A stretch of DNA of 64,000 bases. Source: an uncultured Cohaesibacter sp. (GTDB lineage: Bacteria; Pseudomonadota; Alphaproteobacteria; Rhizobiales; Cohaesibacteraceae). Shown here one piece after another: positions 1 through 64,000 of this stretch (the first letter of the stretch is position 1; every line of letters begins with the position of its first letter). The position numbers and the translations under genes are program-made. The stretch is from NCBI RefSeq assembly GCF_963666525.1, contig NZ_OY762905.1, forward strand, positions 1,842,001 through 1,906,000, in the 5' to 3' direction. The notes beneath the pieces were generated by a model. That model ran no database searches and was not told the origin of the DNA. It saw only the letters and a list, made by a program, of their open reading frames with translations.

Positions 1-1033
1 CGTTATACTTGACTTCCGGGGTCCACTTGACCTGTCCGTTGGGGCAAACCTGTGACCGCATGTCCCCAACCGAACTGATGGGGCCGAAGGCCGTTTCCTG
101 CGTGATCGGCACACCAGCGCCCGCACGCATGTCCTGACGCTCAAAGCCCTCGGTCAGGAGAAAGGCTGCCGTCTCGGCCCGGATCTGCGAGGTCGGTGCC
201 CCCATGACCACCGCCATCAGCTGCCGCCCGTTTCGGGTAGCTGCCCCGACGATGTTGTAGCCGGACGCACAGACAAAGCCGGTCTTCATGCCATTGGCAC
301 CACGGAAATGCTCCAGCAGCGTGTTGTAGGAGCGCAGAACCCGTTTGCCATGACGAATGGCCGGGATCTGGAAAAGGGTGCTGTATTGCGGAAACTCGAT
401 CAGGATCTGCCGGGCCACAACGGCCATATCCCGAGCCGAGGACACATGACCGGAGGCGTAGAGGCCATTGGCGTTAACAAAATGCGAGGCATGCATGCCA
501 AGCCGCTGGGCTTCCGCATTCATCCGCTCGGCAAAGCCCGCTTCGCTGCCACCGACCCGCTCGGCGAGGGCGGCGGCAATATCATTGGCCGACTTGACCA
601 GCATCATGCGCAACGCATTGCCAACGGTCAGCTTGGTGCCAACCGGCAGGCCCATTTTGGCCGGAGGGTAAGACAACGCATGCTCGGACACAGTGAGCAC
701 ACTGTCCTCAGAAATCTCACCCGTTTCAATTGCCCTGAAAATCACATAGGCGGTCATCAGCTTGGTCAGCGACGCCGGATACCATTTCTGGTTCGCGTTC
801 TTCTGATAGAGCACATTGCCCGTTGCCACATCCATCAGCAGCATGGGGTTCTGCGAAAGCTCCAGTTCCGGCCGGGGAGCCTGACTGGAGCCCCCGTTCG
901 CACCACTTGCATTGGCCCATGCGACCTGCGCCTGAACAACGGCCAACACCAGCAGGAATGAGGTGACAAGGGGCCGAAAAACAGCACGACGGACAAGCGA
1001 ATACCGGCGTCTGATGACGATAAGGTCAATCAT
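1..1033 (-). CDS. D-alanyl-D-alanine carboxypeptidase (S11 family), 3' end cut by window edge
   Basis: Penicillin-binding-protein-5/DacF-type serine peptidase that trims the terminal D-Ala from peptidoglycan stem peptides in the periplasm. The visible 344 residues begin with a basic stretch and a hydrophobic signal sequence ending near AWA. The active-site SxxK is seen as SLTK in the segment YPASLTKLMTAY, an SAN triad follows further on, and the KTG box is seen as GMKTGFVCASGYN. These three motifs in order are diagnostic for family S11. The ATG at 1033 is the first start before the signal peptide. The C-terminal domain lies beyond base 1, so the precise subtype (DacF versus DacC) cannot be decided. 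Confidence 0.93.
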   Translation of the reverse strand, partial: MIDLIVIRRRYSLVRRAVFRPLVTSFLLVLAVVQAQVAWANASGANGGSSQAPRPELELSQNPMLLMDVATGNVLYQKNANQKWYPASLTKLMTAYVIFRAIETGEISEDSVLTVSEHALSYPPAKMGLPVGTKLTVGNALRMMLVKSANDIAAALAERVGGSEAGFAERMNAEAQRLGMHASHFVNANGLYASGHVSSARDMAVVARQILIEFPQYSTLFQIPAIRHGKRVLRSYNTLLEHFRGANGMKTGFVCASGYNIVGAATRNGRQLMAVVMGAPTSQIRAETAAFLLTEGFERQDMRAGAGVPITQETAFGPISSVGDMRSQVCPNGQVKWTPEVKYN

Positions 1034-1415
1034 GAAGAACTGAAACTCCCAACGGAAATGGCAATGATAGGACAGGCAGCTGCGCATATTCTCTATCGCA
1101 AGATAAAGGCACGAACAAGACAAGGCCAGAGCAAAAGCCCCGAAATCAGCTCAAATCGGTGCGCAGGAAAGGATCAGTGCATTTCCGTAGAAAGCCTGCG
1201 AAGAAGGGCCCCATTTCCAACAAAAGGCCTTGCTCCGCTCCGGCCATCTGACTAATCTGGCCCAATTGCATGGCACCCCCCGAGCGCTGTGCCCATCCCA
1301 GTCGGTCTTGTGCGCGAAGCTGTCCTTTGATAGCGCCGCACACAGACACAAAACCAAAATCATCACTGATTGACAAAGCCCGAACAAGCCTCCCGGAAAG
1401 ACAAAGGTCAACCCA
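1034..1415. other. Intergenic region between divergent dac and amidohydrolase genes
   Basis: About 380 bases between two divergent genes, so it must hold both promoters. Several open frames run through it, but none has a convincing ribosome-binding site or a recognisable product. I could not assign a promoter or operator with confidence. Confidence 0.5.
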
Positions 1416-2582
1416 ATGCCCATTATCAATCGAATTGCCGAATTTCAGAACGAGATCCAGAAAGTTCGCCAGGACCTTCACCAATATCCGGAGCTGCAAT
1501 ATGACGTCCACAAGACAACAACCCGCGTCATTGCCGAACTGAAATCCTACGGCATCACCAACATCACGTCCGGTGTTGGCAAATCGGGCGTTGTCGCCGT
1601 CATTCAGGGCAAGAGCAACAAATCGGGCCGCACCATCGGCCTGCGCGCGGACATGGATGCCCTGCCGTTGCACGAAGCAACCGGCAAGCCCTATGCCTCC
1701 AAGGTAGAGGGCAAGATGCACGCCTGTGGCCATGACGGCCACACCTCCATGCTGCTCGCAGCCGCGAAATATCTGCAGGAAACCCGCAATTTCGATGGTG
1801 AAGTCGTTCTCATCTTCCAGCCGGCAGAGGAAGGTGGCGGCGGCGCCCGCGCCATGGTCGAGGACGGCCTGATGGATCGCTGGAACATCGAACAGGTCTA
1901 TGGCATGCACAACTGGCCAAACGTGCCACTGGGCGCGTTCCACACCCGTCCGGGATCCTTGATGGCATCAGCCGACCGCATTTACATCAATGTCGAAGGC
2001 AGTGGCGGCCATGCCGCCAAACCGCATGAGTGCATCGACACGGTGCTGGTGATCGCAGCCATCATTCAGGCCGTACAGTCCATCGCAAGCCGCAACGTCG
2101 ACCCGCAGGATTCCATCGTCATTTCGCTGTGCCACGTAGAAGCCGGCTTTACCGACAACGTGATCCCGCAAACCGGCCTCATCGAGGGCACGGTGCGCAC
2201 GCTCAATCCGGAAACCCGCAACATGGCCGAGAAGCGCCTCAGAGAAATCATCGAGGGTACGGCTGCCGTCTATGGTGCCAAGGCAACCCTTGACTACAAG
2301 CGAGACTACCCGGTGACCGTCAACCATCCTGCCCAGACGGAAATCGCAGTCAAGGTGGCCAAGTCCATCTCTGGCGCGGACAAGGTCGAGGACAATATCG
2401 TCGCCACCATGGGCGCAGAGGACTTCTCGTTCATGCTGCAGGAGCGCCCAGGTGCCTTCATCTTCATCGGCAACGGCGAATCGGCCCCACTGCATCATCC
2501 GGAGTATGATTTCAATGATGAGATCATTCCGATCGGTGCCTCCTACTGGGTCAAGCTTGTTGAAGAGCTGCTGCCCGCCTGA
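1416..2582 (+). CDS. M20 family amidohydrolase (hippurate hydrolase / N-acyl amino acid amidohydrolase type)
   Basis: A 388-residue cytoplasmic metallopeptidase of family M20D, which removes acyl groups from N-acylated amino acids or related amides. Metal-binding motifs are visible: GLRADMDALP near residue 80, HACGHDGHTSML near residue 103 and FQPAEEGGGGA near residue 135, followed by the inserted dimerisation domain and a C-terminal GAEDFSFML segment. The length is normal for HipO/AmaA-like enzymes. Substrate specificity cannot be read from the sequence. It is monocistronic and is followed at once by a strong terminator. Assignment to the family is firm; assignment to hippurate is not. Confidence 0.93.
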   Translation: MPIINRIAEFQNEIQKVRQDLHQYPELQYDVHKTTTRVIAELKSYGITNITSGVGKSGVVAVIQGKSNKSGRTIGLRADMDALPLHEATGKPYASKVEGKMHACGHDGHTSMLLAAAKYLQETRNFDGEVVLIFQPAEEGGGGARAMVEDGLMDRWNIEQVYGMHNWPNVPLGAFHTRPGSLMASADRIYINVEGSGGHAAKPHECIDTVLVIAAIIQAVQSIASRNVDPQDSIVISLCHVEAGFTDNVIPQTGLIEGTVRTLNPETRNMAEKRLREIIEGTAAVYGAKATLDYKRDYPVTVNHPAQTEIAVKVAKSISGADKVEDNIVATMGAEDFSFMLQERPGAFIFIGNGESAPLHHPEYDFNDEIIPIGASYWVKLVEELLPA

Positions 2583-2593
2583 TGACAGTCACA

Positions 2594-2628
2594 GGGAGCC
2601 AGGTTCAATGCCCGGCTCCCTTTTTTTT
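2594..2628 (+). terminator. Rho-independent terminator after the M20 amidohydrolase
   Basis: Inverted repeat GGGAGCC (2594-2600) and GGCTCCC (2614-2620) with a 13-base loop, followed directly by eight T residues. It ends transcription of the amidohydrolase, so the exporter gene downstream needs its own promoter. Confidence 0.9.
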
Positions 2629-2671
2629 CCCAAGCATAACCATGCGCTCTCAACAGACGAGACGATAGCCG

Positions 2672-3439
2672 TTGCTGGAAGCCCTGCCGCTGTTTGCCAA
2701 CACCCAGCTTGACGAGATCACCCTCTGGGGGCTGATCTTTGCCAGCTATTGCACATCGGCCTTCACGGCGGCCTTCGGCATCGGCGGCGGCGTGGCACTT
2801 CTGGCCATACTCGGCATGGTCATCCCCGTCACGACGCTCATTCCCCTGCACGGAACGGTGCAGATGGGGTCCAACGCCGGGCGCGCCTGGCATTTGCGCA
2901 CGCACATAAAATGGCGGCTGATCGGGTTGCTGCTCGTCGGTTCTGTCGTCGGAACCATCATCGGCTCGCAGATTGTCGTTGCCTTGCCCGATGCCGTGCT
3001 GAAAATCATTCTGGCCCTGTTCGTGTTGACCATCACATGGCTGCCAACCCCTCGGCTCGCCGCCAGAGGCGACAGCATCGTCACAGTCGGGGCGATGATA
3101 GCGGCAATTGCCAACATGTTTGTGGGCGCAACGGGGCCACTGGTTGCAGCCCTGATATCCAGCCGGGTTGCAGATCGCAAACAGGTCGTGGCCACGCATG
3201 CCACTGCAATGACCCTGTCGCACGGCCTGAAGATCATCGCCTTCGGCTTCATCGGCTTTGTCTATACCGACTGGCTGGGACTCATCGCTGCGATGATCCT
3301 GTCCGGCTATCTGGGCACTCTTACCGGCAGCAAGCTGTTGCACATCATGGATGAGGGGCTGTTTCGCAAGGCCTTTCGGGTCGTGATCACCGGCCTCGCC
3401 CTGCTCATGCTCGCTGGCGGTCTCAAGGGGCTTCTCTAG
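2672..3439 (+). CDS. TauE/SafE family sulfite/organic anion exporter
   Basis: A 255-residue polytopic membrane protein of the TauE/SafE (DUF81) family, whose members export sulfite, sulfoacetate or other small anions. The N-terminal half shows the typical glycine-rich FGIGGGVALLAILGM segment after the first helix, and the arrangement of about seven hydrophobic segments in two halves fits the family. The start is a TTG at 2672: an in-frame TAG at 2666 rules out anything further upstream and no ATG occurs in the first 45 codons. It converges with an ABC importer of nitrate/sulfonate type, so a link to sulfonate use is possible but not shown. Confidence 0.82.
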   Translation: MLEALPLFANTQLDEITLWGLIFASYCTSAFTAAFGIGGGVALLAILGMVIPVTTLIPLHGTVQMGSNAGRAWHLRTHIKWRLIGLLLVGSVVGTIIGSQIVVALPDAVLKIILALFVLTITWLPTPRLAARGDSIVTVGAMIAAIANMFVGATGPLVAALISSRVADRKQVVATHATAMTLSHGLKIIAFGFIGFVYTDWLGLIAAMILSGYLGTLTGSKLLHIMDEGLFRKAFRVVITGLALLMLAGGLKGLL

Positions 3440-4153
3440 AAGCGGAGAGCAATGCCTGCTCGATCCGATCGGCCAGTGCAAGACAGGTCGGGCCGGTGCG
3501 GTCTCCCCCCCATCGAAGCTGGCCACAATGCGGGCCGGGGCTTCCGACAATACCAGAACCCGGTCGGCCATCGCGGCTGCGTGTCGGGCATCGTGGGTCA
3601 CCATCAGGATGGCCATGCCCCGATCGGCGACACGGCAAAGCAACAGGGTTTGCATCTGCCTGACCAGCGCAACATCAAGACCATCAAACGGCTCGTCGAG
3701 CAGCAACAGGTCCGGCTCGATGACCAGCGCCCGCGCCAGCGATACCCGCTGCCGCATGCCGCCCGAGAGCTGATGGGGAAACTGCCGGTGACTGGCCCTC
3801 GGCAGACCCACGGCGTCCAACATCGCCTCTGCCCTTGCCACCCGTTCGCGCCCCGAGGCGAACTGCGCCTTGAGCGCGAAGGCAACATTGTCAAGCGCGC
3901 TGCGCCATGGCAACAGGCGCGGATCCTGAAACATCACGGACAATCGCTCGGCCCGACAGGCGAGCTGCCCCTCCACAGGATGAGTGTCTCCGAGCACCAG
4001 AGACAGCAGCGTTGTCTTGCCAACCCCGGAAGGCCCCATGAGGGCAACCACCTGTCCGCGCCGACAAGCAAGGTCGATGCCCGACAGCACCGTTTGGTCA
4101 CCATAGGCAAACCCAACACCGGAAAGCGCAAGCAGGACGTCATCCATTGCCAT
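3423..4153 (-). CDS. ABC transporter ATP-binding protein (nitrate/sulfonate/taurine type), apparent frameshift near the 3' end
   Basis: ATPase of an SsuB/TauB/NrtD-type importer. Walker A is GPSGVGKTTL, the signature is LSGGMRQRVSLARAL and Walker B is LLLLDEPFDGLD, followed by a switch His in MVTHD. The ATG at 4153 (or 4147) overlaps the permease stop, so translation is coupled. As written, the frame does not stop where the family ends but runs about 300 codons antisense through the TauE gene. A run of seven G on this strand (3505-3511) precedes the break: with one extra G the protein would continue as GGGDRTGPTCLALADRIEQA and stop at 3423, giving a normal 243 residues. I therefore annotate the restored gene. 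It may be a sequencing error, a real mutation or a phase-variable tract. Confidence 0.85.
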
Positions 4154-4952
4154 GCCCCTCCTCTTCACGCCGCCAGACATGCATCCGCTCGCGCACCAGC
4201 CGCAACAACAGCTGGTCCAGCACGATCAGGATTGCCACCACCACCACGACCCAGGCCAGCAGCTCGGCCGTATCGACCCGCGCCCGCGCGGCCGCGATCC
4301 CGTCGCCAATGCCACCGGAGCCGGAGAGCAGCTCGGCCATGATCGACACCTTCCACGACATCGCCAGCGTGGTCGCAAGGGCCGGATAGAGATAGCCCAG
4401 CATATGCGGTGCATAGACATCGAACAGCATCGCCCGGGGCGGAGCACGGAAGGCCCGCGCCATTCTGGCCAGATCACCGTCCAGGCTGCGCACGGCCTGC
4501 ACGGCGGCGGCGAAAACCATCGGTGCCGTGGCAACCGCCACCGTGAACACCACCGCCCACCGGCCTCCGAACCACAACAGCGCCAGCACCACCCAGGCAA
4601 TCGCCGGAACCCCCAGAAGAATGACCGCCACCGGCTGCAAAACAAAGCGCAGATCCCCAAACCGACCCGCGAGCCCACCGGCAACAACGCCAATCAGCAC
4701 GCTTAGGCACCAGCCCGTCAGCGCATTGAAGGCCGTGGCCTGAAGCGCATGAGCCACCTCGCCGCTTCCGATCAGCCGCTGCAGCGTGACAAAGGTTTCG
4801 CCAACACCGGGCAGAACAAGAGAGCCATAGGCCACATGGCCCGCCTGCCAGAGCACCAGCATCAGCCCGACCCCAACCACGAACAGCAGAATGCGACGCA
4901 TCCCCCTGCCCCCGTCGTCCCCTTGTGTTCTGCGCTGTTCGGCCTTGCTCAC
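4140..4952 (-). CDS. ABC transporter permease (nitrate/sulfonate/taurine type)
   Basis: A 270-residue inner-membrane permease with about six transmembrane segments and a BPD_transp_1 core; the EAA-like loop is near FRAPPRAMLFDVYAPHMLG. It would pair with the downstream ATPase and the upstream periplasmic binding protein as a three-gene operon on the minus strand. I prefer the GTG at 4952, one base after the stop of the binding-protein gene and preceded by GGGGGT; the longer open frame starting at 5009 would lie inside the upstream gene. A further ATG at residue 37 of that longer frame is an alternative. Substrate is unknown. Confidence 0.88.
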   Translation of the reverse strand: MSKAEQRRTQGDDGGRGMRRILLFVVGVGLMLVLWQAGHVAYGSLVLPGVGETFVTLQRLIGSGEVAHALQATAFNALTGWCLSVLIGVVAGGLAGRFGDLRFVLQPVAVILLGVPAIAWVVLALLWFGGRWAVVFTVAVATAPMVFAAAVQAVRSLDGDLARMARAFRAPPRAMLFDVYAPHMLGYLYPALATTLAMSWKVSIMAELLSGSGGIGDGIAAARARVDTAELLAWVVVVVAILIVLDQLLLRLVRERMHVWRREEEGHGNG

Positions 4953-4953
4953 G

Positions 4954-5967
4954 CTACCCCCAGTAAAAGTCTGAAGCCGGTTTCCGCCCGCCGACGATCC
5001 CCGGATCAAGGCTCATCAGATGCTCGAAATACAGCTCGATGTCAGCCTGCGCCTCTTTGGCCGACTGCACATCGAGATGCACGAAAGGCAGGGACTTGGC
5101 AATAACCGGCGCGGGCAACGGCAGCGACTGTGCAGCCAGCTTGCCAGCCTCGTCCCAGTTGGCCTTCGTCCATTGCCCAGCCTCCAGGCAGGCTTCATGC
5201 ACAGCCCGGACAACCTCCGGCTTTTCTTCCAGAAAGGCAGGATTGACCGCCAGCCCGACCTGCGGAATGCGCGGGCCTCGGCCGGTATGGGCACCATAGA
5301 CCTCGGTGATGTCGATCGCCCGATAAAGCGGCACACCAGCCTTCTTGGCGCGAAACAGGGCTGCCGTGGACGCAGGTTCATGCAACACCGCAACATCCCC
5401 TCGCCCGGCCAGATAGAGCGGCACGGCTTCCCCCGGCGAGCCGACATAGTCGAGCGTCACATCCTTGTCAGGATCCAGTCCAGACCATTTGAGCACCAGA
5501 CGAAACAGCAGGTCGGGCGCTTCGTTCTTGTTCGACAGCAACACCCGTTTGCCTGCCAGATCCTCGATCCGACGGATCCCCTCGTCTCGCGCCATCACAT
5601 AGAGCACACCCCATGTGACCACGTTGACCATGACGGTTCCCGCACCGCGATTGAAGAAGTTGGCCGCCGCGTAAGTGGACGTGGCAAACATCTTGAAGTC
5701 ACCGGATGCGATCCCGGCACGCATCTGGTCGGTGCTCTTCCAGACATCAAAGCGGACTTCCGGTGAGACTTTTAAAAGAGCCGGGGACGTCGCCGCACGG
5801 GCAAAGACTGCAGACGGAGAGGCTGGTATGCCCCACAGGACAAGGCCGCCATCGCTGGCCCGGGTCCTGGTGTCGCCAGACGCTCCAAAAGCACCAGCCA
5901 GCGCCACCCCGGCGCTCCACCTCAGCATGGCGCGACGATCCAGAGACCCACATGATGAATTCGACAT
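4954..5967 (-). CDS. ABC transporter substrate-binding protein (NMT1/SsuA-like)
   Basis: Periplasmic binding protein of 337 residues in the NMT1/THI5/SsuA superfamily, first gene of the importer operon. The N-terminus carries a Tat-like signal (DRRAMLRWSAGVALAGAFG). Typical segments follow: a GDFKMFATSTYAAA region, a DLAGKRVLLSN segment and the domain-2 segment YLAGRGDVAVLHEPAS. The ATG at 5967 is chosen because GGAAGGTGGGAAG precedes it; a frame reaching 6018 has a poorer start. Relatives bind nitrate, bicarbonate, taurine, alkanesulfonates or thiamine precursors, so the ligand is open. It is divergent from the hydrogenase operon across an AT-rich gap. Confidence 0.85.
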   Translation of the reverse strand: MSNSSCGSLDRRAMLRWSAGVALAGAFGASGDTRTRASDGGLVLWGIPASPSAVFARAATSPALLKVSPEVRFDVWKSTDQMRAGIASGDFKMFATSTYAAANFFNRGAGTVMVNVVTWGVLYVMARDEGIRRIEDLAGKRVLLSNKNEAPDLLFRLVLKWSGLDPDKDVTLDYVGSPGEAVPLYLAGRGDVAVLHEPASTAALFRAKKAGVPLYRAIDITEVYGAHTGRGPRIPQVGLAVNPAFLEEKPEVVRAVHEACLEAGQWTKANWDEAGKLAAQSLPLPAPVIAKSLPFVHLDVQSAKEAQADIELYFEHLMSLDPGIVGGRKPASDFYWG

Positions 5968-6515
5968 CTTCCCACCTTCCGATTGACAGCTGACAACTCC
6001 GTTGAACAACACCATCATTTTCCTGGCAGCTGAATATCTTTCGAGAAAATTTATAGAAACCGAGCCAAAAGGACCATATTCAACAAGTCAAACGGCGATT
6101 GATACTAAAGTCTTGATCCATCAACATTTCAAGCAGACAAACCCGTTTTCCGCCGTTCATTCCCGCGCCCGATCAGTTTTGAAGACCTCGCAACAGCCCC
6201 CTAACCTGTTTCAGTTCCATCATCTTTTGCAATCGCAGAAAACGGTCGCGAAATCAGGGCAGAATAATTCACGCAATGAAATAATCATCACGCATTTCCC
6301 GACAACGCGCACGTTATGTACCAGTTTGATTTGCCGCAAGATTTTTCCCCGATCCTGCCTGAACATGAGGAAAAACAACAACAGGCATTGTCCAAATGGG
6401 TGGATCTTAGAGGAAGGCTCCAAGTCAGTATCGGGACAATCTGAAGTCAAGCGACCCGCGACCTGAAACGGCGCCTTGCAGTTTACGTTGGTTTATTCAA
6501 GCGACGGGGGTCACT
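5968..6515. other. AT-rich intergenic region upstream of the hydrogenase operon
   Basis: About 550 bases noticeably richer in A+T than the flanking genes, between the divergent ABC importer and hydrogenase operons. It contains a 12-base near-palindrome TTGATCCATCAA around 6114-6125 and a 42-codon open frame (6316-6444). No intact regulatory gene, sigma-54 -24/-12 element or consensus FNR/FixK box was found. Confidence 0.6.
6316..6444 (+). CDS. Possible small ORF or gene remnant ahead of the hydrogenase operon
   Basis: A 42-codon frame beginning MYQFDLPQDF and ending LQVSIGTI. Its composition looks protein-like (acidic and Gln-rich helix, then a basic RGRLQ segment) and it lies 72 bases upstream of a gene encoding only the C-terminal part of a NuoF-like domain. 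It has no good ribosome-binding site. It could be a small protein, the front of a lost NuoE/NuoF-type subunit, or chance. I do not recognise it. Confidence 0.25.
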   Translation: MYQFDLPQDFSPILPEHEEKQQQALSKWVDLRGRLQVSIGTI

Positions 6516-8513
6516 GTGGCACAAGTGGTTTATGGCGTTTGGGATGGGGTTGTTCATGATGCAAGGCGCAATCTGCCTGGCAACGACACTCCTCTTGCCG
6601 CTCTCAGAAATTTTGACGAATTCGATGAAGGCAACGCCGTGCGGGCCTTCTTTGCCGACCGGGGATTCTTCGTCTTCGATGAAACGGTCAGTCTGGTTGA
6701 CGGCCTGTTTCACTATATGAGCAAGGCCGCCGAGCAATCCTGTGGAGCCTGCACTCCCTGTCGCATGGGAACGGTACTGATCCGTGACGCACTCGACAAG
6801 ATGCGCCGGGGCCTCGACACCCCGCTCGACTTCGACGATATCGAGATGCTTGGCGAGCAGATGAAGGAAACGTCCCTCTGTGGCCTGGGTCAGACCTGCT
6901 GTGTCGCCCTGCTGGAAGTCATCCGAAATTTCCGTGAGCAGATCGAGAAGGAGGTGGCAAGGCATTTGCCCATCCGGCCCCAGCACGGCATGGCCTACAT
7001 GACGGCTCCCTGCATCGAGGCCTGCCCGTCCAAGGTCAATGTGCCGCGCTATATCGACTATATCCGTGACGGCAAGCCGGAGAGTTCACTCGGCGTTCTG
7101 CTGCAGAAATACCCCATGGCCGCCACCTGTGGCCGGGTCTGCGTGCGCTATTGCGAACAGGCCTGTCGCCGCAAGTTCGTCGACGAGGCGGTAGGCATCA
7201 AGACCCTCAAGCGCTTTGTTGCCGATCAGCAGAAGGGCTCCCACGCCCTCAAGTTCACCCGCGAAATGATCCAGAAGCCCCTCGCCGACGGCATGAAGGT
7301 CGCGGTCATCGGTGCCGGACCTGCGGGCATTTCCTGCGCCTATCACCTGTTGCTGCACGGCTATCACGTCGATGTCTTCGAGAAGCAGGACAAGGCCGGC
7401 GGCATGGCCCAGATCGGCATCCCGAACTATCGCCTGCCCAAGGATACACTGGCGATGGAAACCGACATCATCGTCGACCTCGGCGGCCGCTTCCTGTTTG
7501 GCCAGCAGCTCGGCACCGACTTTACCATCGATGATCTGTTCAAGCGCGGCTACAAGGCCGTCTTCCTCGGGCTTGGCTGCCAGGAAGGCACGATGCTCGG
7601 CGTCCGCGATGAGGAGAAGGTCCGAGAGGGCTACTTCACTGGCATCGATTTCCTGCTCAAGGTCCATGACCATGTCGACGGCATCGAAACCTTCCAGCTG
7701 AAGGGAGACGTGGTGGTGGTCGGCGGCGGCAACGTTGCCATGGACTGCGTCCGCTCTGCGGTGCGCCTCGGGGCGACCAAGGCCCATCTCATCTATCGCC
7801 GTACCCGCGAGGCCATGCCCGCCGACACCGAAGAGGTGGAAGAGGCCGAGAAGGAAGACATCGACTTCCACACCCTATGCACCCCGATCCGGGTCATCTC
7901 CGAGAATGGCAGGATCACCGGTGTAGAGCTTGTCGAGATGGAAGAAACCGAGCCGGACGAAAGTGGCCGCCGCAGCGTCCGCCCGATCCATGGCACTGAA
8001 CACATCATGCCCTGCTCGACGGTCATTGCCGCCATCGGCCAACAGGTGGAAAATCAGGAAACCATCGCCGAGGAAGGCATCGACTTCAACAAGTGGAAAT
8101 GCGTGGAAGCGGACAAGTCCCTCACAACCTCCCGCCCCGGTGTCTTTGCCGGCGGAGACTGCGTCACCGGCCCATCGACCCTCATCTATGCCATGTCGGC
8201 AGGGCTCAAGGCGGCGCGCAGTATCGACGACTGGATCCAGTTCGGCACACCGCGCTTCTTCAAGCGCTCCCGCATGCGCGAGCTGATCAACGAAAACGCC
8301 TTCCTCGCCAACGACGCGGTAGAAACCCCGGTGCGCAACGGCTACCGGGTGCACAATCCGGCGCTCGACCCGGAATTGCGCAAGACAATGTTCGGAGAGG
8401 TGGAGCAGACAATCAGTCTGGCAGATGCCTACAAGGAGGCCCAACGCTGCATGCGCTGCTATCGCCTCTATTCCGTGATCACCAAGCATTCCATCCCCGA
8501 AGGAGCGGCCTGA
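6516..8513 (+). CDS. NuoF C-terminal domain fused to GltD-like FAD/NAD(P) oxidoreductase, hydrogenase partner
   Basis: A 665-residue two-part protein. Residues about 50-150 match the C-terminal iron-sulfur domain of NuoF/HydB (CGACTPCRMG at about 77-85, then CGLGQTCC near 125); the FMN/NADH-binding front of NuoF is absent. The rest is a glutamate synthase small-subunit-like flavoprotein: N-terminal cluster cysteines in CIEACPSKVNVPRY and CGRVCVRYCEQAC, FAD loop VAVIGAGPAGISCA, NAD(P) loop VVVVGGGNVAMDC and the C-terminal FAGGDCVTGPSTL. It ends three bases before hydA, so the two are surely co-expressed and probably form the electron-input/output module exchanging electrons between NAD(P)H and the hydrogenase. 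The GTG at 6516 follows GACGGGGG; a start further upstream is possible because the frame is open from 6411. Confidence 0.85.
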   Translation: MAQVVYGVWDGVVHDARRNLPGNDTPLAALRNFDEFDEGNAVRAFFADRGFFVFDETVSLVDGLFHYMSKAAEQSCGACTPCRMGTVLIRDALDKMRRGLDTPLDFDDIEMLGEQMKETSLCGLGQTCCVALLEVIRNFREQIEKEVARHLPIRPQHGMAYMTAPCIEACPSKVNVPRYIDYIRDGKPESSLGVLLQKYPMAATCGRVCVRYCEQACRRKFVDEAVGIKTLKRFVADQQKGSHALKFTREMIQKPLADGMKVAVIGAGPAGISCAYHLLLHGYHVDVFEKQDKAGGMAQIGIPNYRLPKDTLAMETDIIVDLGGRFLFGQQLGTDFTIDDLFKRGYKAVFLGLGCQEGTMLGVRDEEKVREGYFTGIDFLLKVHDHVDGIETFQLKGDVVVVGGGNVAMDCVRSAVRLGATKAHLIYRRTREAMPADTEEVEEAEKEDIDFHTLCTPIRVISENGRITGVELVEMEETEPDESGRRSVRPIHGTEHIMPCSTVIAAIGQQVENQETIAEEGIDFNKWKCVEADKSLTTSRPGVFAGGDCVTGPSTLIYAMSAGLKAARSIDDWIQFGTPRFFKRSRMRELINENAFLANDAVETPVRNGYRVHNPALDPELRKTMFGEVEQTISLADAYKEAQRCMRCYRLYSVITKHSIPEGAA

Positions 8514-8516
8514 GCC

Positions 8517-10376
8517 ATGTGCACCATTGAGCCTATCAGCCACGCCGGACGCGACCCTGCCGAGGCAACCATCAAGCTCCAGATCAACAACAAAACATGC
8601 ATGGCCTTTCCCAACGAGACCATCCTGTCCTGTGCCCGTCGCCATGACATCTACATTCCGACCCTGTGCGAGCTTGATGACATCGACCACACCCCGGGCA
8701 CCTGCCGTGTCTGTCTGGTCGAGATCAATCATCCGGGCCACGACGGAGCCCAGATCGTAACCTCTTGCGACACGCCTGTTCGCGAAGGAATGACGGTCGA
8801 GACCCGGAGCAAGAGGGCACGCAACATGCAGCGGCTACAGGTCGAGCTGCTGATGGCCGACCATCTGCAGGACTGCGCCACCTGCATCCGCCACGGCGAT
8901 TGCGAACTGCAGGATGTGGCCCAATATGTCGGCCTCAAGGAAAACCGCTTCTTTGACCGGACACTGGCAGAAAGCCGACCGGTGGATGAGGCCGCGACCG
9001 CCATGGTCCGCGACATGCGCCGCTGCATCCGCTGCCAGCGCTGCGTCGCCATCTGCCGCTATCATCAGGGCATCGATGCCCTCGTCATCGAAGGCACAGG
9101 CAACAACCGCGTTGTCGCTCTGCGCGATGGCCATGACCCGCTGAGCAACATCTGTGTGTCCTGCGGACAATGCGTTCTGGTCTGCCCGACCGGCGCACTC
9201 GGCGAGCGGGATGAAACCGACCGGGCGCTGGATTACATTTGCGATCCGGACATCATCACCGTGGTCCAGTTCGCTCCCGCCGTGCGCGTGGCCTTCGGCG
9301 AGGAATTCGGCATGCCCGCCGGCACCAATGTCGAGGGCCATGTGATCGCCGCCTGCCGCAAGATCGGCGTCGACATTGTGCTCGACACCAATTTCGCCGC
9401 CGATGTGGTGATCATGGAGGAGGGCACCGAGCTGCTCGGACGCCTCAGAGACGGGCGCAGACCGACCTTCACCTCCTGCTGCCCGGCTTGGATCAATTTT
9501 GCCGAAACCCACTATCCCGATATCCTGCCGCTTCTATCCTCGACCAAATCACCCCAGCAGGTGCTCTCGACGATTGCCAAGACCTACCTGCCGGAGAAAC
9601 AGGATATCGCGGCAGACCGCATTCGCGTCATCTCTATCATGCCATGCATCGCCAAGAAGGATGAGGCAGCCCGACCCCAGCTGACAACGCTCGGAGAGCG
9701 GGATACGGATGTGGTGCTCACCACACGGGAGTTCGCCCGTCTGCTCAGGCGCGAGGGGATCGATCTCAAGACCATCAAGCCATCAAGCTTCGACAATCCC
9801 TACATGAGCGAATATTCCGGTGCTGCAGCCATTTTCGGCACCACCGGCGGCGTCATGGAGGCCGCCGTGCGCACCATCTATGCGGTGGTCAACGGCAAGG
9901 AACTCGACAAGATCGAGCTGACCCAGCTGCGCGGTTTCGAGGGCATCCGCGAAGCGACGGTCGATCTGGGTGGACCGATCGGTGAAGTGAAGGTAGCCAT
10001 GGTTCATGGCCTTGGCGACACGCGCAAGCTGGTCGAGATGATCCGGTCGGGAGAAGCGGACTATGACTTCATCGAGGTCATGGCCTGCCCCGGTGGCTGC
10101 GTCGATGGCGGCGGCTCGCTACGCTCCAAGAAGGCCTATCTGCCTCTTGCCAAGGCAAGGCGAGAGACAATCTACAATGTGGACCGCAAGACCAGCGTGC
10201 GCCAATCTCACAAGAATGCTCAGGTTCAGGCCCTCTATCGGGATTTCCTCGAAGCGCCCAATTCGGAGAAGGCCCATCATCTGCTGCACACCCATTATGA
10301 GGATCGCCGTCGCGAGCTCAAGCACACGGTCAAGGAGATCTGGGACAGCCTGTCGATGAGCTCCGTACTCTACTAG
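8517..10376 (+). CDS. hydA: [FeFe]-hydrogenase catalytic subunit
   Basis: A 619-residue group A [FeFe]-hydrogenase reducing protons or oxidising H2. In order: an N-terminal 2Fe-2S domain (CELDDIDHTPGTCRVC), a His-Cys 4Fe-4S site (HLQDCATCIRHGDC), two 4Fe-4S clusters (CIRCQRCVAIC and CVSCGQCVLVC), then the H-domain with all three signatures: TSCCPAW (C321, C322), MPCIAKK (C377) and EVMACPGGCVDGGG (C524, C528). The proton-relay cysteine C321 and the methionines of motifs 2 and 3 are present, so this looks catalytically competent. A small-subunit-like tail ends the protein. Association with a GltD-type partner recalls the glutamate-synthase-linked group (A2) of published classifications. The maturases HydE, HydF and HydG are not in the window. 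Confidence 0.96.
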   Translation: MCTIEPISHAGRDPAEATIKLQINNKTCMAFPNETILSCARRHDIYIPTLCELDDIDHTPGTCRVCLVEINHPGHDGAQIVTSCDTPVREGMTVETRSKRARNMQRLQVELLMADHLQDCATCIRHGDCELQDVAQYVGLKENRFFDRTLAESRPVDEAATAMVRDMRRCIRCQRCVAICRYHQGIDALVIEGTGNNRVVALRDGHDPLSNICVSCGQCVLVCPTGALGERDETDRALDYICDPDIITVVQFAPAVRVAFGEEFGMPAGTNVEGHVIAACRKIGVDIVLDTNFAADVVIMEEGTELLGRLRDGRRPTFTSCCPAWINFAETHYPDILPLLSSTKSPQQVLSTIAKTYLPEKQDIAADRIRVISIMPCIAKKDEAARPQLTTLGERDTDVVLTTREFARLLRREGIDLKTIKPSSFDNPYMSEYSGAAAIFGTTGGVMEAAVRTIYAVVNGKELDKIELTQLRGFEGIREATVDLGGPIGEVKVAMVHGLGDTRKLVEMIRSGEADYDFIEVMACPGGCVDGGGSLRSKKAYLPLAKARRETIYNVDRKTSVRQSHKNAQVQALYRDFLEAPNSEKAHHLLHTHYEDRRRELKHTVKEIWDSLSMSSVLY

Positions 10377-10395
10377 AAAACAGTTGCTGGTGTAG

Positions 10396-10433
10396 TCGAA
10401 CGCCTTCGGTTGGCAACATCCGGAGGCGTTCGA
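10396..10433. terminator. Inverted repeat between convergent hydA and REC gene
   Basis: A perfect 10-bp stem, TCGAACGCCT (10396-10405) and AGGCGTTCGA (10424-10433), with an 18-base loop between the ends of two convergent genes. There is no T tract on either side, so it may be a weak terminator or an mRNA 3'-end stabiliser. Confidence 0.55.
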
Positions 10434-10449
10434 GCATCCCACTGTCCGG

Positions 10450-11628
10450 TCAGTGCATCAGATCGTAATTGAGCGGAATCCGACAGGCAATGTCGAGGTT
10501 CGAACCGCAATGGCCGACTTTCCAGCTGCCTCCCAGATGCTGAAGCAGATGCTCGGCCACCAGCAGATTGCCAGCGCGTTCGGCCCCGAACAGGTCGGCC
10601 AGATTGATGGCAGCGGGCGCATCCAGAGCCTTGGTTTCGAAATCGGGTTTCTCGTCGGATCCGAACTCGGAAATGAGAATCTCGAGAAACTCCGCCCCCA
10701 GCTCGTAGCTGACGGCAATGTTGGAATTGGCGTCCGAGTGACGCAGCGCACCGCGCAACAAGACGAAGACCAGTTCCCTCAGCAAGCCCTCATCGCTCAG
10801 AATGATGGAATCGGCCACATGTTCGCAATAGCGGAGCTTCTTGCCGAACTGCTCCGCTTCAAACAGGCATTCACCAACCACATCCGTCAGCAGGGCGCTG
10901 ACGTCAAATGGTCTCAGATCGATCTCGCTTTCCTTGTTCAGGACGGACAGGCCGACCCCGATGAAATTGATCTCGTTTCGGAGAGAGGAAATCTGCTCGA
11001 GCGCATCGGCGATCAGGGTTTCCGCTTCCTCGCCCCGTTGTCCCCTGAGAGCCGACAGGGCAAGCGCAGCAAAGCCATGCGAACTGTCTAGCCGCCCGCT
11101 GATATGCCTGAGCCACTGGCTGATCATGTCGGCATCGAGCTGCTTCTGGCGATGCTCCAGCCGGGTCTTGGAGGCGATCTGGGCAATGGTCGGCAGCAAG
11201 CGTTCAAGTGTTCCGGAGGACAGGTCCTGCTTGGCCAGAAACAGATCGGCCCCCGATTGCATACTGATGTCCTGAAACGTGCTGTCATCAAGCGACGACA
11301 TGACAACAATGGTTCTGCCGTCCGGCCCGTCCGCTCTCAGCGACGACACGAGCGAGAGGGACGTTTCCTCCCCCATCCAGAAATCCAGAAGATAGAGGTC
11401 ATACTGCCTCTTTTTGCAAAGGGCGACGGCCTCCCTGAGGGTGGAGGCAATCTCCACCTCCAGCTGGAAGCCGTTAAGACGACCCAACAGCCATTGCACA
11501 TAACGGCGGTCGATCGGATCATCATCAAGAAGCAGGCAGGAAAGCTGAATGTCCGGCGCGGCGGCCTCTGTCGCCCGCTTGAGCTCATTTGCCATTCCAT
11601 CTGAATGGTTCATCCAGGCTGCGCACAT
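10450..11628 (-). CDS. Atypical REC domain fused to degenerate histidine-kinase-like module
   Basis: A 392-residue soluble protein. Residues about 28-150 form a receiver domain with the acidic pocket in LLLDDDPIDR and the acceptor Asp in YLLDFWMGEETS; the usual M-P after the acceptor is missing. The C-terminal half resembles a kinase core: a helical segment with RHISGRLDSSHGF where an H-box would be, then an ATPase-like fold in which the N-box is replaced by LLRGALRHS and no DxGxG is found. It is probably not an active kinase. The REC motif DFW-x-G-x-ET is shared with the protein at 17842-19113, suggesting the two are paralogues within this signalling island. The start at 11628 has GGGGGC upstream; Met-12 is an alternative. 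Confidence 0.75.
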   Translation of the reverse strand: MCAAWMNHSDGMANELKRATEAAAPDIQLSCLLLDDDPIDRRYVQWLLGRLNGFQLEVEIASTLREAVALCKKRQYDLYLLDFWMGEETSLSLVSSLRADGPDGRTIVVMSSLDDSTFQDISMQSGADLFLAKQDLSSGTLERLLPTIAQIASKTRLEHRQKQLDADMISQWLRHISGRLDSSHGFAALALSALRGQRGEEAETLIADALEQISSLRNEINFIGVGLSVLNKESEIDLRPFDVSALLTDVVGECLFEAEQFGKKLRYCEHVADSIILSDEGLLRELVFVLLRGALRHSDANSNIAVSYELGAEFLEILISEFGSDEKPDFETKALDAPAAINLADLFGAERAGNLLVAEHLLQHLGGSWKVGHCGSNLDIACRIPLNYDLMH

Positions 11629-11687
11629 CTGAAAGCCCCCACGATCAGTTGTTCTGTGTCAGAAAAGGATAGTTAAAAAAACGTAAA

Positions 11688-12428
11688 TCACAAATGAATA
11701 GTGAGGCGAGTACGGTCTCCTGCGCCAGGTTCAAGTTGAACCTGCCAGGAGAACCGCCTTGCTATCTCGGAACACTCATGAGAGGCAAGAAGACCGGACA
11801 GCGTATCGCCGTTGAACTGCTCAAGCTCGAACAGATCCAGTTTTGTCGTAAGTTCAAACTGACAGGGCGAAAATTCAACCATCAGCGTCCGGCGATCACT
11901 CTGTTCTTTACTGATCGAAACGATGAGGTCGACCTGAGCGGTCCCCTTGAAGGCAAATGGCTTGAGAGAAAAAAATCTCTTAAAAAATTGCGCCAGCAGC
12001 GGCTCATCGGCCATCACAACCACAGGCTCGGCGCTGTCGAACCGACCAATCCTGCATTGGAGTGATTCTATTTGTCGCCGCAGCAAGGCTCCAAGATCGA
12101 CGGACTGGATGGACATCGGCTTGCAGATGGCATCGGAATAGCACCGCACGGCATCGACAGCGTCCCCGAGATTTCGGGCGCGACTGCGGACCAGATCCAG
12201 CATGGTCATGGCGTCGTCATCTAGCCGATCGGCCTGCTCCGTTGCCAGAATATCCAGCAGTTGAGCGATTTGCCGGATCGGTGCCTTGATATCGTGCGCC
12301 ACCCTGCGGCTGATCTCATAGGCGGATTTGCGGTGCAGCTCCCCTGCCCCCAGATCTCCAGCCTCGGGGCACCCCCCCCCGTTGCTCTCTGCATCGGGCG
12401 CCAGATCGCCCTCATTGTTTTCGCTCAT
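11688..12428 (-). CDS. Histidine kinase-like protein with intact H-box and degenerate ATPase domain
   Basis: A 246-residue soluble protein with no sensor region. The dimerisation/phosphoacceptor helix is clear (RRVAHDIKAPIRQIAQLLDI, around residue 45), but the following domain lacks a recognisable N-box (FFKRFFSLKPFAF where Asn would be expected) and G-boxes. It may act as a phosphotransfer protein fed by another kinase, such as the large CheB-CheR kinase encoded divergently next to it. It ends 60 bases before the REC-pseudokinase gene on the same strand, so the two are likely an operon. The N-terminal 35 residues are acidic and low in structure. Function is inferred only from motifs. Confidence 0.7.
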   Translation of the reverse strand: MSENNEGDLAPDAESNGGGCPEAGDLGAGELHRKSAYEISRRVAHDIKAPIRQIAQLLDILATEQADRLDDDAMTMLDLVRSRARNLGDAVDAVRCYSDAICKPMSIQSVDLGALLRRQIESLQCRIGRFDSAEPVVVMADEPLLAQFFKRFFSLKPFAFKGTAQVDLIVSISKEQSDRRTLMVEFSPCQFELTTKLDLFELEQFNGDTLSGLLASHECSEIARRFSWQVQLEPGAGDRTRLTIHL

Positions 12429-12728
12429 GTCTCCCCCTCATCCCCAAGGCAGGATGGAGGGCAAAACCCGTCTTCGTCAAGATCGAACCGCAGTCAGCGG
12501 AACACCTGACGCGACGCTACGGCATCTTGTCAACATTGCAGCTTCGCCCAACGCAAAGACCGTTTCCCTGGAATGAATAAAATGTTAATCTCTACCCTAA
12601 GTTTCGGATAATAATATATAAAACTAAACAATTAGAACTCGTCCAGAACAATTCGACGCAGTTCCATTCATTGTCCGGGCACGACAGAACGGTTCCAACC
12701 GCTTTCATTCCTTGGGGGAGGATTGACC
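12429..12728. other. Divergent promoter region of the signalling island
   Basis: Three hundred bases between the histidine-kinase-like gene on the minus strand and the CheB-CheR kinase on the plus strand. The right half is AT-rich (ATAATATATAAAACTAAAC around 12608-12626). No clear -35/-10 pair or operator was identified. Confidence 0.45.
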
Positions 12729-15700
12729 ATGAGTAAGGATGCTGAACGCTCAGGCGCCTCTCCAACGGGAGCAGCAAAACCGTCCAGGTCCCGGCGGGTG
12801 GCAAAGCGCACCGGCAAGCCTTCCGCCAAGGCGTCGCAACCAAAGGGGCGAAAGCCTGACAGATCAACGGCCACAGCAGCACAAAAGATCGCAGAGACAT
12901 CTGTCCGCATAGTAGCCATTGGCGCATCAGCAGGTGGCCTTGAGCCCATCGAGCAACTGTTTGAAGCAATGCCGACGCCCCCCGGTCTGGCCTTCGTCAT
13001 CGTCCAGCATCTTTCCCCCAACTTCCAGTCGATGATGGACCAGCTGATCGCGCGCCATACAAAAATGCGCATCGTCCATGCCGAAGACCAGATGTTCATC
13101 GAACCCAATGTCATCTATCTCAACCCGCCCCGCACGGAGCTGTCGATAAAGGATGGACGGCTGAAGGCGACCGCCTATCCGGACAACGACATGTTGAGCC
13201 TGCCGATTGATGCCTTTTTCTCTTCGCTGGCCCATGAGGAGGGCGAACAGGCCATCGGGATCGTTCTGTCCGGCACCGGCTCGGACGGCACCCGTGGCAG
13301 CCTGCAGATCATCCAGCATGGTGGCGTCGTCATTGCACAGGACCCGGCAACCGCCAAATTCGATTCCATGCCGCGCAAGGTCATTGAAACGATCGCCTCT
13401 GCCTTCTCGGCAAAGGTGTCCGATATGCCGGACATTCTCAAGGCGATCATCACCGGCACCAGCATGCCGCTGCAGGAAAAGGATATCGTCGAGGAGAGCG
13501 ACCCCGAAGCCCGTATTCTGACCATTCTGCAAAAGGCATACGGCACCGATTTTACCCAATACAAACAGGCCACCATCCACCGCCGGATCCAGCGACGAGC
13601 CCTGCTCAAACGCCTCTCAAGCCTTGACGACTATTGCGATGCTCTTCGCCTCGACAAGGAAGAGATGGATACGCTCTATTGCGATCTGCTAATCGGCGTG
13701 ACCGAATTCTTCCGCGACAAGGGCGCGTTCGAGAGTCTCAAGACCCGGGTGCTGCCCGACCTCGTCGGAATGATGGCCCCGGACCGGCAACTCAGGCTCT
13801 GGGTGCCCGGTTGCGCCACGGGTGAGGAACCCTATTCGATCGCAATCCTCATTTGTGAGCTGGCAAAGGAAATGGGCATTGCCCCCAATCTGAAGATATT
13901 TGCAACGGACATCCATTTCCGCTCACTGGAGTTCGCAGCCAACGGGAGCTATAGCGCCGAAAGCGTCAGCCAGATTCCGGAAACGAGTCTGGCCACCTAT
14001 TTCGAGATCTCGGACGGTCGCTACAAGGTCAGAAAGAGTCTCAGAAGGCACGTCGTCTTTTCAACGCAAAACCTGCTCAAGGACCCTCCCTTCACCAAGA
14101 TCGACATCATCTCCTGTCGCAATCTTCTGATCTATTTCAACGATCAGGCGCAGCGCAAGGTCCTCTCGCTGTTCCATTTCTCCCTGCGAAAGAACGGCTA
14201 TCTGTTTCTCGGGTCAAGCGAGACGGTAGGCAATCTTGACATGGAATTCAGTACTCTGGACAAGCGCTGGCGGATCTTCCAGAAGAAGCGCAACACGCGC
14301 CTGCATGAGCAGTCCTTTCTGCTGCCGACCGCTACCAGCGTCCAGGACGATGCCGCAGACGGGCTGTCCCTCAGGGACACTCGATCCCATAGCCTTGAAG
14401 CAACGCGGAAGGAACGCCTCGCCCGGCAGGCGCTTTATGGCGCCTACGACCGGCTTCTGGAACGCTATGCGCCAACGGGCTTCCTGATCAGCGAACAGGG
14501 CGAACTTGTCCATGTATTCGGACATGCCGAGAAATTCCTTCATGTTCGCAAGGGCCTGTTCAGCAACCGCCTTTCTGACATGGTTGTCAAGGACCTGAGG
14601 CTGGTGATCAACGCAGGGATTGAACGCGCCCTGTCCATCGGCCATGAGGTGGAGTTCGAACGGGCCGTACAGATTGAAGGCCTCAGTGGCCACAAGATCC
14701 GCCTGACCGTCCGTATTTCCAAGATCATGGATATCGCAATCCGTAGCACCTTCCTGCTCATCATCCTCGAAGAACGAGAAGAGAGATTTCCGGATCAGGA
14801 AATCATGTCCTACATCTCGCCAGCCCCCGAAGCCGACATGGTCTATGCCCAGCGGATCCGTGAGCTGGAAAACGAGTTGAAATCCACCGAGGAAAGCCTC
14901 CAGACAACCATCGAGGAGCTGGAAACCAGCAACGAGGAACTCCAGGCCACCAACGAGGAACTGACCGCCTCCAACGAAGAGCTTCAGAGCACCAACGAGG
15001 AACTCCATTCGGTCAACGAGGAGCTCTATACCGTCAGCGCCGAGCATCAACGCAAGATCGTTGAATTGACCGAGCTGACCGACGACATGGAAAACCTGCT
15101 GCTCAGCACCGAAATCGGCACGATCTTCGTCGACAAGGCGGCACGGATCAGGCGCTTCACTCCAGCCTCGACCAAAGCCTTCAATCTGGTCCCCCATGAT
15201 ATTGGTCGCCCGATCAGCCACGTCACCTGCCGCTTCAATGGCGAAGGCTTTTACGATGACATTCTGGACACGATCAAGAACGGCAGACAGCGCAGTCTCG
15301 AAGTGGAGTGCGACGGCGTAGCCCATCTCATCACCGTGCTCCCCTACAGGACAGAGCAGGAGCAGGTCAGTGGTGCGGTGATCACCATTTTCGAGATCAA
15401 CGACCTCAAACGAGCAAAGGAGCAAGCAAACAAGGAGCGGGAATTCTACAAGGCGGTCGTTGATTTGCAGAGCGACCTGGTCTGCCGTTTCAAGCCCGAC
15501 TATGCCATCACCTTCGCCAACACCGCTTTCATGTCCTTCTTCAACATCGAGCCGGGAACGATCACCCGGACCTTCTTTCATGACCTGTTCGTTGGCTCCC
15601 AGAGGGAAGACCTTTTGCAGGCCATCAGGGAACTTGAGAAGCAAGGCAAGACCGAATGGAACTGTGAGCTGCCCGGCAGCACCAACAGGTGGCTTTTGTG

Positions 15701-17387
15701 CCAGTTCAGTCTGGTCAGAGACGAAGCGGACCATACGGTCGAAATACAGACCGTCATTCACAACGTGACCGAGAGCGTTGAACGCGAAAAGATGATGGTC
15801 GACTTCAACCACATCGCCGCTGACAGCAGCCTTGATCTCGATGACAAGATCAGGCTCATCCTGAAGCGCGTGTCCGAGGTCTCCCATCTTCCTGCTGCCC
15901 TAAAGTTGAGCTTTTCGAACCAGCAGTTCATCGTCAAGCAGATGATCGGACTTGACGACACCGACATTGCCCTGCGTCAGGCCTTCGGCACGCCTTGCAC
16001 CGAATGCGGCAATCTGCTCGGCGAGGGTGCGGTGATGTCCTGTAGCGGAAACCTGATGGACTGTGTCAAGGACAACGCGCAGATCCTCAGGACCTATGGC
16101 TATGTATCGATCATCGGCTCACCGATCATCAGCAACAATGCCACCATCGGAGCGATCATGTTTGCCTCCAGATATCCGGTCAGCAAGTTTCATCTGGAAA
16201 CCTACCAGCCCATCATCGACAGGATTTCCGACTGGATCGGCTATGAACTGTTTCGCAGGGATCAGCAGGAAAAGCTCGAGCTGCTCAACAATCTGTTCAT
16301 GGAGGAGGAAGAACGCTTCCGCAAGCTCTACATGGAGACCCCGGTCATCATGCACTCCCTCGACAAGGACGGCACCATCGTTGAGGCCAATCAGAAGTGG
16401 CTGACCTCGCTTGGCTACGAGCGCGAGGAAGTCATCGGCCATCACTGGGAAGAATTCATGACCGAAGCGTCAACCCGCTACGCCTATGAGGTCGTCATCC
16501 CCGAGGCGACCAGAAACAAGCAGGCTGACAACATCCTGTTCCAGATGCGCAAGAAGAACGGTGATGTCATAGATGTCGAAATGTCCACCGTCATTGTTGC
16601 CGACAACAAGGGCATCGAGCAGACGCGCACCGTTCTGGTCGATGTATCCGGCAGGATAAGGGCGGAAAAGGAGCTGGAGGCCCACAATCAGGAACTGAAG
16701 ATCATCAACGACAATCTCAACCAGTTCACCCATATCATCAGCCATGATCTGGCCGGCCCCTTGCGGGCCATTCAGCACACGGCGACATGGATCGAGGAAG
16801 ATCTGGAGGCCAGCGCCAAGGACGAGATTCAGGAGCATATCGATCGGCTGAAATTCCAGATATCGCATCTTGGCAGCCTGATATCGGATCTCTCCGACTA
16901 TTCCAAGGCCGGATCCAATCTGCAGGAGGCCGAAGAGCTCGATCTGGCAACCAGCCTCAGGAACATGTTCGCAATCATCGACAAAAACCGGGATATCTCG
17001 ATGGAGGTGGATCTGCTGGTCGACACCATCCATACCTTCCGGGCGCCCCTGATGCTGGTGTTCCGCAATCTGGTCGAAAACGCGATCAAATACCACGACA
17101 AGGATCATGGCACCGTCCGGATCACTCAGGAGGATCTCGGAAAGACATGGCGCTTTGCGGTGATCGACGACGGCCCCGGAATTGACCCGCGACATCACAG
17201 CAAGATCCTGCTGCCGTTCAGAAAGCTGGAACGCAAGGACAAGATCCCCGGCAACGGCATGGGGCTGGCGCTGGTCAAGAAGGCAATCGAATCCCTCGGC
17301 GGCACCTTCACCATCATCTCTGACCCGGCAAGGCAGCCCGGCACCACCTTCCGCTTCACCTGGCCAAAGAAATCGGCGGTTAGCTGA
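12729..17387 (+). CDS. CheB-CheR-PAS-GAF-PAS sensor histidine kinase
   Basis: A giant 1552-residue soluble signalling protein. Order: a basic Ser/Lys-rich tail (1-55); CheB methylesterase (about 58-235) with Ser in GASAGGLE, His in QHLSPNFQS and Asp in LSGTGSDGTRG; CheR methyltransferase (about 255-510) with TEFFRDKGAF, VPGCATGEEPYSIA and CRNLLIYF; a linker; a coiled coil (708-773) built from repeating NEELQ-type heptads; PAS (about 785-890) and PAS (about 900-1010); GAF (about 1020-1175); PAS (about 1195-1310); HisKA with H in ISHDLAGPLRAI near 1339; and HATPase with NLVENAIKYHD, IDDGPGID and GNGMGLALV. The kinase core looks active. The ATG at 12729 follows GGGGGAGG; a TTG six bases upstream is less likely. 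It is probably the driver kinase of this island, with the nearby REC proteins as partners. Confidence 0.9.
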   Translation: MSKDAERSGASPTGAAKPSRSRRVAKRTGKPSAKASQPKGRKPDRSTATAAQKIAETSVRIVAIGASAGGLEPIEQLFEAMPTPPGLAFVIVQHLSPNFQSMMDQLIARHTKMRIVHAEDQMFIEPNVIYLNPPRTELSIKDGRLKATAYPDNDMLSLPIDAFFSSLAHEEGEQAIGIVLSGTGSDGTRGSLQIIQHGGVVIAQDPATAKFDSMPRKVIETIASAFSAKVSDMPDILKAIITGTSMPLQEKDIVEESDPEARILTILQKAYGTDFTQYKQATIHRRIQRRALLKRLSSLDDYCDALRLDKEEMDTLYCDLLIGVTEFFRDKGAFESLKTRVLPDLVGMMAPDRQLRLWVPGCATGEEPYSIAILICELAKEMGIAPNLKIFATDIHFRSLEFAANGSYSAESVSQIPETSLATYFEISDGRYKVRKSLRRHVVFSTQNLLKDPPFTKIDIISCRNLLIYFNDQAQRKVLSLFHFSLRKNGYLFLGSSETVGNLDMEFSTLDKRWRIFQKKRNTRLHEQSFLLPTATSVQDDAADGLSLRDTRSHSLEATRKERLARQALYGAYDRLLERYAPTGFLISEQGELVHVFGHAEKFLHVRKGLFSNRLSDMVVKDLRLVINAGIERALSIGHEVEFERAVQIEGLSGHKIRLTVRISKIMDIAIRSTFLLIILEEREERFPDQEIMSYISPAPEADMVYAQRIRELENELKSTEESLQTTIEELETSNEELQATNEELTASNEELQSTNEELHSVNEELYTVSAEHQRKIVELTELTDDMENLLLSTEIGTIFVDKAARIRRFTPASTKAFNLVPHDIGRPISHVTCRFNGEGFYDDILDTIKNGRQRSLEVECDGVAHLITVLPYRTEQEQVSGAVITIFEINDLKRAKEQANKEREFYKAVVDLQSDLVCRFKPDYAITFANTAFMSFFNIEPGTITRTFFHDLFVGSQREDLLQAIRELEKQGKTEWNCELPGSTNRWLLCQFSLVRDEADHTVEIQTVIHNVTESVEREKMMVDFNHIAADSSLDLDDKIRLILKRVSEVSHLPAALKLSFSNQQFIVKQMIGLDDTDIALRQAFGTPCTECGNLLGEGAVMSCSGNLMDCVKDNAQILRTYGYVSIIGSPIISNNATIGAIMFASRYPVSKFHLETYQPIIDRISDWIGYELFRRDQQEKLELLNNLFMEEEERFRKLYMETPVIMHSLDKDGTIVEANQKWLTSLGYEREEVIGHHWEEFMTEASTRYAYEVVIPEATRNKQADNILFQMRKKNGDVIDVEMSTVIVADNKGIEQTRTVLVDVSGRIRAEKELEAHNQELKIINDNLNQFTHIISHDLAGPLRAIQHTATWIEEDLEASAKDEIQEHIDRLKFQISHLGSLISDLSDYSKAGSNLQEAEELDLATSLRNMFAIIDKNRDISMEVDLLVDTIHTFRAPLMLVFRNLVENAIKYHDKDHGTVRITQEDLGKTWRFAVIDDGPGIDPRHHSKILLPFRKLERKDKIPGNGMGLALVKKAIESLGGTFTIISDPARQPGTTFRFTWPKKSAVS

Positions 17388-17429
17388 CCCCGCCAGCAAA
17401 GGCACACACCATCCTTGCTGACAACCCGC

Positions 17430-17855
17430 CTAGCCGGGCAGCCGGATGATTTCGCAGAAATCAAACAGCAGGTTCATGGAGCGCATCATCCTGGGAGGAT
17501 CCATTTCCTTGACGATATAGCCAGAGGCGAAATGCTGATAGGCAAGGGTCACGTCCTCGGGAAGATCGGAACTGGAGATGACAAAGATGATGCTGTCGCA
17601 GAGGTCCTTGTCAGAGCGGATTTCGTCGAGAAATTCATAACCGGACATGCCCGGCATGTTGAGATCGGACAAGATCACATAAGGCCGGGGCACCTCTCCC
17701 CTGCGCAACATCTCCAGCGCCTCCATGCCATCGCGCGCCACCTGAACCCGGATCGCACCTCCATGCTTGGACAGCGCCCGCTTGACCAGAAACACGTCGG
17801 CCTGATCATCTTCCACCAGCAGCAGCGTGGTTTCGCTCTCTTCATTGGCTTTCAA
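17430..17855 (-). CDS. Rcp1-like single-domain response regulator
   Basis: A 141-residue receiver domain without an output domain. The acidic pair is in LLVEDDQADVFLVKRAL, the acceptor Asp in ILSDLNMPGMSGYEF, the Ser in FVISSSDLPED and the Lys in YIVKEMDPP. The QADVFLVKRAL segment and the length fit the Rcp1 family, whose members usually serve phytochrome-like or multi-PAS kinases. Its start overlaps the end of the REC-kinase gene by 14 bases, so both are translated together. It would be a natural phosphate acceptor for that kinase or for the CheB-CheR kinase whose gene converges with it. Confidence 0.88.
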   Translation of the reverse strand: MKANEESETTLLLVEDDQADVFLVKRALSKHGGAIRVQVARDGMEALEMLRRGEVPRPYVILSDLNMPGMSGYEFLDEIRSDKDLCDSIIFVISSSDLPEDVTLAYQHFASGYIVKEMDPPRMMRSMNLLFDFCEIIRLPG

Positions 17856-19113
17856 ATCTGGTCACTTCTCTATTCATGCCGCTGGCGACATCCTTTGAAG
17901 ACAATCCGGGCAGATGCAGGCTCACGCGGGTACCCTTGCCGGGCTCGCTGTCAATATCGACATGCCCACCATGCCCCGAAAGGATGCGTTCCACAATCGG
18001 CAGCCCCAGCCCGGTTCCTTCCTGTGCCAGTTCGGGCGGCAGATCGACACGCCCATAAGGCTTGCGAGCAAGCTCGATGTCCGCCGCCGACATCCCCACC
18101 CCGTTGTCGCTGACAGCAAGGACACTCCCCTGCGCATCGACGGAAAGCGAAACCTCCACCCTGCCGCCAGCAGGCGTGTATTTGATGGCGTTGGACAGGA
18201 GATTGACGAGCGCCTGCGTCATCAGCGAGCGATGGCACCGCGCATGGACGGGGCGGCCTGCACCATTCACGGCCAATTCGATACCCTTGTCGGCGGCGAA
18301 GAACTGCACAAGCTCAAACGCCTTGCCAACAACGTCGTCCAGCCTGATCTCTTCAACCTGTTTCCTGATGGACTCAAGGGCGTTGCCATTCTGCAGCATC
18401 AGATTGTTGATGACCTCCAGAAGATGCAGGCCACCGGCGTGGATCTTGCTGGCAAAAGCCTGATACTGATCGGGCACATCAAGGCCGAGACTGTTGCCCA
18501 GGATCATTTCCGAATAGCCCAGAATGGCATTGAGAGGCGTCCTGAGATCGTGTCCCATATGCGCATAGAAGCGATCCTTGGCTTCGTTGGCCTTCTTGAG
18601 ATTGGCGATCGTCTGCTGCAACTGCTGTTCCAGCCGCTGGGTGTGGCGGGCGCTTCTTATGGTCGCCTCCAGCAGGACGGGCGTCAGTTGGCTCTTGTTG
18701 ATGCAATGGCGAGCTCCCGCCTTGAGCGCAATTTTCTGCACATCCTCCCCGGGCATCCCTGTCAGCAAAATGACGATGGTACCGGGTGCCCCACCCCCGA
18801 AGGCATTGATCGCCGGCACGCCGGTTTCCATGCCAAGCCAGAAATCCACCAGAACCAAGTCATAATGCTTGCTTCTGGCCTTGATGACCGCATCGGACAC
18901 CGAAGTGGCCCAATCTATGTCGACGTTATAGCTGTCAAGATAACGAAGAGATTTTCGGGTGATGAGGAAATCAGCTTCGTCATCCTCGATAACCAGAACC
19001 TGAAGATGCCTCTCCGGCGGCAGGGACTGTTCGTGCAATAGCTCCAGTGAAAAGTCTTCCGGCAGGCTTTCAGGCGATGTTTCGCTTCCCCGCTCCAATC
19101 CATCTAGGTGCAT
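17842..19113 (-). CDS. REC-histidine kinase with atypical receiver
   Basis: A 423-residue soluble protein with a receiver domain at the N-terminus (about 38-160) and a complete kinase core. REC: VLVIEDDEADFLIT, acceptor in LVLVDFWLGMETG, Lys in CINKSQL. A coiled coil (QRLEQQLQQTIANLKKANEA) leads to the H-box MGHDLRTPLNAILGYSEMI, then N-box NLLSNAIKYTP, G1 SDNGVGMS and G2 EGTGLGLPIVERI. It is thus an active-looking kinase under control of its own receiver. ATG 19113 is chosen over 19167 because AGGAG lies eight bases upstream. The DFW-x-G-x-ET acceptor motif, lacking the usual proline, is shared with the protein encoded at 10450-11628. Confidence 0.87.
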   Translation of the reverse strand: MHLDGLERGSETSPESLPEDFSLELLHEQSLPPERHLQVLVIEDDEADFLITRKSLRYLDSYNVDIDWATSVSDAVIKARSKHYDLVLVDFWLGMETGVPAINAFGGGAPGTIVILLTGMPGEDVQKIALKAGARHCINKSQLTPVLLEATIRSARHTQRLEQQLQQTIANLKKANEAKDRFYAHMGHDLRTPLNAILGYSEMILGNSLGLDVPDQYQAFASKIHAGGLHLLEVINNLMLQNGNALESIRKQVEEIRLDDVVGKAFELVQFFAADKGIELAVNGAGRPVHARCHRSLMTQALVNLLSNAIKYTPAGGRVEVSLSVDAQGSVLAVSDNGVGMSAADIELARKPYGRVDLPPELAQEGTGLGLPIVERILSGHGGHVDIDSEPGKGTRVSLHLPGLSSKDVASGMNREVTRFESQ

Positions 19114-19390
19114 AGCTCGGCTCCTGCTTGCAGCACTGCCCACCACGAGAAACAAAAGAAAAGACAAGTTTTCGAATCATTCTAGAAATTAACCAAAAAT
19201 TAACACAATCAGAATTTGCAATCAAATACTCATTAAGGCTGTATCGATTTGAATCTAAAGAGATTATTGAACAGAATCGACCAGAAGCCGCCCCAAACCG
19301 AGTCCAGAAAATCTACCCATGATTGCAAACAGGCCGCAACCGGCCCCACAATTCGCCGCTCGCTGAGGCTGGCTTCATCATCCTGAGGAA

Positions 19391-19621
19391 TCAAACGCTC
19401 AGATGACCGGCGCCAATATATAACTGGTCAAGCCTGTTGAACGCGCATAGCCGCAGGTCGGCCAGCCATGCAAATGCCCGTTCGACCACCCATCGTCTTG
19501 GGAGCCGCAGGAAGCCCTTGGCTGTATCGGACCGTTTGATGATCCGGATTTTCCAGTTGCCATGCCCGGCTACAGCAAGCTTCAGTTTGTCTCTGGCAAA
19601 CCCGCCATCGGCGAAGATGTC
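19391..19621 (-). pseudogene. IS5-family transposase C-terminal remnant
   Basis: The minus strand reads as 76 codons ending at a TGA (19391-19393), starting DIFADGGFARDKLKLA and including the characteristic RRWVVERAFAWL box of IS5/IS1031-type DDE transposases, whose E is the third catalytic residue. An in-frame stop precedes the first residue, no start codon is present and the N-terminal two thirds of a transposase are missing. After AFAWL the sequence departs from the usual family ending. No terminal inverted repeat was found. It overlaps the 3' end of hutD by 40 bases in another frame, so the element has either inserted beside hutD or been deleted into it. Confidence 0.85.
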
Positions 19622-20190
19622 TCAATGATCCGGGCCACAAGGATTTCGTAGCGCCCCCCGCTCCCATCGAGCCTCACTTGCGGATCGCCTGGGTCCAGAC
19701 GCAGGGCATCCAGGGGGTCAAGTCGGTAGACCGTGTTTTCATCGGTGACATGGCAGGATGAGAGGGCGACAATGAAGGTGATACCTTCAGCAACTGCCAG
19801 AGTTTGTTCATACTCGCCCGACAAACGCTCGATAGCGGCCAGATAACGGTCTTCGCGCACCATCAGGTTCAGATCGCGAACAGGTCCTTCGAAAGGAACG
19901 CTGGTGACCATCTCTGTCCCCGAGAAGGCAATGGCCTGGCCATGCCGCTCCACCCGGACCTCACGCCCGGAGAGGATGAGCTGCAAGCCACCGCCAGATA
20001 CGATGGCAAGCACACGCGCGATGCCCGGAAAGGGTGAAAAAGGCCCCGGCTCGGTGACGGATGCCATGGAAAGCCGCCAGTCGAACTCGGAAAGCGCGGC
20101 ACCTTCCGGGGAGATGGCGATTTCCACCGTCTCTCCCTTGCCGTTCTTCCACGGCATGCACCGATGCCCTGCGGCAGAAAGCAGCTTCAT
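19582..20190 (-). CDS. hutD: HutD family protein, C-terminus altered by IS remnant
   Basis: A 202-residue protein of the HutD/Ves family (bicupin fold), often linked with histidine utilisation though its biochemical role is not settled. Recognisable elements are the N-terminal RCMPWKNGKGETVEIAISP and the WRLSMASVTEPGPFSPFPG segment. ATG 20190 is chosen because GAGGAA lies seven bases upstream; an earlier in-frame start at 20241 would overlap no other gene but lacks a site. The last dozen residues (ETSSPMAGLPETN) are encoded by transposase remnant DNA read in a different frame, so the natural end has been replaced. No other hut genes are nearby. Confidence 0.82.
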   Translation of the reverse strand: MKLLSAAGHRCMPWKNGKGETVEIAISPEGAALSEFDWRLSMASVTEPGPFSPFPGIARVLAIVSGGGLQLILSGREVRVERHGQAIAFSGTEMVTSVPFEGPVRDLNLMVREDRYLAAIERLSGEYEQTLAVAEGITFIVALSSCHVTDENTVYRLDPLDALRLDPGDPQVRLDGSGGRYEILVARIIETSSPMAGLPETN

Positions 20191-20327
20191 GCTCAGTTCC
20201 TCAGAATGCCATGCAGACGCAGATTGTGCTCCTTCGCGCATTCGATGGCGCTCTCGTAGCGCGCATCGGCGAGGAAAATGACATCCGTGTCCGGACCATT
20301 CCTCAGCGTCTGCGAAAAAAGGAAAAG

Positions 20328-20415
20328 TGGTGCCCCTGGCCCGACTCGAACGGGCACTCCGGTGAAGGAAACGGATTTTGAATCCGTCGCGTCTACCAGT
20401 TCCGCCACAGGGGCA
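20328..20415 (-). tRNA. tRNA-Leu (anticodon CAA)
   Basis: Read on the minus strand, the acceptor GCCCCTG pairs with CAGGGGC and is followed by an encoded ACCA. The anticodon arm is ACGGA-TTCAAAA-TCCGT, giving anticodon CAA. A long variable arm (TTTCCTTCACCGGAGT region) marks it as a class II tRNA, and the T arm contains GTTCGAGTC. It decodes UUG. A promoter-like pair lies just upstream and a T-rich stretch follows downstream. Confidence 0.97.
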
Positions 20416-20428
20416 TCGTGTGGGCCGA

Positions 20429-20456
20429 ATATAGAAGAGAAATCTTCCCCGTCAAC
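20429..20456 (-). promoter_or_regulatory. Sigma-70-type promoter for tRNA-Leu
   Basis: On the minus strand TTGACG (20451-20456) and TATATT (20429-20434) are separated by 16 bases, with the tRNA starting 13 bases after the -10 hexamer. Both hexamers are one mismatch from consensus. Confidence 0.75.
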
Positions 20457-20668
20457 TCATAACCGCCATAAAACTTCCATATTCAACACGAATTGACAGC
20501 CATTCCATGCTTCCGATATAGACCGGTCTGGAAAAAGGGAGCCATCTGCCCCCATATATAGGCCGAACACGCAAGGTATCGGGAAAAGCAACGGCAAGCC
20601 AGGCCCGCAAGCGTGGCAGACCACAAGCAGGACCGGTTCGCATCTTCAACCAGCGCAAGGGAAATCCC

Positions 20669-21250
20669 ATGCTTCGCAAACTCTATGACTGGACAATGGG
20701 GCTGGCCAGCAGCCGCCGCGCCACTTGGGCCCTGGCCGGTGTTTCCTTTGTCGAAAGCTCGGTTTTCCCGATCCCGCCAGATACCCTGCTGGTGCCGATG
20801 GTCATCGCCAAAAAGGAAAAGGCCTGGTTCTATGGCGCCATCTGCACCATCGCCTCGGTGGTTGGCGGGTTGTTGGGCTACACCATTGGCGCGCTGCTGT
20901 TCACACAAGTCGCCGAGCCCATCCTTGCCTTTTACGGCTATGCCGACAAGTTCGCCTCGTTCACCGCGCGCTACAATGACTGGGGTGTCTGGATCGTTCT
21001 CATCGCAGGCCTGACCCCGTTCCCCTACAAGGTGATCACCATCGCCTCTGGCGCAACGGGCCTGTCGCTGCCGGTTTTCATGGCCGCATCCATTGTAGCC
21101 CGTGGTCTGCGCTTCTTCGTGTTGGCCGCCCTGCTCTACTGGCTTGGGCCTCCCATTCGCGATTTCATCGAAAGGCGCCTTGGCCTCGTATTCACCCTGA
21201 TGATGCTTCTGCTGGTCGGAGGGTTTGCCGCAGTCAAATATCTGTTGTAG
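20669..21250 (+). CDS. DedA/YqaA family membrane protein
   Basis: A 193-residue inner-membrane protein of the VTT/DedA family. The conserved F-x-E-S segment is visible in SFVESSVFPIPPDTLLVPM (about residues 26-44) and the second reentrant motif in GLTPFPYKVITIASGATGL (about 114-132). Roughly five hydrophobic segments follow the usual pattern. Relatives help maintain membrane homeostasis and some flip lipid carriers; the role here is not known. It lies 124 bases upstream of dsbB on the same strand, an arrangement common in rhizobial genomes. Confidence 0.9.
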   Translation: MLRKLYDWTMGLASSRRATWALAGVSFVESSVFPIPPDTLLVPMVIAKKEKAWFYGAICTIASVVGGLLGYTIGALLFTQVAEPILAFYGYADKFASFTARYNDWGVWIVLIAGLTPFPYKVITIASGATGLSLPVFMAASIVARGLRFFVLAALLYWLGPPIRDFIERRLGLVFTLMMLLLVGGFAAVKYLL

Positions 21251-21374
21251 GCGTGCCGCAGATCCTTCTCGTTCGGAATTGGGACGATTTGCAGCATGCA
21301 GGACCATTGACAAAATTTGGTCATGGTTCGTCTATAACGACACAGAACAAGATCCTATCCGAAAGATTGAATCC

Positions 21375-21959
21375 ATGAAACTGACAGCCCCGATCGGCAA
21401 ACCGCAAGCTCTGGCAGCGACACTTCTTGTTCTGGGAGCCCTCTTCATTTCTGCCTGTTCGCTGGGCTTTGAGCATATCGGCGGCTACCAGCCCTGCCAG
21501 CTATGCTATATCCAGCGTCATGTGCATTATTCCCTGATCCCGCTCACACTGGCCACCCTGCTGCTGGTCTGGCGCAATCTGCCGCCGGTTGTCATTCGTC
21601 TGGCCTTTATCGTGCTGGCTGGGGTTCTGCTCTATGGCGCGAGCGTAGGCGTCTATCAGGCCGGGGCCGAATGGGAGTTCTGGCTTGGCCCGAATGATTG
21701 TGCCAACACCGTACCGATCACCAAGGATGCTTCCAACCTTCTGGCACAGTTGCGCACCACCAAGCTCGTGAGCTGCGACGTGGCCCAGTTGCGCATCCTC
21801 GGCCTGTCGTTCGGCGGTTGGAATGCGGTTCTGTCCTCCATCGAGGTGATCATTGCGCTCTGCGGTGCCTTCCTGTCCAAGAACGCGCTGGCCCCGCTGT
21901 TCACCCGTCTGCCTTTCCTTGGCACCTGGATGCAGGCCATCCACAAGGACCGTGACTGA
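21375..21959 (+). CDS. dsbB: Disulfide bond formation protein B family
   Basis: A 194-residue four-helix membrane protein that reoxidises the periplasmic thiol oxidase and passes electrons to quinone. The first active pair is CQLC (in GYQPCQLCYIQRH, near residue 41); the second periplasmic loop carries Cys in GPNDCANTVP and VSCDVAQLRILGLSF. The ATG at 21375 is used because the first helix follows directly; a frame open from 21225 would overlap the end of the upstream gene. A clear terminator follows. A partner DsbA is not in the window, although a TlpA-like thioredoxin is found at 41726-42340. Confidence 0.9.
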   Translation: MKLTAPIGKPQALAATLLVLGALFISACSLGFEHIGGYQPCQLCYIQRHVHYSLIPLTLATLLLVWRNLPPVVIRLAFIVLAGVLLYGASVGVYQAGAEWEFWLGPNDCANTVPITKDASNLLAQLRTTKLVSCDVAQLRILGLSFGGWNAVLSSIEVIIALCGAFLSKNALAPLFTRLPFLGTWMQAIHKDRD

Positions 21960-21986
21960 TCCCAACCGGCCGCGATGATCCGTTCG

Positions 21987-22023
21987 GGCGTGAAGGCTAG
22001 AGAATGCCTTCGCGCCCTTTTTT
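21987..22023 (+). terminator. Rho-independent terminator of dsbB
   Basis: GGGCGTGAAGGC (21987-21998) pairs with GCCTTCGCGCCC (22007-22018) with one mismatch, followed by TTTTT. It overlaps the last codons of the convergent glycosylase gene. Confidence 0.85.
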
Positions 22024-22683
22024 GATCACGCGATAGTGCGCCCAGAACAGATGCGCCGCCGCGCCACGTTCCGGTGCCCATAACTCCTCGGCCATCGCGG
22101 CCAGCTGCTTTTCTGAAGGACGACCATCAAGCCCCAGAGCATCGGCAACAGCCACCTGCAGGGCAAGGTCGCCAGCAGGAAACACATCGGCCCGCCCCAG
22201 ACAGAACAGCAGATAGACATCAGCAGTCCACGGGCCAACACCATGCAGCGCAATGAGGGTGCGGCGGATTACCTCCGGCTCATCATCAGCCAGGCCATCA
22301 AGATCAAATCCGTCCCTGATCGCAGCCATGATCCGCATCACTGTGCGGATCTTCGGGCGGGAAAGGGTGCAGGCACGCAAGTCCTCTTCACTGGCCTCCA
22401 TCAGCAGACGGGTATCGCAGCGCGGGAACCGGTCGGTGAATTTCTGCCAGATGGCCCGCGCCGATGCCACAGAGACCTGCTGCGCCAGAATGATTTGCAA
22501 CAGCCCCTCGAGCCCTGCCGGCTGCCGCCGCAAGGCAATCGCCCCGCAAGGGGATACCAGTCCGGCAAGGCGCGGGTCGAGCGCAACGAGCCGCGCGAGC
22601 GAGGCATCAAGGTCTTTCTGGCTATGCAAACAGGTCAACAAGGCTCTCCCTTTCCTCAAGCCAATTTGCTGGACGAACCTCAC
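21997..22683 (-). CDS. DNA-3-methyladenine glycosylase II (AlkA-like, HhH-GPD)
   Basis: A 228-residue base-excision repair enzyme that removes alkylated purines. The helix-hairpin-helix is seen as LIALHGVGPWTADVYLLF (about 140-158) and the catalytic Asp in VFPAGDLALQ. The upstream helix IILAQQVSVASARAIW is also typical. The start is uncertain: GTG 22683 is the longest, while a TTG at 22638 is preceded by AGGAAAGGGAGAG and may be the real one. The length fits the short bacterial AlkA form without the N-terminal Ada or TBP-like domain. Confidence 0.88.
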   Translation of the reverse strand: MRFVQQIGLRKGRALLTCLHSQKDLDASLARLVALDPRLAGLVSPCGAIALRRQPAGLEGLLQIILAQQVSVASARAIWQKFTDRFPRCDTRLLMEASEEDLRACTLSRPKIRTVMRIMAAIRDGFDLDGLADDEPEVIRRTLIALHGVGPWTADVYLLFCLGRADVFPAGDLALQVAVADALGLDGRPSEKQLAAMAEELWAPERGAAAHLFWAHYRVIKKGREGIL

Positions 22684-22736
22684 ATCTAGAGGCTATCAAT
22701 GCGGAGCGCAACACCAGCCGGACCTCTTACTGCCCC

Positions 22737-23651
22737 ATGCAACCGACCTTTCGCTTTGCCCCCAGCCCCAATGGCGCCCTGCATCTGGGTCATGCCCTGT
22801 CAGCCCTCCTCAATTTTGAGGCGGCACGACGGACCGGTGGCCGCTTCCTGCTGCGCATCGAGGATATCGACACCGTCCGCTGCACCGATGACAAGGTCGC
22901 GCAGATGCTGGATGATCTTGACTGGCTCGGCATCCGCTGGGAAGAACCGGTCATGCGGCAATCAGGCCGCTTTGCCGTTTATGCCGGACAGCTTGAAGCC
23001 CTGAAGCAGCAGGGGCTGGCCTATCCTTCAACCGCGAGCCGCAAGGACATCCAAACCGCCGTTACCGACTGGCAGAACCAAACCGGCAAGGACTGGCCCC
23101 GCGATCCGGACGGCGCATTTCTCTATCCACGCGGGATGCTGTCGGCAAAGGAAAGCGATGAGGGCGACGTGGCATGGCGGCTCGACATGCAGAAAGCCCG
23201 GCAACAGCACACCGTTGCCCTCGTCTGGCAGGAGAACGGCCCGCTCTCGCCGTTTTATCCGCATTGCGCCAGCATCGACGCCATGCCGGAGGTCTGGGGC
23301 GATGTCATTCTGGCGCGCAAGGACTGCCCGACCAGCTACCATCTGTCGGTGGTAATCGATGATGCCACCCAAGGGATCACGCACATTGTTCGTGGTCAGG
23401 ATCTTTACGCGGCGACCAGCCTGCACCGTCTGTTGCAGACCATGTTGGGCCTGCCCGCGCCGGTCTATCATCATCACAGGCTGTTGACCGATATCGGCGG
23501 GCAGAAACTGTCCAAATCCCGACAGAGCCTGAGCCTCAAGGCACTAAGGCAGGACGGCGTCACCGCAAGTGAAATCAGAAGCCTGATCCGCTGGAGCGAC
23601 GCCGATCTTGAAGCCTTCGCAGCGAAAGAACCCGCCGCTATTGACCCATGA
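22737..23651 (+). CDS. gluQRS: Glutamyl-Q tRNA(Asp) synthetase, zinc ligands missing
   Basis: A 304-residue paralogue of the GluRS catalytic domain that charges glutamate onto queuosine in tRNA(Asp). The HIGH-type motif is APSPNGALHLGHA at the N-terminus and the KMSKS-type motif is GQKLSKS near residue 260; there is no anticodon-binding domain, as expected. In most relatives two short Cys motifs (YPCFC and YPGTC-like) hold zinc; here the same places read YPSTASRKD and FLYPRGML, so the zinc site is lost. The 3' end overlaps the convergent AEC transporter gene by 14 bases. Confidence 0.9.
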   Translation: MQPTFRFAPSPNGALHLGHALSALLNFEAARRTGGRFLLRIEDIDTVRCTDDKVAQMLDDLDWLGIRWEEPVMRQSGRFAVYAGQLEALKQQGLAYPSTASRKDIQTAVTDWQNQTGKDWPRDPDGAFLYPRGMLSAKESDEGDVAWRLDMQKARQQHTVALVWQENGPLSPFYPHCASIDAMPEVWGDVILARKDCPTSYHLSVVIDDATQGITHIVRGQDLYAATSLHRLLQTMLGLPAPVYHHHRLLTDIGGQKLSKSRQSLSLKALRQDGVTASEIRSLIRWSDADLEAFAAKEPAAIDP

Positions 23652-24594
23652 TCGAATGGGCCACCGAGATCCAGAACGGCAGCGTCACCAGAGAGACCAG
23701 CACCGAAAGGGAGATCGCGTTGGCTGACAGCCGGTGCCCGACGCCGAAATGGCTGGCCAGCAGATAGGCATTGACGCCCGTCGGGCTGGCAGCCCCCAGA
23801 AGGATCACGGCGATCCAGTCACTGGGCAGGGGCAGGATGGTGGCCGTGACGAGATAGAACATCGCCGGAAAGGCAACCGTCTTGATGACCGCCAGTGCCA
23901 GACCATTGAGAATGTCGCCCTGCAACCCGTACTCCCGCATGCTCATGCCCATGGCCATCAGAGCCAGCGGCACGGTGATCGGCACAATCCGGTCGATGAC
24001 CGCAGACGCCAGATGCGGGATCGGCAGACCAAGGAAGCCCCAGACCCCGCCAACCAGAATACCAATGATGATGGCGTTGCGCATCAACCCCTTGCCAACC
24101 TTCAGCAGGATGGCTCCGAAGTTGAGCGGCTGCCCCGGCTCGCGGGCGTAGATCTCGACCATGATCGAGCTGAGCAACGTCATGGTAGGCAGATGGACGG
24201 TCAGCAGCATGACGAGTGGCACGAGCTTGTCCTGCCCGAACACCGCCGAAATGACCGGAATGCCCAACAGCACCAGGTTGGAAAAGCCTGCCGAAATCCC
24301 CGCGACCGCCAACACGCTCCCTTCCCTCCCAAAAAGGGTGCGCGTCACCAGCATGCCAAGACCGAACATGAGAAACAGGCAGATGAAAAAGGCCCCCCAC
24401 AGGGACCATGGGGCCTGATCTGAAAGATTGGCGGTAGCCAGCGACCGGAACATGGTCAATGGCAGCGGCACGGTAAAGACGAACTTCGACAGGGCCGCAC
24501 CCGCCTCCCGCGGGATAAGCCCGGAGAAGATCAGTCCATAGCCAATGGCGATCAGGGCAAAGATGGGAAAGACAATATTAAAAATATCGAGCAT
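23638..24594 (-). CDS. AEC family transporter (auxin efflux carrier / malonate transporter type)
   Basis: A 318-residue inner-membrane carrier with about ten hydrophobic segments in two inverted halves. The family-typical N-terminus FPIFALIAIGYGLIF and the AASPTGVNAYLLASHFG segment near residue 270 are visible. Homologues carry malonate, malate or other weak organic acids, or are of unknown substrate. The ATG at 24594 has GGAGC upstream and starts at the first helix; the open frame reaches 24741 but the extra 49 residues look non-coding. No malonate-metabolism genes are nearby, so specificity is open. Confidence 0.87.
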   Translation of the reverse strand: MLDIFNIVFPIFALIAIGYGLIFSGLIPREAGAALSKFVFTVPLPLTMFRSLATANLSDQAPWSLWGAFFICLFLMFGLGMLVTRTLFGREGSVLAVAGISAGFSNLVLLGIPVISAVFGQDKLVPLVMLLTVHLPTMTLLSSIMVEIYAREPGQPLNFGAILLKVGKGLMRNAIIIGILVGGVWGFLGLPIPHLASAVIDRIVPITVPLALMAMGMSMREYGLQGDILNGLALAVIKTVAFPAMFYLVTATILPLPSDWIAVILLGAASPTGVNAYLLASHFGVGHRLSANAISLSVLVSLVTLPFWISVAHSIMGQ

Positions 24595-24787
24595 ATAGAA
24601 GCTCCGGAAGGAAGGGATCGTCAGAGATGGTGTCCGGGACGAACAGGGAGCCCCGCGACAAACGGCCCTAGACCGATATGACAAGCGGGTTGAGGAAAAT
24701 AGTGTTGGAACCTGTTCAGAATACAGGGCATCATAAGACACACGACCGCACTCTAATGAACAACAGTGTGTGCCTATAGCATAGATT

Positions 24788-25915
24788 ATGACAAGAAACA
24801 GCCTGAATACCGATTCAAAAAATCAAAAAACGGACAGCTTTCGTCACGATTTGCGCACACATCTCAGCGCGATCGTGTCTCTGACCGACCTGATCCGCAC
24901 ATCATCGGATCCGGACAAGACGGCAGCGCTCATTGATGCGCTGCATTTCGCGGCCAGCAATGCCATGGCCATGGTCGAGGGTGGCGTCGAAATTCACAAG
25001 CCTTTGCAGCATGACGAGATCAGCCTGGCCCGTTGGCTTTCAGAATTCGAAGGTCTGGCAGGCGTGCTTGCCAACGCCCATGACACCCGGTTTTCATTGA
25101 CGATCGACCCGACGCTCGAAGAGGCGAACCCGCCAGCTCCAGCGCCGGTCTATCTGCACCGGACATTGATGCTTCTGCTCGACAACGCGCTCAAATATGC
25201 GCCCGGAGCGGACATAACACTCAGAGCCACCCTCGAGCAGCAAGACACCGGAAGCGCTGCGTTGCTTCTCAGCCTATGCGATACCGGGCCGGGATTTGGC
25301 TGTGACACCCCCGATCTGCTGTTTGAACCCTATCATCGCGGCGAAGGCCACGACGCGGTCGACGGCAAGGGACTTGGCCTCTTTAGCGCTCGCCACATTC
25401 TCTCCGGCCTTGGTGGCAGCATAACCGCGACAGCCAACCAGCCACACGGCGCCTGCTTTCACATCCGGCTGCCAATCGAGAACCGCAACGAAACGCCAGC
25501 TTTCCCCGCCGGGAATGCTGGCCAGCCTGAGGAAGAGCTGCCACCCCATGATGGGGCAACGATTCTGATCGTTGATGACAACAGGACCAACCTGCTGATC
25601 CTTGGTGAATTGCTCAAGGCACTGGGTTATCTGCCGATCGCCGCCCAGACGGGGGCAGAAGCGCTGGCCCTGTTGGCCGAGACGCCGCCGGATCTCGCCA
25701 TTCTCGACATCCACATGGCGGACATGAGCGGCTGGGATCTGCTGGACCGCCTCAAGGATATACCGGGGCTTGCTGCCCTGCCAGTCCTGGCCATTTCCGC
25801 CGACAGGCCCCCGAAAGACATCGCCCCGTTCCGCGACTGGATCCGTAGACCGATCCAGCCCAAAGAGCTTTATGCGCTCATCGAAGGATCCCTTGCGGAC
25901 GTGTTGTCCGCCTGA
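24788..25915 (+). CDS. Soluble histidine kinase-REC hybrid
   Basis: A 375-residue cytoplasmic protein without membrane segments or a sensor domain. The H-box is FRHDLRTHLSAIVSLTDLI (H about residue 20), with His where Pro normally follows RT. The ATPase domain has LLLDNALKYAPGAD, CDTGPGFG and GKGLGLFSARHIL. A receiver domain fills the C-terminus (about 255-370): ILIVDDNRTN, acceptor in LAILDIHMADMSGWD, Lys-equivalent in WIRRPIQP (Arg in place of Lys). It may pass phosphate internally or take input from a partner. It is not linked with the island at 10-19 kb except by gene type. Confidence 0.87.
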   Translation: MTRNSLNTDSKNQKTDSFRHDLRTHLSAIVSLTDLIRTSSDPDKTAALIDALHFAASNAMAMVEGGVEIHKPLQHDEISLARWLSEFEGLAGVLANAHDTRFSLTIDPTLEEANPPAPAPVYLHRTLMLLLDNALKYAPGADITLRATLEQQDTGSAALLLSLCDTGPGFGCDTPDLLFEPYHRGEGHDAVDGKGLGLFSARHILSGLGGSITATANQPHGACFHIRLPIENRNETPAFPAGNAGQPEEELPPHDGATILIVDDNRTNLLILGELLKALGYLPIAAQTGAEALALLAETPPDLAILDIHMADMSGWDLLDRLKDIPGLAALPVLAISADRPPKDIAPFRDWIRRPIQPKELYALIEGSLADVLSA

Positions 25916-25920
25916 ACGCG

Positions 25921-25945
25921 AAAAGGGCCCGATCCCGTCGGGCCC
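25921..25945 (-). terminator. Bidirectional terminator between kinase-REC gene and ecm
   Basis: A perfect 8-bp stem, GGGCCCGA (25925-25932) and TCGGGCCC (25938-25945), with a 5-base loop. On the minus strand it is followed by TTTT, so it terminates ecm and probably also the convergent plus-strand gene. Confidence 0.85.
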
Positions 25946-25972
25946 AGCTCTATCGTCAAGCATCCAATGCCG

Positions 25973-27991
25973 TCATGCCACAAGTTCGGCGATATTCTTC
26001 ATGATCTCGTTGATCTGGAAATTCTTCGGCGTATAGACCGCTGCCACGCCATAGCCTTTGAGCTGAGCTTCGTCGGCGGGCGGAATGATGCCACCAACAA
26101 CCACCGGCACATCGTCCAGCTCGGCTTCCTTCATCAGCTTCATCACGTCGCCCACCAGTGCCAGATGTGATCCGGAGAGGATCGACAGCCCCACCACATG
26201 GACTCCTTCCTCCAGTGCGGTATTGACGATCTGCTCGGGCGTCAGGCGAATGCCCTGATAGACCACCTCCATACCCGCATCCCGTGCCCTGACGGCAATC
26301 TGTTCGGCCCCGTTGGAGTGACCATCAAGGCCCGGCTTGCCAACAAGGATCTTCAAACGGCGCCCCAGTTTCTCGGACGCCGCATTGACGGCCTCACGGA
26401 CATCGGTGAGGTCATCACCATCGGTACGCGCTGCCTTGCCGACCCCGGTCGGAGCACGATATTCACCAAACACGTCACGCAGAACTGCAGCCCACTCACC
26501 AGTGGTTACTCCGGCCTTGGCGCAGGCAATCGATGGTTCCATGATGTTGGCCCCGGCTTTGGCAGCCTCACTCAGGGCGGTCAGGGCATCCTCGACGGCC
26601 AAGGCATCACGGGACTCGCGCCATGCCCTGATCTTGGCAATGGCTTCCTCTTCCACCGCCGGATCGACCGTCAGGATGCCACTGTCTTCGCCCGATGAAA
26701 GGGGCGATGGTTCGCTTTCCTGATACTTGTTGACGCCCACAAGGATCTGCTCGCCGCTCTCGATCCCCTCAAGGCGTCTGGCGTTGGATTCCACCAGCTT
26801 CTGCTTCATGTAACTTGATTCAATGGCCGAGATCGCCCCGCCCATTTCCTCGATCCGCACCATTTCCTCGCGCGCCTCGGCCTTCAGCGCCCGAACCTTG
26901 GCGTCGATCACCGACGAGCCGTCGAACAGATCGCCATATTCCAGAAGGTCGGTCTCGAACGCCATGATCTGCTGCATGCGTAGGGACCACTGCTGATCCC
27001 ACGGACGTGGCAGGCCAAGCGCCTCGTTCCATGCCGGCAGCTGCACAGCACGAGCACGGGCATTCTTGGACAGAACCACCGCCAGCATCTCGATGAGGAT
27101 GCGATAGACATTGTTTTCCGGCTGCTGCTCGGTGAGTCCCAGCGAGTTGACCTGAACTCCATAGCGGAAGCGGCGGTACTTCTCCTCTTCCACCCCATAG
27201 CGTTCATGACAGATTTCGTCCCACAACTCCGCAAAGGCGCGCATCTTGCAGATCTCGGTCACAAAGCGCATGCCGGCGTTGACGAAGAAGGAAATGCGCC
27301 CCACGGCCTCGGGGAAATCCTCCTCGCTCAACACACCGCTGGTCTGGACAGCATCGAGCACGGCAATTGCCGTCGACAGCGCGTAGGCCAGTTCCTGCAC
27401 CGGTGTCGCACCCGCTTCCTGCAAATGGTAGGAGCAGACATTCATCGGGTTGAACTTCGGCATGTGGCTGTAGGTGAAACCGATGATATCGGTGGTCAGC
27501 TTCAGCGACGGCTTGGGCGGGAATACATAGGTGCCGCGCGACAGATATTCCTTGATAAGATCATTCTGCGTCGTCCCGGCCAGCTTGGCCCGATCCGCGC
27601 CCTGTTCGTCAGCCACCGCGATATACAGCGCCAGCAACCAGGCCGCCGTTGCGTTGATCGTCATCGAGGTGTTCATCTGCTCGAGCGGTATCTGGTCAAA
27701 CAGCTCGCGCATGTCGCCGATGTTGGCGATCGGCACACCGACCTTGCCCACCTCGCCCCGCGCCAACGGATGGTCCGGATCATAGCCGGTCTGGGTTGGC
27801 AGATCGAAGGCCACCGAAAGGCCTGTCTGCCCCTTGGCCAGATTCATTTTGTAAAGCGCATTCGATGCCCGCGCCGTGGAATGGCCCGCGTAGGTGCGAA
27901 AGATCCATGGGCGGTCCTTTGGCTTGCCGTATGGAGCCGTTTTCACACCGGCAGCTTCCATACTTTGGTTTACAGCTGTTTCGCTCGTCAT
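25973..27991 (-). CDS. ecm: (2R)-ethylmalonyl-CoA mutase (B12-dependent)
   Basis: A 672-residue coenzyme-B12 mutase converting ethylmalonyl-CoA to methylsuccinyl-CoA in the ethylmalonyl-CoA pathway (also called MeaA). The N-terminal substrate barrel contains RTYAGHSTARASN and AFDLPTQTGYDPDHP; the C-terminal B12 domain has the DxHxxG cobalamin-ligand motif as GLDGHSNGAEQ and the SILSGSHLALV loop. The long insertion between the two domains and the single-chain layout separate Ecm from McmA. The ATG at 27991 is preceded by GGGAGGAG. It is divergent from ccr across 350 bases, which places the two consecutive enzymes under one control region. The pduO gene at 36.6 kb would supply adenosylcobalamin. 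Confidence 0.94.
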   Translation of the reverse strand: MTSETAVNQSMEAAGVKTAPYGKPKDRPWIFRTYAGHSTARASNALYKMNLAKGQTGLSVAFDLPTQTGYDPDHPLARGEVGKVGVPIANIGDMRELFDQIPLEQMNTSMTINATAAWLLALYIAVADEQGADRAKLAGTTQNDLIKEYLSRGTYVFPPKPSLKLTTDIIGFTYSHMPKFNPMNVCSYHLQEAGATPVQELAYALSTAIAVLDAVQTSGVLSEEDFPEAVGRISFFVNAGMRFVTEICKMRAFAELWDEICHERYGVEEEKYRRFRYGVQVNSLGLTEQQPENNVYRILIEMLAVVLSKNARARAVQLPAWNEALGLPRPWDQQWSLRMQQIMAFETDLLEYGDLFDGSSVIDAKVRALKAEAREEMVRIEEMGGAISAIESSYMKQKLVESNARRLEGIESGEQILVGVNKYQESEPSPLSSGEDSGILTVDPAVEEEAIAKIRAWRESRDALAVEDALTALSEAAKAGANIMEPSIACAKAGVTTGEWAAVLRDVFGEYRAPTGVGKAARTDGDDLTDVREAVNAASEKLGRRLKILVGKPGLDGHSNGAEQIAVRARDAGMEVVYQGIRLTPEQIVNTALEEGVHVVGLSILSGSHLALVGDVMKLMKEAELDDVPVVVGGIIPPADEAQLKGYGVAAVYTPKNFQINEIMKNIAELVA

Positions 27992-28341
27992 CTTGCGCTC
28001 CTCCCGCAAAGGCCGACCCTGCTCCCTTCCCTCAAGGGAACATCCCCCGCTCCGGACTGTCCAGGCACTCCGGACAGCTCAATAGAGACAAGGTGTTACG
28101 GCTTTTTCCCTCTCTCCTCCCGCAACCGGCCCTGCACAAACCGCTTCCGCGAGAGATTATCGCTCTTAGCGGCTGAGTTTCTCTTCGCACACGCAAAATG
28201 CAAATTGGCAATAAGACTTATATCTTCCGGACCAATAATTTCGGATAGTTTCGCATACGCACCATAAATTGCGACAATTCCCACCCATTATGCTGCATCG
28301 CAACATGGGTCATGCAACAGACAAGATCGGGAGGAGCATCA
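27992..28341. promoter_or_regulatory. Shared ecm-ccr control region
   Basis: Three hundred and fifty bases between divergent genes of consecutive pathway steps. It contains, in order, a tandem TTTGC element on the minus strand (28193-28206), a perfect 5-3-5 inverted repeat AATTG-CGA-CAATT (28267-28279) and a TGCATCGCAACAT element (28294-28306) that matches two copies upstream of mcd. No regulator gene lies here. Confidence 0.55.
28193..28206 (-). promoter_or_regulatory. Candidate ScfR-type (RamB/PccR-like) operator, ecm-ccr
   Basis: On the minus strand the bases read AATTTGCATTTTGC, two TTTGC half-sites in tandem. A closely similar ATTTGCATTTGCGAA occurs upstream of the 3-hydroxybutyryl-CoA dehydrogenase gene (40220-40234), and an ACTTTGCAA occurs upstream of mcd. 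Short-chain acyl-CoA regulators of the ScfR family recognise TTTGC-type half-sites; the assignment here is inference. Confidence 0.35.
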
Positions 28342-29628
28342 ATGACCGACGAACTGCTTGCCCAGGGCACAACCGGCGAAAAAAAGGATCTGTACGAGAT
28401 TGGCGAGATCCCGCCTCTGGGCCATGTGCCAAAGGAAATGTATGCCTGGACGATCCGCCGCGAACGCCACGGACCGCCGGCAAAATCCTTCCAGGTCGAG
28501 GTCGTCCCCACCTGGAAACTGGACAGCCACGAGGTGCTGGTGCTCAACATGGCCGCCGGTGTCAATTACAACGGCATCTGGGCCGGCCTTGGTGAACCGG
28601 TTTCGGTATTTGACGTGCACAAGCAGCCCTACCACATCGCCGGGTCCGACGCCTCCGGCATTGTCTGGGCGGTCGGTTCGAAGGTCCGCAACTGGAAGGT
28701 TGGCGACGAGGTTGTCATTCACTGCAATCAGGATGACGGCGACGACGAGGAATGCAATGGCGGCGACCCGATGTTCTCGCCCACCCAGCGCATCTGGGGC
28801 TACGAGACCCCTGACGGCTCCTTTGCCCAGTTCTCCAAGGTCCAGGCCCAACAGCTGATGCCACGCCCCAGACATCTGACGTGGGAAGAAAGCGCCTGCT
28901 ACGTGCTGACCCTTGCCACAGCCTACCGCATGATGTTCGGCCACATGCCGCACGAGCTCAAGCCTGGCCAGAATGTGCTGATCTGGGGAGCCTCGGGTGG
29001 CCTTGGCGTGTTCGGCGTGCAGATCGCCGCCGCTGCAGGAGCCAATGCAATCGGCGTCATCTCGGATGAGAGCAAGCGCGATTTCGTCATGAATCTCGGC
29101 GCCAAGGGCGTCATCAACCGCAAGGACTTCAGCTGCTGGGGCCAGCTGCCCAAGGTCAACTCCCCCGAATATGCCACCTGGTTCAATGAGGTGCGCAAGT
29201 TCGGCAAGGCCATCTGGGACATCACGGGCAAGGGCAAGAATGTCGACATGGTGTTCGAGCATCCAGGCGAAGCGACCATTCCGGTCTCGACCTTCGTGGT
29301 CAAGCGCGGCGGCATGGTCGTCATCTGCGCCGGCACCTCAGGCTTCAACCTGACCATGGATGCCCGTTATCTCTGGATGCACCAGAAGCGCGTGCAGGGC
29401 TCTCACTTTGCCCATCTCAAACAGGCCATGGCCGCCAACCAGATGGTCATCAACCGTCAGGTCGACCCGTGCATGTCCGATGTCTTCAGCTGGGACCAGA
29501 TCCCGCATGCGCACGAGTTGATGCTGGGCAACAAGCACCAGCCGGGCAACATGTCCTGCCTCGTCAATACCACCCGAACCGGACTGAGGACGCTGGAAGA
29601 AACTATTCTGGCAAGCCGTGGCGAATAG
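28342..29628 (+). CDS. ccr: Crotonyl-CoA carboxylase/reductase
   Basis: A 428-residue NADPH-dependent enzyme of the medium-chain dehydrogenase superfamily that reductively carboxylates crotonyl-CoA to ethylmalonyl-CoA, the defining step of the ethylmalonyl-CoA pathway. Typical segments include GVNYNGIWAGLGEPVSVFD near residue 75, the insertion with NGGDPMFSPTQRIWGYETP, the cofactor loop WGASGGLGVFGVQIA and ISDESKRDFVMNLGAKGVI. The length is right for Ccr. The ATG at 28342 follows GGGAGGAG; a frame open from 28312 is rejected. It is followed by a terminator and divergent from ecm. Confidence 0.96.
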   Translation: MTDELLAQGTTGEKKDLYEIGEIPPLGHVPKEMYAWTIRRERHGPPAKSFQVEVVPTWKLDSHEVLVLNMAAGVNYNGIWAGLGEPVSVFDVHKQPYHIAGSDASGIVWAVGSKVRNWKVGDEVVIHCNQDDGDDEECNGGDPMFSPTQRIWGYETPDGSFAQFSKVQAQQLMPRPRHLTWEESACYVLTLATAYRMMFGHMPHELKPGQNVLIWGASGGLGVFGVQIAAAAGANAIGVISDESKRDFVMNLGAKGVINRKDFSCWGQLPKVNSPEYATWFNEVRKFGKAIWDITGKGKNVDMVFEHPGEATIPVSTFVVKRGGMVVICAGTSGFNLTMDARYLWMHQKRVQGSHFAHLKQAMAANQMVINRQVDPCMSDVFSWDQIPHAHELMLGNKHQPGNMSCLVNTTRTGLRTLEETILASRGE

Positions 29629-29660
29629 GCCGCACTAAACAGATCGGACAAGGAAATATG

Positions 29661-29683
29661 AAAGCCGGGACAACCCGGCTTTT
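29661..29683. terminator. Terminator of ccr (and of the convergent YihY gene)
   Basis: AAAGCCGGG (29661-29669) and CCCGGCTTT (29674-29682) form a perfect 9-bp stem with a 4-base loop and flanking A/T tracts on both sides, so it can act in either direction. Confidence 0.88.
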
Positions 29684-29718
29684 GCCTTTCCGCCTGATGA
29701 TCATCCGGACAAGCGGGC

Positions 29719-30636
29719 TCAACGGTCGTTGGCCGGTTCTTCCGGCGACGGCATCGCCGTGCTGCCCTCGGGGTCCGGATCCGGCCGCGTCATCTGGCTG
29801 CGTTGCATCCGCCTGAGCCGAATGATCCAGGCATTCACCTCCGCCCCGTAGAGATAGATCATCGAGATGATCTGCAGGAAGATGAGGGTCGCCACGACAC
29901 CGGCCAGACCCGCATAGACGCGGGCATATTGGGCGAAATGGGAAAGATAGTAAGAATAGGCCTCGGCAGTGATCCACCAGAGCAGCAACGTCGTCAGCGC
30001 ACCTGGCCACAGATCCGCCCATTCGGTCATGCGCATCGGCAACCAGCGATGGCTGGCCACCAGAAACAGCATCAGGATGGGGATCGCCACCCCGAAGCGG
30101 ACAACGTTGAAGGTCGCCTGAAAATCCTCGAACCATGAAAAATGCGGCTTGAGCACGTTCCACGCCAGCGGCGCAAAGAACAACGCTGCCGCCACGACGA
30201 TCATCACCACCGTAGCGCCAAGAATGGCCAGCAACCCCATCGCCCGCCGCGACAGGATCGAGCGCCGCTCATAATAACCATAGGCTCGATTGAGCCCTTC
30301 ACGCAGGCTTTCCACCAGCGAGGTGAGGGTGATCAGGAAGATCACAAGGGAAATGGACAGCAGGCTGCTGGCGCGCTCGGCAATCACCGCATCGACGTCC
30401 GGCTGCAGAATGTCGGCAATCGAATCGGGCAGCAGCAGCACCAGAAGATCCTGCAGGACCTTGCCAAGAGCATCGCCACCGATCCAGACAGACACCCCGG
30501 TCAGCAGCAACAGGAAGGGGAAGATGGAGAGCAGCATCGAGAAGGCGATATTGCTGGCCAACGCAAAACCATGATTGTCCGAAAACCGCCAGAAAATCCG
30601 GATCGGCACCAATACCCATTCCCAAAGACGCGTCAT
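29719..30636 (-). CDS. YihY/virulence factor BrkB family membrane protein
   Basis: A 305-residue inner-membrane protein with six predicted helices, of the family once misnamed RNase BN. Family marks include the N-terminal WRFSDNHGFALASNIAFSML segment, SLREGLNRAYGY and the late YAGLAGVVATLIFLQIISMIY region. The C-terminal 30 residues are acidic and proline-rich and probably cytoplasmic. The biochemical role is unknown; it has been proposed as a transporter. It converges with ccr and does not look functionally linked to it. Confidence 0.88.
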   Translation of the reverse strand: MTRLWEWVLVPIRIFWRFSDNHGFALASNIAFSMLLSIFPFLLLLTGVSVWIGGDALGKVLQDLLVLLLPDSIADILQPDVDAVIAERASSLLSISLVIFLITLTSLVESLREGLNRAYGYYERRSILSRRAMGLLAILGATVVMIVVAAALFFAPLAWNVLKPHFSWFEDFQATFNVVRFGVAIPILMLFLVASHRWLPMRMTEWADLWPGALTTLLLWWITAEAYSYYLSHFAQYARVYAGLAGVVATLIFLQIISMIYLYGAEVNAWIIRLRRMQRSQMTRPDPDPEGSTAMPSPEEPANDR

Positions 30637-30901
30637 TTCCAGCTTTCCGAAAGGTCCAAAGATCTGCCCCGAGGCCGCACGTCCTCTTTATAGGCCACTG
30701 GCACGAAAATGCAATCAAGCCAACGCCAAGGGAATTGTTCGGGCCAATCCACCGGACAAGCCACGGCCTCTTCCTCCGGACCTTGAGATCGTTCCCCGAT
30801 GGACATTTCGGCAACAACAGGATAAAGCATGATGTCCCGTCCGGACGCCTTCCTCCTGCCAACGGGTCCTTGCGACTATCCAAAGCCCCCAGAGAAACGC
30901 C

Positions 30902-31786
30902 ATGTTTTCCCGATCTGCCGACCTCCTCTCCAGACTGGCTCCGCTGCTGTTCGTCGTTCTCTGGTCGACCGGCTTTGTCGGCTCGCGCATGGGGGCGCCC
31001 TACTCGGAACCGCTCACCTTCCTGACGATGCGTTTCGGCTCTGTGCTGGTGCTGTTGCTGGCGATTGCCCTCATCCAGAAGGTGCGCTGGCCAAGCCCGC
31101 GCCAGAGCGCCCACGCCTTCGTTTCAGGGTTCATGATCCATGGCCTCTATCTGACAGGGGTGTTCTGGGCAATCGATGACGGCATGCCTGCCGGTCTGTT
31201 CGCCCTGATGACGGGCCTGCAACCGGTACTGACCGCCTTCTTTGCCCATCTGCTGCTTGGTGAACGCATCACGCGCAACCATGTCATCGGCTTTGTGCTG
31301 GGCCTTGTCGGCATCTGCATGGTGCTGTTGCCACGCCTCTCAAGCGGCTCCTTCTCGGTTACCCCGATCCAGATCCTTGTTTCCCTCGTTGCCGTGATCA
31401 GCATTTCGTTCGGCACGGTCTACCAGAAGCGCTTTGCCGCCAATCTGGACATGCGCACCGCCACCATCTGGCAATATTGTGCCGCGCTCCTCTTCTGCGG
31501 CGGACTCAGCCTGCTCACGGAAACCCAGACCATCATCTGGAGCCCGGATTTTATCTTCGCGCTGGTCTGGCTGGTGCTGGTGCTCTCCATCGGCGCCATC
31601 TTCCTGCTGCTCTGGCTGATCGAGAAGGGCGCGGTCTCGAACACCGCTTCGCTGTTCTATCTGGTTCCCGCTGTAACCGCGACCATCTCCTACCTGCTGT
31701 TCGGAGAACCGATCACCCCTCTGCAGGTGCTCGGCATGATCGTCACCGCCCTTGGCGTCATCCTCGCCAGTCGCCGCAAAGCCTGA
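30902..31786 (+). CDS. DMT superfamily EamA-type transporter
   Basis: A 294-residue ten-helix carrier with two EamA domains. The N-terminal VVLWSTGFVGSRMGAPY and the end-of-domain LLGERITRNHVIGFVLGLVG, echoed in the second half by LFGEPITPLQVLGMIVTALG, are family hallmarks. Members export metabolites such as amino acids; the substrate cannot be told. The start ATG at 30902 lies just before the first helix. The gene is followed by 212 bases of control region leading to mcd, and the frame of mcd is open back into this gene without being coding there. Confidence 0.88.
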   Translation: MFSRSADLLSRLAPLLFVVLWSTGFVGSRMGAPYSEPLTFLTMRFGSVLVLLLAIALIQKVRWPSPRQSAHAFVSGFMIHGLYLTGVFWAIDDGMPAGLFALMTGLQPVLTAFFAHLLLGERITRNHVIGFVLGLVGICMVLLPRLSSGSFSVTPIQILVSLVAVISISFGTVYQKRFAANLDMRTATIWQYCAALLFCGGLSLLTETQTIIWSPDFIFALVWLVLVLSIGAIFLLLWLIEKGAVSNTASLFYLVPAVTATISYLLFGEPITPLQVLGMIVTALGVILASRRKA

Positions 31787-31808
31787 CGCAAGGCTTGCGA
31801 CAAAAGTC

Positions 31809-31905
31809 CTGTGCACTGCAACATATCCGACTAACGTCCCCCACGCCTTACTCCTTTGGCTTATTGCAAAGTGTGCGGTTGCCCTTCACTGTGCACTGCA
31901 ACATA
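31809..31905 (+). promoter_or_regulatory. Direct-repeat control region upstream of mcd
   Basis: The 17-mer CTGTGCACTGCAACATA occurs twice without mismatch, at 31809-31825 and 31889-31905, exactly 80 bases apart. The core TGCA-NN-GCAACAT also occurs at 28294-28306 ahead of ccr. Between the copies the minus strand reads CACACTTTGCAATA (31863-31876), resembling RamB-type boxes. A regulator shared by the pathway genes is the natural inference. Confidence 0.5.
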
Positions 31906-31998
31906 GAAGACAATCTGATAGCACCAGCACCCCCGCCGTGCTCCGGACAGTGGCAGCCTCCGGCGGGTTCTGAACTTGCCATCAAAGGGGGGAAAACC

Positions 31999-33684
31999 AT
32001 GTCTTTGATCATCGAGACCCAACCGATCGCCATCCCTGACACATTGATGTCCGACATGGATGCAGCTGTCGCCCAATGTGAAGCCCTACTCAAGAGCATG
32101 GTCGAAAGCGTCTTTGAGAAGGTGTCTGTCGACGGGCGCGTCAAGGCCGATCTTGTCGAGGCTGAACAGCGTCTGACCCACGGCCTTGCCTGGTTTGCCA
32201 CCTATGTCGAGGCGCTCAAGGAGATGAGCGGCTACAGCACCAGCATGCTCGCCGAGGGCCGCTTTGGCGAAATGGAATCCCTCGTCACCCGCATTGCCTT
32301 TGCCGAATATCTGGCCCAGATCTTCGGCGGCATCCCAATGACCCAGGGCGAGATTGTTCGTCTCGACTCCTTCGCCCTGCCTGCCGGGACCATCGAACAG
32401 GCTCGCAACGAGGCCGTCACCCGCCTGATGGCGGACGGCAACACCAAGGAAATCCGCACCCGCCTCGTCGCACTGATGGAAGCGGCAGAGGGGGCTGCCT
32501 CCTTTGGCGATGCCGGCCTTGACGAAACCATGGAAGCCTTCCGCGATGAAATGAGCCGCTTTGCCGAAAGCGAAGTCACGCCCTATGCCCATGAATGGCA
32601 CCTCAAGGATGCCTACATTCCGATGGACGTAATCGACAAGATGGCCGAGATGGGCGTTTTCGGGCTGACCATTCCGGAAGAATACGGCGGGTTGGGCCTT
32701 GGCAAGGAAAGCATGTGCGTCGTCTCCGAGGCCCTCTCCCGCGCCTTCATTGGCGTTGGCTCTCTGGGCACTCGCTCCGAGATCGCAGCCGAACTGATCC
32801 TGTGCGGCGGCACCGAGGAGCAGAAGGAAAAATGGCTACCGCTTATCGCCTCCGGCGAAATTCTGCCCACTGCCGTCTTCACCGAACCGAACACAGGCTC
32901 CGACCTTGCCAGCCTCAAGACCCGCGCCACTCTTGACGGCGACACCTACAAGGTGACCGGCAACAAGACCTGGATCACCCATCCGGTGCGAGCCGACCTG
33001 ATGACCCTGCTGGTGCGCACCAATCCCAAGGAACCAGGCTACAAGGGCCTGTCCATGTTGCTGGCTGAAAAGCCGCGCGGTGACGACGACACCCCGTTCC
33101 CGGCCCAAGGCATGGACGGCGGCGAAATCGAGGTTCTCGGCTATCGCGGCATGAAGGAATATGACATCGCCTTTGACAATTTCGCAGTCGGCAAGGAGAA
33201 CCTGCTTGGTGGCGAAGAGGGACAGGGCTTCAAGCAGCTGATGCAGACCTTCGAGGCTGCCCGCATCCAGACCGCCGCTCGCGCCATCGGCGTTGCCCAG
33301 AACGCGCTGGATCTGGGGCTTCGCTACGCTCAGGAGCGCGTGCAGTTCGGCAAGTCTCTGATCAACTTCCCGCGTGTCATTGACAAGCTGGCCATGATGG
33401 CCGCCGAAATCATGGTCGCCCGCCAGCTCACCTATTATTCCGCCCGCCAGAAAGATCACGACAAACGCTGTGATCTGGAAGCTGGCATGGCCAAGCTGCT
33501 TGGTGCCCGGGTGGCCTGGGCTGCGGCCGACAATGCATTGCAGATCCATGGCGGCAACGGCTTTGCGCTGGAATATGCCATCTCCCGCGTGCTGTGCGAT
33601 GCCCGCGTGCTCAACATCTTCGAGGGGGCAGGCGAAATTCAGGCCCAGGTCATAGCCCGCCGTCTGCTTGACAGCCGCGCCTGA
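31999..33684 (+). CDS. mcd: (2S)-methylsuccinyl-CoA dehydrogenase
   Basis: A 561-residue flavoprotein of the acyl-CoA dehydrogenase superfamily that oxidises methylsuccinyl-CoA to mesaconyl-CoA. It has the extra N-terminal domain of about 160 residues that sets Mcd apart from ordinary 380-residue dehydrogenases. The catalytic core shows GLTIPEEYGGLGLG, TEPNTGSDLASLKT, the substrate-side GYRGMKEYDIAFDNF and the FAD-side QIHGGNGFALEYAISR, with the C-terminal FEGAGEIQAQVIARRLL. The ATG at 31999 follows AAGGGGGG; the frame is open to 31477 but that part lies inside the preceding gene. Electrons would go to ETF (38301-40001). Confidence 0.94.
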   Translation: MSLIIETQPIAIPDTLMSDMDAAVAQCEALLKSMVESVFEKVSVDGRVKADLVEAEQRLTHGLAWFATYVEALKEMSGYSTSMLAEGRFGEMESLVTRIAFAEYLAQIFGGIPMTQGEIVRLDSFALPAGTIEQARNEAVTRLMADGNTKEIRTRLVALMEAAEGAASFGDAGLDETMEAFRDEMSRFAESEVTPYAHEWHLKDAYIPMDVIDKMAEMGVFGLTIPEEYGGLGLGKESMCVVSEALSRAFIGVGSLGTRSEIAAELILCGGTEEQKEKWLPLIASGEILPTAVFTEPNTGSDLASLKTRATLDGDTYKVTGNKTWITHPVRADLMTLLVRTNPKEPGYKGLSMLLAEKPRGDDDTPFPAQGMDGGEIEVLGYRGMKEYDIAFDNFAVGKENLLGGEEGQGFKQLMQTFEAARIQTAARAIGVAQNALDLGLRYAQERVQFGKSLINFPRVIDKLAMMAAEIMVARQLTYYSARQKDHDKRCDLEAGMAKLLGARVAWAAADNALQIHGGNGFALEYAISRVLCDARVLNIFEGAGEIQAQVIARRLLDSRA

Positions 33685-33719
33685 CCCAAGCACCATCACG
33701 AACGGCCCAAGATCAAAGA

Positions 33720-33745
33720 GGGGAGGCAAACGCTTCCCCTTTTTC
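33720..33745 (+). terminator. Terminator of mcd
   Basis: GGGGAGG (33720-33726) pairs with CTTCCCC (33733-33739), including one G-U pair, with loop CAAACG and a following TTTTT. Confidence 0.8.
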
Positions 33746-33908
33746 TTGTCGCCATAGCCGGATGGTGCTGCAGCTGCCCCTTCTCGATGCCCCTCGCCCC
33801 GCCTTTTTCACATCCATGTCACGCCCGCACCGTCAAACGAATGAAAGATCTTGATCAAGGAGGCCCTTGCGCGCTTAACTTGCCGCACTAGGCCAAAAGG
33901 AGAAGAGC

Positions 33909-34457
33909 ATGCGTTGGCGCGGCATCAATCACGTGGAACTGTCGGTACTCGATTATGAGAAATCGATCGCCTTCTACGATCTGATATTCGGCTGGCTCGG
34001 CTACAAGAGCTTCTGGACGCTGGACGTCGGATACCGCTCGACCTATTACATGGCGCGGTTCCCGATGCCGCACAGCTACATCGGCATCCAACCGGCCAAA
34101 ACCGGAGACAAGGTTGATTTCCCGGCCCGCCCCGTGGGTATACACCACATCGCGCTCTGGGCCAGAAATCACCGCGAGGTGGACGACTTCCATCAGGAAG
34201 TGCTCGTTCCGAACGCCATTCCCGTGACCGAGGCTCCGGCCGAATACCCCGTCTATGCGCCGGGCTATTATGCGACCTTCTTCAATGACCCGATGAACGG
34301 CATCCACTGGGAACTGGCTCACATCCCGCGCCTTCCATCCCTCAGGGCCATTCGCAACTGGCGCCAGGCACTGAAGGCGGAAGAACAGAAACACCCCGAA
34401 TGGAAACATCCCTTTGCAACAGAATCCGCCCGCCAACTGCCACAACGCAAACGATAA
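33909..34457 (+). CDS. VOC family protein (glyoxalase/dioxygenase superfamily)
   Basis: A 182-residue metal-binding fold protein. The first half starts NHVELSVLDYEKSIAFYD, the standard VOC opening with a metal His, and a second ligand set is suggested by GIHHIALWARNHREVDDFH and NGIHWELAHIP with the late Glu. It is too long and differs too much to be called methylmalonyl/ethylmalonyl-CoA epimerase, although that activity is needed in this pathway. The C-terminal 40 residues are basic. Reaction unknown. Confidence 0.8.
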   Translation: MRWRGINHVELSVLDYEKSIAFYDLIFGWLGYKSFWTLDVGYRSTYYMARFPMPHSYIGIQPAKTGDKVDFPARPVGIHHIALWARNHREVDDFHQEVLVPNAIPVTEAPAEYPVYAPGYYATFFNDPMNGIHWELAHIPRLPSLRAIRNWRQALKAEEQKHPEWKHPFATESARQLPQRKR

Positions 34458-34518
34458 CCGCCTCTCAGACCTTCAGACATCCTAAGCGATTTCCTGACAC
34501 AACAACGCGAAAGACACC

Positions 34519-35349
34519 ATGACCCAGCGCTCCATTCTCATCACCGGCTGCTCTTCAGGCATCGGACGCCACTGTGCCCTTCGCCTCCATGCCGAGGGCT
34601 GGCAGGTTTTTGCCACAGCGCGCAAGACGGAAGATCTGGAGGCCCTGAGAGCGGAAGGCGTTACGGCCATCTACATGGACTATACCGAACCGCAATCCAT
34701 CAAGGCCTGCGTTGAAGTGGTGCTGAACCACACCGGTGGCACGCTCGATGCACTGTTCAACAACGGAGCCTACGGACAGGCCGGCGCGGTGGAAGATCTG
34801 CCAACCGATGTCCTGCGCGCCCAGTTTGAAGCCAATCTGTTCGGCTGGCACGATCTCACCTGCCGCATCATTCCCGTGATGCGCAAACAGGGCTATGGCC
34901 GCATCATTCATTGTTCCTCGGTGCTGGCCCTCACCGGACTGGCGTTCCGCGGTGCCTATGTCGCCTCCAAATATGCGCTGGAAGGCCTGACGGACACCAT
35001 GCGGCTGGAGATGCACGGCAGCAACATCTTCATCTCGATGATCGAGCCCGGCCCGATTACCAGTCAGTTCCGGGAAAATGCCCGCCTCAATTTCATCAAG
35101 ACCATCGACACCGAAAACTCGGTCTACCGCGATCGCTACAAAATACGCCTCAAGGCGATGGAATCGGACACCCCGGGCCAGTTCGAACTGCCACCTGAAG
35201 CGGTCTACAAGAAGCTCGACAGAGCGCTGAATTCCGCCAATCCCAAACCGCGCTACATGGTCACGGTGCCGACCTACATCATGAATGCCATGCGCCGGTT
35301 CCTGCCCACCAGAGCGCTCGATGCCTTTCTGCGGTCCTATGGCGACTAG
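34519..35349 (+). CDS. SDR family oxidoreductase
   Basis: A 276-residue classical short-chain dehydrogenase/reductase. The cofactor loop is ITGCSSGIGRHCALRL (TGxxxGxG), the NNGA motif appears as LFNNGAYGQAG, the catalytic Ser in IIHCSSVLALTG and the YxxxK as YVASKYALEGL. The Arg after the beta-2 strand (ATARKTE) suggests NADP preference. The basic C-terminal part, RYMVTVPTYIMNAMRRFLP, is typical of SDRs acting on lipophilic substrates. The exact substrate is not known. Confidence 0.9.
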   Translation: MTQRSILITGCSSGIGRHCALRLHAEGWQVFATARKTEDLEALRAEGVTAIYMDYTEPQSIKACVEVVLNHTGGTLDALFNNGAYGQAGAVEDLPTDVLRAQFEANLFGWHDLTCRIIPVMRKQGYGRIIHCSSVLALTGLAFRGAYVASKYALEGLTDTMRLEMHGSNIFISMIEPGPITSQFRENARLNFIKTIDTENSVYRDRYKIRLKAMESDTPGQFELPPEAVYKKLDRALNSANPKPRYMVTVPTYIMNAMRRFLPTRALDAFLRSYGD

Positions 35350-35493
35350 GCCGGGAAACGCCCGGCTGACGTCCCGCAGGCACTCCCGACCAAAGTTCAT
35401 CATTCTCGCCGTTTCCTTGCCGCAAACGCACTGGTAGTCTCTGCGCAGGCTGTCTGCGCCATTCTGCCGCAGGCCTGATGCCGGGAGGAGCAC

Positions 35494-35682
35494 ATGGCCG
35501 CCATATTGCAATTCGCCATTCCGATCGCCCTGATCATCGTTGCACTGGTTCTCGTCTTCGGCCTCGTCAACATGATGCGTGGCAAAAACCCGAATCGCTC
35601 CCAGACATTGATGCGCTGGCGGATCATCGTGCAATTCGTCGCCATTCTGCTGGTCATGCTGGCACTCTATATGATGCAATAG
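35494..35682 (+). CDS. Twin-transmembrane HIG1-like small protein
   Basis: A 62-residue protein with two membrane helices (about 5-27 and 42-61) joined by the basic loop MMRGKNPNRSQTLMRWRIIV. The NRSQxLMRWR loop is characteristic of alphaproteobacterial HIG1-domain proteins, relatives of factors that modulate cytochrome oxidase. It often sits near cobalamin adenosyltransferase and ETF genes, as here. GGGAGG precedes the ATG at a good distance. Its role in this organism is not known. Confidence 0.82.
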   Translation: MAAILQFAIPIALIIVALVLVFGLVNMMRGKNPNRSQTLMRWRIIVQFVAILLVMLALYMMQ

Positions 35683-35819
35683 CGCCTCGAGCCTCGATCC
35701 ACACCATGGCTGTGACTAAAAGGGCACGTGAGCAAGAGAACCGGGATCTCGCGGAAAAAATGGGGAATTTCGTGTAGCATCGGCCGCAGGGTTGAGCTAA
35801 AGATAGGGAAACCATACCT

Positions 35820-36413
35820 ATGTATTGGATGTTTCGCATGAAAAATGCAGCTCTTGTTTCCGCATTGTTGCTTTCCGTTTCCGCAGGCGCGGCCGTTGCA
35901 GCCGATTACGACAGCGGACTTTCCTCCCCCGGAAGCCTCGGCTTCCTGAGCGAACTGCGCATGGGCGTCATGTCTCATGATGTTGCGCGCCGTGAGGAAG
36001 GCAGCGTCGACCTGCAGGCCGAAGTTCTGTTCAACGCGTTTGGTGATCTTTCCGACGACGCCACCTTCTGGCAGCGCATCATCACCCCGCGCCCGCACCT
36101 CGGTGCCTCTGTCAACACTGATGGCAAGACCTCCTACGGTTACGGCGGCTTCAGCTGGCTGTTCCCGGTCTACGGTCCCGTGTTCATCGAAACCAGCTTT
36201 GGCGGCATGGTCCACGACGGCAAACTGGGCAACACCAACCCGGATCACGAGCCGCTCGGTACACGCGCCCTGTTCCGCGAAACCGCATCTCTCGGCTTTG
36301 ATTATGATCGCATGCGCTTCATGGTCACCGTCGAGCACAGCTCCAACGCCGGCCTCGGCAACTGGAACCACGGCCTGACCAACGTCGGTGCCCGCGTCGG
36401 TTACAAATTCTGA
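35820..36413 (+). CDS. Acyloxyacyl hydrolase / PagL-like outer membrane beta-barrel
   Basis: A 197-residue exported protein with a signal peptide ending near AVAADYD and a pattern of short amphipathic strands ending in Phe (ARVGYKF), as in outer-membrane barrels. The segment VTVEHSSNAGLGNWNHGLTN resembles the His-Ser catalytic region of lipid A 3-O-deacylase PagL. If right, it would trim lipid A acyl chains. The start may be Met-1, Met-4 or Met-7; Met-1 has AGGGAA about ten bases upstream. It is followed by a terminator and stands alone. Confidence 0.72.
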   Translation: MYWMFRMKNAALVSALLLSVSAGAAVAADYDSGLSSPGSLGFLSELRMGVMSHDVARREEGSVDLQAEVLFNAFGDLSDDATFWQRIITPRPHLGASVNTDGKTSYGYGGFSWLFPVYGPVFIETSFGGMVHDGKLGNTNPDHEPLGTRALFRETASLGFDYDRMRFMVTVEHSSNAGLGNWNHGLTNVGARVGYKF

Positions 36414-36480
36414 CGATCAGCCGTCTGTCTGTCCCTGCGGACAATCAGACATCTTGTATCTGATCAGGAACCATTTAAAG

Positions 36481-36512
36481 TGCGTCTGACATCACATCAG
36501 GCGCATTTTTTT
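36481..36512 (+). terminator. Terminator of the PagL-like gene
   Basis: TGCGTCTGA (36481-36489) and TCAGGCGCA (36497-36505) pair with one mismatch over a 7-base loop and are followed by seven T residues. Confidence 0.85.
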
Positions 36513-36635
36513 GTGCCCAGTCAGCATAAGCAGACGGCACGCTTTCAAGGGTGCCCCGACATCGGAAACGGCTCACCGTATGAGGACGATTGACCGAATC
36601 GCCACCTGCGGCATGGCCAGAATGGAAACTTTTCA

Positions 36636-37214
36636 ATGGTTCGTCTCAACAAGATCTACACCCGCACCGGCGACAAGGGCACAACAGCACTGGGAACCGG
36701 CGAACGCCGCCCCAAGCATGATCTGCGCGTCGAAGCCTATGGCACGGTTGACGAAACCAACTCCATCGTCGGCCTTGCCCGGCTGGAAATGGCCGACTGC
36801 CCGGAGCTTGACCAGATGCTGTCCCAGATCCAGAACGACCTGTTCGATCTGGGAGCGGACCTTTGCACCCCAGATTCGGGCGAGCCGCTCGAATATGAGC
36901 CGCTGCGCATCATCGAAAGCCAGGTGAAACGCCTTGAGCAGCAGATCGACCAGCTGAACGCCGACCTTGAGCCTCTCAGGAGCTTCATCCTGCCCGGCGG
37001 CTCGCGCGCCTCGGCCTATCTGCATTATGCCCGCACGGTTTCCCGTCGCGCCGAACGGCTGGTGACGGCCCTTGCGGCCAGCGACAACGAGCCGGTGACG
37101 CCGGAAGCCATCCAGTATCTCAACCGTCTGTCCGACTTCTTCTTTGTCGCCGCCCGCTGGACGAACGACAAGGGTACGGCGGACGTTCTCTGGGTTCCCG
37201 GACAGAACCGGTAG
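36636..37214 (+). CDS. pduO: Cob(I)yrinic acid a,c-diamide adenosyltransferase, PduO type
   Basis: A 192-residue ATP:cob(I)alamin adenosyltransferase. The ATP-binding N-terminus KIYTRTGDKGTTALGTGE, the trimer-interface motif SFILPGGSRASAYLHYAR, the VSRRAER segment and YLNRLSDFFFVAAR are all typical of the PduO family. It makes adenosylcobalamin, the cofactor of the ethylmalonyl-CoA mutase encoded 9 kb away. It lies 43 bases before a rhomboid-protease gene on the same strand. Confidence 0.95.
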   Translation: MVRLNKIYTRTGDKGTTALGTGERRPKHDLRVEAYGTVDETNSIVGLARLEMADCPELDQMLSQIQNDLFDLGADLCTPDSGEPLEYEPLRIIESQVKRLEQQIDQLNADLEPLRSFILPGGSRASAYLHYARTVSRRAERLVTALAASDNEPVTPEAIQYLNRLSDFFFVAARWTNDKGTADVLWVPGQNR

Positions 37215-37257
37215 GCCAGCACCAAAAGGCTATCAGCAGCGGGGAGACCGGGGAGCG

Positions 37258-37947
37258 ATGTTCATACCACTGCATGACAGAAACGAGCTTCACTATGTGC
37301 GCTGGCAATATGTCACGCTCGGACTGATCCTCCTCAACCTGCTGGCCTTTCTGGTATCGGGCGGTGGCGAAGAGGGGCCAGTGTTCATGGGCTTTGCCAT
37401 GACCTACGGCCTTATCCCCAGCCAGTTGCTGCCCACCTCGTCCGGTCTGGTCGCCACCACGGATGCCTTCGAATGGACAGATCTGATCACCTATGCCTTT
37501 CTGCATGGCGGCTGGATGCATCTCATCGGCAACATGGCTTTCCTGTGGGTGTTCGGCGACAATATCGAGGATGCGATGGGGCATGTCCGCTATCTGCTGT
37601 TCTATTGCCTCTGCGCCGCCGGGGCCGCGCTGGCACATGCTCTGGCCAACTGGGGCTCACCCGTTCCGTTGATTGGCGCATCCGGCGCAACGGCGGGCAT
37701 CATCGCCGCCTATCTTCTGCTGCATCCGGATGTTCGTGTGTGGATACTGATTCTCGGCCGTATTCCTCTGCCGATCCCGGCCATCTATTGCCTCGGGGCG
37801 TGGTTGGGGTTGCAGCTTTTCAATTCCCTCACCAGCACAGAGGCCACCGTCGCCTGGTGGGCACATGTCGGCGGAGCGCTGACCGGAGCCATTCTTATCC
37901 CCTTCATGAAGCGAAAATCGGTGCCTCTTTTCCAGCGCGCTACGTGA
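37258..37947 (+). CDS. Rhomboid family intramembrane serine protease
   Basis: A 229-residue six-helix membrane protease. The oxyanion/loop motif is HGGWMHLIGNMAFLWVFG, the catalytic Ser lies in IGASGATAG (about residue 143) and the His in VAWWAHVGGALTG near residue 203. All catalytic elements are present, so it should be active; substrates are unknown. The ATG at 37258 is preceded by GGGGAG; an open frame from 37144 overlaps pduO in another frame and is not coding there. Likely co-transcribed with pduO. Confidence 0.92.
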   Translation: MFIPLHDRNELHYVRWQYVTLGLILLNLLAFLVSGGGEEGPVFMGFAMTYGLIPSQLLPTSSGLVATTDAFEWTDLITYAFLHGGWMHLIGNMAFLWVFGDNIEDAMGHVRYLLFYCLCAAGAALAHALANWGSPVPLIGASGATAGIIAAYLLLHPDVRVWILILGRIPLPIPAIYCLGAWLGLQLFNSLTSTEATVAWWAHVGGALTGAILIPFMKRKSVPLFQRAT

Positions 37948-38300
37948 AATCACCCAAACGTAGCAGAGCCATGACAGAAACTCATGCTTCTCAGACGGAC
38001 GGATTGTTGACAGGCCCAAAAGCTCCCATTACCGTCCTCCCCGATCAGGAACAACTTCACTTAGGCAACTGATATTGGATGGTCTTTTCCAAATCCAGTC
38101 AGTTGCAGAACAGCTGTGATCAGACCCTGGCATTTCCTCGTGGGTGAGGAGGCGGGTGATGATCGGGCGGGCCTTCAACAGCAGGGGCGGCAAACGGGGC
38201 ATGAAGACTCCCGATGCCCGAATGAGCCAAAGTCGGCTTGCCTGCACAACGCTCAAGTCAATTGAGCCGGCGATGCCGGTTCACATGGGAGAATCAATCC
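37948..38300. other. Intergenic region ahead of etfB, with hairpin and short ORF
   Basis: About 350 bases. It includes a 33-codon open frame (37971-38072, MTETHASQTDGLL...) whose stop falls in the left arm of a hairpin: GCAACTGA (38065-38072) and TCAGTTGC (38099-38106), with a further partial inner stem and no T tract. Neither element is recognised. The etfB promoter presumably lies to the right of them. Confidence 0.45.
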
Positions 38301-39050
38301 ATGAAGATCCTCGTACCCGTCAAACGGGTTGTAGATTACAACGTCAAGATCCGCGTCAAGGCCGATGGTTCCGGTGTTGATCTGGCCAATGTCAAAATGT
38401 CCATGAACCCGTTTGATGAAATCGCGGTAGAGGAGGCAGTCCGCCTCAAGGAAGCAGGCATCGCCAGCGAGATCGTCGTTGTGTCGATCGGCGTGCAGCA
38501 GGCGCAGGAAACCCTGCGCACGGGCCTTGCCATGGGGGCCGACCGCGCCATCCTGGTCAAGACCGACGCAACCGTCGAACCGCTCGGCGTGGCAAAGCTG
38601 CTCAAGGCCATTGTCGAGGAAGAAAAGCCCGGCATGGTAATCCTTGGCAAACAGGCCATCGATGATGACGCCAACCAGACCGGCCAGATGCTGTCTGCCC
38701 TACTCGGCTGGGGTCAGGGTGCCTTTGCATCCTGCATCAAGATCGAGGGCGATGTTGCCAAGGTCACCCGTGAAATCGATGGCGGCCTGCAGAATGTCGA
38801 CGTCAAGCTGCCTGCCGTGATGACTGCGGACCTGCGCCTCAACGAGCCACGCTATGCCTCCCTGCCGAACATCATGAAGGCCAAGAAAAAGCCGCTCGAC
38901 ACACGGGAAGCCGCAGACTTTGGTGTTGACATCGCACCACGCCTTCAGGTGCTCTCCACCGCTGAACCGGAAGCCCGCAAGGCTGGCATCAAGGTTGAAA
39001 GCGTCGCCGAGCTGGTCGACAAACTGAAAAACGAAGCCGGTGTGCTGTAA
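38301..39050 (+). CDS. etfB: Electron transfer flavoprotein subunit beta
   Basis: A 249-residue AMP-binding ETF subunit beginning [19 protein letters not shown]. The family signature region [12 protein letters not shown] and the adenine-binding [17 protein letters not shown] are visible, with the C-terminal arm that embraces the alpha subunit. It takes electrons from acyl-CoA dehydrogenases, including probably Mcd, and hands them on to ETF-quinone oxidoreductase. The ATG at 38301 is used; a longer frame from 38238 is rejected because it only adds a basic non-conserved tail. It is followed 21 bases later by etfA. Confidence 0.96.
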
Positions 39051-39071
39051 GGCAGAGTGAGGAGATAGACA

Positions 39072-40001
39072 ATGACAACCCTACTGATTGCCGAACACAA
39101 CAATGCGGCCCTGAATGACGCAACCGCCAAAGCCCTGACCGCAGCCCTCGAGCTGGGTGGTGCCGTGGACATTCTCGTTGCTGGCAAGGACTGCGCCAAG
39201 GCCGCAGAGGAAGCTGCAAAGCTGAGCGGCGTTGCCAAGGTTCTGATTGCCGAGAGCGACGCCCTCGGCCACAACATCGCCGAAGCCCTGTCTGCGCAGG
39301 TTGTTGCCATCGCAGGCGGCTATGACGCCATCGTTGCCCCGGCCACATCCGTCGGCAAGAACTTCATGCCACGCGTGGCCGCCCTGCTCGACGTCATGCA
39401 GCTGTCCGAAGTGACGAAGATCATCGCCGCCGATACCTTCGAGCGTCCGACCTATGCTGGCAACGCCATCCAGACGGTCAAGTCTGCCGATACCAAGAAG
39501 GTTTTGACAGTGCGGACCGCCAATTTCGCAGCGGCTGCTGCCGACGGGTCCGCAGCCATCGAAACCATCGCGGCGGCGGATGCCCCGGCAACGACCACCT
39601 ATGTCAGCGAAGAACTGTCCACCTCCGATCGTCCGGAACTGGCCAGTGCCCGCGTGATCATCGCCGGTGGCCGAGGCCTCGCTTCCGAAGAACAGTTCAA
39701 CGCCATGCTGACCCCGGTTGCCGACAAGCTGAGCGCGGCCATCGGCGCTTCGCGTGCAGCTGTTGACGCAGGCTATGCCCCGAACGACCTCCAGGTCGGC
39801 CAGACCGGCAAGGTCGTCGCCCCGGAACTCTATATTGCAGCTGGCATTTCCGGTGCCATTCAGCATCTGGCTGGCATGAAAGACTCCAAGGTCATCGTCG
39901 CCATCAACAAGGATGAGGAAGCCCCGATCTTCCAGGTTGCCGACTATGGCATCGTCGGTGATCTGTTCGACATCCTGCCCGAGTTGGAAAAGGCACTCTG
40001 A
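39072..40001 (+). CDS. etfA: Electron transfer flavoprotein subunit alpha
   Basis: A 309-residue FAD-binding ETF subunit. The C-terminal FAD domain is diagnostic: [36 protein letters not shown] (in two parts), [19 protein letters not shown] and [25 protein letters not shown] precedes the ATG. With EtfB it forms the heterodimer that accepts electrons from acyl-CoA dehydrogenases. A terminator follows 50 bases after the stop. Confidence 0.96.
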
Positions 40002-40051
40002 GGGACCCTACCGCTGTCAAATGGCAATCTCCGGCTTGCCTGAACCATCCA

Positions 40052-40079
40052 ATCCCGCGCCACCCGGTGCGGGATTTTT
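40052..40079 (+). terminator. Terminator of etfBA
   Basis: ATCCCGCGCC (40052-40061) and GGTGCGGGAT (40066-40075) pair with one mismatch over a 4-base loop, followed by TTTTT. Confidence 0.88.
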
Positions 40080-40165
40080 CTTTTGAAGCGGCCAGTACCG
40101 CCTCAGCCCGTTGACCGGATGCGCATTTATCCCCATCCGGCAAGCTCACACCTCAGACTTTGATC

Positions 40166-40234
40166 GAACTTTGCCAATACAGGTGTGTTCTGTTCTTCCC
40201 GCACCCATTCTTCGCGTTTATTTGCATTTGCGAA
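40166..40234 (+). promoter_or_regulatory. TTTGC-rich control region ahead of the 3-hydroxybutyryl-CoA dehydrogenase gene
   Basis: Two TTTGC elements lie here: GAACTTTGCCAA (40166-40177) and ATTTGCATTTGCGAA (40220-40234). The second is nearly the same as the element between ecm and ccr, and it forms one arm of an interrupted inverted repeat CTTCGC...GCGAAG. Candidate site for an acyl-CoA-responsive regulator. The rest of the gap from the etfA terminator to 40349 shows nothing further. Confidence 0.4.
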
Positions 40235-40349
40235 GCATTCAACAATCTGCCAAACTTCCACGAATACGTAGAAGGCTGCTCTGTGGTGAAAGCATCCGCC
40301 ACAAGGCCTTTGAGCAGGGACCATACCAAAGCAGTCGGTGAACAGGGAA

Positions 40350-41228
40350 ATGTCTGAAATCAAGAAGGTCGGGATTATTGGGGCAGGACAGATGGGCAGT
40401 GGTATCGCTCATGTCTGCGGCCTGTCCGGTTATGATGTGCTTCTGAACGATATCAATCAGGAAAGACTGGATCTGGCCATCGCCGAAATTGCAGGCAATC
40501 TGGACCGCCAGATCGCCAAGGAGCGTATTTCCGAGGGGCAGAAGCAGGCCGCCCTGTCGAGAATCACACCAACGCTCGATCTGCAGACCATGTCCGATGT
40601 CGATCTGGTCATCGAGGCCGTCACGGAACATGAGGAGACCAAGCGCAAGGTCCTTTCCGCCATCACGCCGTTCCTGAAGCCTGAAGCGCTGATCGCCTCC
40701 AACAGTTCCTCCTATTCGATCACCCGTCTGGCCGCCGCCACCGACAGGGCCGAGCAATTCATCGGCATGCACTTCATGCGGCCGGTACCGGTGATGAAGC
40801 TGATCGAACTGGTACGGGGCATTGCAACGGACGAAAAGACCTTTCGCGAAGCCGAACAGTTTGTCGAGAGCCTTGGCAAGACGGTTGCCGTTTCCGAGGA
40901 CTTTCCGGCTTTCATGGTCAACCGCATCCTGCTGCCGATGATCAACGAAGCCATCTACACCCTTTATGAAGGGGTCGGTACCGTGGATGCCATCGACACC
41001 GCCATGCGTCTCGGGGCCAACCATCCGATGGGGCCGCTGGAACTGGCCGATTTCATCGGGCTGGACACCTGCCTCTCGATCATGCAGGTGCTCTACGATG
41101 GTCTGGCGGACAGCAAATACCGCCCCTGCCCGCTGCTGGTCAAATATGTCGAAGCCGGCTGGCTCGGACGCAAGACCCACCGCGGTTTCTATGACTATCG
41201 CGGCGACGTTCCGATCCCGACCCGCTGA
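40350..41228 (+). CDS. 3-hydroxybutyryl-CoA dehydrogenase
   Basis: A 292-residue NAD-dependent L-3-hydroxyacyl-CoA dehydrogenase of the short, monofunctional type (PaaH/HbdA). NAD loop KVGIIGAGQMGSGIAHV; catalytic segment FIGMHFMRPVPVMKLIELV (catalytic His in the MHFM part); Glu and helix cap in DFPAFMVNRILLPMINEA; C-terminal domain GANHPMGPLELADFIGLD. It interconverts acetoacetyl-CoA and (S)-3-hydroxybutyryl-CoA in C4 metabolism. The ATG at 40350 gives the normal N-terminus, although the AGGGAA ahead of it is very close; a GTG four codons earlier is an alternative. Confidence 0.94.
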   Translation: MSEIKKVGIIGAGQMGSGIAHVCGLSGYDVLLNDINQERLDLAIAEIAGNLDRQIAKERISEGQKQAALSRITPTLDLQTMSDVDLVIEAVTEHEETKRKVLSAITPFLKPEALIASNSSSYSITRLAAATDRAEQFIGMHFMRPVPVMKLIELVRGIATDEKTFREAEQFVESLGKTVAVSEDFPAFMVNRILLPMINEAIYTLYEGVGTVDAIDTAMRLGANHPMGPLELADFIGLDTCLSIMQVLYDGLADSKYRPCPLLVKYVEAGWLGRKTHRGFYDYRGDVPIPTR

Positions 41229-41261
41229 TCGAACCGATCGCGACAGGGACCACCATTCAGA

Positions 41262-41292
41262 AAGCCGACCACCTCAGGGGATCGGCTTTTTC
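41262..41292 (+). terminator. Terminator of the 3-hydroxybutyryl-CoA dehydrogenase gene
   Basis: AAAGCCGA (41262-41269) and TCGGCTTT (41283-41290) with a 13-base loop, followed by further T residues. Confidence 0.85.
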
Positions 41293-41447
41293 TTTGGCCC
41301 GATGCAACCGGCACACCAGACACACAAAGACACAACCAAACATCAAGAGACATGTTTTTAACGCCTGCTTAACCCTGTCTTAAACAAGCTGCGGCACAAT
41401 GGATTGATCTTTGGGAAACAAGTATCTTTTGTTGGGAGTAAGTAACC

Positions 41448-41654
41448 GTGTCCAATGTCGCTTCGCTTGGTGCCGCCGTGGCCTACACAACCGCTGCCCA
41501 GACAAGCATGGATCTGGGCTCGACCCTGATGAAAATGGCCCATAATGCCGACAGCAACATGGCCAACATGCTCGACGCTCTTGTCCAGAAAAGCATGCAG
41601 AATGACGGCGCAGCTCCGGCTGGCATGGGCCAGTCCATCGACATCAAGGCCTGA
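41448..41654 (+). CDS. YjfB-like small protein (putative motility protein family)
   Basis: A 68-residue protein starting at GTG with GGGAG about ten bases upstream. It is helical and rich in Met, Ala, Asn and Asp, with the pattern AYTTAAQTSMDLGSTLMKMA followed by LDALVQKSM, reminiscent of the YjfB family, which is found near motility and type III secretion genes but has no proven function. No flagellar genes are nearby. It ends with a free lysine-alanine C-terminus and has its own AT-rich promoter region. Confidence 0.6.
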   Translation: MSNVASLGAAVAYTTAAQTSMDLGSTLMKMAHNADSNMANMLDALVQKSMQNDGAAPAGMGQSIDIKA

Positions 41655-41725
41655 CTCCACCGCACAACCACAGTCATGCTCGAAGCATCCGGCGCAGGTT
41701 GTTATCCGCGCCGGCATCAGACAAC

Positions 41726-42340
41726 TCAATCCCCGATCGCAGCACTCACGAGGGCCTTCGCCTCGCCGGAGGCCCAGGCCGCAGGGCCTGCCATGTGCGC
41801 AAGTGAACAGCCATCCTTGTCAATCAATACAGTAGACGGCATCCCGAACGCCATGCCCTTCGAGCGCAGGGCCGGGAAGATTTCCATCTTCTCATCGTAA
41901 TAGAGCGTCAGATGCTTGATGCCGATTTCATCAAAGAAGGCCCGTGGCTTGTCCGGCGCCTTGCGATCAAGATTGACGGTCACCACCTCGAAGTCATCGC
42001 CGCCGAGGGTCGCCTGCAGTTCATCCAGGTCCGGCATTTCCAGCCGGCAGGGTGCGCACCAGGTCGCCCAGATGTTGAGAAGCAACGTCTTGCCCTTGAA
42101 ATCTGAAAGCGACACTGCACTGCCATCCTCGCGCTTGAAGGAGAGAGCGTTGAAGTCCACCGGATGGCCCTTGGTCTGCAGCGCCGCCATATTCCCCTTG
42201 ATCAGCGGATCAATGGCCGTGATCTTGTCACTGGCCTCAGGGCAGGCTTCCGCAGCAACCGCCGGCAAAGCGGCAAGACCAAGCATCAGAAGCGACAGAG
42301 CAGAGCTGAAAACCCTGAAAGAGGCGGTGAACGAAGACAT
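41726..42340 (-). CDS. tlpA: TlpA-like periplasmic thiol:disulfide oxidoreductase
   Basis: A 204-residue membrane-anchored or secreted thioredoxin-fold protein. The N-terminal hydrophobic stretch ([18 protein letters not shown]) is an uncleaved anchor or signal. The active site is [15 protein letters not shown], and the cis-Pro loop is in [12 protein letters not shown]. Such proteins reduce apocytochrome c or Cu-binding thiols for cytochrome oxidase assembly. ATG 42340 has AAGGGAAAAG upstream; another in-frame ATG is at 42364. Its divergence from argH is a conserved alphaproteobacterial arrangement. Confidence 0.92.
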
Positions 42341-42499
42341 AAATCTTTTCCCTTCCGATGTCATTTGTCCTACAGGTGCGATAAATCATCACTCCCGATC
42401 GAGAGTGACCGGCATTTTCTAAGTAAAGGCGCTGACAGCCCAGACTTGTTATGGCATAAAGCAGCACGACTTACCGATCTGATCAATGGACTAAGCATC

Positions 42500-43900
42500 A
42501 TGAGCAATAAAATGTGGGGCGGCCGCTTCTCCGAAGGACCGGACGCCATTATGGAAGAAATCAATGCTTCCATCGGTTTCGACCAAAAACTCTATTCCCA
42601 GGACATTGCCGGATCCAAGGCGCATGTGCGCATGCTCGCCGCCCAGGGCATTGTTGCTGCTGATGATGCCAAAGCCATCGAGGATGGTCTAGACACAATC
42701 AAGGGAGAAATTGAGGCGGGCAGCTTCACTTTTTCGCGTGCGCTGGAAGACATTCATATGAATGTGGAAAGCCGCCTTGCCGATCTCATCGGCCCGAAGG
42801 CCGGTCGCCTGCACACGGCCCGTTCGCGCAATGACCAGGTGGCCACCGATTTCCGCCTCTGGGTGCGCGACACCCTCGACACCCTCGACGTCCAGCTTCT
42901 CGAACTGCAGCTTGCCTTTGTCGCCAAGGCAGACGAGTTCGCCAGTGCCGTCATGCCCGGCTTTACCCATTTGCAGAGTGCCCAGCCGGTTACCTTCGGC
43001 CACCACATGATGGCCTATGTGGAAATGCTTGCACGCGACCGTGGCCGGGTTCAGGATGCCCGCCAGCGCATGAATGAATGCCCGCTCGGCTCTGCCGCCC
43101 TTGCGGGCACCTCCTTCCCGATCGATCGTCACATGACCGCCAAGGCGCTCGGCTTCGACCGCCCGACCGCCAACTCGCTCGATGGCGTCTCCGACCGCGA
43201 CTTCGCGCTGGAAGCCCTTTCGTCGGCCTCCATCTGCGCCATGCACCTGTCCCGCTTTGCCGAAGAGCTGGTCATCTGGTCTTCGGCCCAGTTCCGCTTC
43301 GTCAAGCTTTCGGACAAATTCTCCACCGGCTCCTCGATCATGCCGCAGAAGCGCAACCCCGATGCCGCCGAGCTGGTGCGCGCCAAGTCCGGCCGCATCA
43401 TCGGCGACCTCAATGCCCTGCTGATCGTCATGAAGGGTCTGCCGCTGGCCTATTCCAAGGACATGCAGGAAGACAAGGAGCAGGTGTTTGACGCCCTGCA
43501 GAACCTGTCGCTGTGCATCGCGGCCATGACCGGCATGGTCAAGGACCTCGAGCCGAACCTCAAGGAACTGAAGAAGGCCGCAGGCTCGGGCTACTCCACC
43601 GCCACCGATCTGGCAGACTGGCTCGTTCGCACTCTGGGCATGCCGTTCCGCAACGCCCACCATGTCACCGGCAGCCTCGTCGCCATGGCCGCAGAACGAA
43701 GCATTGAGCTGCACAAGCTAAGCCTTGAGGACATGCAGACGGTCGAGCCGACCATCACAGAGGATGTCTTCTCGGTTCTGTCGGTCGACAAATCGGTCCG
43801 CAGCCGCACCTGTTATGGCGGCACGGCACCTGCCAATGTCAAAAAACAGGCAAAGAGCTGGCTGAAAAAGCTTGAAAAAGAAAAAGCAGCCAAGCAATAG
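42500..43900 (+). CDS. argH: Argininosuccinate lyase
   Basis: A 466-residue fumarase/aspartase-superfamily enzyme splitting argininosuccinate into arginine and fumarate. N-terminus [13 protein letters not shown], substrate loop [35 protein letters not shown] and the family signature [12 protein letters not shown] with the catalytic Ser. The ATG at 42500 is the only one fitting the family; the frame is open to 42164 but that part lies over tlpA and its promoter. It is the first gene of an argH-lptM-lysA set. Confidence 0.97.
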
Positions 43901-44017
43901 TCAACAAAAGGGCACAAGGCCGGTCCAAAACCTGAGCCGGCCAGCCCGAAAACAAGCCCGATGGCGCTGTTGTTGGTGCCACCATCTGTACCATGCGAAG
44001 AAAAGGGATATCCAGCG

Positions 44018-44266
44018 ATGGCTCATGACATATTTTCAAAGTCCGTCGTCAAAACCGCCGCGACCGGCCTTATCGCACTGGGCATGATGGCGAGTCTCAG
44101 CGCCTGCGGCGTGCGCGGCCCGCTCAAGCCTCCCTCACCCAACGCCAATGCCCAGACAGAGATCAACGATCCGGTTGCCGCTGAGGGCACCATGGACGGC
44201 AAGACCACTGAAGCGACGCCGACCAAGAAACCCGATGACGGTTTCATCCTTGATCCCCTGCTCTGA
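44018..44266 (+). CDS. lptM: LptM/YifL-like small lipoprotein
   Basis: An 82-residue lipoprotein. A short signal sequence ends in the lipobox MASLSACGVRGPLKPP; the CGxRGPLxxP sequence right after the lipidated Cys is the hallmark of LptM/YifL, which in enterobacteria helps the LPS translocon LptDE to mature. The rest is proline- and acid-rich and unstructured. AAGGGA lies about nine bases before the ATG. Its place between argH and lysA is widely conserved. Confidence 0.85.
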   Translation: MAHDIFSKSVVKTAATGLIALGMMASLSACGVRGPLKPPSPNANAQTEINDPVAAEGTMDGKTTEATPTKKPDDGFILDPLL

Positions 44267-44383
44267 AGCAATGCGCTGAAGCGCTTTTCTGAACGACAGG
44301 CCTGCCGGGCCCTGCACCACACATTCCATTGCCCCATCCGTCACCGCTGTCGGAGCGTCTGAGGCCGAATAGAAGAGATCGTC

Positions 44384-45655
44384 ATGCACTATTTCGATTA
44401 TGTCGACGGCGTCATGCATGCTGAAGGCGTTCCCCTCACGGAAATCGCCAAAGAGGTCGGCACCCCGTTTTATGTCTACTCCACGGCAACACTGGAACGT
44501 CACTACAAGGTGTTCTCCCAGGCATTCGGTGATGTCGATTCCCTGCTTTGCTACGCCATGAAGGCCAACTCCAATCAGGCGGTCCTCAAGGTTCTGGCTC
44601 GCTTGGGGGCTGGCGCCGACGTTGTCTCCGAAGGAGAAATGCGCCGAGCGCTGGCCGCTGGCATTCCGGCCTCGAAGATCCTTTTCTCCGGCGTTGGCAA
44701 GACCCGCCGCGAGCTGACCTTTGCTCTGGAACAGGATATTCTCTGCTTCAACGTTGAATCCGAACCGGAACTGGAGCATCTGAGCCGCATCGCCACCGAG
44801 CTCGGCAAGGAAGCGCGGATTTCCCTCCGGATCAACCCGGACGTCGACGCCAAGACCCACGCCAAGATCGCCACAGGCAAGTCGGAGAACAAATTCGGCA
44901 TTCCCTGGAAGCGGGCCCGCGAGGTCTACAAGCATGCCCAGAGTCTTCCGGGCATCAAGGTGACCGGCATCGACATGCATATCGGCAGCCAGATCACCCA
45001 TCTGGAGCCGTTCGACAAGGCCTTTGCCCGTCTTGAGGAGCTGGTCACGCAGTTGCGCGAAGACGGCATCGCCATCGACCATGTGGATCTGGGGGGCGGT
45101 CTGGGCATTCCCTACCAGACGACCCAAACCCCACCGCCGCTGCCGCGCGACTATGCCGAAATGGTCAAGAAGCATATCAAGAATCTCGACTGCAAGGTCT
45201 ATTACGAGCCCGGCCGCCTGATTGCTGGCAACGCCGGCGTGCTGGTAACCGAGGTCATCTATCGCAAGAAAGGCGAGGGCAAGACCTTCGTCATCGTTGA
45301 CGGAGCCATGAACGACCTCATCAGACCAACCCTCTATGAAGCCTGGCACGACGCCCTGCCAGTCCGGGAACCATCCTACGACACGCCGGTCTCCACCGTG
45401 GATATTGTCGGCCCGGTTTGTGAAACCGGCGATTTCCTGGCACAGGATCGTCCGTTGCCCAAAATGGACTCCGGCGACCTCATCGCCATCATGTCGGCAG
45501 GCGCCTACGGTGCCGTCCAGTCCTGCACATACAACAGCCGCCTGCTCGTGCCAGAGGTGTTGGTCAGTGGTGACAAATGGCAGGTGATCCGTGCCCGCAA
45601 GAGCTATGACGACCTGATCGCTCTGGACACCGTGCCCGACTGGCTTGCAGACTGA
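44384..45655 (+). CDS. lysA: Diaminopimelate decarboxylase
   Basis: A 423-residue PLP enzyme making L-lysine from meso-diaminopimelate. The PLP lysine lies in LLCYAMKANSNQAVLKVL (about residue 60), the glycine-rich phosphate loop in DLGGGLGIPYQ, the substrate Arg in YYEPGRLIAGNAG, and the active-site Cys in VGPVCETGDFLA with the following AYGAVQSCTYNSR. It is complete. A strong hairpin terminator follows 30 bases after the stop, ending the argH-lptM-lysA transcription unit. Confidence 0.97.
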   Translation: MHYFDYVDGVMHAEGVPLTEIAKEVGTPFYVYSTATLERHYKVFSQAFGDVDSLLCYAMKANSNQAVLKVLARLGAGADVVSEGEMRRALAAGIPASKILFSGVGKTRRELTFALEQDILCFNVESEPELEHLSRIATELGKEARISLRINPDVDAKTHAKIATGKSENKFGIPWKRAREVYKHAQSLPGIKVTGIDMHIGSQITHLEPFDKAFARLEELVTQLREDGIAIDHVDLGGGLGIPYQTTQTPPPLPRDYAEMVKKHIKNLDCKVYYEPGRLIAGNAGVLVTEVIYRKKGEGKTFVIVDGAMNDLIRPTLYEAWHDALPVREPSYDTPVSTVDIVGPVCETGDFLAQDRPLPKMDSGDLIAIMSAGAYGAVQSCTYNSRLLVPEVLVSGDKWQVIRARKSYDDLIALDTVPDWLAD

Positions 45656-45684
45656 TACGTCCGAAGCGACCACCGCACAAAAAC

Positions 45685-45711
45685 AAAGGGATGGCAATTG
45701 CCATCCCTTTT
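45685..45711. terminator. Perfect-palindrome terminator after lysA
   Basis: A perfect 26-base palindrome from AAAGGGATGGCA to its complement (45685-45710) followed by T. The A and T tracts on both sides make it bidirectional, serving lysA and the convergent response-regulator gene. Confidence 0.9.
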
Positions 45712-45740
45712 GCTTTGGTCATCTTGTCTGACGAACCGGC

Positions 45741-46151
45741 CTATCCATACATTGCGTGCGTCATCGACACAGGGCCGAGCGCAGCATCGCCAGACAGGGC
45801 TTCCCTGACTGCGCGGCGAATCTCGGCCAGCGAGAATGGCTTGGAAACAACATCGTGCACGATGGCAGCAAGGCCTTCACCGCGCTCGCGTTGATCAGCA
45901 TAACCGGTCATCATCAAAATAGTCATCTCGGGCCAGCTGCCCGCGGCCGACTTGGCCAGTTCTATCCCATCCATCTCTGGCATGCGGATATCAGTCAGGA
46001 GCAAATCAAAGGATCCTTTATGCTCGACCAGAAGGTCCAGCGCATCCGTACCGTCTTCGGCCGTTTTGACGTCATGTCCGTCCATCATCAATGCCCGTTG
46101 CACAAACATACGGACCCCGTCGTCATCTTCGGTCAGAAGAATTCGGGCCAT
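45741..46151 (-). CDS. cpdR: CpdR-like cell-cycle response regulator
   Basis: A 136-residue single receiver domain starting MARILLTEDDDGVRMFVQRA, with the acceptor Asp in LLLTDIRMPEMDGIEL, Thr in MMTGYADQRERGE and Lys in DVVSKPFSLAEI. The start and the GHDVKTAEDGTDAL segment are close to CpdR, which in Caulobacter and Sinorhizobium, when unphosphorylated, directs ClpXP-dependent proteolysis at the pole and is controlled by CckA-ChpT. The extra C-terminal tail (GPVSMTHAMYG) is longer than usual. Other single-domain regulators cannot be fully excluded. Confidence 0.75.
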   Translation of the reverse strand: MARILLTEDDDGVRMFVQRALMMDGHDVKTAEDGTDALDLLVEHKGSFDLLLTDIRMPEMDGIELAKSAAGSWPEMTILMMTGYADQRERGEGLAAIVHDVVSKPFSLAEIRRAVREALSGDAALGPVSMTHAMYG

Positions 46152-46370
46152 AACCCTACCCCCAAATACTCTTTTTAATCACACCAAGATCTTTTGCCGA
46201 TCTTGCAGCTCTCATTTGACAGCCAAAAGGTTTACCAAAAGCGAAAGCGGGCATGAAAATTGAGCAGGAAGGCAAATTTTCACATCAGTTTGATGACGAA
46301 ACAGGGCTCCCCAAAAAACGCCTGTGTTTTGTAGGGGACCATTAACTAGCTGAAATTTAAATATAAAATT

Positions 46371-46895
46371 TTATTCAAGATAGCCTACAAATGGCACCTC
46401 GCGATAGGAGTGCGCCTTGTCCATGCCATAGCCGACGACGAACTTGTCCGGGCACTCGAAGCCGACATATTCCGCCGCCAGATCAACCACCCGCTTACCC
46501 GGTTTATCGAGCAGAACGGCAATATCGGCGCGGTTTGCACCCCGCTCCTGCAACAGGCTCTTGGCATAGGCCAGCGTGCGTCCGGATTCAAGAATGTCGT
46601 CAACCAGCAGCACGTCGCGATCCTTGACGATCACCTCGATATCGCGCACCACCTTCACATTACCGGAGGACTTGGTGCCGGTGCCATAGCTCGACAGGGA
46701 CATGAATTCCACCTCAAGCGGCACACCGGCCCGATAGAGCGCCCGCAACAGATCTGCCGCGAAAACGAAACTCCCCTTCAAGACTGCAATGACGAGCAGA
46801 TTCTTGTAGCCCGCTTCAGCGATGGCGTTGGCCAGTTCCTGATTGCGGCTGGCGAGTGTCGCCTCGTCATAGAGGACTTCGATGGTATCAGTCAT
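46371..46895 (-). CDS. hpt: Hypoxanthine phosphoribosyltransferase
   Basis: A 174-residue purine salvage enzyme transferring phosphoribosyl from PRPP to hypoxanthine or guanine. The PRPP loop is VLLVDDILESGRTLAYA near residue 95; the N-terminal LASRNQELANAIAE helix, the flexible loop around SLSSYGTGTKSSGNVKV and the purine-side KFVVGYGMDKAHSYR with FVGYL at the end are all present. Complete. It lies 56 bases downstream of the zinc-ribbon gene on the same strand. Confidence 0.95.
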   Translation of the reverse strand: MTDTIEVLYDEATLASRNQELANAIAEAGYKNLLVIAVLKGSFVFAADLLRALYRAGVPLEVEFMSLSSYGTGTKSSGNVKVVRDIEVIVKDRDVLLVDDILESGRTLAYAKSLLQERGANRADIAVLLDKPGKRVVDLAAEYVGFECPDKFVVGYGMDKAHSYREVPFVGYLE

Positions 46896-46950
46896 GAATT
46901 TTCCGGCTTCCCTTCGGGTCGAAGGCGCTCAGCAGCCTTGCCCGGTCTGT

Positions 46951-48183
46951 CTATTCATTGAACACGCGAAGCTTGAGATATCTTGCCTGCGCTGGAGCAG
47001 CAACCGACGTCGTGATCTGCTTGCGTTCTCCCGGTCCGAGACCCACATGGTCCGGGCCGATGGTCCATGAATAAAGCGCCAGACGCTCCTTGCCAAGAAC
47101 GGAAAACTCCACAGACGGAAGAATCACAGGTTCAGTCCCCGAATTGACCAGTTCGGTTTCGATGGAGAGCACCGGCGAGCCCGCCTTCTGCTCGAGCCGG
47201 ACGTCAACCATGTCGATATCGACGCCGACCGTGTTCACGGTTGTCCCGAACAGGGAATAGAGCGATGCCATATCCGGTATGCGCTTGACCCAGTAATGCG
47301 GTGAGACGAACAGCCCGACGATGATCAGCAGGCTCGCGGCCAGCGCGCCACCACCGATTATCCATTCCTTGTTGAGAGAGCCTTGCCGTGGCCCGCGACT
47401 ACCCTTCTTCGCGCCAGAACGCTTGCGGCGCAGTCTGCGGCGGGCACTCGTCTCGATGTCGGAACTCCGAGCGGTCTGCTTCTGCGCTTCAAAGGCAGCG
47501 GCATCGAGGAGGTCCACAACCGGCGGCTTGAAATCTTCTCCGCCATCGCCCTTGACGACGAAGGGGCTGGAGGCGTTGCCCTTTGTGCTATCGGGTTCCG
47601 TGTCGCCGACGTCTGAACCTGACGCATCTTCTGGTGCATCGGCCTTTTTGTCGGACTTCGGAGAAGGCGCATCGAACAGGGCATTGATGTCATCCTGGCT
47701 CTGTTCCTTGCCAGCACTGGACGGGCTGTCGAACAGCGCGTCGATGTCGTCTTGGCTCTGTTCCTTGCCACCACCGGAAGGGCTGTCGAACAGCGCGTCG
47801 ATGTCATCCTGGCTCTGTTCCTTGCCACCACCGGAAGGGCTGTCGAACAGCGCGTCGATGTCGTCCTGACTCTGCTCCTTGCCACCGCCGGAAGGGCTGT
47901 CGAACAGCGCGTCGATGTCATCCTGGCTCTGCTCCTTGCCACCGCCGGAAGGGCTGTCGAACAGCGCGTCGATGTCATCCTGACTCTGTTCCTTGCCACC
48001 CTCCAGTTTCGATTCCGCCTTTGCTGCTGCAGGAGCGGGTTTCGGCTCCGGTTTTGGTTCGGGCTGGGGCTCGGCGTGCCAGGTCTTGCCGCAACTGGAG
48101 CAGCGTACAGATCGCCCCTCGGTGCCGATATAATCATCAGGGACCTGATAGCTTGTCGCACAATTTGGGCAGGTTATCTTCAT
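46951..48183 (-). CDS. Zinc-ribbon membrane protein (DUF3426) with six tandem SQDDIDALF repeats
   Basis: A 410-residue protein. Residues 5-31 form an MJ0042-type zinc ribbon (C5, C8, C28, C31 in CPNC...CSSC). A Pro-Lys-Glu linker leads to six tandem repeats of 19 residues (about 64-176), each KEQSQDDIDALFDSPSGGG with minor changes in the last copy. An acidic stretch and a basic RRRLRRKRSGAKKGS segment precede a single membrane helix (about 273-293), and the rest is a DUF3426 domain outside the membrane. The repeat core SQDDIDALF looks like the CheY-binding N-terminus of FliM. The repeats are near-identical at DNA level with a 57-base period. ATG 48183 starts the zinc ribbon; the gene is divergent from ftsEX. 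Confidence 0.88.
   Translation of the reverse strand: MKITCPNCATSYQVPDDYIGTEGRSVRCSSCGKTWHAEPQPEPKPEPKPAPAAAKAESKLEGGKEQSQDDIDALFDSPSGGGKEQSQDDIDALFDSPSGGGKEQSQDDIDALFDSPSGGGKEQSQDDIDALFDSPSGGGKEQSQDDIDALFDSPSSAGKEQSQDDINALFDAPSPKSDKKADAPEDASGSDVGDTEPDSTKGNASSPFVVKGDGGEDFKPPVVDLLDAAAFEAQKQTARSSDIETSARRRLRRKRSGAKKGSRGPRQGSLNKEWIIGGGALAASLLIIVGLFVSPHYWVKRIPDMASLYSLFGTTVNTVGVDIDMVDVRLEQKAGSPVLSIETELVNSGTEPVILPSVEFSVLGKERLALYSWTIGPDHVGLGPGERKQITTSVAAPAQARYLKLRVFNE
47660..48003 (-). repeat. 57-bp tandem repeat, six copies, coding
   Basis: The CTGTTCCTTGCC / CTGCTCCTTGCC string on the plus strand recurs at 47701, 47758, 47815, 47872, 47929 and 47986, exactly 57 bases apart. Copies differ at few, mostly synonymous positions except the last unit. 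The repeat stays in frame and encodes the SQDDIDALF array. Copy number could vary between strains. Confidence 0.95.
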
Positions 48184-48420
48184 CGGCGCTTCATTGCTGC
48201 AAAAGAATGCTATAAAAGGGGACCCCGCGAAGACATGCGTCACGCGCAGCCAGGCACCGGGCCGGGCATTGAAAGTCATCGAATCATCCACAACATAGGA
48301 TATCAGCCATTAAGGCTTTGCCAAGCCCCGCTCAAAGATCAATCATACTGTTCATAAATCGGGTGAATCGGGGCGCCAAATCGGGCAAGCTGCACATGAA
48401 CGACCGGAAGGAAAATACCA

Positions 48421-49080
48421 TTGATTCGCTTTGAGAATGTTGGTCTGCGTTACGGAATGGGGCAGGAAGTGTTGCGCGATGTGTCTTTTCACATCCCGCC
48501 AAACTCTTTCCAGTTTCTCTCCGGCCCGTCGGGGGCAGGCAAGACTTCTCTGCTCAAGCTGATGTTTCTTTCGCTCAAGCCGAACCGCGGTCTGATCAAG
48601 GTGTTTGGCAAGGATACCGCCCGGCTCGACCATGATGAACTGTCCCGACTGCGCCGGCAGATCGGCTTTGTCTTTCAGGAATTTCGCCTGCTCAACCATC
48701 TGACAACCTTCGAGAATGTAGCGTTGCCACTGCGGGTCAAGGGCCTGTCGGAACAGAACTACCGCACAGACGTTGCCGAACTGCTGCAATGGGTCGGCCT
48801 TGGGCATCGTATGCATGTCTATCCTCCTGTCATGTCCGGCGGGGAGAAGCAACGTGCGGCCATTGCCCGTGCCCTGATATCGCGCCCCAAGCTGTTGCTG
48901 GCGGACGAACCGACCGGTAACGTCGACCCGATTCTTGCCCGTCGCCTGCTGCGTCTGTTCGTCGAATTGCACAGATCCGGCACATCCATCGTCATTGCCA
49001 CCCACGATACCGGCCTGATGGATCAGATCGAGGCTCGCCGCATCGTGTTGAACGATGGCGCCCTCTATATTTACGACTAG
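48421..49080 (+). CDS. ftsE: Cell division ATP-binding protein FtsE
   Basis: A 219-residue ABC ATPase that with FtsX controls cell-wall hydrolases at the division site. Walker A GPSGAGKTSLLKL, Q-loop FVFQEFRLLNHLT, signature MSGGEKQRAAIARAL, Walker B LLLADEPTGNVDP and switch His ATHDTGLMD. The start is a TTG at 48421 with GGAAGG seven bases upstream; no ATG is available near the N-terminus. ftsX begins 14 bases after its stop. Confidence 0.95.
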   Translation: MIRFENVGLRYGMGQEVLRDVSFHIPPNSFQFLSGPSGAGKTSLLKLMFLSLKPNRGLIKVFGKDTARLDHDELSRLRRQIGFVFQEFRLLNHLTTFENVALPLRVKGLSEQNYRTDVAELLQWVGLGHRMHVYPPVMSGGEKQRAAIARALISRPKLLLADEPTGNVDPILARRLLRLFVELHRSGTSIVIATHDTGLMDQIEARRIVLNDGALYIYD

Positions 49081-49093
49081 GGAGGAGAAGATC

Positions 49094-50314
49094 ATGGCCA
49101 GACATCCGACAGACCGCGATGGAAGCAATGGCACCCATGCTCCGATGCCTTCCGGCATGCCTCGCATTGGGCCCAATCTCTCCCCCGTCGGCAAGGAGCC
49201 CTTCGAGCCGCAACAGGACACTGGAAACAGGGATTCCGGCCCCGATTTTGCCTCCATGGCTTCAGCCATGCCCCATCACGGGCCAGAGAGCGCGAATGAT
49301 GGCCCCCGGCCAGTGAGACCGGACAACGCGCCGGGCAAGAAGAAAAAGTTGCGGTCCCGCCGGTTCCAGAAACTGAAACCGCCTCGCCGCCTGACCCCGC
49401 AATTCAGCTTTTCCGACAAGAAGCCCGGCCCGATCGTGCCCAAGGGCACCATCGCCGGTCATGCCCTTGTGCTGGTGATCGCTATCATGAGCTTTCTTGC
49501 CGCCCTGACCGTGGCTGCCGTTTCGATCATTTCCGATGCCACGCGCGACTGGCAATCGGACATCAGCCGCGGCGCGACCATCCAGATCCGCCAGATCGAA
49601 GGTGTCGACATGGAGGGAGAACTGGCAAAGGCCATCGGCATAGCCCGCCAGACCAGCGGCATTTCCAGCGCCACCGCTCTCACCTCCAGCGAATCCAACG
49701 CACTGCTCGAACCGTGGCTTGGCCTCGACATCACCTTTGACGACCTGCCGGTGCCCCGTCTCATCGAACTGACCATCGACGATCCGTCCAATGTCGATTT
49801 CGGCAGTCTCAGCAAGGCGTTGCAGGAGCAGGTGCCCGGCGCCATCCTCGACAACCACCGCTTCTGGGTGGAACGGCTGAGATCGATGGCCGAGACGGCG
49901 ATCTTCATCGGCTTCACCATCATGCTGCTGGTGATCACGGCGACGGTCCTGACGGTCGTCTTTGCAACCCGGTCGGCGATGGCGGGCAACAAGGAAACCA
50001 TCGAGGTGCTGCATTTTGTCGGCGCCAGCAACAAGTTCATCGCCGGAGAGTTCCAGCGCAAATTCTTCACGCTCGGCTTTCAGGGTGCCCTCGCCGGAGG
50101 TGGCGTGGCGGTGATCTCCTTCCTCATCATCCAGCTGTTGCTGCGGGCGCAGGAAGGATCGGCCGCGCTGGACCAGATGCAGGCCCTGCTCGGTGTCGTG
50201 CAACTGGGCACCACCGCCTACCTTGGCACCTTCGCCCTTATCGTGCTGATTGCCGTATTCACCGCAATCACGACACGATTGACCGTTATGAATACGTTGA
50301 AAAAGCTGTCGTGA
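49094..50314 (+). CDS. ftsX: Cell division protein FtsX
   Basis: A 406-residue inner-membrane partner of FtsE. It has four membrane helices (about 121-142, 267-290, 326-346 and 370-392) with a large periplasmic loop between the first two, as in the family, and the cytoplasmic GASNKFIAGEFQRKFFTLG segment that contacts FtsE. The first 120 residues form an unusually long, proline-rich and basic cytoplasmic tail, which is common in Rhizobiales. GGAGGAGAAG lies just before the ATG at 49094. It is coupled to the next gene by a GTGA overlap. Confidence 0.93.
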   Translation: MARHPTDRDGSNGTHAPMPSGMPRIGPNLSPVGKEPFEPQQDTGNRDSGPDFASMASAMPHHGPESANDGPRPVRPDNAPGKKKKLRSRRFQKLKPPRRLTPQFSFSDKKPGPIVPKGTIAGHALVLVIAIMSFLAALTVAAVSIISDATRDWQSDISRGATIQIRQIEGVDMEGELAKAIGIARQTSGISSATALTSSESNALLEPWLGLDITFDDLPVPRLIELTIDDPSNVDFGSLSKALQEQVPGAILDNHRFWVERLRSMAETAIFIGFTIMLLVITATVLTVVFATRSAMAGNKETIEVLHFVGASNKFIAGEFQRKFFTLGFQGALAGGGVAVISFLIIQLLLRAQEGSAALDQMQALLGVVQLGTTAYLGTFALIVLIAVFTAITTRLTVMNTLKKLS

Positions 50315-51051
50315 GAGCAATTTGCCTCGACAGCGGGCGCCCGAATGTCGATAAGACCAATAAACAGAAACCGTGCGGACCCGGAATGCCTCTTCGTAAC
50401 ACCACCCCAGGCTCAGCTCTCGGAAGAGTGCTGTTTGCTGTGGTCCTTGTGACCCTTCTGGGCCTGTGTATGCTGATGGCAGGCTGGGCCTTCTTCGTCG
50501 GCTATTCCCTGACCGCCCACGAGACCACACCGCGCGATGCCGATGCCATCGTGGTGGTTACGGGCGGAGCTGGTCGGCTGGAACGGGCCATCGAGCTGCT
50601 CAAGGCGGGCAAGGGGCACAAGCTGCTGATCTCCGGCGTCCATTACAGGAACACCGACCGGACGATGTTCTCCCGATTCGATCTGCCAGACGAAGTCATC
50701 AATTGCTGCGTCGATCTCGACCGGGAAGCTCTCAACACCGTTGCCAACGCCACACAGACAGCCCTGTGGGCAAGGGAAAACGCCTTCAAGAGCCTGATCA
50801 TCGTCACCAGTGCCTATCACATGCCCCGCACTCTTCTTGAAATGCGCAGGGCGGCCCCCGAGGTGGATTTCCAGAGCGATCTGGTCGCCGGACCGACAGA
50901 CAAGCCTTTGCTCTCGCGCCTGTCCAATCTGGACACGTTGCATCTGTTGACCAAGGAATATTTCAAGCTGCTCGCCTCGGTACTGCATGGCACCACGGAA
51001 CGCCTCCTAAGCCACCGTCGCGCCCCCGCCCCCACAGGACCGGAAACATGA
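50311..51051 (+). CDS. YdcF family (DUF218) protein
   Basis: A 246-residue protein with one N-terminal membrane helix (about 40-65) and a DUF218 domain: DADAIVVVTGGAGRLERAIELL, HKLLISGVH, ANATQTALWARENAF and VTSAYHMPRTLLEMRR are typical segments. Relatives such as SanA and ElyC act in cell-envelope integrity. The GTG start overlaps the ftsX stop by four bases (GTGA), so translation is coupled and the protein may act with FtsEX. Confidence 0.88.
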   Translation: MRAICLDSGRPNVDKTNKQKPCGPGMPLRNTTPGSALGRVLFAVVLVTLLGLCMLMAGWAFFVGYSLTAHETTPRDADAIVVVTGGAGRLERAIELLKAGKGHKLLISGVHYRNTDRTMFSRFDLPDEVINCCVDLDREALNTVANATQTALWARENAFKSLIIVTSAYHMPRTLLEMRRAAPEVDFQSDLVAGPTDKPLLSRLSNLDTLHLLTKEYFKLLASVLHGTTERLLSHRRAPAPTGPET

Positions 51052-51272
51052 TGCCGCACGGGGCACTCTAGCCGAAGGTGCATCTTCCTGCTCTCACCCG
51101 CGCCAATCATGCTACTGGACAGTGCCGGGGAATTCATTGATAAAAGACACAGAATGGCCCGCCCTTGCGAAATCCCGCAGGGCGCGCATGTGACTGATGG
51201 CAACTGCGTGCCAACCGATCCTGGCAACAGGCAAGACCGGCCCGGCACACCGAGACGCGAAACAAGACCAAG

Positions 51273-52034
51273 ATGCTGATTATCCGCTCCATGCTCTTCA
51301 ACATCGCCTTCTATCTGGCGACGGCACTCATGCTGATCATTTCCATCGCCACCTATCCGTTGCCCCGTCGCTATCTCGTCCGGCTCGCCGGTATCTGGGC
51401 TCATGTCTGCGCCAGGCTGTTCACCGTGATCGTCGGCGGAAGCTATGAAGTCCGAGGACTGGAACTGCTACCGAAGGGACAGAGCATCATCCTTGCTGCC
51501 AAGCATATGAGCGCGTTTGAAACCTTTGCCCTCGTACCACTGGTAGACGACCCGCTGTTCATCCTGAAGCGCGAGCTGCTGCGCTATCCTTTGTTTGGCT
51601 GGGCCCTTCTGAAGACCGACATGATTCCCATTGACCGCAGCGCCGGGCTCAAGGCCCTGCGTGGCATGCTCAAGGAAGCCCGCAAGAAGATGACCAACAA
51701 CAGCCGCCAGCTGATCATCTTTCCTGAAGGCACCCGAAGACGTCCCGATACGGAGCCGGCCTACAAATTCGGCATCAGCCACATCTACCACGCCCTCAAG
51801 GTGCCCTGCTATCCGGTGGCGCTCAACACCGGTCTGTTCTGGCCCAAGGGCAGCGTGATTCGCCGTTCTGGCAAGATCATCATCGAGATTCTGCCACCAA
51901 TTGAGCCTGGAATGGAAATGCGGGCGTTTTTCGAACAACTTAGTGAAACGATCGAATCCAATTCAAATCGGCTGATTTCCGAAGCACGCGCTGCCAGCGA
52001 CACGCTCCCTCCCCCGGCAGATATCAAGATCTAG
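51273..52034 (+). CDS. plsC: 1-acyl-sn-glycerol-3-phosphate acyltransferase
   Basis: A 253-residue lysophosphatidic acid acyltransferase of phospholipid synthesis. An N-terminal membrane helix is followed by the catalytic block in LAAKHMSAFETF (His with Glu five residues on, the KHxSxxET form common in alphaproteobacteria), ALLKTDMIPIDRSAG, the phosphate-binding IIFPEGTRRRPD and a CYPVALNTG motif. It closes the ftsEX-ydcF-plsC run, 220 bases after ydcF. Confidence 0.9.
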   Translation: MLIIRSMLFNIAFYLATALMLIISIATYPLPRRYLVRLAGIWAHVCARLFTVIVGGSYEVRGLELLPKGQSIILAAKHMSAFETFALVPLVDDPLFILKRELLRYPLFGWALLKTDMIPIDRSAGLKALRGMLKEARKKMTNNSRQLIIFPEGTRRRPDTEPAYKFGISHIYHALKVPCYPVALNTGLFWPKGSVIRRSGKIIIEILPPIEPGMEMRAFFEQLSETIESNSNRLISEARAASDTLPPPADIKI

Positions 52035-52154
52035 ATTCTAAATATTGTATTTTCCAAGAATCGCACTACATAATGTGGTTAAGGAACAAGTTGCATTTCG
52101 AATGAAAATGTTCTAGTTTTGTTCCTATCAAGACTCGACAATTGGGGAATGGCA

Positions 52155-52517
52155 ATGCCACTGGGCGCCTTTGGAAAATTTGCTGACGACAGCCTGCGCA
52201 ACCGCTTCTGCTACTGGCAGAGCGAGAGCGGCGCTCGCTATATTTTCAGTCAGATTGCGCCAGACGACATCTCCAGCTTCGAGCAGTGCATCCTGCTTCT
52301 GGCAACGGAAACCAATGGCGACACACCGACCCAGCTTAAATGGATCGGCGAAATCTCTGATCTGTCTCCCAATGCCTTCAAGGATATCGCCCCTGCCGAG
52401 ATCGAGAAACTCACGGTCTATGTGCATCTGCTGGCTGGCAGCAAGCGGGAGCGGCAACAGGTCATCGCAGACCTGTCGCGGGATGCGGGCAGGGAAACCT
52501 GTCTTCTGAGAGCCTGA
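52155..52517 (+). CDS. Hypothetical protein
   Basis: A 120-residue protein I do not recognise. It has mixed helices and strands, no signal or membrane segment, and starts MPLGAFGKFADDSLRNRFCY; the middle is acidic (ISDLSPNAFKDIAPAEIEKL) and the end basic. GGGG lies 8-9 bases before the ATG at 52155; an ATG two codons earlier is also possible. It stands alone in an otherwise AT-rich stretch after plsC and converges with chaC. Confidence 0.6.
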   Translation: MPLGAFGKFADDSLRNRFCYWQSESGARYIFSQIAPDDISSFEQCILLLATETNGDTPTQLKWIGEISDLSPNAFKDIAPAEIEKLTVYVHLLAGSKRERQQVIADLSRDAGRETCLLRA

Positions 52518-52586
52518 GCCTTACTCACCATTACACGCCCGTCTCTGAAGTGTCACACACCAACGGGTGTAGGCGCGGCCGGACCA

Positions 52587-53126
52587 TCAGCCCCGCCGCA
52601 ATCGATCTGCCAGATCGAACAGTGCCCTGTCTTCGATATGAATGTCGCGCAGGTGGTCTACCGTGTTGAGAACATAGTCGATATTGGGTCCCGCCTGACC
52701 ATGGCCTTGCGAAACGATGCGCACCTGTTCCTCGATGGAAAGCTTGCCTGCATATTGCCGATGCGCCGTATCGGCAACATAGGTGACGGCTTCGACCGTC
52801 CGCGACTGGCCATCTGCCATCACCGAAGCGATGACAACCGGCACGAATTCCTCCAGATAAACCGAAGTTACCTGCTCGCGTTCGCGCAAATAGGCGATCA
52901 CCGCATCGCGCTGTTCGGCGGCGACCCGGAACACCATGCCCTGACAGTGCCCGCCTTCGCTCAGCCCCATCACCAGCCCTGGCCTCTCCGGCGTCCCCCG
53001 GTGGACATGGGAATAGACACACAGGGCGCGATGATAGCCATCTAGGGTTCCGATATAGGATTCCTCGAAGTCGAACCCCGGGCGCCACATCAGTGACCCA
53101 TATCCAAAGACCCACAGATCCCGCAT
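52587..53126 (-). CDS. chaC: Glutathione-specific gamma-glutamylcyclotransferase (ChaC family)
   Basis: A 179-residue enzyme splitting glutathione into 5-oxoproline and Cys-Gly. The start MRDLWVFGYGSLMWRPGF contains the family's VFGYGSL phosphate-like binding loop; the catalytic Glu lies in YLREREQVTSVYLEEF, and the C-terminal part carries GPNIDYVLNTVDHLRD. The ATG at 53126 has GGAGG at a good distance; the frame is open to 53660, but that part is antisense to the next gene. It is divergent from a DUF2125 gene. Confidence 0.92.
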   Translation of the reverse strand: MRDLWVFGYGSLMWRPGFDFEESYIGTLDGYHRALCVYSHVHRGTPERPGLVMGLSEGGHCQGMVFRVAAEQRDAVIAYLREREQVTSVYLEEFVPVVIASVMADGQSRTVEAVTYVADTAHRQYAGKLSIEEQVRIVSQGHGQAGPNIDYVLNTVDHLRDIHIEDRALFDLADRLRRG

Positions 53127-53204
53127 CCGGTTTGCCTCCATCCTATTGTCCAAAACGCATAAAAGGCGCATCAGTGGTTTCAAACGCCATGATTGCGCCA
53201 TAAG

Positions 53205-54323
53205 ATGACGCAACAAGGGAAAGGGAATATCAATCCCGGTCGAGATTTGCAACAGAACGAGCGCCAAATGCCAGCAGAGACATCTCAGAGAATCGACAGC
53301 CCCAAGACGAAAAGCGGCCCCAGACGGCTGCTTTGGGGGCTGGTGTTCATCTGTGCCCTGCTGTTCGCAGGCTGGTCGGCCTTCTGGTATTTCAGCTACT
53401 CGACCACGCAAAAACTCGTTGACCGCATCGTCGCCCGCGAGGTCAATGGCCAGCGCGTGATGACCTGCAGCGACCAGACGCTGGGCGGCTATCCCGTCCG
53501 GCTCGCCCTCGACTGCTCTTCCTATGCCATCAGGGATCCGGATTCTGGCTGGCAGATCAGCGGTGGCCCCGTGCAGGTCTACTGGCAGCTCAACGCGCCG
53601 GATCGGGCATCGGTGGAAACCAGCGCACCATTGCATATCGAGCAGGCGATGCTCGGGCAAAGCATCGAGGTAACCGGCAGCCGCATCCTCGGATCGGTGA
53701 TGCTCACCCCGCCCGACGTCGTCAGGGCCGTTTCATTCAGCGCGGAAGACGCCACACTCAGTGCCAACGACACAGCATTCGGCTCGTCCTTCGGCACCAT
53801 CCGGGCCGATGCCCTGTCTGTGGATGCCAGCCCCAACCCTGAAGCCGGCGGTGATCTGGACCTGACCTTCAAGGCCAGCGAGCTTTCGGTCGACCAGATT
53901 CCCATTCTCAATGGTGAAATGACATTCACTGCAGTCGAAGGACTCAGCGCCCTGATGCGTGACCGCAGCGACCCGACCGGGCTGTGGTTGCAGCAATCGG
54001 GCAGGATCAGGAACATCGATGGCTGGATGCAGATCGGCCAGAAGACTCTCAAGTTGAGAGGTGACATCGCTTTCAGTCAGGCTGGCCTTGCCAACGGCAC
54101 CCTCATGCTGCGCATTCTCAACCCCAACATCGATACGGCCCGGATCAAGAGCGAGCTGACGGCCAAACGCGATGGCTTCAATGGTCCTCTGACCGGTCTC
54201 CAGCTCATGGGAAAGCCGATAAAGGACGGGGATATGGTCGGCTCTGAAGTCAAGATCACCCTGACCAATGGTGCAATAAAGGCAGGGTTCCTGCCTTTGG
54301 GAACCCTGCCTCCAATGCGTTAG
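53205..54323 (+). CDS. DUF2125 domain-containing protein
   Basis: A roughly 372-residue protein with one N-terminal membrane helix (GLVFICALLFAGWSAFWYFS) and an extracytoplasmic domain. The family mark is GGYPVRLALDCSSYAIRD after the helix. The rest is strand-rich, like AsmA-type proteins. Function is unknown; the family is confined to alphaproteobacteria. The start is uncertain: ATG 53205 is taken, and 53268 is the alternative, with no strong ribosome-binding site at either. The last codons form a perfect 11-bp hairpin. Confidence 0.82.
   Translation: MTQQGKGNINPGRDLQQNERQMPAETSQRIDSPKTKSGPRRLLWGLVFICALLFAGWSAFWYFSYSTTQKLVDRIVAREVNGQRVMTCSDQTLGGYPVRLALDCSSYAIRDPDSGWQISGGPVQVYWQLNAPDRASVETSAPLHIEQAMLGQSIEVTGSRILGSVMLTPPDVVRAVSFSAEDATLSANDTAFGSSFGTIRADALSVDASPNPEAGGDLDLTFKASELSVDQIPILNGEMTFTAVEGLSALMRDRSDPTGLWLQQSGRIRNIDGWMQIGQKTLKLRGDIAFSQAGLANGTLMLRILNPNIDTARIKSELTAKRDGFNGPLTGLQLMGKPIKDGDMVGSEVKITLTNGAIKAGFLPLGTLPPMR
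54281..54310 (+). terminator. Hairpin within the last codons of the DUF2125 gene
   Basis: GGCAGGGTTCC (54281-54291) and GGAACCCTGCC (54300-54310) pair perfectly over an 8-base loop, 13 bases before the stop codon. There is no T tract. It may terminate or protect the mRNA end, or restrict read-through from the convergent tyrC gene. Confidence 0.5.
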
Positions 54324-54361
54324 ATAGCTATCTGGCAAGCACCGTCAGAGACGGGTCAGTC

Positions 54362-55336
54362 TCAGCTGGCCGTATGCTCGTGATCGTCGCTGTTGAGTGC
54401 CGGCGCATGAGTTTCGCCATCCTTGAGATGACGACCGAAGTCCGATGCGGCAATTTCCTGACCGGCATCAATGATGCTGCGGCGGATCGAGCGAGTGCGT
54501 GAGAACAGATCGAACAACGCGTCCCCGTCCCCCCAGCGAATGGCCCGCTGCAATGCCGTCAGATCCTCGGTGAAACGCCCCAGCATTTCCAGCGCCGCTT
54601 CCTTGTTGTGCAGGAAGACGTCCCGCCACATGGTCGGGTCAGACGCCGCAATACGGGTGAAGTCACGGAAGCCGCCGGCGGAATATTTGATGACCTCGGA
54701 ATTGGTCACCATTTCCAGATCAGATGCGGTGCCGACGATATTGTAGGCGATCAGATGCGGCAGATGCGAAGTGATGGCCAGCACATTGTCATGATGATGG
54801 GCATCCATCAGCTCGACATTTGAGCCAACCGTCGTCCAGAAGGTCTTGACCTTCTCGATCGCGGCCGGATCCGTACCTTCCGGTGGCGTCAGAATGCACC
54901 AGCGGTTGATGAACAGCTCGGCAAAGCCGGCATCCGGGCCGGATTCCTCGGTACCGGCAATCGGGTGGCCGGGAATGAAGTGCACGGTCTTGGGCAGATG
55001 CGGCTGCATCTGGCGGATAATCGACATCTTGACGGAGCCAACGTCGGTAACGATGGCGCCTTCCTTGAGATGCGGCGCGATCACCTTGGCCACGGTTTCG
55101 CAGACGCCGACCGGGGTGCAGACCACCACGAAATCGGCATCCTTGACGCTTTCAGCCATATCGCTGTGATAACTGTCTCCCAAGCCCAGCTCTTCCGCCC
55201 TCGCCAGGGTAGCGGCAGACCGCGTATGGACCGCGATATGCTCGACCAGACCCTTCTGTCGCGCTGCCAAAGAAATGGAAGACCCCAGAAGACCGATCCC
55301 GATCAGGGTCATGCGCTTGAAAAGAAACTCTGTCAT
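54362..55336 (-). CDS. Prephenate/arogenate dehydrogenase family protein
   Basis: A 324-residue NAD(P)-dependent TyrA/TyrC-type dehydrogenase of tyrosine synthesis. NAD loop LIGIGLLGSSISLAARQ, CTPVGVCETVAKV, VTDVGSVKMSII, catalytic His in IPGHPIAGTEESGPDAG, and the dimer-domain NVLAITSHLPHLIAY with GGFRDFTRIAASDPTMW. It lies five bases after hisC on the same strand, so the two are translated together. Whether it prefers prephenate or arogenate cannot be said. Confidence 0.93.
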   Translation of the reverse strand: MTEFLFKRMTLIGIGLLGSSISLAARQKGLVEHIAVHTRSAATLARAEELGLGDSYHSDMAESVKDADFVVVCTPVGVCETVAKVIAPHLKEGAIVTDVGSVKMSIIRQMQPHLPKTVHFIPGHPIAGTEESGPDAGFAELFINRWCILTPPEGTDPAAIEKVKTFWTTVGSNVELMDAHHHDNVLAITSHLPHLIAYNIVGTASDLEMVTNSEVIKYSAGGFRDFTRIAASDPTMWRDVFLHNKEAALEMLGRFTEDLTALQRAIRWGDGDALFDLFSRTRSIRRSIIDAGQEIAASDFGRHLKDGETHAPALNSDDHEHTAS

Positions 55337-55341
55337 CCAAT

Positions 55342-56451
55342 TTACCCTTTGAGGAAATCCGCCAGATGGCCGATCACGGCTTCACATGCTTCCGCCGTGC
55401 CGATGGTCATGCGCAAGGCATTCGGCAGGGCATAGGACCCGACCTGACGCAGAACGCAGCCCTTGGACAGCAGATAAGCATCCGCCTCAACGGCACTCTT
55501 GCCCGGAGTGTCGGGGAAGTGAATGAGAATGAAGTTGCCCACGCTCGGCGTGACCTTCAGGCCCAGCGCTTCCAGCGCGGCGGAGGTCTTGGGCAGCCAT
55601 TCCTCATTGTGCTTGACGGCCTTGCGGATGAAGTCCTGATCGCGCAGCGCAGCAACACCGGCAGCCTGGGCAGCCCCGGAAATGTTGAACGGCGGACGAA
55701 TGCGGTTCATCGCATCGATCACGGCCTGCGGTCCGTAGCACCAGCCAAGGCGCAGGGAGGCAAGGCCATAGACCTTTGAGAAGGTGCGCGTCATGACCAC
55801 ATTCTCACTGGTCGATGCCAGCTCGACGCCAGCCTCGTAATCGCTGCGGGTGACAAATTCCGAATAGGCAGCATCCAGCACCAGCAGAACGTGCGGCGGC
55901 AGGCCCGCATGCAGGCGGCGCACTTCCGAAGACGGAATATAGGTACCGGTCGGATTGTTCGGGTTGGCAAGGAAGACCATCTTGGTCTTGTCGGTCACCG
56001 CAGCCAGAATGGCGTCGACATCCGTCGTCATGTCCTGTTCCTTGGCGATGACAGGAACGCCACCGGCAGCCCTGATGGCAATCGGGTAGACAGCAAACCC
56101 ATATTCGCTGTAGATCGCCTCGTCACCCTTCTCAAGGAAGGTGTAGCAGAGCAGGCTGATTACCTCGTCCGAACCGGCGCCACACAGGATGCGGTCCGGA
56201 TGGAGACCATAGACCTCACCGATCACACCGCGCAGAACGACACTGCCACCATCCGGATAAAGCTCCAGATTGCCGGTCATCTGACGGAAAGCGTCCATCG
56301 CCTTCGAGCTGGCGCCGAAAGGGGATTCGTTGGACGACAATTTGTGGATGGGCGCTGCGCCATCGATCTCGGCCTTGCCGGGAACGTAAAGCGGGATATC
56401 GAGAAGCCCATCACGCGGTTGAGGCCGTTTAGGCTGTCCGGAAGAGGACAT
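55342..56451 (-). CDS. hisC: Histidinol-phosphate aminotransferase
   Basis: A 369-residue PLP class II aminotransferase. N-terminal KLSSNESPFGASSKAM, FLANPNNPTGTYI, the DAAYSEF motif, the PLP lysine in TRTFSKVYGLASLRLGW and the C-terminal Arg in ANALRMTIG are all seen. In this gene neighbourhood (chorismate mutase, hisC, tyrC) the enzyme may also transaminate aromatic keto acids, as in other alphaproteobacteria. Complete; the start at 56451 follows GGAGTGG. Confidence 0.93.
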   Translation of the reverse strand: MSSSGQPKRPQPRDGLLDIPLYVPGKAEIDGAAPIHKLSSNESPFGASSKAMDAFRQMTGNLELYPDGGSVVLRGVIGEVYGLHPDRILCGAGSDEVISLLCYTFLEKGDEAIYSEYGFAVYPIAIRAAGGVPVIAKEQDMTTDVDAILAAVTDKTKMVFLANPNNPTGTYIPSSEVRRLHAGLPPHVLLVLDAAYSEFVTRSDYEAGVELASTSENVVMTRTFSKVYGLASLRLGWCYGPQAVIDAMNRIRPPFNISGAAQAAGVAALRDQDFIRKAVKHNEEWLPKTSAALEALGLKVTPSVGNFILIHFPDTPGKSAVEADAYLLSKGCVLRQVGSYALPNALRMTIGTAEACEAVIGHLADFLKG

Positions 56452-56629
56452 TTGACCACTCCTGAAAAATTAGTCTGGTTTTACACTGGGCCTGTCTTAC
56501 AGCCAAGGCAGAACCCCATTCAAGCAAAAAGCTCCGGCAACTGCGGCAAAGGCCCAGATTCATGAAGAATCATGCGTTTTCACGGAGAATCTTGGCAAAC
56601 AAAAAGAATTCGCCATTCCTCCGGGCAGG

Positions 56630-57475
56630 CTACTTGGCAGGTGCCAGAGAAATCGGCGACCAGTAGCCCCCGACAATGCCGCGAATGACCATCGGGTTGT
56701 GGGGCAGGCGGGTCAGCTTTTCGACTTCGACGTCGGCCACCGAGAAGGGAACCGCGATCAGGCATTCACAATGCCCCTCCTGCATGGTCGCAGAGATCAT
56801 CTGACCTCCCATCGCAGTAACAGCCGCATCGACGCCCTCTTCATGCGGAGCGCAGATGGCAACAAGGCGCATGTCCGGAACCGTGGTATCCATCAGCGGC
56901 ATTGACAGCACGAACGCATCCAGATCAACCGGACGCCCCGGTTGTTTGATTACTGGCAGCCGCCCGATTACCTGCACGCCGTCCTCGGACAGATTGACCC
57001 ACCAGGCACTCTTGGCTTCCGCATGGTTATGAATGAGCCCGAGCGCCGACCCATCCGCCTGTCGGACCTGCTCGATAACACCCGCGCTGTCGCTGGCATC
57101 CTTGAAGCCGACCGTAAAACCGAAATAGAAACGAGCCACATCGCGCAGCTCGACGCCCGGCTCTACGATCACGTCATAGGGGGCCTGCATATGGGTGAAG
57201 GTCGCAATGATCTCGCGCCAGAGATGTTCCACGGTGGTGATCGGCAGAATGCCGCGATGCCGCCCGACGAGCCGTCGCATCATGTCCATTTCCCGTCCGG
57301 GCCGAAAGGCAGCGCCCGGCTTGTGCGTCCGTTTGACGGCAATGAGAGCCTGAACGATCTCGCTCCGCTCGATCAGATGACGGTGTATGGACTCGTCGAT
57401 GCGGTCTATGCGCTGACGCAGTTCGTCCAGGGTCGGTTCGTCCTTCTCCTTGCTCTCAATCGGGGCTTTGGTCAT
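56630..57475 (-). CDS. Chorismate mutase with a C-terminal domain of unknown role
   Basis: A 281-residue protein. Residues about 15-100 are an AroQ chorismate mutase: LDELRQRIDRIDESIHRHLI, AVKRTHKPGAAFRPGRE and LVGRHRGILPITTVEHLWRE match its three helices. The remaining 170 residues have an alpha/beta pattern vaguely like the regulatory half of prephenate dehydratase but without the catalytic TRF motif. It lies 178 bases ahead of hisC, so it probably belongs to the same unit for Phe/Tyr synthesis. ATG 57475 is preceded by AGGA. Confidence 0.87.
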   Translation of the reverse strand: MTKAPIESKEKDEPTLDELRQRIDRIDESIHRHLIERSEIVQALIAVKRTHKPGAAFRPGREMDMMRRLVGRHRGILPITTVEHLWREIIATFTHMQAPYDVIVEPGVELRDVARFYFGFTVGFKDASDSAGVIEQVRQADGSALGLIHNHAEAKSAWWVNLSEDGVQVIGRLPVIKQPGRPVDLDAFVLSMPLMDTTVPDMRLVAICAPHEEGVDAAVTAMGGQMISATMQEGHCECLIAVPFSVADVEVEKLTRLPHNPMVIRGIVGGYWSPISLAPAK

Positions 57476-57742
57476 GATCGTCCTGTCTTCTTTTTTCTGT
57501 CGTTGCGAGGCGCACAAAAGCGGCGGGCTGGTGCGAAACGTGAGGCGGTAAAAGCAGGCTGAATTCAGCGCTTTTCCCCGCTCTTGATCGGATAAAATCC
57601 AATTGGCTGGCCATTGGGCTGGATAGTATCCTTAAAAGGGAGGCACCACAAAAGCAAAGAAAAGATTTGACTTGTACCCCCATGCTCCCTAGCTACTTTG
57701 CACAAGACAAAAAAACCAGTCCGTCTTTGGAGAAAATGCCCC

Positions 57743-58978
57743 ATGAACAGTCCGACCGACAACAACAATCCGGATGCCGGTGCGAAAAGTCGGGAAGAGC
57801 GCGCAGCCGAGGAAGCGCTGGCGCCTTCCAGTCGCAGTGTGACCTTCGGTCCGGACAAGCCGCTCAAGCTTGATGCGGGCGGCGAACTGACCCCCTTCAC
57901 GATCGCCTACGAGACCTATGGCCGCCTCAACGAAGAGCGCTCCAACGCCATTCTTGTCTTCCATGCTCTGACCGGCGACCAGTATGCCGCCTCCCCGTCC
58001 CCCGTGACGGGCAAGCCCGGCTGGTGGTCGACGATGATCGGTCCGGGCAAGCCGATCGATACCGACCGCTACTATGTCATCTGTTCGAATGTGCTGGGCG
58101 GCTGTTCCGGCTCCACTGGTCCGGCATCCATCAATCCCGCGACCGGCAAATGCTATGGCCTTGATCTGCCGCTGATTACCGTGGCCGACATGGTCCGTGC
58201 CCAGACAATGCTGGTGGACCATCTGGGTGTCGACACCCTGTTCAGTGTCATTGGCGGCTCAATGGGCGGCATGCAGGCCATGCAGTGGGCCGCGGCCTAT
58301 CCCGAACGGGTCAAGTCGGCGATCCTGATTGCCACCGCCTCGCACCATTCTTCCCAGAATATCGCCTTCTACGAAGTGGGCCGTCAGGCCGTGATGGCAG
58401 ATCTGGACTGGCATGGCGGGCGCTATCACGATTTCGGCGTCACCCCGCGCAAGGGCCTCGCGGTTGCACGGATGGCTGCCCATGTCACCTACATGTCCGA
58501 ACAGTCGTTGCAGAGCAAATTCGGGCGCAATCTGCAGAACAGCGACCACAAGGCCTTTTCCTTCGATGCCGAGTTCGAGATCGAGAGCTATCTGCACCAT
58601 CAGGGCATGACCTTCGTCGACCGGTTCGACGCCAACTCCTATCTCTATGTTACGCGCGCGATGGACTATTTCGATCTGGCGGCGGACTATGACGGACAGC
58701 TGGCCAAGGCCTTCATGGGAACGAAGACCCGTTTCTGTGTCGTCTCCTTCACCTCCGACTGGCATTTCCCCACTGCGGCCAGCCGGACCATCGTCCATGC
58801 GCTCAACGCAGCGGGCGCTTCAGTGAGCTTTGTCGAGATTGACAGCGACAAGGGCCATGACGCCTTTCTGCTCGAGGAACCGGAATTCTTCGACGCGATC
58901 AACGGCTTCCTGCACGCAGCCGACCGCAGCGCCGGACTGCCCGAGACACCGGATACCAAAAAGGACGACCGCTCATGA
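57743..58978 (+). CDS. metX: Homoserine O-acetyltransferase
   Basis: A 411-residue alpha/beta hydrolase-fold enzyme starting methionine synthesis from homoserine. The nucleophile Ser lies in [15 protein letters not shown], the oxyanion region in [13 protein letters not shown], the Asp in [16 protein letters not shown] and the His in [14 protein letters not shown] 57743 has GGAG ten bases upstream; a frame open from 57698 is less likely. The stop overlaps metW by four bases. No convincing SAM riboswitch was found in the leader. Confidence 0.95.
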
Positions 58979-59628
58979 GCAAATCAGAAAAGAAGCCGCT
59001 CATTGTCGGCGGTCGCGCCGACAACACCCGCATCGACTTCGAGCTGGTTTCCGACCTCATCGAGCCGGGCACCAAGATCCTCGACGTGGGCAGTGACGAT
59101 GGCGCCCTGCTTGAGCTGCTGCGTGACAGCCGCCAGGTGGAAGGCCGCGGGATCGAGTTGTCCCAGAAGGGCGTCAACAAATGCGTGGCGCGCGGACTCT
59201 CGGTCATTCAGGGCGACGCGGACGAAGACCTGATCTATTACCCCGATGACAGTTTCGACTATGTGATCCTCAGCCAGACCATTCAGGCCACCCGCAATCC
59301 CAGGCTGGTGCTGGAGCACCTGCTGCGCATCGGCCGCAAGGCGATCGTCTCCTTCCCCAATTTCGGCCACTGGCGGGTCCGCACCGACCTCCTGCTACAC
59401 GGCACGATGCCGGTCAACGACTACCTGCCATACACATGGTACGACACACCGAACATCCATTTCTGCACGGTCAGGGATTTCGTCAATCTGTGCCGGGAAG
59501 TCGATGCCGACATCGAGAAGGCCCACGGGCTGCAGGGCAACGGCGAGCGCATTTCCTTCTCCGCCCCATGGTGGTTCTGGAACCTGTTCGCCGAACAGGC
59601 CATCTTCCTGCTGAGCCGCAAGCACTGA
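58975..59628 (+). CDS. metW: Methionine biosynthesis protein MetW
   Basis: A 217-residue methyltransferase-fold protein that pairs with MetX for full acetyltransferase activity. Segments [60 protein letters not shown] and [17 protein letters not shown] are typical of MetW. Its ATG overlaps the metX stop (ATGA), so translation is coupled. Confidence 0.95.
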
Positions 59629-59648
59629 CCGCCCCAAAGGGTCAGCGC
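59622..59648. terminator. Weak hairpin between convergent metW and methyltransferase genes
   Basis: GCACTGACC (59622-59630) and GGTCAGCGC (59640-59648) pair with one mismatch over a 9-base loop. No T tract is present, so the call is tentative. Confidence 0.4.
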
Positions 59649-59681
59649 ACGGACTTGGGCATCGCTGGGCGCGCCCATGCC

Positions 59682-60470
59682 TCAGCGATGGTGCTCGGGC
59701 GGTGAGAAGGCATTGAGTGTGGGGAAATGCCCCCCTGCCGCTGGCAGGTTCGGCACCGGCAGGAAAACGGGCCGGAAGCTGGTCTTGGCCATGTTGACCT
59801 CCTTGCTCACCAGCCCTTGCGCCAGAAGCTTCGTCGCCTCGACAATCAGCACACCGGAAAAGGCTGGCCAGCATTGGGCACCGATCCGCTCCCAGAGCTG
59901 AGCCGACCCCAGAAAACGCTGACGCTTGAAGGGCGCAAAATAGAGACCGTCATTCCATTGCGTTGGCGTGAACATGGTATCGCGCAACAGATGGGTCAAC
60001 TGTCGCTTGGAGAAGGGACGCCCATAGGCAAACGGCGAATGCTCCATCCGGGCCCAGACCCCGCGGCGATTGGGCACCACGATCATCAGTCGACCTCCGG
60101 GCGTCAACACTCGCCAGATCTCGCGCAGATGTTCGGCCGGATTGTCCACCAGCTCCAGCATGTGAACCAGAACGATCCGATCGATGCTGGCATCCGGCAG
60201 CGGCAGTTCGTTGCTTTCCACCAGCGCCGTCAGAGACGCCCCGGTGGAGGGCCAGTAGACGGCACCCTGCCGAGAAGGCATGAAGGCCAGTGTCCGCTCG
60301 GCGCTTGTTCGCATGCTGCGGATATAGGGTGGCGCATAACCGACGCCGAGCACGCTCAATCCCTTGACATTCGGCCAGAGCGCCCGGATCCGCTGATTGA
60401 CGTGATGCGCAGTGACGCGCCCCAGCGGCTGGGCGTAGAAATTTCTCAAGTCTAGAACATCAAGAAACAT
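59682..60470 (-). CDS. Class I SAM-dependent methyltransferase
   Basis: A 262-residue methyltransferase-fold protein starting MFLDVLDLRNFYAQPLG. Its SAM motif I is weak (KGLSVLGVGYAPPYI), but DASIDRIVLVHMLELVDNP and IWRVLTPGGRLMIVVPNR are typical of Methyltransf_11. Genes of this type stand divergent from gloB in many alphaproteobacteria, with unproven function. ATG 60470 gives the conserved start; a longer frame reaches 60506. Confidence 0.85.
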   Translation of the reverse strand: MFLDVLDLRNFYAQPLGRVTAHHVNQRIRALWPNVKGLSVLGVGYAPPYIRSMRTSAERTLAFMPSRQGAVYWPSTGASLTALVESNELPLPDASIDRIVLVHMLELVDNPAEHLREIWRVLTPGGRLMIVVPNRRGVWARMEHSPFAYGRPFSKRQLTHLLRDTMFTPTQWNDGLYFAPFKRQRFLGSAQLWERIGAQCWPAFSGVLIVEATKLLAQGLVSKEVNMAKTSFRPVFLPVPNLPAAGGHFPTLNAFSPPEHHR

Positions 60471-60713
60471 GAAAAGCAGACACTCCCGCCAAGGGCGGGT
60501 CCCCATCGCAGGTCTTCGGTTTGCAGACCCCTTGCTGCCCTAATGTGGCATCTCGAACCGCCAATTCCAAGCAACAAAAACCACAAACTGTTCGCAGGTT
60601 GGTTGAGACCGCAAACCCGACCCCTATATAGACATTAAAATCTGGGAATTCTGATTGAAACATGTAAATGTTGCCAATAACGCCAGAGAATGCGATCACC
60701 GGAGACCTCAGAA

Positions 60714-61490
60714 ATGCCACAGCAACCCCTTGAAACAAAACTCATTGCCTGCCGCTCGGACAATTACGCCGTGCTGGCCCATGACAGGGAAGCCAATCTG
60801 ACGTTTCTTGTGGACGTGCCTGAGGCCAATGCCGTGAGAGCAGCCTTGAAGGAAACCGGCTGGACCCTGACGCACATTCTGATCACCCACCACCATTATG
60901 ACCACGTGGAAGGCCTCTCGGCCATCAAGGCCGAAACGGGTGCCAAAGTCTATGGCCCGGCAGAAAGCGCCGAAAAGATCGGTCACATCGACGAAGCCCT
61001 GTCCGATGGCGACAGCTTCAAGTTCGGCTCGCAGAAAGTCTTCGTGCTTGGCACACCGGGCCATACGCTCGATCATATCTGCTACTGGTTGCCAGACGCC
61101 CAACTGGCCTTTACCGGCGACACGCTGTTTGCCATGGGATGTGGCCGGGTGTTCGAGGGCACGCTCAAGGAGATGTGGTTCTCCGTCGACAAGCTGGCCA
61201 AACTGCCGCCCGAGACCACGGTTTTCTGCGGCCATGAATACACCGAAGCCAATGGCAATTTCTGTCTCACCATCGAGCCGGACAATGAGGTGCTCACGCA
61301 GCGGGTCGAGGAAATCAGGGAGTTGCGCGCCAAAGGCCTGCCGACCGTACCAACCAGCATTCTGGACGAACTGAGCACCAACTGCTTCCTGCGGGCCAAC
61401 GACGAGGACGTCAAGGCTTCTCTTGGCATGACTGGCGCCGAGGACTGGGAGGTTTTTGCCGAAATCCGTACCCGCAAGGACAAGGCCTGA
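60714..61490 (+). CDS. gloB: Hydroxyacylglutathione hydrolase (glyoxalase II)
   Basis: A 258-residue metallo-beta-lactamase-fold enzyme splitting S-lactoylglutathione to lactate and glutathione. The binuclear metal motif is ITHHHYDHVEG; further ligands are the His in LGTPGHTLDH, the Asp in LAFTGDTLFAMGCGR and the His in VFCGHEYTEAN. The C-terminal glutathione-binding segment ends TNCFLRAND and VFAEIRTRKDK. GGAG lies at a good distance from the ATG at 60714. Confidence 0.96.
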   Translation: MPQQPLETKLIACRSDNYAVLAHDREANLTFLVDVPEANAVRAALKETGWTLTHILITHHHYDHVEGLSAIKAETGAKVYGPAESAEKIGHIDEALSDGDSFKFGSQKVFVLGTPGHTLDHICYWLPDAQLAFTGDTLFAMGCGRVFEGTLKEMWFSVDKLAKLPPETTVFCGHEYTEANGNFCLTIEPDNEVLTQRVEEIRELRAKGLPTVPTSILDELSTNCFLRANDEDVKASLGMTGAEDWEVFAEIRTRKDKA

Positions 61491-61579
61491 CCTGGATCTG
61501 AGCTGGATCCGAACCGGTCATGAGCTGGGTCTGCGCGCGCAAGCGTCCCGCGCGGGCCAATCACCCGGAGGAGGCTGGC

Positions 61580-62071
61580 CTAGAAAGGCTCGCTGCCAAA
61601 CAGCTTCTTGGCGGTCTCGTTGATCAGGGTGTGACGGCGATCGAATTTCTTGGCCAGAATGATGTTGGTCATTGTCCGCACCACGCCCTGGATTTCGCCA
61701 ATCTCGTCCAGCAGGGCATCGAGGTCTTCCAGCTGCGGCATCTCGACGATCAGCGAAAGATCGAACGCCCCGTTAACCGTGAAGCAGGACGAAATCTCCG
61801 GATAGTCTTCCAGCTTCTTGACGATCGGCCCCTGCAGTTTCGGGTCGATCTCGACAAACACGATGGCCCGGTTGAGCGCTTCCATCGGATCGCTGTTAAG
61901 CAGCACCGTAAAGCCGTCAATCACCCCTTCGCGCTTCAGCCGTTCGATCCGCTCATGCACGGTTGAGCGGGCAACATCCAGCTTGCGGCCAATTTCGGAA
62001 GTGGAAAGACGCGCATCCGCCTGCAACAGGCGAATGAGTTTTCTGTCCAGATCGTCTAGCGCACGCCGCAT
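61580..62071 (-). CDS. Lrp/AsnC family transcriptional regulator
   Basis: A 163-residue regulator with an N-terminal winged helix (LDDLDRKLIRLLQADARLST, then IGRKLDVARSTVHERIERLK) and a C-terminal RAM ligand domain (SSCFTVNGAFDLSLIVEM). ATG 62071 has AGGAGAGAG upstream. It is divergent from an ALDH7-type dehydrogenase gene, which it probably regulates in response to lysine or a derived amino acid. A run of 14-base repeats lies just upstream of its start. Confidence 0.93.
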   Translation of the reverse strand: MRRALDDLDRKLIRLLQADARLSTSEIGRKLDVARSTVHERIERLKREGVIDGFTVLLNSDPMEALNRAIVFVEIDPKLQGPIVKKLEDYPEISSCFTVNGAFDLSLIVEMPQLEDLDALLDEIGEIQGVVRTMTNIILAKKFDRRHTLINETAKKLFGSEPF

Positions 62072-62462
62072 TGCTCTCTCCTGCCAGTAGGCCCCTGTCT
62101 TGAGGACCATGTCTTGAGGACCATGTCTTGAGGACCATGTCTTCAGGCCAATGTTTGGCCTTGTCGAAAGTCACTTGTGAACAGGCTGTCGTCCAGCCAT
62201 ATATCATATGCTCACTTATTCATGATTTTCCCTCAAGGGCCACCGCTAAATTGACATGTTCCCAAAATTTTCCAGCATATTGCTCGATAAATTTGACAAT
62301 TTGCCAAAACAGCCCTGACACCCCTCTGTTTCTATAGCATCAGGCTCATTATACTCATAGCCGACAAACGAATTTTCATCAACAAAATCAACATTTTAAA
62401 GGTGGACAGTTTTACCTCCCCCTACTGAACCACCTGAACCCCTACCTCCCGGAGATCCCTAG
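62072..62462. promoter_or_regulatory. Divergent control region of the Lrp and amaB genes
   Basis: About 390 bases. The left part holds the 14-base tandem repeat (62096-62150); the right part is AT-rich, with TTGACA at 62251-62256 but no well-spaced -10. Presumed site of Lrp action. Confidence 0.5.
62096..62150. repeat. 14-bp tandem repeat, about four copies
   Basis: TGTCTTGAGGACCA occurs three times head to tail (62096-62109, 62110-62123, 62124-62137), followed by a partial copy TGTCTTCAGGCCA (62138-62150). It starts 25 bases upstream of the Lrp-type gene. It could be a multi-site operator or a simple slippage repeat. Confidence 0.9.
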
Positions 62463-63977
62463 ATGAGCTCATCTCTTGCTGCAGAAGCAAAAACCCTGCT
62501 TGATGCCATGGGCGTCGACACTGCCAAACTTGCCGGTTCCATCACGGTTACCAGCCCGATCGACGGGTCGGTCATCGGCTCCGTTGCCGAGCAGACCGCC
62601 GAAGACATGAACAAGGCCGTTGACGCCGCCCATGAAGCTTTCCTCACATGGCGCACGGTTCCGGCTCCGGTGCGCGGTGAACTGGTGCGCCTGTTGGGTG
62701 TCGAGCTGCGCAAGCACAAGGAAGCCCTTGGCCGTCTGGTTTCCATCGAAGCTGGCAAGATCCTCTCCGAAGGCCTTGGCGAAGTGCAGGAAATGATCGA
62801 CATCTGCGATTTCGCCGTTGGTCAGTCCCGCATGCTCTATGGCAAGACCATCGCGTCTGAACGCCCCGGCCACCGGATGATGGAAACCTGGCACCCTATG
62901 GGCGTCTGCGGCGTCATCTCCGCCTTCAACTTCCCGGTCGCCGTCTGGTCCTGGAACACATGTCTGGCCCTTGTCTCCGGCGACAGCGTGATCTGGAAAC
63001 CATCCGAGAAAACTCCGCTGACGGCTCTCGCCTGCGAAGCGATCCTGAAGAGCGTCACCGACAGCTTCGAAGCAGCTCCTGCCAACCTCAGCCAGGTCAT
63101 CATTGGCGGTCCGGCCGCCGGTGAGGCGCTGGTCGACAATCCGCTCGTACCGATCATCTCGGCCACCGGCTCCACCCGCATGGGCAAGGCAGTCGGTCCG
63201 CGCGTTGCAGCCCGTTTCGGCCGCTCCATTCTGGAACTGGGCGGCAACAACGCCATGATCGTGGCACCAAGCGCCGACCTTGACATGGCTGTTCGCGCCA
63301 TCTGCTTCTCCGCGGTCGGCACGGCCGGTCAACGCTGCACCTCGCTGCGCCGTCTCATCGTTCACGAGAGCGTTGTTGACAAGCTGGTTCCGCAGCTGAA
63401 AAAGGCCTATGGCTCCCTGCCTGTCGGCACTCCGCTGGAAGCCGGCACACTGGTTGGTCCATTGATCGATGAAGCAGCCTTCTCGATGATGCAGGATGCC
63501 CTTTCCAAGGCCAAGGAACAGGGCGGCTCCGTCACCGGAGGCGAACGCGTGGCACTCGATGGCTTCGATGGTGGTTTCTATGTCCGTCCGGCCATTGCCG
63601 AAATGCCGGGCCAGAGCGACGTGGTCAAGACCGAAACCTTTGCCCCGATCCTCTATGTCATGACCTACAAGACCTTCGAGGAAGCCATCAAGCTGCACAA
63701 CGAAGTGCCGCAAGGCCTGTCTTCCTGCATCTTCACACTGAATATGCGCGAAGCCGAACTGTTCATGAGCGCAGCAGGCTCCGACTGTGGCATCTGCAAC
63801 GTCAACATCGGGCCGTCCGGCGCTGAAATCGGCGGTGCCTTCGGCGGCGAGAAGGAAACCGGCGGCGGTCGTGAATCCGGCTCCGACGCATGGAAAGGCT
63901 ACATGCGCCGCGCAACCAATACCGTCAACTACTCCACGGCGCTGCCGCTGGCACAGGGCGTCTCCTTCGACGTCTGA
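62463..63977 (+). CDS. amaB: ALDH7-type aldehyde dehydrogenase (piperideine-6-carboxylate / aminoadipate semialdehyde dehydrogenase)
   Basis: A 504-residue NAD-dependent dehydrogenase close to ALDH7A1. Motifs: VCGVISAFNFPVAVWSWN, SATGSTRMGKAVG, catalytic Glu in LELGGNNAMIV, catalytic Cys in GTAGQRCTSLRRL, and the late ETFAPILYVM and GGAFGGEKETGGGRESGSD. ALDH7 members oxidise alpha-aminoadipate semialdehyde in lysine catabolism; pairing with a divergent Lrp-type regulator supports that. GGAG precedes the ATG at eight bases. Complete, ending 23 bases before the window end. Confidence 0.92.
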   Translation: MSSSLAAEAKTLLDAMGVDTAKLAGSITVTSPIDGSVIGSVAEQTAEDMNKAVDAAHEAFLTWRTVPAPVRGELVRLLGVELRKHKEALGRLVSIEAGKILSEGLGEVQEMIDICDFAVGQSRMLYGKTIASERPGHRMMETWHPMGVCGVISAFNFPVAVWSWNTCLALVSGDSVIWKPSEKTPLTALACEAILKSVTDSFEAAPANLSQVIIGGPAAGEALVDNPLVPIISATGSTRMGKAVGPRVAARFGRSILELGGNNAMIVAPSADLDMAVRAICFSAVGTAGQRCTSLRRLIVHESVVDKLVPQLKKAYGSLPVGTPLEAGTLVGPLIDEAAFSMMQDALSKAKEQGGSVTGGERVALDGFDGGFYVRPAIAEMPGQSDVVKTETFAPILYVMTYKTFEEAIKLHNEVPQGLSSCIFTLNMREAELFMSAAGSDCGICNVNIGPSGAEIGGAFGGEKETGGGRESGSDAWKGYMRRATNTVNYSTALPLAQGVSFDV

Positions 63978-64000
63978 TCGTTGAAAACCTGCAGCAACCC

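Follow-up and report, generated by a model that had tools for sequence, protein, structure and literature searches.

A fusion-linked [FeFe]-hydrogenase gene with a conserved H-cluster pocket in Cohaesibacter and other genomes in which HydE, HydF and HydG are not detected

The window, a stretch of 64,000 nucleotides from an uncultured Cohaesibacter sp., carries two adjacent genes on the forward strand. The first one (6516..8513, 665 aa) encodes a fusion protein in which a NuoF C-terminal 4Fe-4S domain is joined to a GltD-like FAD/NAD(P) oxidoreductase. Its Pfam domains are NADH_4Fe-4S (PF10589, residues 66-145), Fer4_20 (163-240) and Pyr_redox_2 (260-563). The NuoF-type Fe-S domain (6711..6950, forward strand) contains four cysteines (76, 79, 82 and 122) that are invariant in the alignment, and no FMN-domain family was detected in the protein at E ≤ 0.001 in the Pfam scan. 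This organization agrees with the original prediction, which described the partner of the hydrogenase as a NuoF tail lacking the FMN domain and fused to a GltD-like protein. The GTG start of the gene is plausible, since alignments with homologues begin at residue 1 even where identity falls to 74%. Among the structure matches listed, in which the NuoF-tail part is barely covered, the nearest fold to the GltD-like domain is that of Nfn/Stn proteins. The YRR motif is taken here as a sign of NADPH preference.

The second gene (8517..10376, forward strand) encodes HydA, a protein of 619 aa assigned to the M3-type group A [FeFe]-hydrogenase catalytic subunits by TIGR02512 and by conserved H-cluster and proton-path residues. 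It contains the Pfam domains Fer2_4, NADH-G_4Fe-4S_3, Fer4, Fe_hyd_lg_C (298 bits) and the small-subunit domain, and TIGR02512 (FeFe hydrogenase, group A) scores 518 bits against a cut-off of 405.95. The group A motifs L1 (TSCCPAW), L2 (MPCxxKKxE) and L3 (MACPGGC) are all present. Residues C322, C377, C524 and C528, as well as C321, align with their counterparts in C. pasteurianum CpI and are invariant in a 14-sequence alignment, so that the anticipated retention of every H-cluster residue and of the proton-relay cysteine was borne out. From the roles of the CpI residues, the first four are presumably H-cluster ligands and C321 the proton relay. The CpI alignment places the L1 cysteines C321 and C322 (CpI C299 and C300) at 9477..9482 (forward strand). 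Judged by its sequence, HydA is a complete-looking [FeFe]-hydrogenase with putative H2 activity.

A candidate FNR/FixK-like box, TTGATTTGCCGCAA, is located upstream of the fusion gene (6326..6339, forward strand); the motif with which it was called follows the FNR/FixK consensus. Twelve other upstream regions from Cohaesibacter, 400 bp each, were compared, and a like box appears in 8 of them, against 0.36 expected from mononucleotide shuffles (these regions are related and hence non-independent), and in part of clade I of the HydA tree described below. The conserved neighbours on the reverse strand correspond to an ABC importer: a divergent gene for an NMT1/SsuA-type binding protein carrying a twin-arginine motif close to the N-terminus (4954..6018; Pfam, SsuA_fam below cut-off), a permease of the same importer (4140..5009; BPD_transp_1) and, in most clade I loci, an ORF with an ABC ATPase domain near its N-terminus (2543..4180; ABC_tran, residues 32-165). 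A targeted search of loci showed that the twin-arginine importer is a frequent neighbour of the fusion-hydA pair. Its binding protein was not found in 35 of 69 named loci within the flanks examined, some of them short, and these loci include five of the seven in clade II, Roseiarcus, the Rhizomicrobium group and Mailhella.

The nearest named relatives of the host are Cohaesibacter, in keeping with its predicted placement in the Alphaproteobacteria. When synteny was compared in 22 near genomes, as had been proposed, hydA adjoined the fusion gene in all 14 that bear HydA; the pairing is beyond chance. It is widespread, occurring in Alphaproteobacteria, Desulfobacterota and Collinsella, in the last of which the same NuoF-tail/GltD architecture adjoins HydA. 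Within the genus both genes are patchily distributed (13 of 18 Cohaesibacter genomes).

The locus belongs, as a variant, with the "glutamate synthase-linked" type already described. The original prediction had likened it to HydDB group A2, "glutamate synthase-linked (putative)", and the likeness stands as far as a group A HydA with an adjacent GltD-type protein is concerned. However, the A2 rule, as worded in the excerpt of PMC5037454 used here, requires the gene immediately downstream to encode a GltD-type protein without NuoF, whereas here the partner lies upstream and bears the NuoF tail PF10589, in a genome without detectable HydEFG. By sequence, the nearest solved structures to HydA are those of HydABC bifurcating hydrogenases (A3; NCBIfam group A6; e.g. 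8a6t and 7q4v). The NuoF C-terminal Fe-S domain is common to both systems, but the full NuoF of HydABC, with its FMN-bearing domain, has no equivalent in the adjoining partner, and NF040763 (group A6) gives HydA 718 bits, below the cut-off of 765. StnABC/NfnABC transhydrogenases (8oh5, 9bov, 9n5u) resemble the fusion, which has a GltD-like FAD/NAD(P) domain with Fer4_20, in that such a domain feeds an Fe-S chain. No FMN-bearing NuoF-like or NfnA-type second flavoprotein was found in the fusion or in ten neighbouring ORFs (E ≤ 1e-6). According to the excerpted text of PMC10482914, StnC combines a GltD and a NuoG-like portion and has the FMN-bearing StnB as its partner, unlike the fusion described here; the same excerpt reports that GltD-type FAD bifurcates in NfnB and that the StnC GltD domain has lost this capacity. 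The earlier statement that no flavin site for bifurcation is present thus holds for the FMN domain but is too strong for the FAD.

Searches with family models detected no HydE, HydF or HydG over cut-off in the genome of this Cohaesibacter, a single contig that is 99.98% complete. Construction of the H-cluster's di-iron part is generally held to require all three of these maturases. Maturase genes had been expected for HydA, their absence from the genome having been named beforehand as one outcome that would count against the prediction; the search result makes the locus one of an intact, selected HydA without HydEFG, which had not been foreseen. The same searches exceed cut-off in one of 14 control genomes, and HydG does so in none of the 22 near genomes. 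When the 63 HydA-bearing genomes were tested (own included), 40 of them (36 unique) lacked all three maturases over cut-off and 23 had at least one. The maturase-less set comprises Cohaesibacter, Rhodovulum, Rhodopseudomonas, Tropicimonas, Rhodobium, Rhodoplanes and some MAGs; six genomes are single contigs (G000, G002, G003, G011, G012 and G014), and MAGs or drafts make up part of the 36. No maturase similarity appeared at E ≤ 0.01 in the window, nor did any in 26 loci searched from the maturase-less groups (among them L057, covered at the locus only). HydF is found within 10 kb of fusion-linked HydA in ten loci, which suggests that this type was ancestrally a matured hydrogenase.

To our knowledge, HypF is the other cyanide source besides HydEFG. 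It was over cut-off in 22 of the 34 maturase-less genomes searched (G121 and G144 were left out), including that of the window (761 bits); one of the other 12, G136, gives a partial match of 216 bits. These 12 genomes have no known CO/CN source, and a Hyp-based CN supply was rejected as the common answer. The importer alone was also rejected as a maturase substitute, since it adjoins maturase-bearing loci as well and its binding protein was not found at 35 of 69 loci. No substitute gene for HydEFG was found among the candidates looked at.

Maturase-less HydA sequences form at least two clades. The 36 maturase-less rows need four changes on the HydA tree, and forcing clades I and II together was rejected (p-AU 0.0024). 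Clades I and II together contribute 35 rows, 34 of which come from genomes tested as maturase-less and one from L057. Their pocket residues, from a list that we take to represent the di-iron pocket, are nearly equal to those of the 23 maturase-bearing rows, and the L1-L3 motif cysteines are identical across the 35. Fifteen of 16 non-ligand pocket sites are unchanged, with no change at the relay cysteine, the pocket lysine or the pocket methionines; for an H-domain column the average is 1.6 changes in the first clade and 0.5 in the second, and 141 of 285 columns are unchanged overall. Summed tree length exceeds four substitutions per site, with clade I contributing 3.16 and clade II 1.00. In Cohaesibacter, hydA dN/dS ranges from 0.021 to 0.061 (six pairs), a constraint no laxer than that in maturase-bearing Pleomorphomonas (0.048-0.091, three pairs). 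Residue changes common to both maturase-less clades are two weak ones only past the filter, K169R and V237A.

Strict selection on the di-iron pocket, in a genome that lacks HydE, HydF and HydG, leads us to propose that an H-cluster-like site is assembled independently of HydEFG. We favour this reading tentatively, at somewhat less than even confidence. The fusion protein and HydA would act as one complex, a soluble NAD(P)H-H2 oxidoreductase. The nucleotide, NADPH more probably than NADH, would bind at the GltD-like FAD, and electrons would pass through the GltD-type 4Fe-4S clusters, the NuoF-tail 4Fe-4S and the N-terminal 2Fe-2S/4Fe-4S clusters of HydA to the H-cluster site, or in reverse. The H-cluster or a close equivalent would be made by a route independent of HydEFG. 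In its favour, the Rhodopseudomonas HydA copies group with those of Rhodovulum/Rhodobacter although their genomes lack HydEFG, a pattern that a moving cassette able to function in the absence of these maturases would produce, and part of clade I has the FNR/FixK-like box. Against this reading, we know of no accepted chemistry for the CO and CN ligands in H-cluster assembly without HydG, HypF is likewise below cut-off in 12 of the 34 maturase-less genomes, half of all H-domain columns are as unchanged as the pocket, and strict conservation could instead serve another cofactor in the same pocket.

In a wider form, possible but more doubtful, HydEFG-independent biogenesis of the H-cluster, or of a new H-cluster-like di-iron centre, would take place in many Alphaproteobacteria through a mobile fusion-hydA cassette active without known maturases, and the neighbouring twin-arginine importer may supply a substrate or cofactor precursor.

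The main rival, which we consider less likely, is that HydA was repurposed after the loss of HydEFG. It would then carry a [4Fe-4S] cluster without a di-iron site, or another metal or ligand in the pocket, and serve in NAD(P)H-linked reduction or in redox sensing of a non-proton substrate. The missing HydEFG, the 12 genomes also without HypF and the frequent importer all speak for it, as do the hosts, which include aerobic or phototrophic genera. However, HylA and Nar-like paralogues, as described in the excerpt of PMC6085437, lack motifs L1-L3, whereas the HydA described here retains each of these motifs along with the proton path. A vestigial or inert HydA, whose one remaining role is to pair structurally with the fusion protein, would fit the patchy presence in Cohaesibacter, but the low dN/dS and the unchanged relay cysteine, pocket lysine and methionines make it improbable. 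Still less probable is an ordinary hydrogenase whose maturases escaped detection because they are encoded on an unassembled plasmid or have diverged strongly. Assemblies can drop replicons, and some of the 36 genomes are MAGs or drafts; however, all three maturases are jointly below cut-off in 40 genomes, six of them single-contig, and the same models detect at least one in 23 others. Moreover, the best own-genome matches to HydE and HydG fall in a pair within an F420 operon that we take, from its ORFs, to be CofG/CofH-like, and only nine of 72,556 plasmid records match HydA at E ≤ 1e-100, each with less than 60% identity. Electron bifurcation through the GltD-type FAD, as in NfnB, is suggested by the Nfn/Stn-like fold but is the least credible alternative, given the missing FMN domain, the lack of a second flavin subunit in the ten neighbouring ORFs scanned and the loss of bifurcation in the StnC counterpart (PMC10482914, excerpt).

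Hydrogenases of organisms without HydEFG have previously been dismissed as inactive, or their status was left undecided. The excerpted texts of PMC4967309 and PMC9161772 describe HydA genes without maturase genes in Rhodospirillum rubrum and in some anaerobic eukaryotes. In contrast to those cases, the present one involves many genomes, at least two clades, measured pocket conservation and selection, and a fused GltD partner. No paper on [FeFe]-hydrogenase maturation in Cohaesibacter or Rhodovulum was found among titles and abstracts of the open-licence literature, which is no proof of absence. Either a second way of making the cofactor exists, or selection for another job can maintain the most exacting pocket of any active site in H2 metabolism. 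Cultured maturase-less bearers are available in Cohaesibacter, Rhodovulum, Rhodopseudomonas, Tropicimonas and Rhodoplanes.

With respect to the importer, four other [FeFe] loci were compared. Two of bifurcating type have no importer beside hydA, and two fdhF-linked loci of Cetobacterium have an ABC importer of some type two genes on, indicating that a nearby importer is not exclusive to the fusion-linked type.

The window lies in a single contig of 5,175,666 bases and carries the fusion gene (6516-8513, + strand), in which a NuoF C-terminal Fe-S domain (NuoF tail) is joined to a GltD-like FAD/NAD(P) protein, followed by hydA (8517-10376, + strand), encoding an M3-type group A [FeFe]-hydrogenase of 619 amino acids. 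Absence of the maturases HydE, HydF and HydG from the genome was to count against the original prediction, and the models for HydF (TIGR03918), HydG (TIGR03955) and HydE (TIGR03956) gave no match over cut-off. The top HydF match (78 bits) is limited to the GTPase part, while those of HydG and HydE reach 30 and 42 bits, respectively, a second HydG match scoring 25 bits. The HydE matches and the top HydG match sit in two neighbouring ORFs that, from sequence and gene order, we take to resemble CofG/CofH of an F420 operon. In each maturase search, 1 of 14 control genomes was over cut-off. A probable alphaproteobacterial F420 biosynthesis operon (CofG/CofH-, CofD-, CofC- and CofE-like, by reading ORFs only) is present at 8199-13300 of locus L031.

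The pairing itself is conserved in relatives. HydA was found in 13 of the 18 Cohaesibacter genomes searched and in Rhodobium orientis (G078, matched to L066/G113 by identical coordinates), the fusion gene adjoining hydA in all of them; the closest named loci are those of Cohaesibacter haloalkalitolerans (97%) and C. marisflavi (92%). Of the 69 named loci, 68 have the GltD-type part as the immediate upstream neighbour of hydA, and the NuoF tail was detected in 62. Among the seven tail-less loci, L069 has no upstream sequence available, five others are truncated by a contig end, and L106 shows only a GltD fragment despite 10 kb of sequence. The same architecture also adjoins HydA in Collinsella (32% identity). 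Taken together, this partner is widespread and no oddity of one strain.

HydG was below cut-off in all 22 near genomes and over it in 19 of 49 genomes of named loci (50 of the 69 loci were chosen, 49 searched). Pooling these 49 with 14 near genomes gives 63 that bear HydA: 21 score over cut-off for HydE, 23 for HydF, and 40 for none of the three maturases (36 unique; G101, G102, G108 and G113 repeat G006, G009, G015 and G078). These maturase-less hosts include Rhodovulum (five named species and strain PH10), Rhodopseudomonas (two), Tropicimonas (four), Rhodoplanes (four), Rhodobium, one Xanthobacteraceae strain and several MAGs. Two of the MAGs are not strong evidence for HydA without maturases, because G121 has a partial HydG-like match (176 bits) and the sister sequence of G144 stems from a maturase-bearing genome. 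A maturase-less uncultured Tropicimonas has a second full-length H-domain match (G109:C13:2222-3067, 272 bits).

A single Fe_hyd_lg_C match was found in 8 of the 23 maturase-bearing genomes. HydF lies less than 10 kb from this type of HydA, on the same contig, in ten genomes (G122-G126, G128, G134, G138, G145, G147), with a second HydA between them in four; this proximity is most simply read as ancestral maturation of the fusion-linked type. In three MAGs (L081, L082, L096; G123, G124, G137) HydF is over cut-off and HydG is not, with HydE matches that in G137 stay below cut-off; they may be incomplete or use HydG-less maturation. A lyase (L079:3463-4932), distantly similar to the window's argininosuccinate-lyase-type protein (28% over 42905-43507), occurs in nine maturase-bearing hyd loci (L079, L081, L082, L083, L084, L087, L093, L097, L118); a search of 26 loci from the maturase-less groups found it in none.

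The HydA tree comprised 67 rows: the window, ten additional Cohaesibacter rows and 56 from the set of 69 named loci. Clade I holds 28 rows (support 100/100), 27 of them from tested, maturase-less genomes (the exception being L057); the other maturase-less sequences form clade II (seven rows, 100/99) and two single MAG rows, L095 and L109. Well-supported branches require four changes of maturase status, and constraining clades I and II together was rejected (p-AU 0.0024, L095 and L109 excluded). Within clade I, Rhodopseudomonas copies cluster with those of Rhodovulum/Rhodobacter (100/97), which suggests that the cassette may have passed between orders once maturases were lost.

Residues around the H-cluster were compared using Clostridium pasteurianum CpI numbering, with a pocket list and residue roles that we assume to hold. 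Across clades I and II, every one of the 35 rows retains the four cluster cysteines, the relay cysteine C299, E279, E282, S319, S323, P324, Q325, M353, K358, F417, G418 and M497; one clade II row has H at R286, and a few less central positions vary (for instance T297, which is S in 6/7 clade II rows). By parsimony, 15 of the 16 non-ligand pocket sites show no change, against means per H-domain column of 1.6 (clade I) and 0.5 (clade II) and 141 of 285 columns unchanged overall (hypergeometric p = 0.00016). dN/dS was 0.021-0.061 for Cohaesibacter hydA (six pairs) and 0.021-0.035 for the fusion gene (four pairs), compared with 0.048-0.091 in maturase-bearing Pleomorphomonas (three pairs); some of the pairs have a dS as high as about 1. 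The paralogues HylA and Nar-like proteins are described as being without motifs L1-L3 (PMC6085437), whereas maturase-less HydA proteins retain them. Pocket conservation shows constraint and says nothing of chemistry. HydA residues 28, 242 and 280 are cysteine in 28, 27 and 26 of the 28 clade I rows; 28 and 242 are non-cysteine in all 23 maturase-bearing rows.

Because the proton path is retained, the sequence evidence leans towards an H-cluster made without HydEFG, which would reduce protons or oxidise H2; this reading is preferred tentatively, at slightly less than an even chance. The main rival, less probable, is that the pocket has received another cofactor; the missing ligand chemistry favours it. 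HypF makes CN for [NiFe] enzymes. Of 34 maturase-less genomes tested for it, 22 scored over cut-off, the genome of the window included; since the other 12 (single-contig G011 and G014 among them) did not, Hyp-based ligand supply does not account for the group as a whole. Titles and abstracts of open-licence literature yielded no report of these maturase-less clades, their selection signal or the importer tie described below.

An NMT1/SsuA-type ABC importer (window 2543-6018, - strand) is a frequent neighbour, also seen in L246. It adjoins the pair in all 18 clade I loci with long flanks, always with binding protein and permease (in L059 the top ATPase match lies elsewhere). Cohaesibacter, Rhodobium and L065 have it upstream in divergent orientation. 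In Rhodovulum, Rhodopseudomonas, L057 and three Tropicimonas it follows the pair in the same direction, and in a fourth Tropicimonas (L098) it precedes the pair, again co-directional. This adjacency, kept while orientation changes, argues for a functional tie. Outside clade I it occurs in nine Pleomorphomonas-type loci, 2/7 clade II loci and L095; in L081 and L082 it lies amid hyd genes, between hydE and the lyase. Since maturase-bearing loci also have it, the importer is not simply a maturase substitute. Four Desulfobacterota loci gave weak matches, a binding protein and an ABC gene follow hydA in Collinsella, and no binding protein was found in the available, sometimes short, flanks of 35 of the 69 named loci. 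All 25 putative binding-protein N-termini inspected carry a twin-arginine motif, and the match to the SsuA family is below its cut-off.

Electrons would pass from NAD(P)H to the FAD of the GltD-like domain, and then through its Fe-S clusters and the NuoF-tail cluster to the HydA chain. Six Fer4_20 cysteines and a CxxC at the C-terminal end are invariant in 38 rows. The YRRTR motif presumably indicates NADPH. Given this motif and the precedent of StnC (PMC10482914), NADPH would be the favoured cofactor. HydDB lists group A2 as 'Undetermined role' (PMC5037454).

A TTGA-N6-GCAA box starts 190 bases before the fusion gene begins. Of 12 other Cohaesibacter regions, which are related in sequence, 8 have a similar box at a comparable position (mononucleotide shuffling predicts 0.36). 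Among the loci scanned, such a box occurs in 5/14 of clade I (three of them Cohaesibacter), 1/5 of clade II and 1/20 others. If it matches, as we assume, the FNR/FixK consensus, the box fits low-oxygen expression in part of clade I.

The same genome encodes a second H-domain protein (L002:1267-3105; contig C1, near 3,445,451-3,446,128) that joins two Fer4 domains, Fe_hyd_lg_C (110 bits) and an FeS domain to an MCP signalling domain and resembles HydDB chemotactic group C2. Its relay cysteine is replaced (QPCPA) and its cluster cysteines are retained; among 22 genomes searched, only this one, with HydEFG absent over cut-off, has such a protein. Window 12723-17387 encodes a 1554-aa CheB-CheR-PAS-histidine kinase hybrid; six clade I rows, counting the window, have related ORFs at their loci.
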